A stretch of DNA of 40,066 bases from Oscillospiraceae bacterium (GTDB taxonomy: Bacteria; Bacillota; Clostridia; Oscillospirales; Ruminococcaceae), in the NCBI GenBank assembly GCA_017460835.1, contig JAFUAD010000043.1:1-40066 (forward strand). Direction: 5' to 3'. How positions within the stretch are numbered: the first letter of the stretch is position 1; every line of letters begins with the position of its first letter. Both the position numbers and the translations under genes were made by a program. Below are positions 1 through 40,066 of the stretch, piece by piece. The notes below the pieces were generated by a model. It was given only the letters and a program-made list of their open reading frames with translations, was not told the origin of the DNA and ran no database searches.

Positions 1-1
1 C

Positions 2-61
2 ATCAGGGTACTGAAAGCAGACGTAATTGAGTTCCTAATTGCGCACAAAAAAGACGGTTAA
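2..61 (+). CDS. C-terminal end of an excisionase / HTH DNA-binding protein (partial)
   Basis: An open frame runs in from the left edge and stops with TAA at 59-61. Its last 19 residues (about IRVLKADVIEFLIAHKKDG) resemble the C-terminal end of small excisionase-type helix-turn-helix proteins, where a recognition-helix strand is followed by a short VxEFL helix. It lies directly before an integrase, the usual xis-int order of integrative elements. Only the tail is visible, so the assignment rests mainly on context. Confidence 0.55.
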   Translation: MRVLKADVIEFLIAHKKDG

Positions 62-107
62 AAGCCGGACAATGCGCCGAAAATCAGAGAATTGCGGTCA
101 CATAGTC

Positions 108-136
108 TTGCATTATATTGGGTTCTGAGGTATAAT
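108..136 (+). promoter_or_regulatory. Promoter of the integrase gene
   Basis: TTGCAT (108-113) and TATAAT (131-136) are separated by 17 bases, a sigma-A type promoter. It lies between the excisionase stop and the integrase ribosome-binding site, so the integrase can be expressed separately from the upstream gene. Confidence 0.75.
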
Positions 137-189
137 AGAAGAGTCAACAGCAGACTTCTACCGCTTTCAAATCGAAGGAGGAAAAATCA

Positions 190-1671
190 ATAAAAGCAAG
201 TCTGCCTTATAAGTACATCACTTCCGTAAAGAACGGAAAACAGTATGTTGTTTTTGACTACAAGGACAGCGAGGGAAAGCGTAAGCGTAAGTGGGTGAAC
301 ACCGATCTCCCTGAGAAATGCACGAAAAAGGCTCTGAAAGAAGCGGTCGATCAGATCGTGGCGGAGTTTGACGAGCAGTTCAGAACGGGTACGATTCAGA
401 AGCGTAAGCGTGTTTCTTCTCCTGCTGCCAATGAACCTTATGCTGTTATGGCTGATACACCCGAATCCGCAATGAAGCTGAGTGCCTACGTTGAGGAGTG
501 GCTGGCAGCGGTGAGAGCAAACCTCGCCCGTACCACATTCAACTCCTACAGAAGTGCCAATAAGCGTTTTGTGGAGTATCTCGATGAGCATTATCCCGAT
601 CTAACTCTTGGTACGCTGAGATATACACACATTCAGGAGTTTTTGAACCACAAGCTCGATGAGGGCTGTAAGGGCAGCTGTGCAAAGCAGTATTATCTTG
701 CAATTCACTCCTGCCTTGCGTATGCGGTCAAAATGGAGTACATTCCCACGCACCCGATGGACAAGCTCGTTGTGCCGAGAACGGAGCGTTATGAAGCCAC
801 CTTTTATAATAAAGACGAGCTGAATACGCTGTTTGAAGCCTTCAAGGACGATAAACTTGAATTGGTGGTACACATTGCCGCCTACTACGGTCTGAGAAGA
901 AGCGAGGTGCTTGGTCTGAGGTGGGATGCTATCGACTTCACCAACAAGACGATCTCCATTCAGCGTAAGGTTGTCAGCGACTATGATGAGGACGGTCATA
1001 GAAAGCTCTATGTGGAGAACAGACTGAAAACCAATTCCACAAGAAGAACACTTCCGCTGATACCTCACATTGAGAAAATGCTCCTTGAAAAGAGAGAGCT
1101 TGAAGCACATTTTAGAAAGATATGCGGAAAGTCATTCGACAGGGAGTTTGAGGGCTTTATCTGCCGTGACAACTATGGTAAACTGATCTCGCCTGAGTAT
1201 GTGACAAGCCGTTTCCACTATGTTATTACAAAGCACGGTTTGAGACACCTGCGTTTCCATGATCTGAGACATTCGTGTGCGAGCTTATTGCTTGCGAACG
1301 ATGTTCCGATGAAGGCAATTCAGGAATGGCTCGGTCACAGCAACTATACGATCACGGCGAACCTTTACAGTCACTTGGAGTATAACGCTAAGGTCATTTC
1401 TGCGGAGACGATTGCAAGGGTACTTGACGGTGAAGCAGAACAGCAGAGCAAAGCTCCTGCGGAGACTGCCGAGCCTGCACCTGAGAAGAAGTCCGCAAAG
1501 AAGTCGGCAAGCAAAAAGCCGTCTGCGAAAAAGACTTCGGACAAGAAATCTGCAAGTGATAAGTCCACGGCAAAGACAACAGACAATCCTGCACCGAAGA
1601 AGTCGGGCGGACGTAAAAAGAAAAGCGACACACCTACCACAACAGGTGAATCGCAAACGTCAAGAGTATAA
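190..1671 (+). CDS. int: Tyrosine recombinase / phage-type integrase with Lys-rich tail
   Basis: Site-specific recombinase that would integrate and excise a mobile element. The N-terminal ~55 residues look like an arm-site-binding domain (YKYITSVKNGKQY...). A SAM-like core-binding domain follows (about 95-195), then the catalytic domain with RRSEVLGLRW, HDLRH, a later GHS and the tyrosine in NLYSHLE (R, HxxR, H, Y set). A consensus AAGGAGG lies at 175-181. The first in-frame ATG (295) is too far away and would remove the conserved N-terminal domain. The best-spaced codon is ATA at 190, so either a rare start codon is used or the start has mutated; CTG at 202 is an alternative. The last ~75 residues are an unusual Lys/Ala/Ser/Pro-rich, histone-H1-like tail. 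Base composition is visibly less GC-rich than the genes to the right, as expected for acquired DNA. Confident in the family, less so in the start. Confidence 0.9.
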   Translation: MKASLPYKYITSVKNGKQYVVFDYKDSEGKRKRKWVNTDLPEKCTKKALKEAVDQIVAEFDEQFRTGTIQKRKRVSSPAANEPYAVMADTPESAMKLSAYVEEWLAAVRANLARTTFNSYRSANKRFVEYLDEHYPDLTLGTLRYTHIQEFLNHKLDEGCKGSCAKQYYLAIHSCLAYAVKMEYIPTHPMDKLVVPRTERYEATFYNKDELNTLFEAFKDDKLELVVHIAAYYGLRRSEVLGLRWDAIDFTNKTISIQRKVVSDYDEDGHRKLYVENRLKTNSTRRTLPLIPHIEKMLLEKRELEAHFRKICGKSFDREFEGFICRDNYGKLISPEYVTSRFHYVITKHGLRHLRFHDLRHSCASLLLANDVPMKAIQEWLGHSNYTITANLYSHLEYNAKVISAETIARVLDGEAEQQSKAPAETAEPAPEKKSAKKSASKKPSAKKTSDKKSASDKSTAKTTDNPAPKKSGGRKKKSDTPTTTGESQTSRV

Positions 1672-1720
1672 AATATAATATCGAAAAATGGACAGCGAGA
1701 AAAAGAGAACGAAAAAAGAG

Positions 1721-1780
1721 CGATTTTGGTAGAAAATCTGGTAGAAGAAAATCGGATTTCGATAATATATTCATCTACCA
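1721..1780. repeat. Short repeats downstream of the integrase (possible attachment-site region)
   Basis: TGGTAGA occurs at 1727-1733 and 1739-1745, and its inverse TCTACCA at 1774-1780. CGATTTT (1721-1727) and AAAATCG (1748-1754) can also pair. Such clustered short repeats beside an integrase gene are often recombinase-binding sites or the end of the element. The exact attachment core cannot be fixed without the other end. The rest of 1672-1944 holds no gene. Confidence 0.35.
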
Positions 1781-1877
1781 CAAAGTGCTGATAAGCCCGT
1801 AGTTACTGCATTTGAGCGAAATAAAAAAGGATTTGTTCATATAATGTGATTGACTTAATCAGGACTATATGCTATAA

Positions 1878-1892
1878 CCGGGCAGTGCCCGG
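1878..1892. repeat. Perfect 6-bp hairpin
   Basis: CCGGGC-AGT-GCCCGG, a perfect short inverted repeat without a T-run, upstream of the aldo/keto reductase promoter. Role unknown. Confidence 0.4.
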
Positions 1893-1944
1893 CTCCGATT
1901 CTGCTCCCCGGCAGTTTCTTCCATACATTTTTCTCCCGCTCCCA

Positions 1945-1973
1945 TTGAATTTTCCGGCATAATATGCTATAAT
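1945..1973 (+). promoter_or_regulatory. Promoter of the aldo/keto reductase operon
   Basis: TTGAAT (1945-1950), 17-base spacer, TATAAT (1968-1973), with an extended -10 (TGc). Reads into the gene at 2047. Confidence 0.8.
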
Positions 1974-2046
1974 AACTTGTGACAACACGCAGGACTTTTA
2001 TCCAGACTGTTAAAATCTACTGGCAAAATCAAAATAAGGAGGGCAT

Positions 2047-3171
2047 ATGAGCGATTATTTCGGCAAGGATGTCTTTAAGCTCGGCTTCGGTCTGATGCGT
2101 CTTCCGAAGCTGCAAAACGGCGAAATTGACATCCCGCAGACAAGTGAAATGGTTGACAAATTTTTAGAGGCAGGCGGCACCTATTTTGATACCGCCTATG
2201 TGTATGACAACGGCGGCTCCGAGCGTGCGATCAAAAAGGCGCTGATCGACCGGCATCCGCGTGAGCGCTTCACGCTCTGCACCAAGCTCAATGCAGGGAT
2301 GCAGTGCCATGATGAAAAAAGCGCAAAGCAGCAGTTCTACACCAGCCTCGAACGCACCGGCGCAGGCTATTTCGATTACTACCTGCTCCACGCATTACAG
2401 CGCAACAACTACAAAAAATACGACGAATACCACATCTGGGATTTCGTCAAAGAGCAGAAGGAAAAGGGACTGATCCGGTATTTCGGCTTCTCGTTCCATG
2501 CAGACCCGGCACTGCTGGAGGAGCTGCTGACCGTGCATCCGGAGGTCGATTTCATTCAGCTTCAGATCAACTACGCCGACTGGGAGAACCCCGGCGTCGC
2601 GTCTCGCGAGTGCTATGAAATTGCACGCAAGCACGGCAAGTCGATCACGGTCATGGAGCCGGTCAAGGGCGGCGCACTCGCAAAACCGCCGCAGGGCGTT
2701 CAGGAGCTGTTCAAGGCCGCGAATCCGGATGCCTCTATGGCATCGTGGGCAATCCGCTATGTTGCATCAATGGACGGCATTCTGACGGTACTTTCCGGAA
2801 TGTCCAATCTTGCGCAGATGGAGGACAATCTCTCGTACATGCGTGATTTCAAGCCGCTGAGCGACGACGAAAAGGCTGTGATTCTCGCGGCGCAGGCAGA
2901 GCTGAAAAAGGACAATTCCATCAAATGCACCGCCTGCCATTACTGCACGGAGGGATGTCCGATGGGCATTGCGATTCCGGAGATTTTTGCCGTATGCAAC
3001 AGCGAAACACTCAAGCCGAGCTGGGACGGCGGCAAGCAGGCATATGCCATCGCGACGCAGGACAAGGGCAAGGCGTCCGAGTGCATTGAATGCGGGCAGT
3101 GCGAGGGCGCATGTCCGCAGCATCTCGAAATCATCAGCTTACTCAAAAAATGCAGAACTATGGAGGGATAA
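2047..3171 (+). CDS. Aldo/keto reductase with C-terminal 2x[4Fe-4S] ferredoxin domain
   Basis: A 374-residue NAD(P)-dependent oxidoreductase of the ferredoxin-fused aldo/keto reductase group common in anaerobes. The N-terminal TIM barrel carries the expected Asp and Tyr (YFDTAYVYDNG), Lys (TLCTKLN) and His (YYLLHAL) of the catalytic tetrad. The C-terminal part has two bacterial ferredoxin motifs: C294, C297, C300, C304 (CTACHYCTEGCP) and C346, C349, C352, C356 (CIECGQCEGACP). Start chosen by AAGGAGG at 2036-2042. The next two genes follow with a 3-base gap and then an overlap, so the three probably form one operon. The substrate cannot be inferred. Confidence 0.92.
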   Translation: MSDYFGKDVFKLGFGLMRLPKLQNGEIDIPQTSEMVDKFLEAGGTYFDTAYVYDNGGSERAIKKALIDRHPRERFTLCTKLNAGMQCHDEKSAKQQFYTSLERTGAGYFDYYLLHALQRNNYKKYDEYHIWDFVKEQKEKGLIRYFGFSFHADPALLEELLTVHPEVDFIQLQINYADWENPGVASRECYEIARKHGKSITVMEPVKGGALAKPPQGVQELFKAANPDASMASWAIRYVASMDGILTVLSGMSNLAQMEDNLSYMRDFKPLSDDEKAVILAAQAELKKDNSIKCTACHYCTEGCPMGIAIPEIFAVCNSETLKPSWDGGKQAYAIATQDKGKASECIECGQCEGACPQHLEIISLLKKCRTMEG

Positions 3172-3174
3172 ACC

Positions 3175-3759
3175 ATGTTTGAACAGGCCTTAACACAGAG
3201 AAAGGTGTCCTTCGGGACAAAAATCACGATCAAAACGCTCGTGTCTGCGGGACTGATCGCAGCCGCCGTGCTGCTGCCGCAGCTTGTGCATCTTGCGCTC
3301 GGCGCACCGGGCGGCGTCAAGTGGCTGCCGATGTATCTCCCGGTTCTGATCGGCGGATGTCTGCTCGGAGCAAAATGGGGACTGGCAGTCGGCGTGCTGT
3401 CGCCGCTCGCAAGCTACCTCATCACCTCCGCAATGGGCAACCCGATGCCGCTTGCGGCCCGTCTGCCGTTCATGATGGCAGAGCTGGCAGTATTTGCGCT
3501 CGTTTCGGGGCTCTTTACGAAGAAAATCGCGCAGAACGGCCTCTGGGCGTTCCCGGCTGTCATTCTGGCGCAGATCACCGGCAGAGCGGCATTCCTCGGG
3601 CTGATTGCCCTGACGCAGAGCAAAACGCAGTTCACGGCGGCAATGATCTGGAAACAGATTCAGACCGGCTTCATCGGGCTTGCGGTGCAGGCGGTGCTCG
3701 TTCCGGTTATCATCATTGCGCTTCGTGCAATTCTGCTGAAGGAGCGGCACGATGACTGA
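3175..3759 (+). CDS. ECF transporter S-component-like membrane protein
   Basis: A 194-residue hydrophobic protein with about five to six membrane segments. Its layout (first helix after a basic N-terminus, then PMYLPVLIGGCLLGAKWGLAVGVLSPLASYL) is typical of substrate-binding S components of energy-coupling-factor vitamin transporters. No ATPase or T component lies nearby, so it would use a shared ECF module, as group II ECF systems do. It starts 3 bases after the aldo/keto reductase stop and overlaps the DUF1893 gene by 8 bases, implying translational coupling. The substrate is unknown. The family call rests on hydrophobicity pattern and motif resemblance. Confidence 0.7.
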   Translation: MFEQALTQRKVSFGTKITIKTLVSAGLIAAAVLLPQLVHLALGAPGGVKWLPMYLPVLIGGCLLGAKWGLAVGVLSPLASYLITSAMGNPMPLAARLPFMMAELAVFALVSGLFTKKIAQNGLWAFPAVILAQITGRAAFLGLIALTQSKTQFTAAMIWKQIQTGFIGLAVQAVLVPVIIIALRAILLKERHDD

Positions 3760-4174
3760 TCTCGAAGCTGCAAAAACACATCTCGAAGGGCATTCGATCT
3801 GCCTCTGCCGGGGCAGTGAGGTCATCACCGATGACGGCAGAGGCATTTCCCCGATGATGCGGCTGATCGCAGAAGGCAAGGATCTGCGCGGATTTTCTGC
3901 CGCGGATGTCATCGTCGGAAAGGCCGCAGCGATGCTGTTTGTGAAGGCGGGCGTGGTCAGCGTCCACGGGAATATCATGTCAGAAAGCGGCAGGGCATAT
4001 CTCACAGCGCACGGCATCCCATGCACCTGCGGCACGCTGACTGAGCGGATCATCAACCGGCAGGGAACAGGCGTCTGCCCGATGGAGCAGACCGTCGCGG
4101 CGCTCAGTGACCCCGAGGAGGGCTATGCGGCACTGTGCCGCAGGCTCGCGGAGATGAAACAGAATCATGCATAA
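3752..4174 (+). CDS. DUF1893 domain protein (TM1506-like)
   Basis: A 140-residue soluble protein resembling DUF1893, whose solved member TM1506 has a cytidine-deaminase-like fold of unknown activity. Visible conserved parts are CLCRGSEV near the start, GRGISPMM, a long central ADVIVGKAAAML helix, and CxCG (CTCGTL) followed by INRQGTGVCPME. The Cys residues could bind metal, but this is not established. It overlaps the S-component gene by 8 bases and ends the three-gene operon just before a terminator. Confidence 0.75.
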   Translation: MTDLEAAKTHLEGHSICLCRGSEVITDDGRGISPMMRLIAEGKDLRGFSAADVIVGKAAAMLFVKAGVVSVHGNIMSESGRAYLTAHGIPCTCGTLTERIINRQGTGVCPMEQTVAALSDPEEGYAALCRRLAEMKQNHA

Positions 4175-4179
4175 GAAGA

Positions 4180-4204
4180 GAGGGCAGGAATCATTCCTGC
4201 CCTC
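4180..4204 (+). terminator. Terminator after the DUF1893 gene
   Basis: Perfect 11-bp hairpin GAGGGCAGGAA-TCA-TTCCTGCCCTC six bases after the stop codon. It lacks a long T-run (agcttgttgtt follows), so termination may be incomplete. Confidence 0.6.
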
Positions 4205-4233
4205 AGCTTGTTGTTAAGATGTATCTCCGATGG

Positions 4234-4445
4234 ATTGAAAATGGGGCTCTCGCACGCTTCGCTATGAGTTTGCTGTGCATACTCACCCACCCTGCTTAAG
4301 GTACATTGTCCCTTAAGAATCCCATTATGAGAATAAATATAAAAAGTACGCAGAATCTTGCATTTACCTTATAATGGGATTCCAAAGGGATAGTATCCCT
4401 TTGGCGGGTTTGGGCAGAGCCCATTCAAAATCATCGCGAAGCGAT
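4234..4445. repeat. Nested palindromic intergenic element
   Basis: This gene-free stretch is built from nested inverted repeats. The outer arms are 4234-4250 (ends GGGGCTCT) and 4416-4430 (starts AGAGCCC). Inner arms GAATCCCATTAT (4317-4328) and ATAATGGGATTC (4371-4382) match perfectly. CCAAAGGGATA-G-TATCCCTTTGG (4382-4404) is a perfect 11-bp hairpin, CTTAAGG/CCTTAAG (4295-4317) another, and ATCGC-GAA-GCGAT (4433-4445) a last small one. The layout suggests a REP/BIME-like or MITE-like unit. It separates two convergent operons. Copy number elsewhere cannot be seen from here. Confidence 0.6.
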
Positions 4446-4456
4446 ACCTTATGATC

Positions 4457-7177
4457 TCACACGCCGGTGAGGAGCGTCCGCTTCATCAGGGTCAGATCAA
4501 CAGCGGTCAGTCTGCCGTCGCCGCTGAGATCGCCCGCAGTCCAGTCATACAGCACGGTATTCGGCGTATTCAGCAGCCATTTTTGCAGCAGCACCGCGTC
4601 CGCGACCGTCAGCACACCGTCGCCGTTGAGGTCGCCGGAAACCGCCGATTTCACGGTAATCACCGCATAATGCACACAGCCGGAGACCTGCCCGTTTTCG
4701 CCGAGCGTCACGGTCTCGCCAGCGCCGAATTCCTTTGCATAGAGCACATAGGTCACATTGTTGGAGTTCTGAACCGTCAGATCGGTCTTTGTCCAGCCAG
4801 CGAGCCATGACGGCGCGGTTTCGACACGGTTGTCAAGCGCGACATAAACCGTCGTCGGCTCGGACACCGTGAATTCCGCAAGCTCTCCGCTGAGATTTTT
4901 CGCATCGCAGGGCGTGCGGACATATTCTGCACCGATGAGCGCCTCCGGAACATTGACATAGGTCACCTCGCGGTCGCCGTAGACGAGTTCGCCGTCCTTC
5001 AGCCCGCTCTCGATCGACCATGCGCCGGCATATTCGGTGTTCAGGCGGTCAAAGTCGCGGATCAGCGTGCCGTTCAGCGGATCGAGCACCATCGTGACAT
5101 ACCACTTCTGCGAGCTGTTGCCGGTGCTGGTCCACTGGATCACATCGGCGCCGTCCTCCTTGGAATCGCTGATGACGCCGAAGCAGCTCAGATCGGATGA
5201 GCTTTTCGTGCAGATCGTATACGATCCGTCGCCGTTGTCGATAAACTTGAATTTGCGCGCATCGGATTCATCATTCGACCAGAGCCCGATGCTGGTTCCG
5301 TTGTCGGCGCTGCCGTAGGGCAGGTCGATGCAGAGATTCTGATTCAGTGCCGTGTAGATGTAGTAATACCCGTCGCCGGCATCCTGAAGCGTCCATGTGT
5401 ATGCGGTCTTGTCATCAGGCTTGCCCTGCTGCACATTCGTGCCGCTGGAGGGATTGCTGTCCGCAGCGGTCAGATACAGCCCGCTGTTGACATTGCGGAA
5501 GGTGTAGCTGAATGCCGTATCCATGACCGCGCCGGTCTGCACCTTCAGGGTAACATCGCGCAGGAACGGGCAGGCATATCGTGTCGTGACCCAGCTCGAA
5601 AACTCACTGTCGGTGATGTATTTCATATTGGAGGCGCTGGTCTGGTCGCCGGCATATTTCGTGCAGAATGCCTTTGTATCGGTGTTTTTCGTATTATAGG
5701 CATCGAGCAGCGAATAGCCGTAATTGGTCTTGTTCGGGTACCATGCCGAGGTGTTCTTCGACTGGAAATTGATCGCAGAGGGCGTGCCGTTGAGCGACTC
5801 AGAGAGGTACGAGCCGTCATCGCGGGCGGGGTTCTTGTTGGCATCGCCGCCCATTGTCAGCGCCTGCCCCTTTGTGTAGCCGTTGAACATGTTGTTCTGC
5901 GAGAGCATTTCAGAGCCGTCGCCGCCGATGATGCCGGTCGTCGCAGAGCCGTTCGAGTCCTTGCCGTATGCGGAATAGTAGTTATTGTAGATATGTGCGG
6001 CACCGTTTCCGAGCTGCGGGCAGCGGCGCACATTCTGATCCCACCAGTTGTAGAGCAGCGTGGTGCGGTCACGGGTGATCTCATCATTCTGCGTGCCGTA
6101 TGCGACCGTCCAGTAGCGGTTTTTGAGGTGGCAGTAGGAAATCGTCACATAGTCCGGCGAGCGCAGCCGGTCCTTTGCATCATAGTAGCTTTCATAGGGC
6201 GTATTGATCCAAATGAACTTTCCGACCTCATCCTGTCCGTCGCCGGTTCTGCTGTAGCTGAGCTGGCTCTCGAAATAGATGTGGTCAATCCAGATCTGAC
6301 GGGACGACCAGATGTTGATGAGGATGCGGTTCGGCGTATTCTTCGCGACCATTTTCAGATTGCGGAAAATGATATTGTCGCTCGGGCTGTCATCGACCGC
6401 GCCGTAAGCGTCGTTGGTACGGAACTGCGAATCGTAGATCGTGTGGGAGCCGTAGCATCCGACGATCGTCTTGTTGTCGCGGATACGGGTATTGCCCTTT
6501 TTCTGCATATCAATATCGCCGGTGATGACAATGGTCTGTGCCCCGACGGTATTGAGCTGCTTTTCGAGGTCATCCGCCGTGCTGACATACACGACCTCGC
6601 CGAGCAGACCGCCGATCGTACCGGCCTTTTCGCCGGAGGAGGTCTTGGCATTCGCTGCAAAGCCCTCCAGTCCGTCGAGGTTCAGCTTAAACTTCTGGTA
6701 GCCGTCGCCGGAATAGCTGCTGAGCGAGAAGCCGATCCCCTCCCGGAAGGTCAGCGATTTCGAGGAATCCGCGTTGCTCGTGATCTTGTAATACAGGTAG
6801 TAGCCGTCGTAGTCCTTCTCCACGCCCTCGATCTTCCAGCGCTGATTCGCGCCGTCGGTGTCATTCGCGAGCGAAACGCCGGAGCCGTTTGCGGTCAGAA
6901 TCTGTCCGTTTTCCGCGCTGACGATCTCAAAGACCCCGCTGCTGACATAGTTGACCGACCATTTTTCCGCCGCTGTGCCGTTGTATTTGTCCGGCAGCAG
7001 CGCAGCCCCTGCTGCATTGACATTGTTGTTGGTGTCCGACATTCCGAGCCGGAAGTACTGTACCGGATAGCTCACTGCTGCCTCAGCCTTCAGCGGTGCA
7101 TTCAGGCAAAGTGCCTCCGCCGCGGGCAGCAGCATTGCCGCAGACAGGACGCCTGCCAGCATTCTCTTTTTCTTCAT
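4457..7177 (-). CDS. Secreted pectate lyase (PL1-like) with ricin-type CBMs and dockerin
   Basis: A 906-residue cellulosomal pectinase. It has a Lys-rich signal peptide (about 1-34), a ricin/CBM13-like beta-trefoil (about 37-165), and a PL1-like pectate lyase beta-helix (about 195-470) with IIFRNLKM, IWIDHIYFES, a VTISYCHLKNR strand and the basic RRCPQLGNGAAHIYNNYY motif around R384/R385. A second ricin-like domain follows (about 575-720, QKWYV end), then a beta-rich carbohydrate-binding-like module (about 725-845). A C-terminal dockerin with two calcium loops (GDLNGDGVLTVAD, GDLSGDGRLTAVD) attaches it to a cohesin scaffold. The ATG at 7177 is chosen because the signal peptide starts there and GGGGG precedes it. 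It would cleave polygalacturonan outside the cell by beta-elimination. Transcribed alone from 7242-7270. Confidence 0.88.
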   Translation of the reverse strand: MKKKRMLAGVLSAAMLLPAAEALCLNAPLKAEAAVSYPVQYFRLGMSDTNNNVNAAGAALLPDKYNGTAAEKWSVNYVSSGVFEIVSAENGQILTANGSGVSLANDTDGANQRWKIEGVEKDYDGYYLYYKITSNADSSKSLTFREGIGFSLSSYSGDGYQKFKLNLDGLEGFAANAKTSSGEKAGTIGGLLGEVVYVSTADDLEKQLNTVGAQTIVITGDIDMQKKGNTRIRDNKTIVGCYGSHTIYDSQFRTNDAYGAVDDSPSDNIIFRNLKMVAKNTPNRILINIWSSRQIWIDHIYFESQLSYSRTGDGQDEVGKFIWINTPYESYYDAKDRLRSPDYVTISYCHLKNRYWTVAYGTQNDEITRDRTTLLYNWWDQNVRRCPQLGNGAAHIYNNYYSAYGKDSNGSATTGIIGGDGSEMLSQNNMFNGYTKGQALTMGGDANKNPARDDGSYLSESLNGTPSAINFQSKNTSAWYPNKTNYGYSLLDAYNTKNTDTKAFCTKYAGDQTSASNMKYITDSEFSSWVTTRYACPFLRDVTLKVQTGAVMDTAFSYTFRNVNSGLYLTAADSNPSSGTNVQQGKPDDKTAYTWTLQDAGDGYYYIYTALNQNLCIDLPYGSADNGTSIGLWSNDESDARKFKFIDNGDGSYTICTKSSSDLSCFGVISDSKEDGADVIQWTSTGNSSQKWYVTMVLDPLNGTLIRDFDRLNTEYAGAWSIESGLKDGELVYGDREVTYVNVPEALIGAEYVRTPCDAKNLSGELAEFTVSEPTTVYVALDNRVETAPSWLAGWTKTDLTVQNSNNVTYVLYAKEFGAGETVTLGENGQVSGCVHYAVITVKSAVSGDLNGDGVLTVADAVLLQKWLLNTPNTVLYDWTAGDLSGDGRLTAVDLTLMKRTLLTGV

Positions 7178-7241
7178 GATTCGATACCCCCAGAAAAAAT
7201 AAAATAACCGGATCTGACAAAATCTATATTGTCTGATTAAC

Positions 7242-7270
7242 ATGATAGCACATCTATCAAAAAATTACAA
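7242..7270 (-). promoter_or_regulatory. Promoter of the pectate lyase gene
   Basis: On the minus strand: TTGTAA (7270-7265), 17-base spacer, TATCAT (7247-7242), about 65 bases ahead of the start codon. Confidence 0.65.
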
Positions 7271-7325
7271 TGTTCAAATATGCTGTATTACAGTCCGATT
7301 GTATTTTATTGCGGCGCTTATTGAC

Positions 7326-7353
7326 ACAAAAAATGCAGGGGAAATCCCTGCAT
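7326..7353 (-). terminator. Terminator of the metalloprotease gene (minus strand)
   Basis: 8-bp hairpin ATGCAGGG-GAAAT-CCCTGCAT (7333-7353). Read on the minus strand it is followed by a run of T, the classic intrinsic terminator form. Confidence 0.75.
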
Positions 7354-7383
7354 CCGCGCTGTCCATACAATGTCTGAAAACAG

Positions 7384-7416
7384 CGGCGCCATACCGTTTT
7401 TCGCGGTATGGCGCCG
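7384..7416 (-). terminator. Strong hairpin after the metalloprotease gene
   Basis: Perfect 13-bp stem CGGCGCCATACCG / CGGTATGGCGCCG with a 7-base loop, 7 bases beyond the stop codon of the minus-strand gene. TTTT lies a few bases past the stem on the minus strand. With 7326-7353 it forms a double terminator. Confidence 0.65.
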
Positions 7417-7423
7417 GTTTTGC

Positions 7424-8872
7424 TTATTGCTTCATAAGAGCATTTTTCATCATTGAGAGGTCGATCGCATTGAGCCTTCCGTCGCCGGAGAAATCGCCGG
7501 CCTCCCAGTTTGCGAGGTAGGTATCGGGAACCGCAAGCACCCATTTGTGCAGCAGCACAAGATCGGCAATCTCAAATTTGCCGTTTGCATCGACATCGCC
7601 GCGAACCGTATGCGAATTCTGGTCAAGCGTCAGCTCGGTGATGCTGAGAATCTCGGCGCTCTGCTTGTTGTAGGTGAAGCGGATCGTGATCTGGTCGCCC
7701 GCTTCGTAATAAGCGAGATTCTTCGTGTCATCGCCGTTGAAATAAGACGTACCCCGGAAGGTATAGCTGCCGTTTCCGCGGAAGCGGATCGTGCCGCCGT
7801 CCCCGTTCAGCTCAACCGATTCGATCGTATCGGAGAAGGCGAGCTCTGCCGTTTCCGGCGGGGCGGTCGTTGTGGTGGTTGTTGTGGTAGTTGTGGTCGT
7901 CGTGGTGGGAGCCGTCGTTACAGGGAGCGCATTGGCAAGGTCGAATCTGCCGCTCTCGTCCTTGATCTTCGTCCACATATAGCGCAGCATCCAGCCGTCG
8001 AAATTCGTAATCTTCGCAGCGCTGCCCGCCATCATGATGGAATTCTCGCCGCCGGGGAAGCCGCCGGGCGGGAAGCCGTCCGATTCGCCCTCGCCGCCGT
8101 AGAAGTCGGTCATGCCGAAGCCGTGGCCGATCTCATGCTCCAGCACATGCAGGCTGCCGTATTGCAGCATGCCGAGATAGGCCGTATCGGAGAGGCGCTG
8201 TCCCCAGTCGCCGCCGCAGCCGCCGATATCCGGGAAGCCCTGCGTCGCCCACATATACATATCAAAGCGCTTGTCGAGCCCGCCCGGATACTGATAATTT
8301 GTCTCAGTAAAGTGATCGAAGCGGGAGAGCGCAGAGGGCGCATACGGTTCTCTGTCCGGAATCGTGTCTCTGCCGTTTGTGGTGTCATACTGTGCATCGT
8401 AATACTTGGTGTCGGTGTAGACGACCTCGTCATCGTGCAGATCGAGCAGGCAGCTTTTGTCAATGACCGCCCAGCCGACGACCTTGACGTCGATGTGGTC
8501 ATACGGCCAGTTCTCGTAGCCCGCGAGCCAGTCGTTCCAGTCGTTGATGCAGGTCGAGAGCATCGTCTGGAACTGCTGCCGCTGCTCGTAGGTGACGGTG
8601 TTGTAGGACTGCCACTTGACGACATAGTTGATCGTGCCCTTTCCCGCGACGATCTGGTCAAAGATCGTGTTGCGGCGCGCCGTGGACTGCTCACGCTGGA
8701 TGCGGTTGGTCCAGATCCAGTCAGCCGCGTACTGAAATTCCGACGGCATATCCGAGATGCTCACGGCGGATGCGCTGATCGCACCCGGCGCTGCATCCGG
8801 AAGGGCGGCTGCAAGCGGCGGCACGCAGAGTGCTGCTGCGAGCAGAACGGCTGCGGTTTTCTTGCTGTTCAT
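7424..8872 (-). CDS. Secreted zinc metalloprotease with Thr linker and dockerin
   Basis: A 482-residue exported protein. After a signal peptide (about 1-36) comes a peptidase domain with H246-E-I-G-H250-G-F-G253-M-T-D256, an HExxHxxGxxD zinc motif with Asp as third ligand as in snapalysin-type enzymes. NSIMMAGS (about 278-284) looks like the Met-turn. A linker of Thr residues (about 319-337, 14 in one run) leads to a beta-rich module (about 340-415). A C-terminal dockerin follows (GDVDANGKFEIAD and GDFSGDGRLNAID loops). Proteases carried on cellulosomes are known in Clostridium and Ruminococcus; roles in processing or defence are only suggestions. Start ATG at 8872 with AAAGGGGG upstream. Monocistronic, with its own promoter and terminators. 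Confidence 0.85.
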   Translation of the reverse strand: MNSKKTAAVLLAAALCVPPLAAALPDAAPGAISASAVSISDMPSEFQYAADWIWTNRIQREQSTARRNTIFDQIVAGKGTINYVVKWQSYNTVTYEQRQQFQTMLSTCINDWNDWLAGYENWPYDHIDVKVVGWAVIDKSCLLDLHDDEVVYTDTKYYDAQYDTTNGRDTIPDREPYAPSALSRFDHFTETNYQYPGGLDKRFDMYMWATQGFPDIGGCGGDWGQRLSDTAYLGMLQYGSLHVLEHEIGHGFGMTDFYGGEGESDGFPPGGFPGGENSIMMAGSAAKITNFDGWMLRYMWTKIKDESGRFDLANALPVTTAPTTTTTTTTTTTTTTAPPETAELAFSDTIESVELNGDGGTIRFRGNGSYTFRGTSYFNGDDTKNLAYYEAGDQITIRFTYNKQSAEILSITELTLDQNSHTVRGDVDANGKFEIADLVLLHKWVLAVPDTYLANWEAGDFSGDGRLNAIDLSMMKNALMKQ

Positions 8873-8939
8873 ATGATTTCCCCCTTTGATTTGCTATGCT
8901 TGTGATATTTTTGCAAAACATAACATTCTGTATACTTCT

Positions 8940-8968
8940 ATTCTACATCAATGCGCAGCCGTTGTCAA
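8940..8968 (-). promoter_or_regulatory. Promoter of the metalloprotease gene
   Basis: Minus strand TTGACA (8968-8963), 17-base spacer, TAGAAT (8945-8940). The remaining gene-free, AT-rich sequence up to 9130 shows nothing else I can name. Confidence 0.75.
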
Positions 8969-9135
8969 TTGAATATCGGACAAATCGGAAACAAAAATTA
9001 ACATTATTTTATCAAGGCATTGTAATATTATCCTGCTTTTCGATTGGCAAGTGACACAATCGTACAGTTCCGGCCATCCGAATCAGAATAATAGGCAAAA
9101 CAAGGTTAAATTTCATAATAAGCACAGAAAAACTA

Positions 9136-9164
9136 TTGCAATTTTGGGATTTATATGTTATAAT
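9136..9164 (+). promoter_or_regulatory. Promoter of the expansin operon
   Basis: TTGCAA (9136-9141), 17-base spacer, TATAAT (9159-9164). A small hairpin (GGAAAGGC-TCT-GCCTTTTCC, 9177-9196) lies at the start of the ~60-base leader. Confidence 0.75.
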
Positions 9165-9233
9165 AACAGAATAGACGGAAAGGCTCTGCCTTTTCCTGAA
9201 AGCGATGCATCTAAAACAGAAAGGAAGGTATCT

Positions 9234-10823
9234 ATGCAAAGAATGAAAGCAAAACTCAGCGCTGCGGCGGCATCTGTTTTGATTGCCGTGACAGCGGCAG
9301 GAGCGGCGCCGTTATCCGCATCGGCGGAGGAAACTGAGCCGTCGGTTACAATGGCCATGCTGGCAGGCGGCTCGCAGATCGGCGTGGAATTTATCGTGTC
9401 GCCCTCGGACGGATACGATCTGATCATCAACGGCACAGCCTGCGAGACCGATCACGGCTCCTATGTCCTTCCGGTCAATCCGGCGAACATGACCGATCAG
9501 ATTACCGTTTCCGTAGAAAAGAACGGCAGCGTCGCAATGGCGGAAAAAACCGTCTCGGTCAGCTCATATCTGCAAGGCCAGCTAGCGGATGCCACCTACG
9601 GAGATGTCGCCAAAGCGATGCTGATTTACGGCTTTGCGGCAGATCAGTATTTTAACGGCGGCGCAGATCCGGAAGCATACGGCCTCACCGCGGTGCCGGA
9701 TTACAGCAAGGTGAAAATCACTGCGGAGCCCTTCAGCGCTGACGATGAATGGAGCGAGAGCCTTTCTGATTACGATTTGCAGTATTACGGTATGAATCTG
9801 ACGCTTCTGGATCAGATCCGGTTTTCCGTATTCTTCGAGGCCGCTCCCCAGAACGACGAATACAACCTGGATGAGGGGATCAGTCTTCTGAATGAAGGCA
9901 CTTTTGGCGGTGACTCTGTCAATGCAGAGGCAAACGGTGACCGCTATATTCTCGTTTCCAAGAGCATTTCTGCGGCAAAGCTCGATGAACCGATCGGGCT
10001 TTCTGTCCGGAATATGAGCTGTGTGTTCAAGCCCTCGCAGTATCTTGCCGCGGCGGTTCAAAGCAGCACGGCATCCGATGATCTCAAGGATCTGTGCAAG
10101 GCAATTTACGCATACGGCGAAGCTGCGGCAGCCGTTCCGAATGCAGGCGGCTATTCCGGCAGACTGACATGGTACGAATACAAGACAGGCTGCGCAGGAA
10201 TAGACGATTATGTCGCAGATTATCACGCTCCGGTCGCGGCCGTGACCGATGAGCTCTACAACCGCTATGCAGGCGGCTGGATCGAGATCGACTACCACGG
10301 AAACAAAATCAATGCCATCATTGCGGATGCCATGCCGTATGCAGACAATCAGGATCGCGTAATGGGTGACGTTGACCTTGACAAGGATTCCTTTGAAGCA
10401 CTGACCGGCAGTACCGGCGGCGATCTCCCGATCACTTGGAAAATCATTGAGAATCCTTATGCCGATAAAGAGAACATGAGCCTGAAGCTCAAGAGCGGCA
10501 CTAGCCAGTGGTGGATGCAGTTCCAGTTCCTGAACAGCCGCTATCCGATTCAGTATGTGACCGTCGAGGGAATCAGCCTTGAAAAAAAGTGCAATGAAAA
10601 GGGACTGTTCTACGGCTTCTTCGGATTGACTGACGAACAGGAGCAGGCGGGTCAGATTCACTTCGGTGAAAACGGTCTCGGTGACGGGAACGGTAATTAT
10701 AAAGTCACGCTGACGGATATTTACGGCAATGTTGTGACGGATACATATCATATTGATCTGAGCAACGACAGAAAGCTGACTGAGGACACCGTAATCCCGC
10801 TGGATGTGCAGTTTCCGAAATGA
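9234..10823 (+). CDS. Secreted expansin-like protein with large N-terminal module
   Basis: A 529-residue exported protein. After a signal peptide (cleavage after ASA, about residue 30) there is a ~270-residue N-terminal region of unknown fold containing two related helical stretches (YGDVAKAMLIYGFAADQYF and DLKDLCKAIYAYGEAAAA). From about residue 306 it resembles bacterial expansins such as EXLX1. A barrel-like D1 domain begins at YSGRLTWYEYKTG, with GGWIEIDYHG and a DAMPYAD...D segment in place of the usual DLYPEG..ALDLS. The D2/CBM63-like domain has the typical LKSGTSQWWMQFQFLNSRYPI surface strip. Expansins loosen plant cell walls without hydrolysis. No dockerin is present, so it would act free or be held by the N-terminal module. 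Start ATG 9234 is fixed by AAGGAAGG and the signal peptide. Confidence 0.8.
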   Translation: MQRMKAKLSAAAASVLIAVTAAGAAPLSASAEETEPSVTMAMLAGGSQIGVEFIVSPSDGYDLIINGTACETDHGSYVLPVNPANMTDQITVSVEKNGSVAMAEKTVSVSSYLQGQLADATYGDVAKAMLIYGFAADQYFNGGADPEAYGLTAVPDYSKVKITAEPFSADDEWSESLSDYDLQYYGMNLTLLDQIRFSVFFEAAPQNDEYNLDEGISLLNEGTFGGDSVNAEANGDRYILVSKSISAAKLDEPIGLSVRNMSCVFKPSQYLAAAVQSSTASDDLKDLCKAIYAYGEAAAAVPNAGGYSGRLTWYEYKTGCAGIDDYVADYHAPVAAVTDELYNRYAGGWIEIDYHGNKINAIIADAMPYADNQDRVMGDVDLDKDSFEALTGSTGGDLPITWKIIENPYADKENMSLKLKSGTSQWWMQFQFLNSRYPIQYVTVEGISLEKKCNEKGLFYGFFGLTDEQEQAGQIHFGENGLGDGNGNYKVTLTDIYGNVVTDTYHIDLSNDRKLTEDTVIPLDVQFPK

Positions 10824-10840
10824 CAGAAAGGAGAATGAGC

Positions 10841-10948
10841 ATGAAACAGATTTATACTGAGCCTGAGCTGGAAATCATTGAATTTGAAAGCGAGGATGTC
10901 ATCACGACCTCGCCGCTTGTCGATGAATACGGACTCCCGATCATGTAA
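10841..10948 (+). CDS. Small acidic peptide, 35 residues
   Basis: Short frame with AAAGGAG (10827-10833) seven bases before ATG 10841, 17 bases after the expansin stop. The product has a Lys start, a PELEIIEFESEDVITTS centre and a DEYGLPIM end. Small unannotated peptides with the pattern K-Y-x-P-x-x-E-x-x-x-F-x-S-E-D-x-x-T-T-S recur, to my recollection, in Ruminococcus and relatives, but I know of no function. It lies in an operon between a secreted expansin and a lipoprotein. It has no signal peptide and no Cys. No peptide-modifying enzyme lies beside it, so a RiPP precursor role would be speculation. Confidence 0.6.
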   Translation: MKQIYTEPELEIIEFESEDVITTSPLVDEYGLPIM

Positions 10949-11005
10949 CCATTCCGATATGCCGTGCCGGATTCCGGTGCGGCATATCCTGTAACGGAGG
11001 AAGCA

Positions 11006-11404
11006 ATGAAGCACATTTTCAGAATTCTGCTGCCGGCCTGCTGCGTGCTGCTGACCGCCTGCGGGACACCGTCCTCCTCAGAGAGTGAAGCGCCCGCCGA
11101 GACCACGACGCTGACGGTTCCTGCGGAAACAACGGGTGTTACCGATGCGATCACAGCAGCGCAGACACAGGAGACGGCTGCCGCACAAAGCAGCACCGGG
11201 CAGGAGAACGGTACCGTGACGGAACCCGCTCCGGCGGAGGGCACTGCGCCGACCGGGACACAGCCGTCTGCGGGCGGCGACAGGACATCGGCTTCCGGCG
11301 CGGAGCCGCAGGAGCCTGCGCAGTCTTCCACCGGTGCATCCGGCACAACCTTTGACCGCACACAGGAGGGGCTGATCGAGCTGCCGCGCGTGCCGCTGAA
11401 CTGA
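11006..11404 (+). CDS. Small lipoprotein, Thr/Ser/Pro/Ala-rich
   Basis: A 132-residue protein with a lipoprotein signal peptide ending in LLTAC-G (lipobox Cys near residue 18). After lipid attachment almost the whole chain is low-complexity Thr/Ser/Ala/Pro/Glu/Gly, ending in FDRTQEGLIELPRVPLN. It looks like an extended, possibly O-glycosylated surface spacer. Start ATG 11006 is set by GGAGG just upstream. It closes the expansin transcription unit before a terminator. No enzymatic domain is visible. Confidence 0.75.
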   Translation: MKHIFRILLPACCVLLTACGTPSSSESEAPAETTTLTVPAETTGVTDAITAAQTQETAAAQSSTGQENGTVTEPAPAEGTAPTGTQPSAGGDRTSASGAEPQEPAQSSTGASGTTFDRTQEGLIELPRVPLN

Positions 11405-11416
11405 ATCACAAAACAT

Positions 11417-11448
11417 AAAACGAGGGAACCGCAGGGCTCCCTCGTTTT
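11417..11448. terminator. Bidirectional terminator between convergent genes
   Basis: 11-bp stem AAAACGAGGGA / TCCCTCGTTTT with a 10-base loop, A-run on one side and T-run on the other. It can serve both the lipoprotein (plus) and the beta-helix gene (minus). Confidence 0.85.
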
Positions 11449-11451
11449 GAT

Positions 11452-13005
11452 TCAATATGCGAGTACCTCTTTGAGCACGACGCTGTCCTTGTCGAGATTG
11501 CCGGCGTCATTCCCGTAATCCCAAACCTCCAGCGCCATGCGCGTTGTATCCGCAGGCATTTCGACTGTGATCTCCGCGCTGCCGGTTCCGTCCGCCGTGA
11601 TCTTGCCGAGCGCGATCGTAAACCACTTTCCGGTGCCGCCGGTCGATTCATTCACAGCGCTTGCATCCCAGTATCCCCAGCCCATGTTCAGTGTGCTGCC
11701 GGGCTCCGCCTGCAAGCGGAATGTGACCGTTTTCCCGCCGATGCCGTCGGTCATGCGCCACTTGCCGGCATCCTCCTTCGTATAGAACACGGAATACACC
11801 GGCGTTTCGTCCGTCTGACCGTTCAGGAGCTTTCGCTTCAGCAGTGTCAGATCGGCCGCATTCAGCGTGTCGCTTCCGTTCATATCCGCATTCTGCATGA
11901 AGATGTGCGGCGGCTCGCCGGTGCAGAGGAATTGCTGCAAATACTGCGCATCCTCGGCATTGATCAGCCCGTCCTCGGAGGCATCGCCGCTGAGATAATA
12001 GTGCTCGATCTGCATGACCTTGTTGCCGGTGCTGACGCATTCCGCCGGGATCACGGTGTTGTTGCTCACCTCTGCATAGCAGTTCCAGCCCTTGACCACA
12101 TAGCAGTCAGCGGTATCGAGATAGAGCGTATTTCCGTAGATTTTCGTATTCTGTCCCCAGTTGTCGAGCTGCACGTTCATGTCAAAGGCATAGAGCTGCT
12201 TCTCACAGCCGTTCCGGTAGCCGGTATTGTAGCGGATGACCGCGTCCATGCCCTTTGCCTCGACGAAGCTGTCGCCGCCGTTTTCGCCCTGCATGCCCGT
12301 GCCGTCAAAGGTGCAGTATTCGACGACATTTCCGTAGGTAAATTCCTTGATATCGACATGATCCGCCGCGATATTCGGCCCGAATTTGCAGCCGCGCACG
12401 GTGTTGTAGTGGCATTCGTAGCCGTAATCGGTCGTGTTTTTCGCGCTGCCGATATAAACGCCCTCGCCGTACTGCGGCTTGTAGGTTCCGCAGTCATGCA
12501 CAAAGCAGTTCTCGACGAGATTATAGCTGCTGTTGTCGATGATATGGATGCCCTCGCAGCCGATGTTATAAACCTCGCAGCCGGAGATGAGACTGTGCTC
12601 GGACTGCGCGAGGAAGATTCCCTTCTGCGCCTCGCAGATTTTAAGATCGCGAATCTCCCAGTATGACCCGATGATATTGAGCGCATACTTGTTTTCCTGT
12701 GTCACACCGCAGATCGTGGCGGGGTGGTCGGGGTCCTCGCTCCGCAGAATGATGTGCTGTTCAGGCGTGCCGCTCGCCTCCGAGTAAAAAGCCGCCCATT
12801 TTCCGAGCCATTTGTCATTCTGATAGATGCCCTCCTTCAGAATGATCTCCTGTCCGGCTTCGGCATTTGCCAGCGCCTCGATCAGCCCGTCGGCATCGGA
12901 GACAATGACCTGCTTTGTGTCCGCGCTTGCCGAGGGCGCATAGCCGATCGCAGCGCAGCAGAGCATCCCCGCAGCCAGAGATGCGAATATGCGGTTGTAT
13001 TTCAT
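11452..13005 (-). CDS. Secreted right-handed beta-helix protein with internal dockerin and C-terminal CBM-like module
   Basis: A 517-residue exported protein: signal peptide to about residue 29, then a parallel beta-helix (about 32-345) with repeated short strands ending in N (SLISGCEVYNIGCEGIHIID, NLVENCFVHDCG, NTVRGCKF, NVVEYCTF, AVIRYNTG, TKIYGNTL). This fold is common in polysaccharide lyases and glycosidases; which family I cannot say. A dockerin-like pair (GDASEDGLINAEDAQYL ... ADMNGSDTLNAADLTLL, about 346-405) is followed, unusually, by a further ~110-residue beta module (WRMTDGIGGKTVTFRL ... ALEVWDYG) resembling a CBM. Start ATG 13005 chosen for GGAGG and the signal peptide. Likely substrate is a plant wall polysaccharide. 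Confidence 0.8.
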   Translation of the reverse strand: MKYNRIFASLAAGMLCCAAIGYAPSASADTKQVIVSDADGLIEALANAEAGQEIILKEGIYQNDKWLGKWAAFYSEASGTPEQHIILRSEDPDHPATICGVTQENKYALNIIGSYWEIRDLKICEAQKGIFLAQSEHSLISGCEVYNIGCEGIHIIDNSSYNLVENCFVHDCGTYKPQYGEGVYIGSAKNTTDYGYECHYNTVRGCKFGPNIAADHVDIKEFTYGNVVEYCTFDGTGMQGENGGDSFVEAKGMDAVIRYNTGYRNGCEKQLYAFDMNVQLDNWGQNTKIYGNTLYLDTADCYVVKGWNCYAEVSNNTVIPAECVSTGNKVMQIEHYYLSGDASEDGLINAEDAQYLQQFLCTGEPPHIFMQNADMNGSDTLNAADLTLLKRKLLNGQTDETPVYSVFYTKEDAGKWRMTDGIGGKTVTFRLQAEPGSTLNMGWGYWDASAVNESTGGTGKWFTIALGKITADGTGSAEITVEMPADTTRMALEVWDYGNDAGNLDKDSVVLKEVLAY

Positions 13006-13040
13006 GTTTTCCTCCGGTGTGAATCGTTTTGTCAATCGCT

Positions 13041-13063
13041 GCATCTGCCGAGAACGCAGATGC
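13041..13063 (-). repeat. 8-bp inverted repeat in the leader of the beta-helix gene
   Basis: GCATCTGC-CGAGAAC-GCAGATGC between promoter and start codon. It could be an RNA hairpin or an operator. Confidence 0.45.
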
Positions 13064-13075
13064 AATTTCAAATTC

Positions 13076-13104
13076 AGTATACCACAGATTTACCAAAAAA
13101 TCAA
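13076..13104 (-). promoter_or_regulatory. Promoter of the beta-helix gene
   Basis: Minus strand TTGATT (13104-13099), 17-base spacer, TATACT (13081-13076). Confidence 0.7.
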
Positions 13105-13133
13105 GAGAATCCGGAAAAATATCATACAACGAA

Positions 13134-13162
13134 TTGACATTTGCGAAAAAACATGCTATACT
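13134..13162 (+). promoter_or_regulatory. Promoter of the DUF4434-dockerin gene
   Basis: TTGACA (13134-13139), 17 bases, TATACT (13157-13162) with extended TGc. Transcription would start about at 13169, giving a leader of only ~14 bases that is almost all ribosome-binding site. Confidence 0.8.
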
Positions 13163-13182
13163 GGCAGCGGGAGGGATGCGCG

Positions 13183-14427
13183 ATGAAAACAAGGTTTGCG
13201 CTGCTGCCGGCGGCGATTCTGCTGTGTGCCGTGCCGGTTTCGGCGGAGGCACATGCGGAAATCCCGCAGACACCGCTCTTTGAGGCGAGCTTTTTGCAGA
13301 GCTGGTACTGCCGCGGCTGGACGCCGGAGCAGTGGCATGATGAGCTGTCCGCGATGCGTGAGGCGGGCTTCCGCTCGGTGATTTTGCAATCGACGGTTGA
13401 TCTCAGCTACGAATACACCGACACCTCGAAGCCGAAAACCGACGCATCTGCGTATGATCTGACCGCCTGCTCTGCGCTGTATCCCGATGCATCGGTGCCC
13501 GGCTCTGAGTCAGAGCACGCGCTCGCGGATGCACTGCAAGCGGCGCAGGAAACCGGCATGCAGGTCTATATCGGCACGGTCAGCGACTCCCGCTGGTGGA
13601 GCTACGGCTGGGGCGTTCCCGATGCATATTTTACCGCATGGACGGAGGAAAACGCGGCATATTCTGCCAATGTAATCCGTAATACTTGGGCGTTGTACGG
13701 TGAGCAGTACGGCGATCAGATCGCAGGATTCTACTACAATAATGAAATCTGGAACATAGATGCTGCCTGCGCCGGAACGGACGGCGGGGCGTATGCGGCG
13801 CTGCTCGGCGCAAATATCCGCGCTTCCGTTGATGCAATTTCGGCGCTCTGTCCGGAGAAGCCGCTGCTCATCAGCCCATTTTACAATGCCGATCTTTCGA
13901 GCGCAGAGGCTTACGGCGCATTCCTTTCCGATATCGCAAAAGCTGCGAATCTGCGTGCATATGATATCATCGCACCGCAGGACGGCGGCGGCCGCGACTA
14001 CTCCCCCGACCGGATCGCAGAGTGGAGCGATGCGGTTCAGAATGCCCTCGGGAACCGCGTGCGGTACTGGATCAACAATGAGACCTTCAATGCGGATTCA
14101 TCCGCAAAACCGATGGACACACTGCGGCAGAATTTCATTGCGACTGCCGGCGCCGAGCGGCATATCCTGTTTTCATGGAACCACTATTATCACGGAACGC
14201 TCGATGTGGAATTTGACGCATTCTCTGCGAAATTATCCGGCGACGTCAACTTCGACGGCCTGCGCGATGCAGACGATGTCACGGCGCTGCACCGCTGGCT
14301 GATGCACGACCGCATTGCGGTGCAAAACTGGATCGCTGCCGATTTTGATGCGGACGACACCCTGACCGCAGCCGATCTCACCCTGCTGAAGCGCAGTCTG
14401 CTTGCGAATTTGGAGAATAGATCATAA
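13183..14427 (+). CDS. DUF4434 glycosidase-like protein with dockerin
   Basis: A 414-residue secreted protein: signal peptide (about 1-25, cleavage after AEA), then a TIM-barrel-type domain matching DUF4434 (about 30-345). Visible features are FLQSWYCRGWTPEQWHDEL, GFRSVILQS, a YIGT strand, AGFYYNNEIWN (a candidate acidic catalytic strand), PLLISPFYN and YDIIAPQDGGG. Most DUF4434 proteins are uncharacterised glycoside-hydrolase-like enzymes. A C-terminal dockerin (GDVNFDGLRDADD, ADFDADDTLTAAD) follows directly. Start ATG 13183 with GGGAGGG at 13169-13175. Divergent from the beta-helix gene, with separate but adjacent promoters. Confidence 0.8.
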   Translation: MKTRFALLPAAILLCAVPVSAEAHAEIPQTPLFEASFLQSWYCRGWTPEQWHDELSAMREAGFRSVILQSTVDLSYEYTDTSKPKTDASAYDLTACSALYPDASVPGSESEHALADALQAAQETGMQVYIGTVSDSRWWSYGWGVPDAYFTAWTEENAAYSANVIRNTWALYGEQYGDQIAGFYYNNEIWNIDAACAGTDGGAYAALLGANIRASVDAISALCPEKPLLISPFYNADLSSAEAYGAFLSDIAKAANLRAYDIIAPQDGGGRDYSPDRIAEWSDAVQNALGNRVRYWINNETFNADSSAKPMDTLRQNFIATAGAERHILFSWNHYYHGTLDVEFDAFSAKLSGDVNFDGLRDADDVTALHRWLMHDRIAVQNWIAADFDADDTLTAADLTLLKRSLLANLENRS

Positions 14428-14445
14428 TTTTTGGAGAATCGTTCA

Positions 14446-14474
14446 TTGCATTCCGCACGAAAAACTGCTATAAT
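14446..14474 (+). promoter_or_regulatory. Promoter of the candidate small RNA
   Basis: TTGCAT (14446-14451), 17-base spacer, TATAAT (14469-14474), extended TGc. It lies after a completed gene and points into an 80-base segment ending in a terminator, not into a coding gene. Confidence 0.7.
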
Positions 14475-14480
14475 TAACTG

Positions 14481-14553
14481 TAATAAGAGCATTTGCGAGA
14501 ATGCTCGGTGCAGCCGCATGAAGAAGAGAGGGCTTCATGCGGCTGCACTTTTT
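14481..14553 (+). ncRNA. Candidate small RNA (two hairpins, own promoter and terminator)
   Basis: A transcript from the promoter at 14446-14474 would begin near 14481. It folds a 7-bp hairpin (GAGCATT 14487-14493 / AATGCTC 14500-14506) and then a 16-bp perfect hairpin (14508-14523 / 14533-14548) followed by a T-run. It has no open frame with a ribosome-binding site. The second hairpin also terminates read-through from the DUF4434 gene. I do not recognise the RNA family. Confidence 0.5.
14508..14553 (+). terminator. Strong intrinsic terminator
   Basis: 16-bp perfect stem (14508-14523 with 14533-14548), loop AAGAGAGGG, then TTTTTATT. Confidence 0.9.
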
Positions 14554-14583
14554 ATTATATGACGGAAACCCGGCGCGTTGCAC

Positions 14584-15348
14584 TCACGCCCTGCCGAGAA
14601 TTCCCTTGTAGATTTCCAGATCATCCTCCCGGAACACATTGAAGATGGCCTTGATGCCGTGCTGCTTCCGGAATTCTCTGACGGTCTGCACGGCGATCTC
14701 AGCCGCCTCCTTCTGCGGGAATCCGAAAACGCCCGTTGAGATGCAGCAGAATGCGATGCTCTCGATGCCGTTCTGTACGGCGATCTCCAGACAGCTCTTG
14801 TAGGAGCTCTCCAGAAGCCTGCAATGTGCCTCCGTGAGCCGCCCCTGCACGATCGGGCCGACCGTGTGGATCACATAGCCGCAGGGCAGATTGTATGCGG
14901 GGGTGATCTTCGCCCTGCCCGTGGGCTCCTCATGCCCCTGTGCCCGCATGATGCGGTCGCATTCATACCGCAGACGGACGCCAGCAAAGGTGTGGATGCA
15001 GTTGTCAATGCAGCTGTGGCACGGCTGCCAGCAGCCTGTCATGCCGGAATTTGCAGCATTGACGATCGCGCCGCATTTCAGTGTGGTGATATCGCCCCGC
15101 CAGAGGTAGAGGCCGTCCTCAATCGGCGTGAGATCGGCGATATCGGTAATACCCTTTCGCTGCGTCATTTCCGTGAGGAATGCGTCCTCCGCCTGCAAAA
15201 ACTCCGTATCCGCCTCCTGTGCCGGGCGGATATTCACAAGCCCTCTGTAAAGGCGGAATTTATCACGCTCATCTGCTGGAATTTCGATGCTGCCGAGCCC
15301 GGGGCGCTCGGAGCGCAGCCGTTCAATCAGATAATCCAGTTTGTTCAT
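14584..15348 (-). CDS. Zinc-containing macrodomain protein (ADP-ribosyl hydrolase type)
   Basis: A 254-residue protein. The N-terminal ~85 residues form the helical extension typical of Zn-macro proteins. The macrodomain follows with AIVNAANSGMTGC, then the zinc motif GCWQPCHSCIDNCIH, GYVIHTVGPIV, and the phosphate loop STGVFGFP. The family removes ADP-ribose from proteins and is often encoded beside a sirtuin ADP-ribosyltransferase (SirTM) and a GcvH-like protein; none is present here. Start ATG 15348 is preferred over an upstream ATG because AAGGTGACC precedes it and the family N-terminus begins there. Confidence 0.88.
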   Translation of the reverse strand: MNKLDYLIERLRSERPGLGSIEIPADERDKFRLYRGLVNIRPAQEADTEFLQAEDAFLTEMTQRKGITDIADLTPIEDGLYLWRGDITTLKCGAIVNAANSGMTGCWQPCHSCIDNCIHTFAGVRLRYECDRIMRAQGHEEPTGRAKITPAYNLPCGYVIHTVGPIVQGRLTEAHCRLLESSYKSCLEIAVQNGIESIAFCCISTGVFGFPQKEAAEIAVQTVREFRKQHGIKAIFNVFREDDLEIYKGILGRA

Positions 15349-15378
15349 TTGGTCACCTTCCTGTTTGTTTGCCGCGGA

Positions 15379-15407
15379 TTGACAAACAGTATTATTCATG
15401 CTATAAT
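15379..15407 (+). promoter_or_regulatory. Consensus plus-strand promoter facing into an opposing gene
   Basis: Perfect TTGACA (15379-15384), 17 bases, perfect TATAAT (15402-15407), extended TGc. Downstream on this strand is only a 10-codon frame (15426-15458, MLCFGQCART, with GAGGCGG upstream), and then the antisense of the HTH gene at 15440-15820. Confidence 0.7.
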
Positions 15408-15439
15408 CAGTTTAGAGGCGGAAAAATGCTCTGCTTCGG

Positions 15440-15820
15440 TCAGTGCGCACGCACATAGGCCTTCAGCTCCGCCAGCTCCTCCCTGACGCTCCGGAGCTCG
15501 TCCCGCAGCTTAATGATCTCGATTTCGGCGATAAACGGCGCATTTCTGTCCGCTTTGTCAATTTCCTTCCCGTATTGCTGTACCCAGCAGATGACCTGCG
15601 AATAGTCTACGCCGAAGTACCGGGCAACAACGGAAATCGTGCAGTCATGCTCGCGGTAATAGCGAACCGCACTGACCGCATAGGCCTTTCTCCATTCATC
15701 GAAGGTCTGCTTGTCCGTTTCGAGACGGAAGTGCCGGCGTGTACGCTCAAAATCGCGCTCTGCCTGCGTGTAATAGTACCGGACCGCTAACAGCTTCAGC
15801 TCATTTGTGTACTGTTCCAT
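15440..15820 (-). CDS. HTH and coiled-coil protein, transposase-OrfA-like
   Basis: A 126-residue protein of unknown role. Residues 45-85 (YAVSAVRYYREHDCTISVVARYFGVDYSQVICWVQQY) form a helix-turn-helix of the type found in IS3-like OrfA proteins and small regulators. Residues ~95-126 are a Glu/Arg/Leu-rich coiled coil. No partner transposase or terminal repeats are visible, so it may be a domesticated regulator. Start ATG 15820 is preceded by GGGAGAAG. Its promoter lies in a cluster of TGACA half-sites, which it might itself bind. Confidence 0.6.
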   Translation of the reverse strand: MEQYTNELKLLAVRYYYTQAERDFERTRRHFRLETDKQTFDEWRKAYAVSAVRYYREHDCTISVVARYFGVDYSQVICWVQQYGKEIDKADRNAPFIAEIEIIKLRDELRSVREELAELKAYVRAH

Positions 15821-15888
15821 AATATACTTCTCCCTTTTTTATATTTCGGAGGACAAGCTCCGATGCCGTCCCTCTGAGGCGGGGCTTT

Positions 15889-15918
15889 ATTATATCACGG
15901 TGATGTTTGACATGTCAA
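15889..15918 (-). promoter_or_regulatory. Promoter of the HTH gene, with palindromic -35
   Basis: Minus strand TTGACA (15918-15913), 18-base spacer, TATAAT (15894-15889). The -35 is half of the palindrome TTGACATGTCAA (15907-15918). Confidence 0.65.
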
Positions 15919-15949
15919 TGACTTATTGTCACCGAATGACGGATGACAA
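15907..15949. promoter_or_regulatory. Cluster of TGACA/TGTCA half-sites (possible operator)
   Basis: TTGACATGTCAA at 15907-15918, TTGTCA at 15926-15931 and TGACAA at 15944-15949 form two inverted pairs in the divergent region between the HTH gene and the gene at 16005. The regulator is unknown; the HTH protein next door is the obvious candidate. Confidence 0.4.
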
Positions 15950-16004
15950 AAAACACGGATGTTTATTTCAGTATTTCCATCGTAACTGAAAGGGAGGAAA
16001 AACC

Positions 16005-16595
16005 ATGAAAATTATCTGGACAAAGGCACTGGTTCAAAGCTGGTTTGACGAACTGACGGTTTACACAGGGGCAAAGCTGGATTATTCGGTCGTGATGGAT
16101 TACCGGTCGGCAGCCGTTGTGGCCAATCCACATGACAAAACGATTCGTATTCCTGTCCGGACTTTTAACAATGTTGATGTTGAGGACAGCATTATCATCC
16201 TCCAGCTTACCTATACCTTCGGGGTGTTTTCCGAGCTTGACCTGCCGCTTCAGCAGCATTTGCTCTATCACACGGAGAATACCATCCGGCTGATCTGTGA
16301 GTATTACGGCATTCCGTTTCTGACGAGGGAGGAGCTCAATGTTCAGAAAATGAAGATCAGCAGAAGAATTATGCCGGAGCCGTGTTCGACATTTTACTGT
16401 GTGGGGCAGACTCTGATTAAAAAATTTTCTATTCTGACCTATACGATCACCGAAGTGACACCGCTCGTCAATGACAAACGATATATTACCTTATCCTCAG
16501 AGCGTGAAACGCTGGTGCTTGAGGAGGAGGAGGTTGTCCGGAATTATTACATAATGGCCAAGTCCGCGCCCGATCCGGCTGACAGCGAAGAATAA
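16005..16595 (+). CDS. Hypothetical protein, 196 residues
   Basis: I do not recognise this family. It is a soluble alpha/beta-type chain without signal peptide or membrane segment and with an acidic C-terminus (LEEEEVV ... PDPADSEE). The start ATG 16005 has a clear AAAGGGAGGAAAA site. It lies 15 bases before another unknown gene, probably co-transcribed, and divergent from the HTH gene. The position beside an integrase-poor, HTH-containing island hints at accessory DNA, but nothing more can be said. Confidence 0.7.
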   Translation: MKIIWTKALVQSWFDELTVYTGAKLDYSVVMDYRSAAVVANPHDKTIRIPVRTFNNVDVEDSIIILQLTYTFGVFSELDLPLQQHLLYHTENTIRLICEYYGIPFLTREELNVQKMKISRRIMPEPCSTFYCVGQTLIKKFSILTYTITEVTPLVNDKRYITLSSERETLVLEEEEVVRNYYIMAKSAPDPADSEE

Positions 16596-16610
16596 AAGGA
16601 GACACCCGAT

Positions 16611-16832
16611 ATGAGGAATTACGGAGATGCAGAATGCCACTATGATGTGCAAAACGGTATCGTGTGGTTCACGGAACGCGGCAAGGCGAGAGCTATTGCC
16701 AAATTTGACTGCGATGAAAAAGCCGAAGCGTATCTGACCTGTCTTGTCTGCCCCAAATCCGAGCCGAAAAAGAAAACGAAAAAAACATCCGGAAAATATG
16801 AACAGAAAAAGGCAAAGCACAGGAGAAAATGA
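16611..16832 (+). CDS. Small hypothetical protein with Lys-rich tail
   Basis: A 73-residue protein. The first 50 residues contain three Cys (CHYD, DCDEK, CLVC) and short strands. The last ~25 residues are strongly basic (KKKTKKTSGKYEQKKAKHRRK), suggesting nucleic-acid or membrane-surface contact. Ribosome-binding site AAAGGAG lies upstream; 15 bases after the preceding unknown gene. Family not recognised. Confidence 0.6.
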   Translation: MRNYGDAECHYDVQNGIVWFTERGKARAIAKFDCDEKAEAYLTCLVCPKSEPKKKTKKTSGKYEQKKAKHRRK

Positions 16833-16839
16833 AGCAGTA

Positions 16840-16868
16840 TTGAAATTTTCCGCGCAATCTGGTATAAT
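16840..16868 (+). promoter_or_regulatory. Promoter of trmK
   Basis: TTGAAA (16840-16845), 17 bases, TATAAT (16863-16868). Confidence 0.8.
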
Positions 16869-16931
16869 ATACAAGATGGGCTCCGGTGCATTCGCTGCCC
16901 GGAAACCCAATGTCAGGAGGTGTTTTTTGCC

Positions 16932-17645
16932 GTGATCCCGATTTCCCCGCGGCTTCTGTGCTGCGCTTCGATGATCCGGGGACAGGTTGTCTGCGATATC
17001 GGCACAGACCACGCCTATCTTCCCGCATATCTCATCAACAGCGGACGCTGCACACAGGTCATCGCAACCGATATCAAATCAGGGCCGCTTGAAAATGCAA
17101 AGGGCACATTAAAGCGCTTTCACGCTGAGAAAAGCGTCCGGCTCGTGCTCTCCGACGGCTTTCAGAAGGTCGATCCGAAGGGCATCACCGATGTCGTAAT
17201 CGCCGGGATGGGCGGCGAGAGCATCCGCGATATCCTCGCTGACCCCTCCGCTGCATTCATCCGGAAGCGTGCAGTCAATCTCGTGCTCCAGCCCATGACG
17301 CGGGCAGAGGTGCTGCGCGAATGGCTCAGCAGCAATGGCTTTGCCATGATGAAGGAAACCGCAGTCAAGGATACGCATGTCTATACGGTGATTCAGGCGC
17401 AGTACACCGGAAAGGCAGAGCCGATCACGCAGGCACAGACCTATTACGGCATGCTGAAGCGATCGGACCCGCTGACGAAAATCTACATCGCCGGGGTACA
17501 GGATCGCCTGCACACCAAAGCACACGGGCTCGATGATGCAGGCGCAGAGGAGGAAGCCGCCGCGGTTCGTGCGCTCATCAGGCAAATCAACCGCTGGCTC
17601 GTTCCGGAGATAGGAGAGGCATATGACCATTCAGGATATTTATAA
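16932..17645 (+). CDS. trmK: tRNA (adenine22-N1)-methyltransferase TrmK
   Basis: A 237-residue SAM-dependent methyltransferase that modifies A22 in the D-loop of some tRNAs in Gram-positive bacteria. Family signatures are VCDIGTDHAYLPAYL (SAM loop), ATDIKSGPLENA, DVVIAGMGGESI and LVLQPMTRAEVLREWL. AGGAGG at 16915-16920 points to the GTG at 16932; a GTG at 16920 would overlap the Shine-Dalgarno. The gene overlaps the Nif3-like gene by 23 bases, the classic trmK-nif3 pairing of Firmicutes. Confidence 0.93.
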   Translation: MIPISPRLLCCASMIRGQVVCDIGTDHAYLPAYLINSGRCTQVIATDIKSGPLENAKGTLKRFHAEKSVRLVLSDGFQKVDPKGITDVVIAGMGGESIRDILADPSAAFIRKRAVNLVLQPMTRAEVLREWLSSNGFAMMKETAVKDTHVYTVIQAQYTGKAEPITQAQTYYGMLKRSDPLTKIYIAGVQDRLHTKAHGLDDAGAEEEAAAVRALIRQINRWLVPEIGEAYDHSGYL

Positions 17646-18414
17646 GATTTTAGACCGCTTTGCGCCGTTTTCCCTGCAGGAGAGCTATGACAATTCCGGG
17701 CTGCTCGCCGGCGACCCGCAGGCAAAGGTTCACCGCATTCTGCTGACGCTCGATATCACGACGCCGGTCGTTCTGGAAGCCGCCGAAAAACAAGCTGAGC
17801 TGATTCTTTCCCACCATCCGGTGATCTGGAATCCGCTGAAAGCGGTCACGCCGCCGAATCCGGTCTGGCATCTGCTGCGGCATCAGATCGGGGCGATCTG
17901 CTCGCACACCTGCCTTGATATCGCAGAGGGCGGGCTCAATGACTATGTCGGAAGGATGCTCTCTGAGCAGATTGCCTTCGCTGAATCCCCTGCCCCGCTG
18001 GCGCTTTTGCCCGGCGGCAGAACGCTCGGCAGGACGGCTGCGCTCACGTCGCCGTGCGATGCGCAAACACTTGCGCAGAAGCTGAACCGCGTATTCGGCT
18101 GTGCCGATCTGCGCTATTTCAGCGGAAAGAATGCGCCGTGCATCCGGAAAATCGCGTGGTGTACCGGCAGCGGCGGTGATCTGATCACGGATGCGATCAC
18201 TGCGGGCGCCGATGCGCTGATTACGGGAGACTGCAAGCACAGTGTATGGGCAGATGCACAAAACCGCGCATTTACGCTGTTTGACTGCGGGCACTTTGAG
18301 ACGGAGGTGCCAGTCGTCCGGCTGTTCTCCGAGCTCCTCAGTCAGGAAGCGCCCGGCGTGGAGCTGCTGATCTCAGAGGCGGGCACAAAGCCGTTTTTTA
18401 CGGTATCGAAATAA
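17623..18414 (+). CDS. Nif3-like dinuclear metal-centre protein
   Basis: A 263-residue protein of the Nif3/YbgI/YqfO family (hexameric, two metal ions; activity unsettled, sometimes called GTP cyclohydrolase 1 type 2). Metal-ligand motifs are ILSHHPVIW, SHTCLDIAEGGLND and a late DCGHFETE. Length corresponds to the short form without the central PII-like insert. It is translationally coupled to trmK (23-base overlap). Despite the name it has no known link to nitrogen fixation or to the nitrogenase-like genes further right. Confidence 0.92.
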   Translation: MTIQDIYKILDRFAPFSLQESYDNSGLLAGDPQAKVHRILLTLDITTPVVLEAAEKQAELILSHHPVIWNPLKAVTPPNPVWHLLRHQIGAICSHTCLDIAEGGLNDYVGRMLSEQIAFAESPAPLALLPGGRTLGRTAALTSPCDAQTLAQKLNRVFGCADLRYFSGKNAPCIRKIAWCTGSGGDLITDAITAGADALITGDCKHSVWADAQNRAFTLFDCGHFETEVPVVRLFSELLSQEAPGVELLISEAGTKPFFTVSK

Positions 18415-18429
18415 TCGGAGCAAAACAAA

Positions 18430-18771
18430 ATGTTAATCGTGATTGTTCTCCTGTACCTGATAGGCAGAGAAATCACGCTGCTTGTGTGCTTATCACTGTG
18501 CAAAGGAAGCTGGAAGAAAGTCCGCGCTTCGATCAGACCGAACAATCTGATCGCGCGCGTATTCCTGACATACTTATTAGGCGCGAAAACGCAGTATGCC
18601 CATATCATCAGATTCGGGGTAATATCTGCCGATGCTGAAATGATAAACACGGGGTTATGTATCGTCTTTTATTTGCTGGATTTCAAACACTATCTTCTGA
18701 TCTGGGCATTGATCTGGCTGCTGCATTTTTCCGTTTTCACTTTTTTATTCAGAAAATGTGTCAGAAAATAG
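18430..18771 (+). CDS. Small hypothetical membrane protein
   Basis: A 113-residue protein with about three hydrophobic helices (residues 1-22, ~65-90, ~90-108) and a basic loop between (GSWKKVRASIRPNN). Family not recognised. ATG 18430 follows GGAGC closely after the Nif3-like stop. It is more AT-rich than its neighbours. Terminator directly downstream. Confidence 0.6.
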   Translation: MLIVIVLLYLIGREITLLVCLSLCKGSWKKVRASIRPNNLIARVFLTYLLGAKTQYAHIIRFGVISADAEMINTGLCIVFYLLDFKHYLLIWALIWLLHFSVFTFLFRKCVRK

Positions 18772-18786
18772 CGAGGCAATAAAACA

Positions 18787-18819
18787 AAAAATCCGGAACG
18801 AAGTGTTCCGGATTTTTTT
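18787..18819. terminator. Bidirectional terminator
   Basis: Stem AAAAATCCGGAAC / GTTCCGGATTTTT with loop GAAGT and a T-run. It ends the trmK unit on the plus strand and the tRNA operon on the minus strand. Confidence 0.9.
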
Positions 18820-18850
18820 CGCGATAAGGATATTTCCAAACCGCGATGAG

Positions 18851-18923
18851 AGCGGATTACGGGGCTCGAACCCGCTACCTCCACCTTGGCAAGGTGGCGC
18901 TCTACCAGATGAGCTAAATCCGC
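18851..18923 (-). tRNA. tRNA-Gly (GCC)
   Basis: Complete cloverleaf on the minus strand: acceptor GCGGATT/AATCCGC, anticodon arm CCACC-TTGCCAA-GGTGG (anticodon GCC), T-loop TTCGAGC, discriminator T. CCA is not encoded. Confidence 0.96.
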
Positions 18924-18931
18924 ATGCTGAA

Positions 18932-19004
18932 TGCCTCCTGTCGGAATCGAACCAACGACACGGGGATTTTCAGTCCCCTGCTCTACCAACTGAGCTAAAG
19001 AGGC
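18932..19004 (-). tRNA. tRNA-Phe (GAA)
   Basis: Complete cloverleaf: acceptor GCCTCTT/AGGAGGC, anticodon arm GGGGA-CTGAAAA-TCCCC (anticodon GAA), T-loop TTCGATT, discriminator A. CCA is not encoded. Confidence 0.96.
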
Positions 19005-19007
19005 ATA

Positions 19008-19082
19008 CGACCTGGATGGGACTCGAACCCACGACCTCCGCCGTGACAGGGCGGCGTTCTAAACCAACTGAACTACCAGGCC
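19008..19082 (-). tRNA. tRNA-Asp (GTC)
   Basis: Complete cloverleaf: acceptor GGCCTGG/CCAGGTC, anticodon arm CCGCC-CTGTCAC-GGCGG (anticodon GTC), T-loop TTCGAGT, discriminator G. First gene of a three-tRNA operon (Asp-Phe-Gly). Confidence 0.96.
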
Positions 19083-19119
19083 ATGACTCGCGCGATGCAT
19101 TCATTCACGCGACTATGTT

Positions 19120-19148
19120 ATTATACACGAACTGACAGAAAAAGTCAA
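19120..19148 (-). promoter_or_regulatory. Promoter of the tRNA operon
   Basis: Minus strand TTGACT (19148-19143), 17-base spacer, TATAAT (19125-19120). Confidence 0.85.
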
Positions 19149-19196
19149 GAGCTTTTCAAAAAAAAGTCCAGATTCGGCGATTTGCACAAATTCATT

Positions 19197-21242
19197 TCAA
19201 TTCAACCCGTTTTCACCGTTTTTCGCAAAGAGCTGCAAGACGGCCGTGCGCAGGGAGGAAAGCGCGGGACTGCGCAGCTCCGGGTCCTGCTCAAGCAGCG
19301 ACTTTGCGGCCATCTGCGTCTCGGAAACCAGCGGCATATTGCTGCAAAAGGCTGCCTGCATCAGCGGCGGCATGCCATGCTGTGCGCGGCCGAAGAAATC
19401 GCCGGGGCCGCGCAGCTTCAGATCCTCCTCCGCGATCGCAAAGCCGTTTGCCGTCCGGCTCATGACCTTGAGGCGCTCGCGGGCATCCTCCTGCCGGCTG
19501 TCCGTCACGAGGATGCAGTAGCTCTGCACCTGCCCTCTGCCGACGCGCCCGCGGAGCTGATGAAGCTGTGCCAAGCCGAACCGGTCGGCATTTTCTATCA
19601 GAATCAGCGTCGCATTCGGTACATCGACGCCGACCTCGACCACCGTCGTGCAGACCAGCAGATCGAGCTCGTGCGCCTTCATCGCAGCCATCGCCGCTTC
19701 CTTCTCCTGCGGCTTCATTCTGCCGTGCAAAAGCCCGACGCGGTACGCGGAAAATGCGCCTGTTTTCAGCGTTTCCGCATAGGTCTCCGCCGCCTGCACA
19801 TTCTCCAGTGCATCGGATTCCTCGATCATCGGGCAGACCAGATACGCCTGCTCGCCCGCATCCAGATGCTCCTTGATAAATCCGTATGCACGCTCGCGGT
19901 AGCCGCCGGTCACCGCAAAGGTCTTGATCGGCAGCCTGCCCTTCGGCATTTCGTCGAGAATTGTGATATCCAGATCGCCGTAGATAATCAGCGCAAGCGT
20001 CCGCGGAATCGGCGTCGCGGACATGACCAGCTTATGCGGATACCCGCCCTTTTCAGCGAGCGCCGCGCGCTGTGCAACACCGAAGCGGTGCTGCTCGTCG
20101 GTGATGACGAGGCCGAGCGAGCAAAATTCGATATCCTTCTGAATCACGGCATGCGTGCCGATGATGACCTGCGCGGAGCCGGAGGCGATCTGCGCCTTGA
20201 TGCTGCGCTTTTCCTTCGCTTTGGTCGAGCCGGTCAGCAAGACGGGGTGAATCCCGATCGGTTCGAGAAATGCGGTCATGGTCTGGAGATGCTGCTGTGC
20301 CAGAATTTCGGTTGGCGCCATCAGAACCGTCTGGAATCCGCTTTCTGCCGCAAATGCCGCCGCTGCCGCCGCTACGACGGTTTTTCCGCTTCCGACATCG
20401 CCCTGCAAAAGCCGGTTCATCGGTCTGCTCGCGCAAAGGTCGCGGCAGATGACCTCGATCGCGTGCTGCTGCGCTTTCGTCAGCGAAAACGGCAGTCCTG
20501 CGTAAAATGCAGAAAGGTCAGCCGGATGCATCGCCGAGGCATTCTGCACATCGGTGCGGTGCCGGAGCATCAGCGTGCCGAGCTGAAATTGCAGCAGCTC
20601 CTCAAATGCCAGACGGCGGCGTGCCTTGTCCAGCGCCTCCTGCGTCTCCGGGCGGTGAACGTCGTGAAGCGCCTGCTTCAATGAAACAAGCTGATAATCC
20701 GTACGCATCTGATCGGGCAGCGTCTCAAACGGCTGACCGTCCAGATATTGCAGTGCCCGCTGCACGTTTGTGCGCATCATTGCGCTGGTCAGCCCGGTCG
20801 TCTGCGGATACACCGGCTGAAGCAGCAGCGCATTCTGCACACGCTGCACCTGCGGCGCCTGCATTTCACGGCGAAGAAAGCCGCCGGAGAGCTTGCCGTA
20901 TACAAAATACTCCTCACCGGGCTTCATCGCCTGATAGGTATAGGGCGTATTGTAAAACACCAGCACCATCTCGGAAATCCCGTCCGAGACGACAACGCGG
21001 TAGAGCGAAAATCCCCGGCGGACAAAGGACGGCGTGAGCTTTTGCTTGACCGTACAGCGCACGGCGACCGGCTCCCCGTTTTCCGCCTCTGCGATCATGA
21101 CGGGGCTTGTGTAGTCAATGTATGCGCGCGGGAAATGAAACAGCAGATCATACGGCGTTTCGATGCCGAGCTTTTTGTATTTCTGTGCGCGCTTTTCCCC
21201 AACGCCGGGCAGCGTTTCAATCGGCTGATAGAGTTCGTTCAT
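19197..21242 (-). CDS. recG: ATP-dependent DNA helicase RecG
   Basis: A 681-residue superfamily 2 helicase that remodels stalled replication forks and branched DNA. The N-terminal wedge region begins with the helix-hairpin-helix-like LPGVGEKRAQKYKKLGI. The helicase core shows Walker A QGDVGSGKTVVA, DEQHRFG (motif II), SATPIPRTLAL (motif III), TTVVEVGVDVPNA and QLHQLRGRVGRG (motif VI), and the C-terminal LKLRGPGDFFG. Full length for the family. ATG at 21242 with AGGT upstream. Confidence 0.97.
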   Translation of the reverse strand: MNELYQPIETLPGVGEKRAQKYKKLGIETPYDLLFHFPRAYIDYTSPVMIAEAENGEPVAVRCTVKQKLTPSFVRRGFSLYRVVVSDGISEMVLVFYNTPYTYQAMKPGEEYFVYGKLSGGFLRREMQAPQVQRVQNALLLQPVYPQTTGLTSAMMRTNVQRALQYLDGQPFETLPDQMRTDYQLVSLKQALHDVHRPETQEALDKARRRLAFEELLQFQLGTLMLRHRTDVQNASAMHPADLSAFYAGLPFSLTKAQQHAIEVICRDLCASRPMNRLLQGDVGSGKTVVAAAAAAFAAESGFQTVLMAPTEILAQQHLQTMTAFLEPIGIHPVLLTGSTKAKEKRSIKAQIASGSAQVIIGTHAVIQKDIEFCSLGLVITDEQHRFGVAQRAALAEKGGYPHKLVMSATPIPRTLALIIYGDLDITILDEMPKGRLPIKTFAVTGGYRERAYGFIKEHLDAGEQAYLVCPMIEESDALENVQAAETYAETLKTGAFSAYRVGLLHGRMKPQEKEAAMAAMKAHELDLLVCTTVVEVGVDVPNATLILIENADRFGLAQLHQLRGRVGRGQVQSYCILVTDSRQEDARERLKVMSRTANGFAIAEEDLKLRGPGDFFGRAQHGMPPLMQAAFCSNMPLVSETQMAAKSLLEQDPELRSPALSSLRTAVLQLFAKNGENGLN

Positions 21243-21273
21243 GATGTACCTCTGTTTCGCTAAATCTGCTCTC

Positions 21274-21302
21274 AGTATACCACATTACGCAGGAAAAATC
21301 AA
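21274..21302 (-). promoter_or_regulatory. Promoter of recG
   Basis: Minus strand TTGATT (21302-21297), 17-base spacer, TATACT (21279-21274). Confidence 0.75.
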
Positions 21303-21315
21303 TGCGCACAGCGGA

Positions 21316-21351
21316 AAAAGAAACCGGGCCGCCGGAATGACCCGGCAGCCC
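21316..21351 (-). terminator. Terminator of the nrdDG operon
   Basis: Minus strand hairpin of 10 bp (GGGCTGCCGG / CCGGCGGCCC, 21351-21342 with 21335-21326, one G-U pair), followed by GGTTTCTTTTT. Confidence 0.85.
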
Positions 21352-21371
21352 GATCTGATTTCTATGAACGG

Positions 21372-21893
21372 TCAATAACCCGCAGCCCAGACTGCGCAGC
21401 CCTCCCGCAGACTTTTCTGCACATCCAGAACCCGCTGATTCTCCGAGCCGCGGAAGCGCAGGCGGATATTCCGCAGCGCATCGACATACTCGCCGTCCAC
21501 CAGCACATCGAGCATCGAGAGCATCTCGTCGGTGACCTCGCAGCGCGCGCGGGACTCCCCCGTCAGCTCCTCAAAGGTATATCCCGAATAGCTCCAGATG
21601 TCCTTCTCCGGCAGCTCACTGCGGACACGCCGCAGCAGATTCACCAGCACCCGCTGATTCTCCGGCTCAAACGGCTCGCCGCCCAGCAGCGTCAGCCCGC
21701 GGATATATCCGGGCTTCAGCGCGTCAATGATCTCCTGCTCAGTCTCAGCCGTATACGGCATTCCGTAGTCGAAATTCCATGTTTCCGGATTAAAGCAGTT
21801 CTTGCAGTGATGCGTACAGCCCGACACGAACAGGCTGACGCGCACCCCGATTCCGTCTGCAATATCGACCTTTTTGATATTCGCGACGTTCAC
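21372..21893 (-). CDS. nrdG: Anaerobic ribonucleotide reductase activating enzyme
   Basis: A 173-residue radical SAM enzyme that installs the glycyl radical on NrdD. It has FVSGCTHHCKNCFN (CxxxCxxC cluster motif near residue 29) and LTLLGGEPFEPEN. The start is the GTG at 21893, which overlaps the nrdD stop (GTGA); longer frames would run back inside nrdD. Translational coupling with nrdD is therefore likely. Confidence 0.95.
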   Translation of the reverse strand: MNVANIKKVDIADGIGVRVSLFVSGCTHHCKNCFNPETWNFDYGMPYTAETEQEIIDALKPGYIRGLTLLGGEPFEPENQRVLVNLLRRVRSELPEKDIWSYSGYTFEELTGESRARCEVTDEMLSMLDVLVDGEYVDALRNIRLRFRGSENQRVLDVQKSLREGCAVWAAGY

Positions 21894-24067
21894 AGATGCA
21901 GTACCCGGTCGCGAATCTCGGCGGTTCTGCCCTGATTCCAGTACTGCGTGCCGATATAGCCGCAGGTTCTCCGCGCAATGTTCATCTTCGACTGATCGCG
22001 GTTCTTGCAGTTCGGGCATTCCCAGATGAGCTTGCCGTCCTCCTCGATCGTCACGATCTCGCCGTCGAAGCCGCAGCACTGGCAGTAATCGCTCTTGGTG
22101 TTCAGCTCGGCGTACATGATGTGGTCATAGATGAACTTCATGACCTCCAGCACGGCCTCGAGATTATCCTGCATATCCGGCACTTCCACATAGCTGATCG
22201 CGCCGCCCGGAGAGAGCCGCTGGAACTGCGATTCAAAGCGCAGCTTCTCAAAGGCGTCGATCTGCTCCGTGACATGGATATGATAGGAGTTCGTGATATA
22301 GCTCTTGTCGGTGATGCCGGGGATGATGCCGAAGCGCTTTTGCAGGCACTTCGCGAACTTGTAGGTCGTCGATTCCAGCGGCGTGCCGTACAGACTGAAA
22401 TCAATGTGCTCCTGTGCCTTCCACTTCGCGCAGGCATCGTTCATATGCTGCATAACCTGAAGCGCAAACGGGGTCGCGGAGACATCGGTATGAGACTTGC
22501 CGGTCATCGCCTTGACACACTCGTACAGACCCGCATACCCAAGCGAGATCGTGGAATAGCCGCCGTAGAGCAGCTTGTCGATGGTCTCACCCTTTTTCAG
22601 GCGGGCAAGCGCACCGTACTGCCACAGAATCGGCGCCGTATCGGAATAAGTACCCTTGAGGCGGTTGTGGCGGCACATCAGCGCGCGGTAGCAGAGATCG
22701 AGCCGCTCATCAAAAATCTTCCAGAACTTGTCGATATCGCCGCCGGAGGACAGCGCGATATCCGGCAGGTTGATCGTGACAACGCCCTGATTGAATCTGC
22801 CGTAATACTTCGGCTTGCCGGTCTCCGGATCGACATACGGGGTCAGGAAGCTGCGGCAGCCCATGCAGGTATAGCAGTGGCCTTCGCCGTTCTTGTCAAC
22901 CTTATATTCGAGCATCTTCTTCTCGGAGATGTAATCCGGCACCATGCGCTTTGCCGTACACTTTGCGGCGAGTCTGGTCAGATACCAGTATTCGCTGTCC
23001 TCATGGATATTCTGCTCCTCCAGCACATAGATCAGCTTCGGGAAGGCAGGGGTAATCCACATCCCGGCCTCATTCTTGACACCCTGAATGCGCTGGAGCA
23101 GAATCTCCTCGATGATAACGGCAAGGTCCTTCTTCTCCTGCTCATTCCGCGCTTCGCCGAGATACATGAAGACCGTCACGAACGGCGCCTGACCGTTCGT
23201 CGTCATCAGCGTGACGACCTGATACTGGATGGTCTGCACACCGCGGCGAATCTCATCGCGCAGACGGTCCTCGACAATGCGCTCGATCGCAGCCGGCGAT
23301 GCAAAGCCGCCGAAGTCCTGCGCCTCCGCCTGAACCTCCTTGCGGATTTTCTCGCGGCTGGTCTGCACAAACGGTGCCAGATGCGTCAGAGAGATCGACT
23401 GTCCGCCGTACTGACTGGAGGCAACCTGTGCAATGATCTGCGTCGCGATGTTGCATGCGGTGGAGAAGCTGTGCGGCTTCTCGATCAGCGTGCCGCTGAT
23501 AACCGTGCCGTTCTGGAGCATGTCCTCCAGATTGACAAGGTCACAGTTGTGCATATGCTGTGCGAAATAATCGGCATCGTGGAAATGAATGATACCCTGC
23601 TCGTGAGCATCGACGATATCGTGCGGCAGCAGCAGGCGCTTGGTGATGTCCTTGCTAACCTCGCCCGCCATATAGTCACGCTGCACGCTGTTCACGGTCG
23701 GGTTTTTATTGGAATTCTCCTGCTTGACCTCCTCGTTGTTGCACTCGATGAGGGTCAGGATCTGTTCATCGGTTGTGTTGGACTGACGCACCATCGCACG
23801 GGTATAGCGGTAGGTAATATACTTTCTCGCGACGGAATACGCCTGAAACCCCATGATCTGATTCTCGACCAGATCCTGGATCTCCTCCACGCTCGGGGCG
23901 CGGTTCATGTCGAGACATGCACGCTCGACGTTGGCAGCAGCCTCATGAATCTGCTGCGGTGTCAGCCGGTCGGATTCCGGCACCTCGCGGTTTGCCTTGG
24001 AGATCGCTGCGATAATTTTCGTGATATCGAATACAGCCTCCGCACCGCTTCTCTTGATGATCTTCAT
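21890..24067 (-). CDS. nrdD: Anaerobic (class III) ribonucleoside-triphosphate reductase
   Basis: A 725-residue glycyl-radical enzyme that makes deoxyribonucleotides without oxygen. The N-terminal ATP-cone (MKIIKRSGAEAVFDITKI, about 1-95) gives allosteric control. The central ten-stranded barrel contains CYTCMGCRSFL. Near the C-terminus a zinc site of two Cys pairs (CQCCGF and CPNC) and the glycyl-radical loop RTCGYIGTQYWNQGR are visible. ATG 24067 chosen by GGAGG at 24076-24080. NrdR boxes in the promoter indicate control by the ATP/dATP-sensing repressor. Confidence 0.97.
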   Translation of the reverse strand: MKIIKRSGAEAVFDITKIIAAISKANREVPESDRLTPQQIHEAAANVERACLDMNRAPSVEEIQDLVENQIMGFQAYSVARKYITYRYTRAMVRQSNTTDEQILTLIECNNEEVKQENSNKNPTVNSVQRDYMAGEVSKDITKRLLLPHDIVDAHEQGIIHFHDADYFAQHMHNCDLVNLEDMLQNGTVISGTLIEKPHSFSTACNIATQIIAQVASSQYGGQSISLTHLAPFVQTSREKIRKEVQAEAQDFGGFASPAAIERIVEDRLRDEIRRGVQTIQYQVVTLMTTNGQAPFVTVFMYLGEARNEQEKKDLAVIIEEILLQRIQGVKNEAGMWITPAFPKLIYVLEEQNIHEDSEYWYLTRLAAKCTAKRMVPDYISEKKMLEYKVDKNGEGHCYTCMGCRSFLTPYVDPETGKPKYYGRFNQGVVTINLPDIALSSGGDIDKFWKIFDERLDLCYRALMCRHNRLKGTYSDTAPILWQYGALARLKKGETIDKLLYGGYSTISLGYAGLYECVKAMTGKSHTDVSATPFALQVMQHMNDACAKWKAQEHIDFSLYGTPLESTTYKFAKCLQKRFGIIPGITDKSYITNSYHIHVTEQIDAFEKLRFESQFQRLSPGGAISYVEVPDMQDNLEAVLEVMKFIYDHIMYAELNTKSDYCQCCGFDGEIVTIEEDGKLIWECPNCKNRDQSKMNIARRTCGYIGTQYWNQGRTAEIRDRVLHL

Positions 24068-24104
24068 AGCATCGTCCTCCTTCGCACTTGTCCGTGCAAG
24101 AATC

Positions 24105-24133
24105 ATTATACACTATATCTTGTGTTTTGTCAA
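24105..24133 (-). promoter_or_regulatory. Promoter of nrdDG
   Basis: Minus strand TTGACA (24133-24128), 17-base spacer, TATAAT (24110-24105). The spacer is almost entirely a NrdR box. Confidence 0.9.
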
Positions 24134-24157
24134 TAGGATTCGCACAATTTATTGTAG
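24110..24157 (-). promoter_or_regulatory. Tandem NrdR boxes
   Basis: Minus strand box 1 (24125-24110) reads ACACAAGATATAGTGT, 15 of 16 against ACACWATATATWGTGT. Box 2 (24157-24142) reads CTACAATAAATTGTGC, 12 of 16. They are separated by 16 bases, so centres are 32 bases (about three helical turns) apart, the spacing known for NrdR. Confidence 0.85.
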
Positions 24158-24173
24158 TTTTCGCAAATTTGCA

Positions 24174-24218
24174 GAAAAATACAGCAGCACAGTGCTTTTC
24201 ATGCATCCGCGCTGCTGT
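24174..24218 (-). terminator. Probable terminator of the nitroreductase gene
   Basis: Minus strand ACAGCAGC (24218-24211) pairs with GCTGCTGT (24188-24181) around a 22-base loop, followed by ATTTTTC. Confidence 0.5.
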
Positions 24219-24249
24219 TGGCTGTAATATTTAACAATTATAAAAATAC

Positions 24250-24792
24250 TCAACGTATAACGAGTACATCCGAGAGCGGTTTTCTGGCCGGCGCATCGGG
24301 ATGTACTGCCGGATATCCGACGGCGATCAGCGCTGCGACGTGCTGCCCCTCCGGGAGTCCGGCGAGCTCCGCGACCTTCTCCGGGTCGAAAATTCCCATG
24401 ATCAGCGTGCCGAGCCCCAGATCATGCGCGGCAAGGCAGAAGGTCTGGCAGGCGATTCCGGCATCAAATGACTGCCAGTGCGTGCCGAGCGCGGTCGTAA
24501 AGCCGCCGTCCGGGTTATATCCCGCAATGCCCTCGACGCTCGCCAGCACGACCAGTGCCGCAGCGCTCCGGATATTCTGCATATTCTTCGAGAACTGCAT
24601 CGTTCCCTCTGCGGCGATCCGCTCCTTCAGCGCCGGGTCAAGAATCGCATAATACCGCGCGGTCTGCGAATTCTTCCACGACGGCGCAAGCTGTGCCGCC
24701 TTCACAATTTCCTCGATCTGCTCCGCCGTGACCGCCTGCTCTGTATAGCTGCGGATGCTTCTTCTGGTTTCAATCCCCTGCTTCAGTTCCAT
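24250..24792 (-). CDS. Nitroreductase family protein
   Basis: A 180-residue FMN-dependent NAD(P)H oxidoreductase. N-terminal RRSIRSY (FMN phosphate contact) and APSWKNSQTAR are visible, as is the C-terminal VGYPAVHPDAPARK. These enzymes form dimers and reduce nitro compounds, quinones or flavin-linked substrates; the natural substrate is unknown. GGAGG (24802-24806) lies in the 16-base gap after the dockerin peptidase gene, so the two are probably co-transcribed despite unrelated roles. Confidence 0.88.
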   Translation of the reverse strand: MELKQGIETRRSIRSYTEQAVTAEQIEEIVKAAQLAPSWKNSQTARYYAILDPALKERIAAEGTMQFSKNMQNIRSAAALVVLASVEGIAGYNPDGGFTTALGTHWQSFDAGIACQTFCLAAHDLGLGTLIMGIFDPEKVAELAGLPEGQHVAALIAVGYPAVHPDAPARKPLSDVLVIR

Positions 24793-24808
24793 TATTCGCT
24801 TCCTCCCG

Positions 24809-25591
24809 TTATCCGTTAATGATTTTCGACCAGCTCAGATTCTTCTTTCCGAGTGTGTTTTCCGTGTAATAGCTCAGAATATACTGCACATCTTCTATTG
24901 TAATGGTATTGTCCGCATCGACATCCGCGGCCTTGAACTCCGCATCGGACAGGCCGTAGCCCTTCTTTGCGAGATAATCCGTGTATGCCTGCAATGTGAT
25001 CTGTGCATCCTCCACGGCAATATCGCCGCTGTTGTCCGGGTCGCCGGTCAGGAAATCCGTCTGCTCCGGGTAGCGCGTCAGCATATAGTCCGTCAGTGAG
25101 CCGAACACCTGCTCATTTGTAAAGGTGCGTCCCCAGTGAACCTGCCCGCCGTAATTGCCCTCTGCCACGACCACGCCGGTATCCGTCACCTCAAGGATGA
25201 TGACAAAGTGCGTGTTATTGTTGATGCGGAGAATATCGCCCGGACGCACCTGATCGAATGTATCGAGCTGTCGTGCAGGCAGATTGCCGAACGCCGCATC
25301 GCTGAGCATAAAGGCAAATCCCGCACAGCCGTATCCGCCGCTGAAAATGCCGCCCTTCCACGCATAATAGTTGTCATTCGTATAGGGTGTCCCCTCGGGG
25401 TACTGCGTCTTCAGCGCGATCATCGCCGCATAAACAGCAGACGGCGACAGATCGGGCGATGCAGCCGCCTGGGCAGCCGGTGCCGCCGCATGAGCGGAAA
25501 TCCCGGAAACCGCTGCAATCTGAGCCGATACGGTCAGCGCCGCGCAGAGCAGTGCCGCAAAATGCAGACAGCGTTTTTTCCTCGGTGCCAT
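24809..25591 (-). CDS. Secreted cysteine peptidase-like protein with dockerin
   Basis: A 260-residue exported protein: signal peptide (about 1-35), then a papain/NlpC-P60-like domain (about 48-165) with a likely catalytic Cys89 (GGYGCAGFAF), His128 (NNNTHFVIIL) and Glu/Asn in AEGNYGG. The last ~75 residues are a dockerin with GDPDNSGDIAVED and ADVDADNTITIED loops. It could trim peptidoglycan or proteins while bound to the cellulosome. Start ATG 25591 with GGAGGG nearby. Confidence 0.82.
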   Translation of the reverse strand: MAPRKKRCLHFAALLCAALTVSAQIAAVSGISAHAAAPAAQAAASPDLSPSAVYAAMIALKTQYPEGTPYTNDNYYAWKGGIFSGGYGCAGFAFMLSDAAFGNLPARQLDTFDQVRPGDILRINNNTHFVIILEVTDTGVVVAEGNYGGQVHWGRTFTNEQVFGSLTDYMLTRYPEQTDFLTGDPDNSGDIAVEDAQITLQAYTDYLAKKGYGLSDAEFKAADVDADNTITIEDVQYILSYYTENTLGKKNLSWSKIING

Positions 25592-25645
25592 AAAAATCCC
25601 TCCGATTGTTGATTTGCACATTTTTGAAACTAAGCACCCGATAAT

Positions 25646-25674
25646 ATTATACACAATTTCCATCTGCTTGTCAA
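25646..25674 (-). promoter_or_regulatory. Promoter of the dockerin peptidase gene
   Basis: Minus strand TTGACA (25674-25669), 17-base spacer, TATAAT (25651-25646). Confidence 0.85.
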
Positions 25675-25706
25675 GAGGAAATCCGCACCTTTCTGCTGAA
25701 ATCCGC

Positions 25707-25735
25707 TTGACACATGCAGCGGAGTGTGCTATAAT
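25707..25735 (+). promoter_or_regulatory. Promoter of the nitrogenase-like / Hyp operon
   Basis: Perfect TTGACA (25707-25712), 17 bases, perfect TATAAT (25730-25735), extended TGc. It is the only strong promoter I see ahead of the 13-kb gene series that begins at 25760. Confidence 0.88.
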
Positions 25736-25759
25736 AGAATCAGTAACGGAGGTGTCCGA

Positions 25760-26008
25760 ATGGAAACCAGAACCGCGATCATCGCGATTATCCTCAAAAA
25801 CAGCGACGCAGCCGAGGCGGTCAATGCCCTGCTGCACACCTATGCGGACTACATCATCGGCCGGATGGGGATTCCCCACCGCGGCAGAGGGCTGAATCTC
25901 ATCAGCATTGCGATTGATGCGCCGCAGGATATCATCAATACGCTCGCCGGAAAGATCGGAAGACTCTCCGGCGTCGAAGCAAAAACCGTTTACGCACCGA
26001 ACGACTGA
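25760..26008 (+). CDS. TM1266-type putative [FeFe]-hydrogenase-system regulator
   Basis: An 82-residue ferredoxin-fold protein (beta-alpha-beta: RTAIIAIILKN, then AVNALLHTYADYIIGRMGIPHRGRGLNLISIAIDA, then LAGKIGRLSGVEAKTVYA) of the small ACT/NikR-C-like family named after TM1266. In Thermotoga and many Clostridia it is encoded with HydE and HydG and is called an iron-only hydrogenase system regulator; its biochemical role is not known. GGAGGT at 25748-25753 fixes ATG 25760. It is the first gene of the operon, so it links the locus to H-cluster-type maturation. Confidence 0.85.
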   Translation: METRTAIIAIILKNSDAAEAVNALLHTYADYIIGRMGIPHRGRGLNLISIAIDAPQDIINTLAGKIGRLSGVEAKTVYAPND

Positions 26009-26080
26009 ACCGGTGCTTCGCGTCCACTCCGGAAGCATGTTCTGACGGAGCTGCACTGCAAAGCCCGGTACAATTTCATC

Positions 26081-26130
26081 ACGCTGTCCCCTGACCCCGA
26101 AAGCCCGTCGGCTTGAGGGGAAAGCACGGC
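26081..26130 (+). ncRNA. Structured leader RNA upstream of the HydE-like gene
   Basis: Within the 230-base gap after the TM1266-like gene, an ordered fold is visible: GCTGT (26083-26087) with ACGGC (26126-26130), enclosing CCCC-GA-AAGCC (26095-26105), a CGTC loop, and GGCTT-GA-GGGG (26110-26120) with facing GA/GA. It lies directly before a terminator hairpin and has no open frame of note. This suggests a riboswitch or protein-binding leader. I cannot match it to a known family. Confidence 0.5.
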
Positions 26131-26155
26131 AGTCCCCGCAGAATATGCAGATCAT

Positions 26156-26200
26156 GAGGGGGGCAGTCTGTGCCGATGGGCAGACTGTCCTCCTTTTTTT
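26156..26200 (+). terminator. Intrinsic terminator (attenuator) just before the HydE-like gene
   Basis: CAGTCTG (26164-26170) pairs with CAGACTG (26181-26187), and the stem extends outward through GGGGGG/TCCTCC to about 14 bp. A run of seven T follows at 26194-26200. Only 38 bases separate it from the next start codon, too little for another promoter, so it must act inside the operon. Confidence 0.8.
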
Positions 26201-26238
26201 CATTGCCCGGCATCTCAGCCGGGAAGAAAGGCGCTGTC

Positions 26239-27294
26239 ATGATACAGGAAGAAAACAAGCAGCTCATTGACAAGCTGCACGCGCAGCACAGCCTGACAAA
26301 GCCCGACTGGATCACGCTGATAAGTAATTTCACGGACGACGACCGCGCCTATGCTGCGGATATCGCACGGGAGATTGCGCAGTCGAAATTCGGGAACCGG
26401 GTTTTTATCCGCGGAATCGTGGAGTTTTCCAATTACTGCAAAAACGACTGCCTCTACTGCGGCATCCGGCGCAGCAACGGCAGGGCGCAGCGCTATCGCC
26501 TGACGGACGATGAGATTCTGAGCTGCTGCGCGGAGGGCTATGAGATCGGCTACCGCACCTTTGTGCTGCAAAGCGGCGAGGATATGACCTACACCGCAGA
26601 CCGGATCGCTGCGCTCGTCCGCCGCATCAAGGCTGATTTTCCGGACTGCGCCGTGACGCTTTCGCTCGGCGAGCGGGAATATGACGAGCTGAAGCAGATG
26701 AAGGAGGCGGGCGCCGACCGGTATCTGCTGCGGCACGAAACGGCGAATCAGCAGCATTATGAGCTGCTGCATCCCGCTGCGATGTCCTTTTCGCACAGAA
26801 TGCGATGTCTGCATGACCTGAAGGCGCTCGGCTATCAGACCGGCGCCGGCATGATGATCGGCGCGCCGTACCAGACCGCAGAGCATCTTGCGGAGGATAT
26901 GCTGTTTCTGCGGGAATTTGAGCCGCATATGATCGGCATGGGGCCGTTCCTGCCGCATCAGGATACGCCCTTTGCAAAGGAACCGAAGGGCTCCTATGAG
27001 CTGACGCTGTTTCTGCTGAGTCTGTGCAGAATCATGCTGCCGAATGTGCTGCTGCCGGCGACCACGGCGCTCGGAACGATTCATCCGCTCGGGCGCGAGC
27101 AGGGCATACTCGCGGGCGCAAACGTCATCATGCCGAATCTCTCTCCGACGGCTGTACGCAAGAAATACATGCTCTATGACAACAAAATCTGCACCGAGGA
27201 CCGCTCGGCGGACTGCCGCTTCTGCCTGCATCAGCGCATGAAGGCGATCGGCTATGAAATCACAGTCGCAAGGGGTGACTATTCCGATGATTAA
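26239..27294 (+). CDS. hydE: HydE-like radical SAM enzyme
   Basis: A 351-residue radical SAM protein of the HydE/PylB/BioB group. The SAM cluster motif is C67-x3-C71-x2-C74 (NYCKNDCLYCG), preceded by IRGIVEFSNYC. GAGMMIGAPYQT and MGPFLPHQDTPF are typical of HydE. The C-terminal Cx7CxxC (ICTEDRSADCRFC) matches the accessory [2Fe-2S] site known in Thermotoga HydE. HydE processes the Fe(CO)2CN-cysteine precursor in [FeFe]-hydrogenase H-cluster assembly. Here it sits between a TM1266-like gene and nitrogenase-like genes, without HydF or HydG. ATG 26239 chosen by GAAAGG and family length. It overlaps the next gene by 8 bases. It may serve ordinary hydrogenases or a new cofactor. Confidence 0.85.
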   Translation: MIQEENKQLIDKLHAQHSLTKPDWITLISNFTDDDRAYAADIAREIAQSKFGNRVFIRGIVEFSNYCKNDCLYCGIRRSNGRAQRYRLTDDEILSCCAEGYEIGYRTFVLQSGEDMTYTADRIAALVRRIKADFPDCAVTLSLGEREYDELKQMKEAGADRYLLRHETANQQHYELLHPAAMSFSHRMRCLHDLKALGYQTGAGMMIGAPYQTAEHLAEDMLFLREFEPHMIGMGPFLPHQDTPFAKEPKGSYELTLFLLSLCRIMLPNVLLPATTALGTIHPLGREQGILAGANVIMPNLSPTAVRKKYMLYDNKICTEDRSADCRFCLHQRMKAIGYEITVARGDYSDD

Positions 27295-28048
27295 AATTGC
27301 GATCTACGGCAAGGGCGGCATCGGGAAATCGACGATTTCCTGCAATGTCTCCGCGGCGCTTGCGGCAAAGGGTCTGCGCGTCATGCAGATCGGCTGCGAC
27401 CCGAAGGCGGATTCCACTGCGCTGCTGCACGGCGGCTCCCGCATCCCGACCGTTCTGGAACTGGAGCGGCAAAAGGGCATGCGCATCACGCTCGATGAAA
27501 TCGTACACCGCGGCGAAGGCGGCGTGCTCTGTGTCGAGGCGGGCGGACCGCTTCCGGGCGTGGGCTGCGCGGGGCGCGGCATCATCAATGCACTCGAAAC
27601 GCTGAAACGCCTGAACGCATACGAAATCTATCAGCCGGATCTCGTGATCTACGATGTGCTGGGGGATGTGGTCTGCGGCGGCTTTGCGATGCCGATGCGC
27701 GGCGGATATGCAGATAAGGTGTTTGTGGTCACATCCGGCGAAAAAATGGCGAAATACGCAGCGGGCAATATCTGCATGGCGATACAGAATTTCAAGGGCA
27801 GAGGGTACGCCGCGCTCGGCGGGCTGATACTCAACTGCCGCGGCGCAGAGCAAGAGCGCGAGACCGTTCAGGCGCTCGCGGATGATTTCGATACAAGCAT
27901 TATCGGCACGCTCGACCGCAGCGCGGATATCACGGCGGCCGAAAAGCAGGATACAACCGTGCGCACGCTTCTGCCGGACTGCACCGCATCAAGACAGCTT
28001 GACGAAATTGCGGAAGCGCTGCTCTCCGCCTGCGGGGTGACCGTATGA
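27287..28048 (+). CDS. NifH-like ATP-dependent iron protein, copy 1
   Basis: A 253-residue homologue of nitrogenase reductase. Residues 7-16 ([10 protein letters not shown]) form the P-loop, [11 protein letters not shown] the switch region, and C94 (GVGCAGRG) and C130 ([11 protein letters not shown]) the two ligands per subunit of the bridging [4Fe-4S] cluster. It should therefore be a dimeric, ATP-driven electron donor. It begins inside the end of the HydE-like gene, and its own stop overlaps the next gene, so all are translationally coupled. The likely partners are the two products encoded immediately downstream. It is shorter than true NifH (~270-290 residues). Confidence 0.9.
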   Translation: MIKIAIYGKGGIGKSTISCNVSAALAAKGLRVMQIGCDPKADSTALLHGGSRIPTVLELERQKGMRITLDEIVHRGEGGVLCVEAGGPLPGVGCAGRGIINALETLKRLNAYEIYQPDLVIYDVLGDVVCGGFAMPMRGGYADKVFVVTSGEKMAKYAAGNICMAIQNFKGRGYAALGGLILNCRGAEQERETVQALADDFDTSIIGTLDRSADITAAEKQDTTVRTLLPDCTASRQLDEIAEALLSACGVTV

Positions 28049-29355
28049 GTGCCGCCGCCGAGAAGCCCCGCAGCATCCGGATCGCCGACGCGGATCCGAA
28101 TGCGATCTTTCAATCGGGGCTCGAATACAATACGCCTGTGCGCGGCATGTGGAATATCGTCCACACCGGCATGCTGATTCCCGGCGCACACCAGATCTTT
28201 GCCTGCGCACAGGGCTGTCTGCGCGGTGTCATCCTGACCGCAGCGGAAATGAACGCGCTCGACCGTCTGAGCTGGATTTCGGTCTCCGAGCAGGATATGT
28301 ACGACGGAAGCCTCGAATACGATATCATCGACGGCTGCGCGGAGATTTTGCAGAAGCTCCCGCAGAAGCCGCCGGTCGTGCTGCTGTACCTGAGCTGCAT
28401 CCATCTGTTTGCCGGTGTCGATTTTGAGATGATTCTCTCCGCACTGCGGTCGCAGTTTCCGGGCATCGCTTTTGTCGATTGCTACATGACCCCGACGATG
28501 CGGCAGACCGTCTCACCGGCAGTGAAAATGGCGGCACAGCTCTATGCAGCACTGGAGCCGCGCGCAAGGAATCCGCGGGCTGTCGGCATCATCGGCAATG
28601 ACCGCCCGACGGATGAAGGCTCTGAGCTGCTCCGGCTCATCCGCGGAAACGGGTTTATCCTGCGCGACCTCACGCTATGTAAGGACTATGACGAATATCA
28701 GCAGATGGGCGAATGCGCGCTCAATCTCACCTACACGCCCGTCGCAGGGCTCGCCGGTGAGGAGCTGGAGCAGCGCTTAGGAATCCCGCATCTGCATCTT
28801 CCGAACAGCTTTGACTATTCGGAAATTGCCGCAAACTACTGGCTGCTCTGCGATGCACTCGGCATTGAATGCCCGGACTTTTCCGCTGAGATTGCAGCCG
28901 CAGATGCCGCGCTTGATCGGCTGTATGCGGAGATCGGCGAGATTGCTGTCGCAATCGACTTCACCGCCGTCACGCAGCCCTTTTCGCTCGCAAAGCTGCT
29001 GACCGAACACGGATTCCATGTGAAATATATCATCGCGGATGCCGCCGCCGAGGATGCCGCAGCATTCTCATGGCTTGCGGAGCACCGCCCCGATCTTGAG
29101 ATTTTCTCCGCCGCCAATGTCAACATGCTGCATTTCAAGAGTGAGGAACATGAGCCGGTGCTGGCAATCGGTCAGAAGGCAGCGTACTATTTCGCGACCG
29201 ATCATTTTGTCAATATCGTCATGAACGGCGGATATTACGGCTATGCGGGAATCGCGGCGCTCTGTACTCTGATGAGCGAAGCATACCGTACCCCGAAGGA
29301 CAGCCGCAGGGTTCTGCGGCACAAGGGGCTCGGATGCCCGTCCTGTTTGCTGTAA
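28045..29355 (+). CDS. Nitrogenase component 1-like protein (NifD-type), copy 1
   Basis: A 436-residue divergent member of the NifD/NifE/BchN superfamily. An N-terminal pair C54/C58 (IFACAQGC) follows a PGAH turn; the SEQDMYDGSLEYDI helix and C118 (LYLSCIHLFAGVD) sit where component-1 cluster Cys residues normally occur. The C-terminal domain ends in GYYGYAGIAALC and the CxxC tail GLGCPSC (C431, C434). I see no equivalent of the FeMo-cofactor Cys/His ligands. It probably pairs with the next gene's product and receives electrons from the NifH-like protein. Overlaps the nifH-like gene by 4 bases. Substrate unknown. Confidence 0.75.
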   Translation: MSAAAEKPRSIRIADADPNAIFQSGLEYNTPVRGMWNIVHTGMLIPGAHQIFACAQGCLRGVILTAAEMNALDRLSWISVSEQDMYDGSLEYDIIDGCAEILQKLPQKPPVVLLYLSCIHLFAGVDFEMILSALRSQFPGIAFVDCYMTPTMRQTVSPAVKMAAQLYAALEPRARNPRAVGIIGNDRPTDEGSELLRLIRGNGFILRDLTLCKDYDEYQQMGECALNLTYTPVAGLAGEELEQRLGIPHLHLPNSFDYSEIAANYWLLCDALGIECPDFSAEIAAADAALDRLYAEIGEIAVAIDFTAVTQPFSLAKLLTEHGFHVKYIIADAAAEDAAAFSWLAEHRPDLEIFSAANVNMLHFKSEEHEPVLAIGQKAAYYFATDHFVNIVMNGGYYGYAGIAALCTLMSEAYRTPKDSRRVLRHKGLGCPSCLL

Positions 29356-29368
29356 GGAGGGCTGTGCT

Positions 29369-30508
29369 GTGAAAAATGTATCCAGAATCATCCCCTGCTA
29401 TGCGGCGGATACCTCCGGTGTCTGCTCGGCGCTCTATGAGCTCGGCGGGATGACCGTCGTACACGACGCCTCCGGCTGCAACTCGACCTATGCGACGCAT
29501 GATGAGCCGCGCTGGTACGATATGCAGTCCATGATCTTTATTTCCGCGCTGACCGAGCTCGATGCGATCCTCGGCAATGACGAAAAGCTGATTGCCGATG
29601 TTGTATCCGCTGCGCATGACCGGCGCCCGCGCTTTATCGCAGTCTGCGGCTCGCCGATGCCGATGATGACCGGCGTGGATTTCGATGCCGCGGCTGCGGA
29701 GATCGAACGGCGCTCCGGCATCCGCACCCTTGCCATGCACACAAACGGCACGCATTCCTACATTGCCGGCGCATCCGAGGCACTTTGCAGGATTGCCGAG
29801 GAGTATACCGACAATCTCCCCAAAACCAAAGAGCCCTCCGTCAATATTCTCGGCGCGACCCCGCTCGATTTCGGAATCGGCGGAACCGTTGACAGTCTGC
29901 GCCTCTGGCTGCATGAGCAGGGATTTTCGGTGATCTCCTGCTTTGCAATGGGCGACACGCTCGAAACGCTCCGCAAGGCTGCCTCAGCGCATGTGAATCT
30001 GGTCATTTCGCAGACCGGAACGGCGGCGGCACAGTATTTGTATGATGTGTTCGGGATTCCCTATGTCTGCGGCATCCCGACCGGGCAGCAATTCCCCGCT
30101 GCGGTCGCGGATGCACTGAAGCATGCCGCTGCCGACGGACAGTGCAGGTTTCCCTGTGCCGCCGGGCATTCAGATGAGAAAGGTGAGATCGTTGTCATCG
30201 GCGAAAGCATCGCGGCGGGTTCCATAGCGGCAGAGCTGTCCGTGCAGACCGGCAAAACGGCACGGGTCATCTGCCCGCTGCCCTTTGACCCGCGATGCCG
30301 AAACGGCGCGGCGGAAAGCCCTGCCTCCGAGGAGGAGATCGAACGCGATCTTACAGAGCATCCGCCGCAGATCATCGCGGCAGACCCGCTGTACCGGTTT
30401 ATCTGCCCGCAGCAGGCAAGGCTGATCGAAATGCCGCATTTCGCATTCTCCGGGCGCTGCTTTGATACGCGCATCCCCGATCTCCTGCACTTTGATTATT
30501 CGCGATAA
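29369..30508 (+). CDS. Nitrogenase component 1-like protein (NifK-type), copy 1
   Basis: A 379-residue component-1-like subunit. C19 ([22 protein letters not shown]37) and C93 (AVCGSPMP) give the three-Cys pattern of cluster ligands at the subunit interface. [11 protein letters not shown] and an ILGNDEKLI helix follow the NifK scheme. The C-terminal domain is shorter than in NifK. The start is GTG 29369 with AAGGAGG at 29354-29360. It is related to the product of the gene at 32578. Likely a heteromeric partner of the NifD-like protein. Confidence 0.75.
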
Positions 30509-30522
30509 AAGGTGAGACTTTT

Positions 30523-31287
30523 ATGATTAAAATTGCAATTTACGGCAAGGGCGGCATCGGCAAATCGACCTGCACTGCAAATCTCTCCGCGGCATTTGCC
30601 ACGCTCGGCAAGCGGGTCATTCAGATCGGCTGCGACCCGAAGGCGGACTCCACGATCAATCTGCTCGGCGGTACGCCGGTCACTCCGGTCATGGACTATA
30701 TGCGGACGCACAACGATGACCCGGAATCGGCGGAGGAGATCTCCCGCAGCGGCTTCGGCGGCGTGCTCTGCATCGAGACCGGCGGCCCGACACCGGGTCT
30801 CGGCTGCGCAGGCCGCGGCATCATCACGACCTTCCGCCTGCTGGAGCAGCTTGATCTGTTTGAGCAGTATCAGCCGGACGTCGTGCTGTACGATGTGCTC
30901 GGCGATGTGGTCTGCGGCGGATTTGCCGCACCGATCCGCGAGGGCTATGCAGAGCAGGTGCTGATCGTGACCTCCGGCGAAAAAATGGCGCTCTATGCCG
31001 CAAACAATATCTGCAATGCCGTGCGGAATTTTGCTGACAGAAGCTATGCGAAGGTGCGCGGCATCATTCTCAACCGCCGGAACGTGGAGGACGAGGAAGC
31101 AAAGGTGCGCGCCTTTGCGGATTCCGCAGGGCTGGAGATCACGGCAGATATCCCGCGCTCGGATGATATCATCCGCTGTGAGGATACGGGAAAGACCGTC
31201 ATCGAGGGCGCGCCGGACTGCGAAGCGGCACAGCGCTTTCTCGCTCTGGCAAAAAAGCTGATTGCGGAGGACGCGAATCATGCATAA
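30523..31287 (+). CDS. NifH-like ATP-dependent iron protein, copy 2
   Basis: A 254-residue paralogue of the iron protein at 27287, starting with the identical [16 protein letters not shown]. The P-loop and cluster ligands C95 (GLGCAGRG) and C131 ([11 protein letters not shown]) are intact. The region between (about 50-80) differs markedly from copy 1 ([16 protein letters not shown]), as would be expected if each docks onto a different component-1 pair. It heads the second H-D-K set and overlaps the next gene by 8 bases. Confidence 0.9.
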
Positions 31288-32581
31288 CGCTTACTCGATC
31301 ACCGCCGCAGAGCTTGCCGCACGCGGGCTCGGGGATATCCCGGACGAGCTCAGCTCGGCAAAGCATATGATTTACAGCTCCCCTGCGACACTCGACTACA
31401 ACTCCCCCGGCGCAAAGGGCTTCGGCGTCAAGCGCGCAGGGCTCGTCATACCGGAATCGGTCATGCTGCTGGTCGCGCCGGGCTGCTGCGGCCGCAATAC
31501 TGCGCTGCTCAATGAGCTCGGATACAGCGAGCGTTTCTTCTATCTGCTGCTCGATGACACGGATATCGTCACCGGCAGATACCTGAATAAAATTCCGCAG
31601 GCATGTGCGGAAATCGCAGAAGAATCTGAAAAAAAACCGTCTGCGATCGTCATATGCGTCACCTGCGTCGATGCGCTCCTCGGCACGGACATGGAGCGCA
31701 TCTGCCGGAGCTGCGAGGATGCCTCCGGCATCCCGTCGATTCCGGCATATATGTATGCGCTGACACGCGAAAAGCGTCTGCCGCCGATGGCACTGGTGCG
31801 GAAGTCCGTGTATTCCCTGCTCAAACCCCAGAAGCGTATTTCCAATGAATGCGCATTGCTCGGATATTTTTCCGCACTGGACGATGCCTGCGAGCTGTAT
31901 GAACTGCTGCATTCCGCCGGAATCCGCAAAATTCATGAGATCGGGCGGTGCAGGAGCTTTGCCGAATACGAACAGATCTCCCGCGCAAATTTCAGCATCG
32001 TGCTGAATGCAGAGGCGCGCTATGCGGCACAGGATATGCAGAAAACACTCGGCATCCCGTTCGTTGAGATGACCCGCCTGTTCCGCATTGAAAAAATCCG
32101 GACGCAGTACCGCCTGCTCGGTCAGGCGATCGGCGCGGAGCTGGACGATTCGGCTTATTATGAAAAAGCAGAAAAACGCATTTCCGATTTTCGCCAAACA
32201 TACGGCTCCCTGCGCTTTGCTGTCGGGGAGTGTCTCAATGCGGACAGCTTTGAGCTCGCGCTTTCGCTGATCGAATACGGGCATCAGGTCGCGGAAATTT
32301 ACGGAACAATCGGCGAGCGGAACTTCGTGTTCGTCAAGCGAATCGCCGAGCGCTCGCCCGATACCCGCATTTTCTCGAATCTCGAACCGAGCATGCTGAA
32401 CTACCGGCGTGGCTGCGAGATCGACGCGGTGATCGGAAACGATGCGATGTACTATCACCCCGATCTGCCGGGCATCGGATTTCAGGAGGAGACGCAGCCG
32501 TTCGGATATCAGGGCGTGCTGATGCTGCTAGACGGGCTCGATTCCGCATTATCGGAAAGCCGCAGGAAGGAGAACGCATGA
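31280..32581 (+). CDS. Nitrogenase component 1-like protein (NifD-type), copy 2
   Basis: A 433-residue divergent component-1 protein. The N-terminal half has VAPGCCGRN (C69/C70), an [15 protein letters not shown] helix, and [13 protein letters not shown] (C126/C129), the last matching the Cys-containing strand before the domain switch. The C-terminal part ends in [20 protein letters not shown]. Overall similarity to copy 1 is clear in order of elements but low in sequence. ATG 31280 chosen by GGAGG at 31266-31270. Overlaps the next gene by 4 bases (ATGA). Confidence 0.72.
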
Positions 32582-33621
32582 AAAAGCTCTTGAAACATAT
32601 GTCTCCCCTTGCGCCGGACGATTCCGGCGCCTGCGGCGTGCTCTATGAAATGGGCGGCATCACGGTCATCTGCGATGCCGGCGGCTGTGCGGGCAATGTC
32701 TGCGGATTTGACGAACCGCGCTGGCATACGAAAAAATCCGCGCTGTTCAGTGCCGGGCTGCGGGATATGGACGCGATTCTCGGGCGGGATGACCTGCTCG
32801 TACACAAGCTCTCGCTGATCTGCGGGCAGATCGACGCGCCGTTTACTGCGATCGTCGGGACGCCGGTTCCGGCTGTCATCGCAACCGATTTTCATGCACT
32901 GGAGCGCATGTCTGAGCGCAAAACCGGGCTCCCCTGCCTAACCCTTGAAACCGACGGAACAAGGCGCTATGACTACGGCGAGGCGCTGGCATACGATACG
33001 CTGTTCCGCAGATTTGCAGCGGAACAGTACCCGGTAAAGCCCGGCTCACTCGGCGTGATCGGCGTGACCCCGCTCAACACCGGATTCATAACCGCAGAGC
33101 CGCTGCTCCGCAGCCTGAGCGGAAAGGGATACAGCGAGATCACCTGCTTCGGCATGGACAGCGGGCTCGAAGCCGTCATCCGGGCATCGGAATGTGAATC
33201 GCTGCTGGTCATTGCGCCGTCCGGCTTAAAAGCGGCGCAATATCTGCAAAAAAACTTCGGAACGCCGTTTTCGGTCGGCTATCCCTGTCTCCCGGCGGAA
33301 ACCGTCCGGGCGGCATCCGCCCTGCGCGGAAAACGGGTGCTCATCATCCACCAGCAGTTTGCGGCAAATGCCCTGCGCGAGCATCTCACAGACTGCGAAG
33401 CAGACTGCGCTGCATGGTTCAAGCAGGAGAAGCAATATGCGCTGCCGGGTGATTTCCGGATTGCCGAGGAGGAGACGCTCGTGCAGGCGGCGGAGCGCTA
33501 TGATGTCATCATCGCCGATGCTGTCATGCGGCGGATCGTCCCGCGCTTTGCCGGCGAATGGATTGATTTTCCGCATTATGCCGTATCCGGCTGCGCCCGC
33601 GAATCGGGCAGCCTGAGCTAA
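32578..33621 (+). CDS. Nitrogenase component 1-like protein (NifK-type), copy 2
   Basis: A 347-residue paralogue of the protein at 29369, sharing the opening pattern DxSGxCxxLYExGGxTVxxDAxGC (C19, C37) and DEPRW. It has an extra C42 and C82. The third Cys of copy 1 (C93, CGSP) is replaced by Gly (VGTPVP), so its cluster or metal site must differ. It is the shortest of the four component-1-like proteins. Translationally coupled to the preceding gene and 10 bases before hypF. Confidence 0.75.
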   Translation: MKKLLKHMSPLAPDDSGACGVLYEMGGITVICDAGGCAGNVCGFDEPRWHTKKSALFSAGLRDMDAILGRDDLLVHKLSLICGQIDAPFTAIVGTPVPAVIATDFHALERMSERKTGLPCLTLETDGTRRYDYGEALAYDTLFRRFAAEQYPVKPGSLGVIGVTPLNTGFITAEPLLRSLSGKGYSEITCFGMDSGLEAVIRASECESLLVIAPSGLKAAQYLQKNFGTPFSVGYPCLPAETVRAASALRGKRVLIIHQQFAANALREHLTDCEADCAAWFKQEKQYALPGDFRIAEEETLVQAAERYDVIIADAVMRRIVPRFAGEWIDFPHYAVSGCARESGSLS

Positions 33622-33631
33622 AGAGGGCATT

Positions 33632-35947
33632 ATGAGAGTAACATATCACGTTTACGGCATTGTACAGGGCGTCGGCTTCCGCCCCTTTACAGCGGTGACC
33701 GCAGAGCGGCTCGGCATTACCGGCACCGTCGCAAACAAGGGCTCCTATGTGGAGATCATCGCGGAGGGTACGCCGCAGCAGCTCGCTGCATTTGCCGATA
33801 CAATCCGCGATCATCCGCCGGAGCGGGCAACGGTGCTGAGCCTCGATTCCGCCGAATATACGGAGGATTCCGGAAAGGATTTCAGCCGGTTTTCGATCAT
33901 TGAAAGCGAAAAGGAATACGGCAGAATCTTCGTATCGCCCGATATCGCGACCTGTGAAGCCTGCAAAAAGGAGCTGTTTGACCCGCAGAACCGGCGCTAT
34001 CTGCACCCGTTCATCAACTGCACGCAGTGCGGCCCGCGCCTGACAATTCTCGATACGATGCCGTATGACCGCGAGCGCACGGCCATGCGGCGCTTCCCGA
34101 TGTGCAAAGCATGCAGCGCGGAGTATCACGATCCCAGATCGCGGCGCTATGACGCACAGCCGGTCTGCTGCCGCGACTGCGGCCCTGAGGTTTTCGTGCT
34201 CGGAACTGAGCTGCGCGGCGGGGATGCGATCACGGCAGTCCGGCGTGCGATCATGGAGGGAAAAATCGCCGCAGTCAAGGGCATCGGCGGGTTTCATCTC
34301 TGCTGCGATGCGAAAAATGAGACGGCAGTCAGCCGCCTGCGCGCGCTGAAGCGCCGCCCGATGAAGCCCTTTGCGGTCATGATGAAGGATCTGCAAACCG
34401 CAGAACGCGAATGCATCATAAAGGACGGACAGGAAGCCCTCCTGACCGGCTGGCAGAAGCCGATTCTGCTGCTCGAAAAGCGTGATTCTATGTCCGTTTC
34501 GCCGCAGATCGCGCCGGATAACCGGACTGTCGGCGTCATGCTGCCCTATGCACCGCTGCACATGCTGCTGTTTGATTATCCGGATGGCATCGAAATGACC
34601 GACTGCATGGTGATGACAAGCGGAAATGCCCGCGGCGCACCGATCTGCCGCAATGATGAAGACGCAAAAAAGGAGATCGCGGGCTTCTGCGACCTGATTT
34701 TAACGCACAACCGCGAGATTCTCATCCGCGCCGACGATTCCGTCTGCGACTGGCTGAACGGCGGGCCGTATATGATCCGGCGCTCGCGCGGGTTTGCGCC
34801 GCTGCCGGTCATGCTGAAGCATGCCGGAGAGCGGCAGGTGCTTGCAGTCGGCGGCGAGCTGAAAAACAGCTTTTGCATCGCGCGGCACGGCATGCTCTAT
34901 GCCTCGCCCTATATCGGCGACACGGAAGACCTCAGAACCGTCAACGCACTGAAAGAATCCGCTGCAAGACTGTGCGGGCTGCTCGAAGCGGAGCCGGAGG
35001 CAGTCATCTGCGACACGCACCCGCTCTACAACACGGTGACCGTCGCGGAGGAGCTCGCGAAGGAGCGCTGCATTCCGCTGATCCGCGTGCAGCACCATTA
35101 CGCGCACATTCTCTCGTGCATGGCGGAAAACGGCTGCACGGAGCCGGTCATCGGCATCAGCTTCGACGGCACCGGCTACGGCGACGACGGCACGGTCTGG
35201 GGCGGCGAGCTGCTGATCTGTGACCCGCACGGCTATCAGCGCGCGGGCAGCGTCCGGCCGTTTATGCAGACCGGCGGCGATCTCTCCGCAAAGGAGGGCT
35301 GGCGCATTGCGGCTGCGCTGCTGGAGAGCCCGGAGCAGTGTGCCGCACTCGGCATCTGCACTGAGCAGGAAGCGCGTGTCATCGGCAATATGAGCAGGCT
35401 GCATGTCAACAGCGTGCGCTCGACAAGCTGCGGCAGAATTTTCGATGCGGTCTCTGCGATCACCGGCATCCGGCGATGCAGCACCTTTGAGGGCGAGGCA
35501 TCGACCGCGCTGATGTACGCTGCGGAAACGTACTGCAAGCAGAACGGATACAGCGCACCGGCACTCCCCTGCTCTGTGACCGAATCCGGCGGCTTCCTGA
35601 CGCTGAATACGACGGAAACGGTGAAACGCATTGCAGAGATCATGATGCAGCACCCGGAGCGGCGCGATACGCTGAGCTTTTCGTTCCACGCAGCGCTCTG
35701 CGATATGATCGTTTCTGCATGCATCATCCTGCGGGAGCAGTCCGGTATCGGCATCTGTGCCTTAAGCGGCGGCGTATTCCAGAACCGCCTGCTGACTGCC
35801 ATGACAGAGCAGAAGCTCCGCGCTGCCGGCTTCCGCGTACTGCTGCACAGCCTGATCCCGCCGAACGACGGCGGCATCTGCATCGGTCAGGCATTTTTCG
35901 GTGTTATGAATCCGGGGGCGGAACAGTCCCCGACTGTGAAAAAATAG
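33632..35947 (+). CDS. hypF: Carbamoyltransferase HypF
   Basis: A 771-residue enzyme that starts cyanide-ligand synthesis from carbamoyl phosphate and hands the carbamoyl group to HypE. Domains in order: acylphosphatase (1-90, VQGVGFRPF with catalytic Arg), two zinc fingers (about 108-185, CEACKKELF, INCTQCGP, CKACSAEYHD, CCRDCGP), a YrdC-like domain (about 200-380), and a carbamoyltransferase/Kae1-like domain (about 390-771) with HHYAHILSC, ISFDGTGYGDDG and ALSGGVFQN. All parts look intact and the length is normal. Confidence 0.96.
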   Translation: MRVTYHVYGIVQGVGFRPFTAVTAERLGITGTVANKGSYVEIIAEGTPQQLAAFADTIRDHPPERATVLSLDSAEYTEDSGKDFSRFSIIESEKEYGRIFVSPDIATCEACKKELFDPQNRRYLHPFINCTQCGPRLTILDTMPYDRERTAMRRFPMCKACSAEYHDPRSRRYDAQPVCCRDCGPEVFVLGTELRGGDAITAVRRAIMEGKIAAVKGIGGFHLCCDAKNETAVSRLRALKRRPMKPFAVMMKDLQTAERECIIKDGQEALLTGWQKPILLLEKRDSMSVSPQIAPDNRTVGVMLPYAPLHMLLFDYPDGIEMTDCMVMTSGNARGAPICRNDEDAKKEIAGFCDLILTHNREILIRADDSVCDWLNGGPYMIRRSRGFAPLPVMLKHAGERQVLAVGGELKNSFCIARHGMLYASPYIGDTEDLRTVNALKESAARLCGLLEAEPEAVICDTHPLYNTVTVAEELAKERCIPLIRVQHHYAHILSCMAENGCTEPVIGISFDGTGYGDDGTVWGGELLICDPHGYQRAGSVRPFMQTGGDLSAKEGWRIAAALLESPEQCAALGICTEQEARVIGNMSRLHVNSVRSTSCGRIFDAVSAITGIRRCSTFEGEASTALMYAAETYCKQNGYSAPALPCSVTESGGFLTLNTTETVKRIAEIMMQHPERRDTLSFSFHAALCDMIVSACIILREQSGIGICALSGGVFQNRLLTAMTEQKLRAAGFRVLLHSLIPPNDGGICIGQAFFGVMNPGAEQSPTVKK

Positions 35948-35959
35948 GAGGAATTGATT

Positions 35960-36169
35960 ATGTGTGTCGGATTATCTGCAAGAGTTGTCAATGTGACAAA
36001 CGGCGCCGCTCTGATTGATGCGAACGGTGCCCAGAGAACGGTCAGCGCGGGCATTCTGGAGGATCTGGAGCCCGGCGATTACATCATGGTTCACGCCGGT
36101 GTCGCGATCGCAAAAATCAGCGAGGACGATGAACAGGAGGCCGCTGAGGTCATGGAGGAGCTGCTGTGA
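35960..36169 (+). CDS. hypC: Hydrogenase maturation chaperone HypC
   Basis: A 69-residue HypC/HybG protein. The start must be ATG 35960, since the family requires Met-Cys at the N-terminus (Cys2 binds the iron centre); AGGAGG precedes it. In [NiFe] systems HypC with HypD carries the Fe(CN)2CO unit to the large subunit. No hydrogenase large subunit lies here, so its client may be elsewhere or be a nitrogenase-like protein. Four-base overlap with hypD. Confidence 0.95.
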   Translation: MCVGLSARVVNVTNGAALIDANGAQRTVSAGILEDLEPGDYIMVHAGVAIAKISEDDEQEAAEVMEELL

Positions 36170-37212
36170 ACAAGAGCATGGAAGCCGCTCGGGACATCAT
36201 CACATCCTATGACGGGAAGCCCCTGCGGATCATGGAGGTCTGCGGCACGCACACGCACGAGATTTTCCGTCTCGGGCTGCGCAAGCTGCTCCCGCCGCAG
36301 ATCGAGCTGATCTCAGGCCCCGGATGTCCGGTCTGCGTGACGGCGGTCGGCTTTATCGACGAGGCATGCTGGCTCGCGCTCGAAAAGCAGTGTATCATCT
36401 GCACCTTCGGCGATCTGATCCGCGTACCGGGGACGGAAATGAGCCTTGCCGGGGCGCGCGCAAAGGGCGCCGAAGTGAAACCGGTCTACTCCCCGCTCGA
36501 TGCGGTCGAGCTCGCAAAACAGAACCCGGAGCGGCAGGTCGTGTTCCTTGCCGTGGGATTCGAGACCACGACCCCCTCTGCATGTCTTGCGGCAAAACAG
36601 GCAAAGGAAGCGGGCCTTGGGAATTTCTCTCTGCTGACCGCAAACAAGACCATGCCGAACGCCTATCAGGCATTGGTCGGCGCGGCGGATGCGTTTCTCT
36701 ATCCGGGGCATGTCAATGCGATCACGGGCAATGCGGTATGCAGGGAGCTCTGCGAAAAGCAGGGTGTTTCCGGCGTCGTTGCGGGATTCACCGCCAGCGA
36801 GCTGATGACAGCGCTTGCCGTCACGATCAGGCTGCTCGGCACCGGTGAGCCGTTCTTCCGGAACTGCTATCCGCGTGTTGTAAAGGACGAGGGCAATCCC
36901 GCCGCTATCCGCATGATGCAGGAAGTCATGGAGCCCTGCGACAGCGAATGGCGCGGCCTCGGGATGATTCCGCAGTCGGGCATGAAGCTGCGGGCGGAAT
37001 ATGCCGGCTATGACGCGAGAATCAAATTCAATATGCCGGTCATCACCGGAAGACCGAACCCGGCATGCCGCTGCGGAGAGGTCTTGCAGGGCAAATGCAA
37101 GCCCTCGGACTGCAAGGTGTTCGGAAAGGTCTGCACGCCGCTGCATCCGGTCGGCGCATGCATGGTTTCCGACGAGGGCGCCTGCTCTGCGTATTATCAG
37201 TATGCAGATTGA
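36166..37212 (+). CDS. hypD: Hydrogenase maturation protein HypD
   Basis: A 348-residue scaffold on which the Fe(CN)2CO group is built. C26 (EVCGTHTHEIFR), C54/C57 (GPGCPVCV), GFETTTPS, and the C-terminal cluster-binding region with many Cys (CRCGEVLQGKC, CKVFGKVC, GACMVSDEGAC) are all present. The start is GTG 36166 overlapping the hypC stop; ATG 36178 is an alternative. Confidence 0.96.
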   Translation: MNKSMEAARDIITSYDGKPLRIMEVCGTHTHEIFRLGLRKLLPPQIELISGPGCPVCVTAVGFIDEACWLALEKQCIICTFGDLIRVPGTEMSLAGARAKGAEVKPVYSPLDAVELAKQNPERQVVFLAVGFETTTPSACLAAKQAKEAGLGNFSLLTANKTMPNAYQALVGAADAFLYPGHVNAITGNAVCRELCEKQGVSGVVAGFTASELMTALAVTIRLLGTGEPFFRNCYPRVVKDEGNPAAIRMMQEVMEPCDSEWRGLGMIPQSGMKLRAEYAGYDARIKFNMPVITGRPNPACRCGEVLQGKCKPSDCKVFGKVCTPLHPVGACMVSDEGACSAYYQYAD

Positions 37213-37647
37213 ACCACTGCACGCGGCGGATTCACGCTGGCTCGCTCTCGCAGAATACGCGGAATCGGTCTCATGGCGTGCGGGCGCATTCCTTGCGCGG
37301 GGCTGATGCGGGAGAACCGCTTTGCAGACTGGGAGCGCGTTTTTGCGGCATATGAAAACGGGAATCCCGTCGGCTTCTGCACGCTGACCGAAAAGGACGA
37401 AATGCCCGACGATTGCGCATTCTCGCCGTTTATCGGATTTGTATTCGTTGACGAGGCACACCGCGGCAGACGCATCTCAGAGCAGATGATAAAAGCGGCA
37501 GCGGCATATGCAGGCAAATGCGGATTCACGCAGGTTTATCTGACCAGCGATGAACGCGGACTGTATGAAAAATACGGATTTGAAAAGATCGCAGAGGCGG
37601 AAACCATCCGCGGAGAGCGCACACAGCTCTTTGCAAAGCCGATCTGA
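37202..37647 (+). pseudogene. GNAT acetyltransferase gene with a frameshift
   Basis: The N-terminal part (37202-37306, MQIEPLHAADSRWLALAEYAESVSWRAGAFLARG) stops at TGA 37304. The sequence continues in another frame as LMRENRFADWERVFAAYENGNPVGFCTL and on to the acetyl-CoA loop (DEAHRGRRISEQMI) and YLTSDERGLYEKYGF. Joined, these give a normal ~145-residue GNAT. The break lies at the GGGG run 37299-37302 (two extra or one missing base). It is either a real mutation or a sequencing error. The gene begins inside the end of hypD. Confidence 0.75.
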
Positions 37648-37658
37648 AAGGAAGCACA

Positions 37659-37832
37659 ATGGAACCGCACGAGTATATCATATCGGAAATCAGCGGCGAT
37701 TACGCCTATCTGAAGCAGCTCGACAATGACAGCGCAGAGCCGTATCAGGTCGCGCTCGCGCTGCTGCCGCCCGGCGCCGATATCGGCACGAAGCTGACCG
37801 GCTTTATGGGCTGCTTTGAAATCACAGAATAA
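37659..37832 (+). CDS. Small DUF3006-like protein
   Basis: A 57-residue protein with ATG 37659 after AAAGGAAG. ISGDYAYLKQLDN, then ALALLPPGADIGTKL, then a closing strand, resembles the small beta-barrel DUF3006 proteins (DRFEGDYAVLE ... LLPPGAKEGDVL). Function unknown. Its place between hypD and hypE is unusual and may be incidental. Confidence 0.6.
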   Translation: MEPHEYIISEISGDYAYLKQLDNDSAEPYQVALALLPPGADIGTKLTGFMGCFEITE

Positions 37833-37843
37833 GGAGCATCTTT

Positions 37844-38851
37844 ATGAACGAGAACACAGTCACGCTTGCGCACGGCGCGGGCGGCACACAGACCAATGAA
37901 CTGATCGACCGCGTATTCAAGGCGCATTTCGCAAACCCGCTCTTTACCGGCGACGATGCCGCTGTTTTGCCGCAGCCGGCCGGTAAAATCGCGACCTCAA
38001 CCGACGGTTTCATTGTATCGCCGTGGAAATTTCCGGGCGGCAACATCGGCAAGCTGTCGATCTGCGGGACGGTCAACGACCTCTCCTGCATGGGTGCAAG
38101 GCCGCTCTATCTGACCTGCGCCTTTGTCATCGAGGAGGGCTTCCCGCTCGATGCGCTGGAGGAAATCGCGGCGGCAATGGAGAAAACCGCGAAGGAGGCG
38201 GGCGTCCGCATTGTCGCGGGCGATACGAAGGTTGCCGGAAAGGGTCAGTGTGACGGCGTGTTCATCAACACGACCGGCATCGGCGAGATCCTGCCGCAGG
38301 CAAATACCTCCGGCACACGCGCAAAACCCGGCGATGCCGTCATCGTCACCGGCGACGTCGGCAGGCACGGCTGCACCATCCTCATTGCGCGCAATGATTT
38401 CGGCATCGAATCCGATGTGGACAGCGACTGCGCGCCGCTCTGGGGCACGGTCGAAAGCCTGTACCGCGTCACCGATGAAATCCATGTCATCCGCGATGCC
38501 ACGCGCGGCGGCGTCGGCACGGTGCTGTATGAGATCGCGGGGCAGAGTCAGGTCGGCATCACGCTGAATGCTGCGAGTGTGCCGGTTGACCCGCGTGTGA
38601 GGGGCGTATGCGGGATGCTCGGACTGGACCCGCTGTATCTTGCCTGCGAGGGGCGGCTTGTGATCTTCGCGCCGCAGGAGCATGCAGAAGCGCTTGTCGC
38701 TGCGCTCAGAGCCGGCAAATATTCTGCAAATGCCGCGATTATCGGCAAAGTGACAGAAGAAAATGCGGGCAAGGTAATTGTTGAAACCGAGATCGGGACA
38801 CAGACCGTTCTGCCGCAGCCAAAGGGTGAGCTGCTCCCCCGCATCTGCTGA
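37844..38851 (+). CDS. hypE: Carbamoyl dehydratase HypE
   Basis: A 335-residue PurM-like ATPase that converts the carbamoyl group on its C-terminal Cys to a thiocyanate, the cyanide source for iron. The chain ends exactly in PRIC, so the essential terminal Cys is present. GAGGTQTNELI, GDDAAVLP, STDGFIVSP, GTVNDLSCMGA and ATRGGVGTVLYE are typical. Last gene of the operon, before a terminator. Confidence 0.97.
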   Translation: MNENTVTLAHGAGGTQTNELIDRVFKAHFANPLFTGDDAAVLPQPAGKIATSTDGFIVSPWKFPGGNIGKLSICGTVNDLSCMGARPLYLTCAFVIEEGFPLDALEEIAAAMEKTAKEAGVRIVAGDTKVAGKGQCDGVFINTTGIGEILPQANTSGTRAKPGDAVIVTGDVGRHGCTILIARNDFGIESDVDSDCAPLWGTVESLYRVTDEIHVIRDATRGGVGTVLYEIAGQSQVGITLNAASVPVDPRVRGVCGMLGLDPLYLACEGRLVIFAPQEHAEALVAALRAGKYSANAAIIGKVTEENAGKVIVETEIGTQTVLPQPKGELLPRIC

Positions 38852-38858
38852 TTTAAAC

Positions 38859-38884
38859 GAAAAAACCCCGGCTCAGCCGGGGTT
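38859..38884. terminator. Terminator between hypE and the convergent dockerin gene
   Basis: Stem AACCCCGGC-TCA-GCCGGGGTT (38864-38884), with an A-run on its left. On the minus strand this gives a T-run, so it is strongest for the dockerin gene but also ends the hyp operon. Confidence 0.8.
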
Positions 38885-38899
38885 ATCGTGTTGTAAATT

Positions 38900-39964
38900 T
38901 CATTCCGGAAGATAGGCAAGATACCGCATGATGCTGCGGAAATCCTCCATATTCAGGAGCTCATCGCGGTTGAAATCGGCGTTGTCAATGCCGTCATCCG
39001 TAATGCGCAGGGTCTCGTCCTCATTGATCAGACGCAGCAGCTTTACTGCATCGGTCACATCCACCGCACCGTCGATATCCAGATCGCCGCGGATCAAGGC
39101 GGCAGTATATCCGCTTGCATGCTCTCCGGCTGAACCCACCGACCAAACATAGTTGTTCAGATCGACAAAGACATTGAGATCGCGATAGATTTCTTCCCAC
39201 AGCATGAGCTGTTCTTCCTTTGTAAATTTCACATTCGGGGAAGCGGAATTTGTGCTGCTCCAGTCCGTTACACCCTCCGGTGCAACAAAGAATCCGTATG
39301 TGTCTCCGTCCCTGTGATAAAACTGATAGGACGGATGATGCGCTTCCAGATATGCACGGACTGCATCTTCGTCAGTTGAACGGTAATACAGGCATCCGTC
39401 TGTAAATACATGCCAATCACTGATACTGAAATCCCATGCTTGATATTTGGTAATCAGTTCTTCTTCCAGCAGCTTCGCTATGATCCCGTCAGAAAACGAT
39501 GTTGTAAAATCCTGATTGTAAATCTGTCCGTAAGGCTGCTTTCCCGCGCTGTACTGGAAATATTTTTTCCCGCCGGCAATATAGTTTGTCGTGCCGGTCT
39601 GCGCATCGTACCTTTTCTCTGTTTCTTCACCCTCAAAATAGGTGTCAAGAATGTCCCAGAGCTTTGCAGCCGATTCTTCCGCACTGATATCAGTCCGCAT
39701 AATGATCTCTGCGTAGGGCGGCTGGAGAATATCAAGCTCAAGTGCCTGATCGGAATAATAGACCTCGCCCCTGAACACATCCTTCAGAACGCCCAGCCCC
39801 TCATAGTGATGCAGTCCGTACTGTCCCAGATAATCCTGAAACGCATCCTCAAATGAATATCCTGCATAGTACGGCTCATAGTCCGCGCCCGCCGAGACGC
39901 CGCTCAGACTGATGCTCATAACAGCAGCAGACAAAATGGCAATGAAACGATTTCCTCTTTTCAT
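38900..39964 (-). CDS. Secreted dockerin protein of unknown function
   Basis: A 354-residue exported protein. Signal peptide about 1-27 (cleavage near VSAG/AD). The central ~240 residues (rich in Tyr, Asp and Phe; e.g. FEDAFQDYLGQYGLHHYEG, YIAGGKKYFQYSAGKQPYGQIY, YRSTDEDAVRAYLEAHHPSYQFYHRD) match no family I know. The C-terminal ~65 residues are a dockerin (GDLDIDGAVDVTDAVKLL ... ADFNRDELLNMEDFRSI). ATG 39964 is placed by GGAGG at 39973-39977. Monocistronic. Confidence 0.75.
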   Translation of the reverse strand: MKRGNRFIAILSAAVMSISLSGVSAGADYEPYYAGYSFEDAFQDYLGQYGLHHYEGLGVLKDVFRGEVYYSDQALELDILQPPYAEIIMRTDISAEESAAKLWDILDTYFEGEETEKRYDAQTGTTNYIAGGKKYFQYSAGKQPYGQIYNQDFTTSFSDGIIAKLLEEELITKYQAWDFSISDWHVFTDGCLYYRSTDEDAVRAYLEAHHPSYQFYHRDGDTYGFFVAPEGVTDWSSTNSASPNVKFTKEEQLMLWEEIYRDLNVFVDLNNYVWSVGSAGEHASGYTAALIRGDLDIDGAVDVTDAVKLLRLINEDETLRITDDGIDNADFNRDELLNMEDFRSIMRYLAYLPE

Positions 39965-40013
39965 CCTCAAGTCCTCCTCTCACATTCCGATGGGCACATC
40001 TGCCCTCATTAAC

Positions 40014-40042
40014 ATTATAGCAAATATTTTCCAAAAAATCAA
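40014..40042 (-). promoter_or_regulatory. Promoter of the last dockerin gene
   Basis: Minus strand TTGATT (40042-40037), 17-base spacer, TATAAT (40019-40014), extended TGc. Confidence 0.75.
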
Positions 40043-40066
40043 CCGGCAAACTGTACAATATATATA

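Follow-up and report, generated by a model that had tools for sequence, protein, structure and literature searches.

Which cofactor is served by a locus that joins HydE, two nitrogenase-like protein sets and the HypF, HypC, HypD and HypE proteins of [NiFe] hydrogenase maturation? The locus lies in an Oscillospiraceae bacterium (GenBank assembly GCA_017460835.1, contig JAFUAD010000043.1), within a stretch of 40,066 nucleotides that was analysed as a whole (the window). Our preferred reading, which we hold with a probability of about 0.83, is that it supplies the H-cluster of [FeFe] hydrogenase with its Fe-CO-CN building block independently of HydG, by a chemistry that we infer.

Gene content and layout of the locus

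The genes named in the initial annotation of this DNA (TM1266, HydE, two NifH/D/K-like sets and HypF-C-D-E) were all found on the + strand and matched their family profiles (Table 1), with the four Oxidored_nitro proteins (D1, K1, D2 and K2) hitting PF00148 at E values of 1.2e-12 to 1.5e-30. The overlaps and short gaps that it described hold from H1 to HypE (intergenic distances of -8 to +60 bases) but not between TM1266 and hydE, which lie 230 bases apart. Because this gap contains a terminator-like hairpin, a single transcript is uncertain. The predicted promoter at 25707 is a full consensus match. A longer ORF version of the TM1266 gene begins at 25724. The GNAT gene and the 57-aa ORF separate hypD from hypE, and the 57-aa ORF matched no family in Pfam or NCBIfam profile searches. 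Rfam yielded no matches up to E 0.1 in the region 25500-39100.

Table 1. Features of the locus, in positions of the window
Feature	Positions	Strand	Evidence and remarks
Sigma-70-type promoter, TTGACA-17-TATAAT	25707..25735	+	12/12 consensus match, predicted from sequence
TM1266-like small regulator, 82 aa, ATG start	25760..26008	+	TIGR03959 99.7 bits (cut-off 60.8), PF21699
Terminator-like hairpin, TM1266/hydE interval	26156..26195	+	16 pairs and T tail, predicted
HydE radical SAM maturase, 351 aa	26239..27294	+	TIGR03956 557.5 bits (cut-off 254.6)
H1, NifH-like ATPase, set 1	27287..28048	+	PF00142; nifH profile 304.6 bits, below cut-off 394.35
D1, NifD/NifE/BchN-like subunit, set 1	28045..29355	+	PF00148; nitrogenase-type fold predicted
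K1, NifK/BchB-like subunit, set 1	29369..30508	+	PF00148; top fold matches are BchB of DPOR
H2, NifH-like ATPase, set 2	30523..31287	+	PF00142; nifH profile 310.4 bits, below cut-off 394.35
D2, NifD/NifE-like subunit, set 2	31280..32581	+	PF00148
K2, NifK-like subunit, set 2	32578..33621	+	PF00148
HypF carbamoyltransferase	33632..35947	+	TIGR00143 726.4 bits (cut-off 466.1)
HypC	35960..36169	+	PF01455 72.9 bits (cut-off 28.5)
HypD	36166..37212	+	TIGR00075 over cut-off
GNAT acetyltransferase ORF	37273..37647	+	PF13508; inconstant passenger, present in 5 loci
57-aa ORF upstream of hypE	37659..37832	+	Kept in part of the loci (19)
HypE	37844..38851	+	TIGR02124 418.8 bits (cut-off 251.6)

HypA and HypB are absent from the window, and nifB and nifEN from the operon. 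The annotation's remark that HydF, hydrogenase and nifB are missing is correct for the window but not for the genome, which encodes, along with HydE, a HydF over the cut-off, three Fe_hyd_lg_C proteins and a NifB-like gene (275 bits, below the NifB cut-off of 343.65); the profile search of the same genome returned no HydG over cut-off. The ~590-aa HydA found in related genomes is missing from the source assembly, whose Fe_hyd_lg_C proteins are different ones, and this counts against the H-cluster reading. The HydA proteins of three genomes (G001, G008 and G053) have the H-cluster motifs TSCSPGW, MPCTAKKFE and ACPGGCVNGGG intact.

Set 1 and HydG across genomes

HydG, a tyrosine-splitting enzyme, is described as providing [FeFe] hydrogenase with its CO and CN ligands. 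Among 30 genomes of the genus, 21 carried set 1 and none of these HydG, six carried HydG and none of these set 1, and three had neither (p 1.4e-4 for the exclusion, uncorrected for kinship; K1 was counted at E <= 1e-100, leaving out G022 with its K2-type match only). HypD was found in 20/21 set-1 genomes and 0/6 HydG genomes, HydE and HydF each exceeded their cut-offs in 18/21 and 6/6, and Fe_hyd_lg_C proteins were present in 20/21 and 6/6, respectively. The missing HydE (3/21) and HydF (3/21) are perhaps assembly gaps; many of the assemblies compared are incomplete metagenome-assembled genomes.

Across 391 genomes of the class (thresholds of E 1e-40 for K1, 1e-80 for HydG and 1e-50 for HydF), the set-1 profile was detected in 16/29 genomes with HydF but no HydG versus 4/232 with both; these four matches are distant, unlinked relatives, and the latter figure becomes 0/232 if they are dropped, which was done post hoc after inspection of their neighbourhoods. 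The 16 include G454, which entered the count through a K2-type match together with a partial K1-like match, and 5 of the 20 HydF-positive, HydG-negative genomes that are at least 90% complete have no set 1, which counts against replacement and is unaccounted for by it. A public scan kept the best 80 of 470 relatives (19 genus genomes already counted, 43 searched for HydG and 18 outside that search), and 42 of the 43 further set-1 genomes searched had no HydG over cut-off, the exception being Clostridium drakei, which has both.

The two states, set 1 or HydG, are found inside four genera. HydE adjoins HydG in 15 of 20 hand-picked stretches from HydG genomes (one of which, L190, was taken at HydF), and in many genomes the locus sits within the hyd maturation operon, as in Ruminococcus albus with the order TM1266-HydF-HydE-set 1-set 2-HypFCDE. 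Compared with HydE-HydF-HydG maturation, genomes with the locus keep HydE, HydF, TM1266 and [FeFe]-hydrogenase genes in a similar operon, whereas HydG is absent and its place is taken by two nitrogenase-like complexes with HypCDEF, for which a minimal type has an ABC importer. Judged by this comparison of gene content, the locus appears to replace hydG where hydF is kept, and, in the genus, where hydE and [FeFe]-hydrogenase genes persist as well, a conclusion that is well supported. Mere co-regulation of unrelated modules, which the initial annotation offered as the simpler reading, fails to account for the exclusion of HydG. Our search of open-licence papers found no report linking a Nif-like/Hyp gene set to HydG replacement.

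According to the available parts of a published survey, HydG was undetected in five of eight Clostridium species and HypCDEF occurred without HypAB in five, with four species showing both features (PMC9431212). The acetogens C. ljungdahlii and C. carboxidivorans of that survey carry the present locus; its authors' hypotheses differ from ours, and the Nif-like genes are unmentioned in those parts. They suggest that acetogens may have a HydG-like protein of an atypical kind, and give ~1% activation in vitro for HydE and HydF alone (PMC9431212). These points, together with the five near-complete genomes mentioned above, would suit a scenario in which HydG was lost and its role passed to a different radical SAM enzyme or to CO/CN from the environment, while the Nif-like/Hyp locus has an unrelated product that happens to be favoured in these bacteria. 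We consider this unlikely, given the position of the locus inside the hyd operon and the occurrence of both states within genera. Moreover, ThiH was rejected as a hidden HydG, since each of the three sub-threshold HydG matches that were checked exceeds the ThiH cut-off, and 9/21 genus set-1 genomes and C. ljungdahlii have no sub-threshold match.

Hyp proteins, Nif-like sets and locus variants

HypC, HypD, HypE and HypF are all present and, as in [NiFe] maturation, the key cysteines are kept in HypC (N-terminal Cys, 85/85 rows), HypD (the Cys set, 81 rows) and HypE (C-terminal Cys335, 64/64 rows); unlike in that system, they are linked here to HydE/HydF and the Nif-like sets, mostly without a [NiFe] large subunit. 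The check for [NiFe] hydrogenase that the annotation had proposed found no large subunit in 31/31 genomes of the genus set, and none was found in 51/58 other set-1 genomes, where 3 of the 7 matches are short. In most set-1 genomes the Hyp proteins therefore have no [NiFe] hydrogenase to mature, which led us to reject [NiFe] service as their main role. The large subunit does occur in four locus-bearing Clostridium genomes, but with these counts and the five HypAB-lacking species of the survey (PMC9431212), it is highly improbable that the hyp genes serve an ordinary [NiFe] hydrogenase and merely happen to adjoin HydE and the Nif-like sets.

The gene set itself is conserved, as the annotation had proposed to check. 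Both sets whole and hyp genes were found in 12 of 20 fetched stretches from relatives; one further stretch (G025) begins within set 1 and continues through set 2 and hyp, another (G053) has set 1 with set 2 and hyp absent, and in the remaining six the target of the fetch was hydE, hydF or hydEFG. Among the best 80 of 470 public relatives, 52 loci are 17 kb or longer, and of these 50 had K2, 50 HypC and 47 HypD, a linkage that is shown only given K1 because the loci were chosen by K1. Nif-like sets independent of hyp genes, which the annotation had named as evidence against itself, were seen in part, for set 1 in G053, whereas set 2 accompanies hyp in nearly all loci. HypCDEF is not always part of the system, since the 97% complete G053 genome has set 1 but no HypD. 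Similarly, minimal-type loci (L034, L121, L149 and similar) contain HydE and set 1 with neither set 2 nor hyp nearby, and in L121 and L149 the stretch also includes HydF; the genome-wide HypD search covered one minimal-type genome. In their place L149 encodes a FecCD permease, a periplasmic-binding lipoprotein and an ABC ATPase that carries a TM1266 domain at its C-terminus, and L121 shares this ORF layout. From these variants one might argue that set 1 (H1-D1-K1) alone replaces HydG and that set 2 with HypCDEF is a supply module, exchangeable for example for a metal-complex importer bringing iron or a ready-made Fe complex. We regard this as a serious if tentative alternative, somewhat short of even odds, against which stands the presence of HypD in 47/52 and HypC in 50/52 long public loci beside K1. 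The system is not defined by HydE on its own, because in a tree of 51 hand-chosen rows the set-linked label requires at least three changes and the four unlinked HydE of set-1 genomes fall elsewhere, although 27/31 HydE linked to the sets fall into a single supported group that contains no partners of HydG.

Searching K1 against a plasmid collection gave two distant matches, which revealed ABC-transporter relatives, and distant relatives in Treponema saccharophilum and Sporomusa termitida adjoin iron-type ABC transporters, as does set 1 of the minimal type. Such neighbours could point to reductases that free iron from siderophores or imported complexes and feed maturation with iron only. We think this improbable, because HydG genomes of the same genera lack the Nif-like sets, the R. 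albus-type operon couples the sets with HypCDEF, and iron supply alone is no substitute for a CO/CN source.

The sets share a NifH-like reductase and two Oxidored_nitro subunits with nitrogenase, NifEN and methylthio-alkane reductase (MarHDK), but H1 and H2 fall below the nifH cut-off, the operon is without nifB and nifEN, and K1 is without conserved P-cluster cysteines; nitrogen fixation was rejected as the role on the first two grounds. The source genome has a separate Mar-like cluster (L168). NifE ranks among the top sequence matches, and D1 aligned to NifE-like and nitrogenase alpha chains among solved structures. In the dark-operative enzyme DPOR (BchL/BchN/BchB), one [4Fe-4S] cluster is coordinated by three Cys from one subunit together with an Asp from its partner. 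The H, D, K architecture is alike, the predicted fold of K1 is nearest BchB, and a design like this one-cluster arrangement may be present in D1, with C54, C58 and C118 invariant (102/102 rows), and K1, with no Cys reaching 0.95 conservation in 109 rows (C19 is invariant in a 30-row alignment). D33 of K1 is invariant, a candidate counterpart of the BchB Asp. In contrast, the proteins fall far under the DPOR family cut-offs and the operon has no tetrapyrrole genes. H1 has invariant C94 and C130 (94/94 rows). Set 2 has conserved cysteines on D2 (C126 and C129 at 1.00, C69 and C70 at 0.99; 91 rows) as well as on K2 (C37 and C42, 91/91 rows), candidate equivalents of P-cluster cysteines. Five distant loci (L155, L158, L159, L160 and L164) had been excluded from these cysteine counts beforehand.

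A proposed HydG-independent route and its meaning

The product is most likely the H-cluster, because the set replaces HydG where HydF and, where searched, [FeFe]-hydrogenase genes persist. We propose that HypF and HypE would make cyanide out of carbamoyl phosphate, and that HypC/HypD would load CN and CO onto iron as in [NiFe] maturation. Set 2 (H2-D2-K2), travelling with hyp, and set 1, at the usual place of hydG, would provide ATP-driven low-potential electrons and may supply CO and/or convert the Hyp-type unit, in which each Fe bears two CN and one CO, to a form with one CN and two CO per Fe that is acceptable to HydE, after which HydE, HydF and the H-protein would carry out the final steps as usual. 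The ligands would have a source other than tyrosine, and the route is probably tyrosine-independent. The initial annotation had the NifDK-like pairs acting on an iron cofactor that may bear CN/CO ligands, an idea that fits the conserved set, the company of set 2 with hyp and the absence of [NiFe] large subunits from the genus set, but missed the apparent HydG-replacing destination.

We see an even chance that this is a third biological Fe-CO-CN route, forming the H-cluster without tyrosine, with cyanide made by HypF/HypE from carbamoyl phosphate and nitrogenase-like ATPases for CO or ligand exchange, and with a variant that drops HypCDEF for an ABC importer, its ATPase bearing a TM1266 domain, which might take up a preformed iron complex from outside the cell. 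Published surveys describe nifH transcription as low in rumen and gut, which counts against the proposal, although the genes measured may be other than H1/H2. R. albus is described as making H2 via HydABC, an [FeFe] hydrogenase (PMC6288185).

Many gut and rumen bacteria seem to form the iron-carbonyl-cyanide core of hydrogenase without HydG. If our reading is true, the H-cluster would be built by another way in rumen Ruminococcus, R. albus among them, and in acetogens including C. ljungdahlii, which would account for the hydG absences left open in the published survey (PMC9431212). It would also give a function to some NifH-like genes that surveys may tally as putative nitrogenase. More broadly, nitrogenase-like enzymes would gain a role in hydrogenase maturation, and nitrogenase-like, [NiFe] and [FeFe] cofactor chemistry would be united in one pathway.

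Organization of the locus and its relatives

The genes named in the initial annotation, and the order given for them, were borne out by family models and ORF positions in the window: a TM1266-like regulator, HydE, two nitrogenase-like sets (H1-D1-K1, set 1, and H2-D2-K2, set 2, each a NifH-like ATPase with two NifD/NifK-like subunits), HypF, HypC, HypD, a GNAT gene, a 57-aa ORF and HypE. From H1 onward, neighboring genes overlap by 4-8 bases or are separated by gaps of at most 60 bases. A predicted sigma-70-type promoter with a perfect consensus match lies upstream of TM1266. The TM1266-hydE interval is 230 bases long and contains a terminator-like hairpin (no match in Rfam), so genes past TM1266 may have their own start or be attenuated, the hairpin being a possible attenuator. 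The 57-aa ORF matched nothing in Pfam or NCBIfam. The dockerin-bearing proteins encoded around the locus suggest that the bacterium forms a cellulosome.

Features of the window and of related loci (L numbers are fetched DNA stretches)
Feature	Location	Strand	Remark
Two divergent predicted promoters	window 25646-25735		33 bases apart; 12/12 consensus each
Terminator-like hairpin between TM1266 and hydE	window 26156-26195	+	candidate attenuator
57-aa ORF before hypE	window 37659-37832	+	present in 19 loci
Dockerin-bearing proteins	window 4457-7243, 7424-8872, 13141-14427, 38900-39970	-, -, +, -	one with pectate lyase domain
Fec/Btu-kind ABC ATPase with C-terminal TM1266 domain (PF21699)	L149:2187-3296 (genome G477)		domain scan in L149 only
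NifB-like, NifH, NifE-like and NifX-like genes	L168:4594-10494 (own genome G000, contig C19)		
Distant NifHDK-like set	L021:12979-19275		Treponema saccharophilum plasmid
Distant NifHDK-like set	L022:5744-13068		Sporomusa termitida plasmid

Ruminococcus albus shares with many further Ruminococcus loci the arrangement TM1266-HydF-HydE-H1D1K1-H2D2K2-HypF-HypC-HypD-HypE. Among 20 hand-picked stretches from HydG-encoding genomes, HydE adjoins HydG in 15 and HydF does so in 16, and thus set 1 occupies the position that hydG takes in other genomes. Clostridium loci read H2D2K2-HypFCDE-H1D1K1, with HydE and HydF absent from the stretch, and one genus (g93) has H2D2K2-HypFCDE-TM1266-D1K1-HydF, followed in two loci by HydE, with no H1 seen. 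Loci of a minimal type have neither set 2 nor hyp genes nearby. One of these (L149) encodes a permease of the FecCD type, an ABC ATPase ending in a TM1266 domain, HydE, H1D1K1, a periplasmic-binding lipoprotein and HydF; L121 repeats this ORF arrangement behind a TM1266-like match, and both L121 and L034 resemble L149 in the ABC ATPase region, where the ATPase gene shares its operon with HydE, set 1 and HydF. The minimal-type genome G053 (97% complete) had no HypD match at all and no HydG. Separately, distant NifHDK-like sets on two plasmids adjoin iron-type ABC transporters.

Distribution of set 1 and HydG

The own assembly (2.98 Mb, 88% complete) encodes HydF outside the window, as found by genome model search, and also three proteins with an [FeFe]-hydrogenase domain. 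Among these three, a protein of 477 aa contains TSSCCP, GPCTAKKME and ACEGGCIGG. No HydG over the cut-off was found in this 88% complete genome, where the best match was ThiH, nor was there any match to a [NiFe] large subunit; the ~590-aa HydA of relatives did not turn up either. The same genome holds a separate cluster of Nif-like genes next to Cys/Met metabolism genes, resembling the methylthio-alkane reductase (Mar) type; in the available part of PMC10418091, a Mar-like group of the nitrogenase superfamily, distinct from the two sets of the operon, is linked with methyl-sulfur clusters.

The same models were run on 30 genomes of the genus and one of another family (G053). K1 (E <= 1e-100) was present in 21 of the 30, and HydG over cut-off in six (G006, G010, G011, G014, G015, G016), none of them among the 21 (Fisher p = 1.4e-4, uncorrected for kinship). 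The remaining three (G013, G018, G022) are 58-84% complete assemblies, and G022 has a K2-type match and HypD. HypD occurred in 20/21 K1 genomes versus 0/6 HydG genomes. HydF and HydE over cut-off were each found in 18/21 and 6/6, and Fe_hyd_lg_C in 20/21 and 6/6. No [NiFe] large subunit was detected in any of the 31 genomes.

Across the class, 391 evenly drawn genomes were each searched for the K1 profile, HydG and HydF; 232 had HydF and HydG, and 29 had HydF without HydG. K1-profile matches (E <= 1e-40) were found in 16 of these 29 versus 4 of the 232 (p 1.9e-14). The four (G174, G248, G278, G368) are distant relatives with no match to TM1266, HydE, HydF or hyp in the 12-17 kb covered, and their exclusion, made post hoc after seeing the neighborhoods, gives 0/232 (p 4.9e-18). 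A further match of the distant kind (G241) lacks both HydF and HydG. Set 1 adjoins TM1266, HydE, HydF or hyp genes in 15 of the 16 matching genomes; in the sixteenth (G454), set 2 accompanies hyp genes and a partial K1-like match lies elsewhere. Completeness reaches 90% or more in 20 of the 29; of these 20, 15 were counted as set-1 positive and five were not, which leaves a minority of the HydG absences unaccounted for by this locus. Those five (G260, G379, G382, G433, G467) perhaps reflect another route or assembly gaps. Since the set-1 and HydG states both occur inside single genera (g1, g93, g173, g226) and families (f1, f24, f35, f64, f66, and f26 if G454 is counted), the sequence data argue for repeated replacement of HydG by set 1.

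A public scan covering genomes of 84,980 species returned 470 K1 relatives. The best 80 of these, in which the nearest relatives are labeled Ruminococcus or Oscillospiraceae, include R. albus 8, KH2T6 and AR67, Clostridium ljungdahlii, C. carboxidivorans, C. drakei, C. muellerianum and C. luticellarii, and one Spirochaetaceae and one Victivallales genome. HydG over cut-off was absent from 42 of the 43 genomes searched among these 80, C. drakei being the sole positive. Matches to the [NiFe] large subunit occurred in 7 of 58 set-1 genomes (43 public, 15 from the class sample); four were in Clostridium species and three were short only.

Conserved residues and predicted folds

In the locus alignments, the C-terminal cysteine of HypE (64/64 rows), and the N-terminal cysteine of HypC (85/85) are kept, and HypD retains C26, C54 and C57 as well as its C-terminal group of cysteines (0.99-1.00, 81 rows); in [NiFe] maturation these residues serve cyanide transfer and iron binding. 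The NifH-like proteins keep two cysteines (C94/C130 in 94 rows, C95/C131 in 89), in agreement with the bridging [4Fe-4S] cluster. D1 has C54, C58 and C118 in 102/102 rows; in K1 no cysteine reaches 0.95 (109 rows), with C19 and D33 invariant in a 30-row subset. The predicted fold of D1 (mean pLDDT 87.7) is nearest to nitrogenase, NifEN and related subunits, at 11-17% identity among the 50 matches listed, and that of K1 (mean pLDDT 81.6) to BchB of dark-operative protochlorophyllide reductase (DPOR). From this cysteine pattern and these folds, set 1 would seem closer in design to DPOR than to a FeMo-co enzyme.

A proposed route to the H-cluster

We found no report linking nitrogenase-like genes with [FeFe] maturation in open-licence PMC full texts. 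In the portion available, PMC9431212 examines eight Clostridium acetogens: hydG went undetected in five, and five encode HypCDEF but no HypAB, with four species common to both lists. As explanation it suggests either a HydG-like protein of atypical kind or CO/CN present in the cell. Excerpts of PMC6776011 and PMC12578642 report nitrogenase genes, expressed at low levels, in bacteria of the rumen and gut; these may include genes of this locus. An excerpt of PMC6288185 describes R. albus HydABC as forming H2, with reference to a 2014 paper.

According to the accessible text of PMC12752695, HydG cleaves tyrosine to give an Fe(CN)(CO)2-cysteine synthon, which HydE reduces and dimerizes before HydF, with H-protein, completes the H-cluster; the product of HypCDEF, in the text seen of PMC9431212, is Fe(CN)2CO. 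HypCDEF in place of HydG would therefore leave, per iron, one cyanide in excess and one CO short. Nitrogenases reduce cyanide and CO2, and it is plausible that ATP-driven nitrogenase-type reductases could mend this mismatch, which is why the sets are assigned to making or reducing the unit and to its delivery. We infer a division of labor in which set 2 and HypCDEF would make or reduce an Fe-CN/CO unit and set 1 would deliver a form of it that HydE accepts. That the chemistry is independent of tyrosine has about an even chance. The earlier suggestion that the NifDK-like pairs act on an iron cofactor that may bear CN/CO ligands thus pointed in the right direction, and the function can now be given more specifically: the locus is probably (at roughly 0.8, judged from gene content and distribution) a HydG-free route to the H-cluster, in which it would replace HydG.
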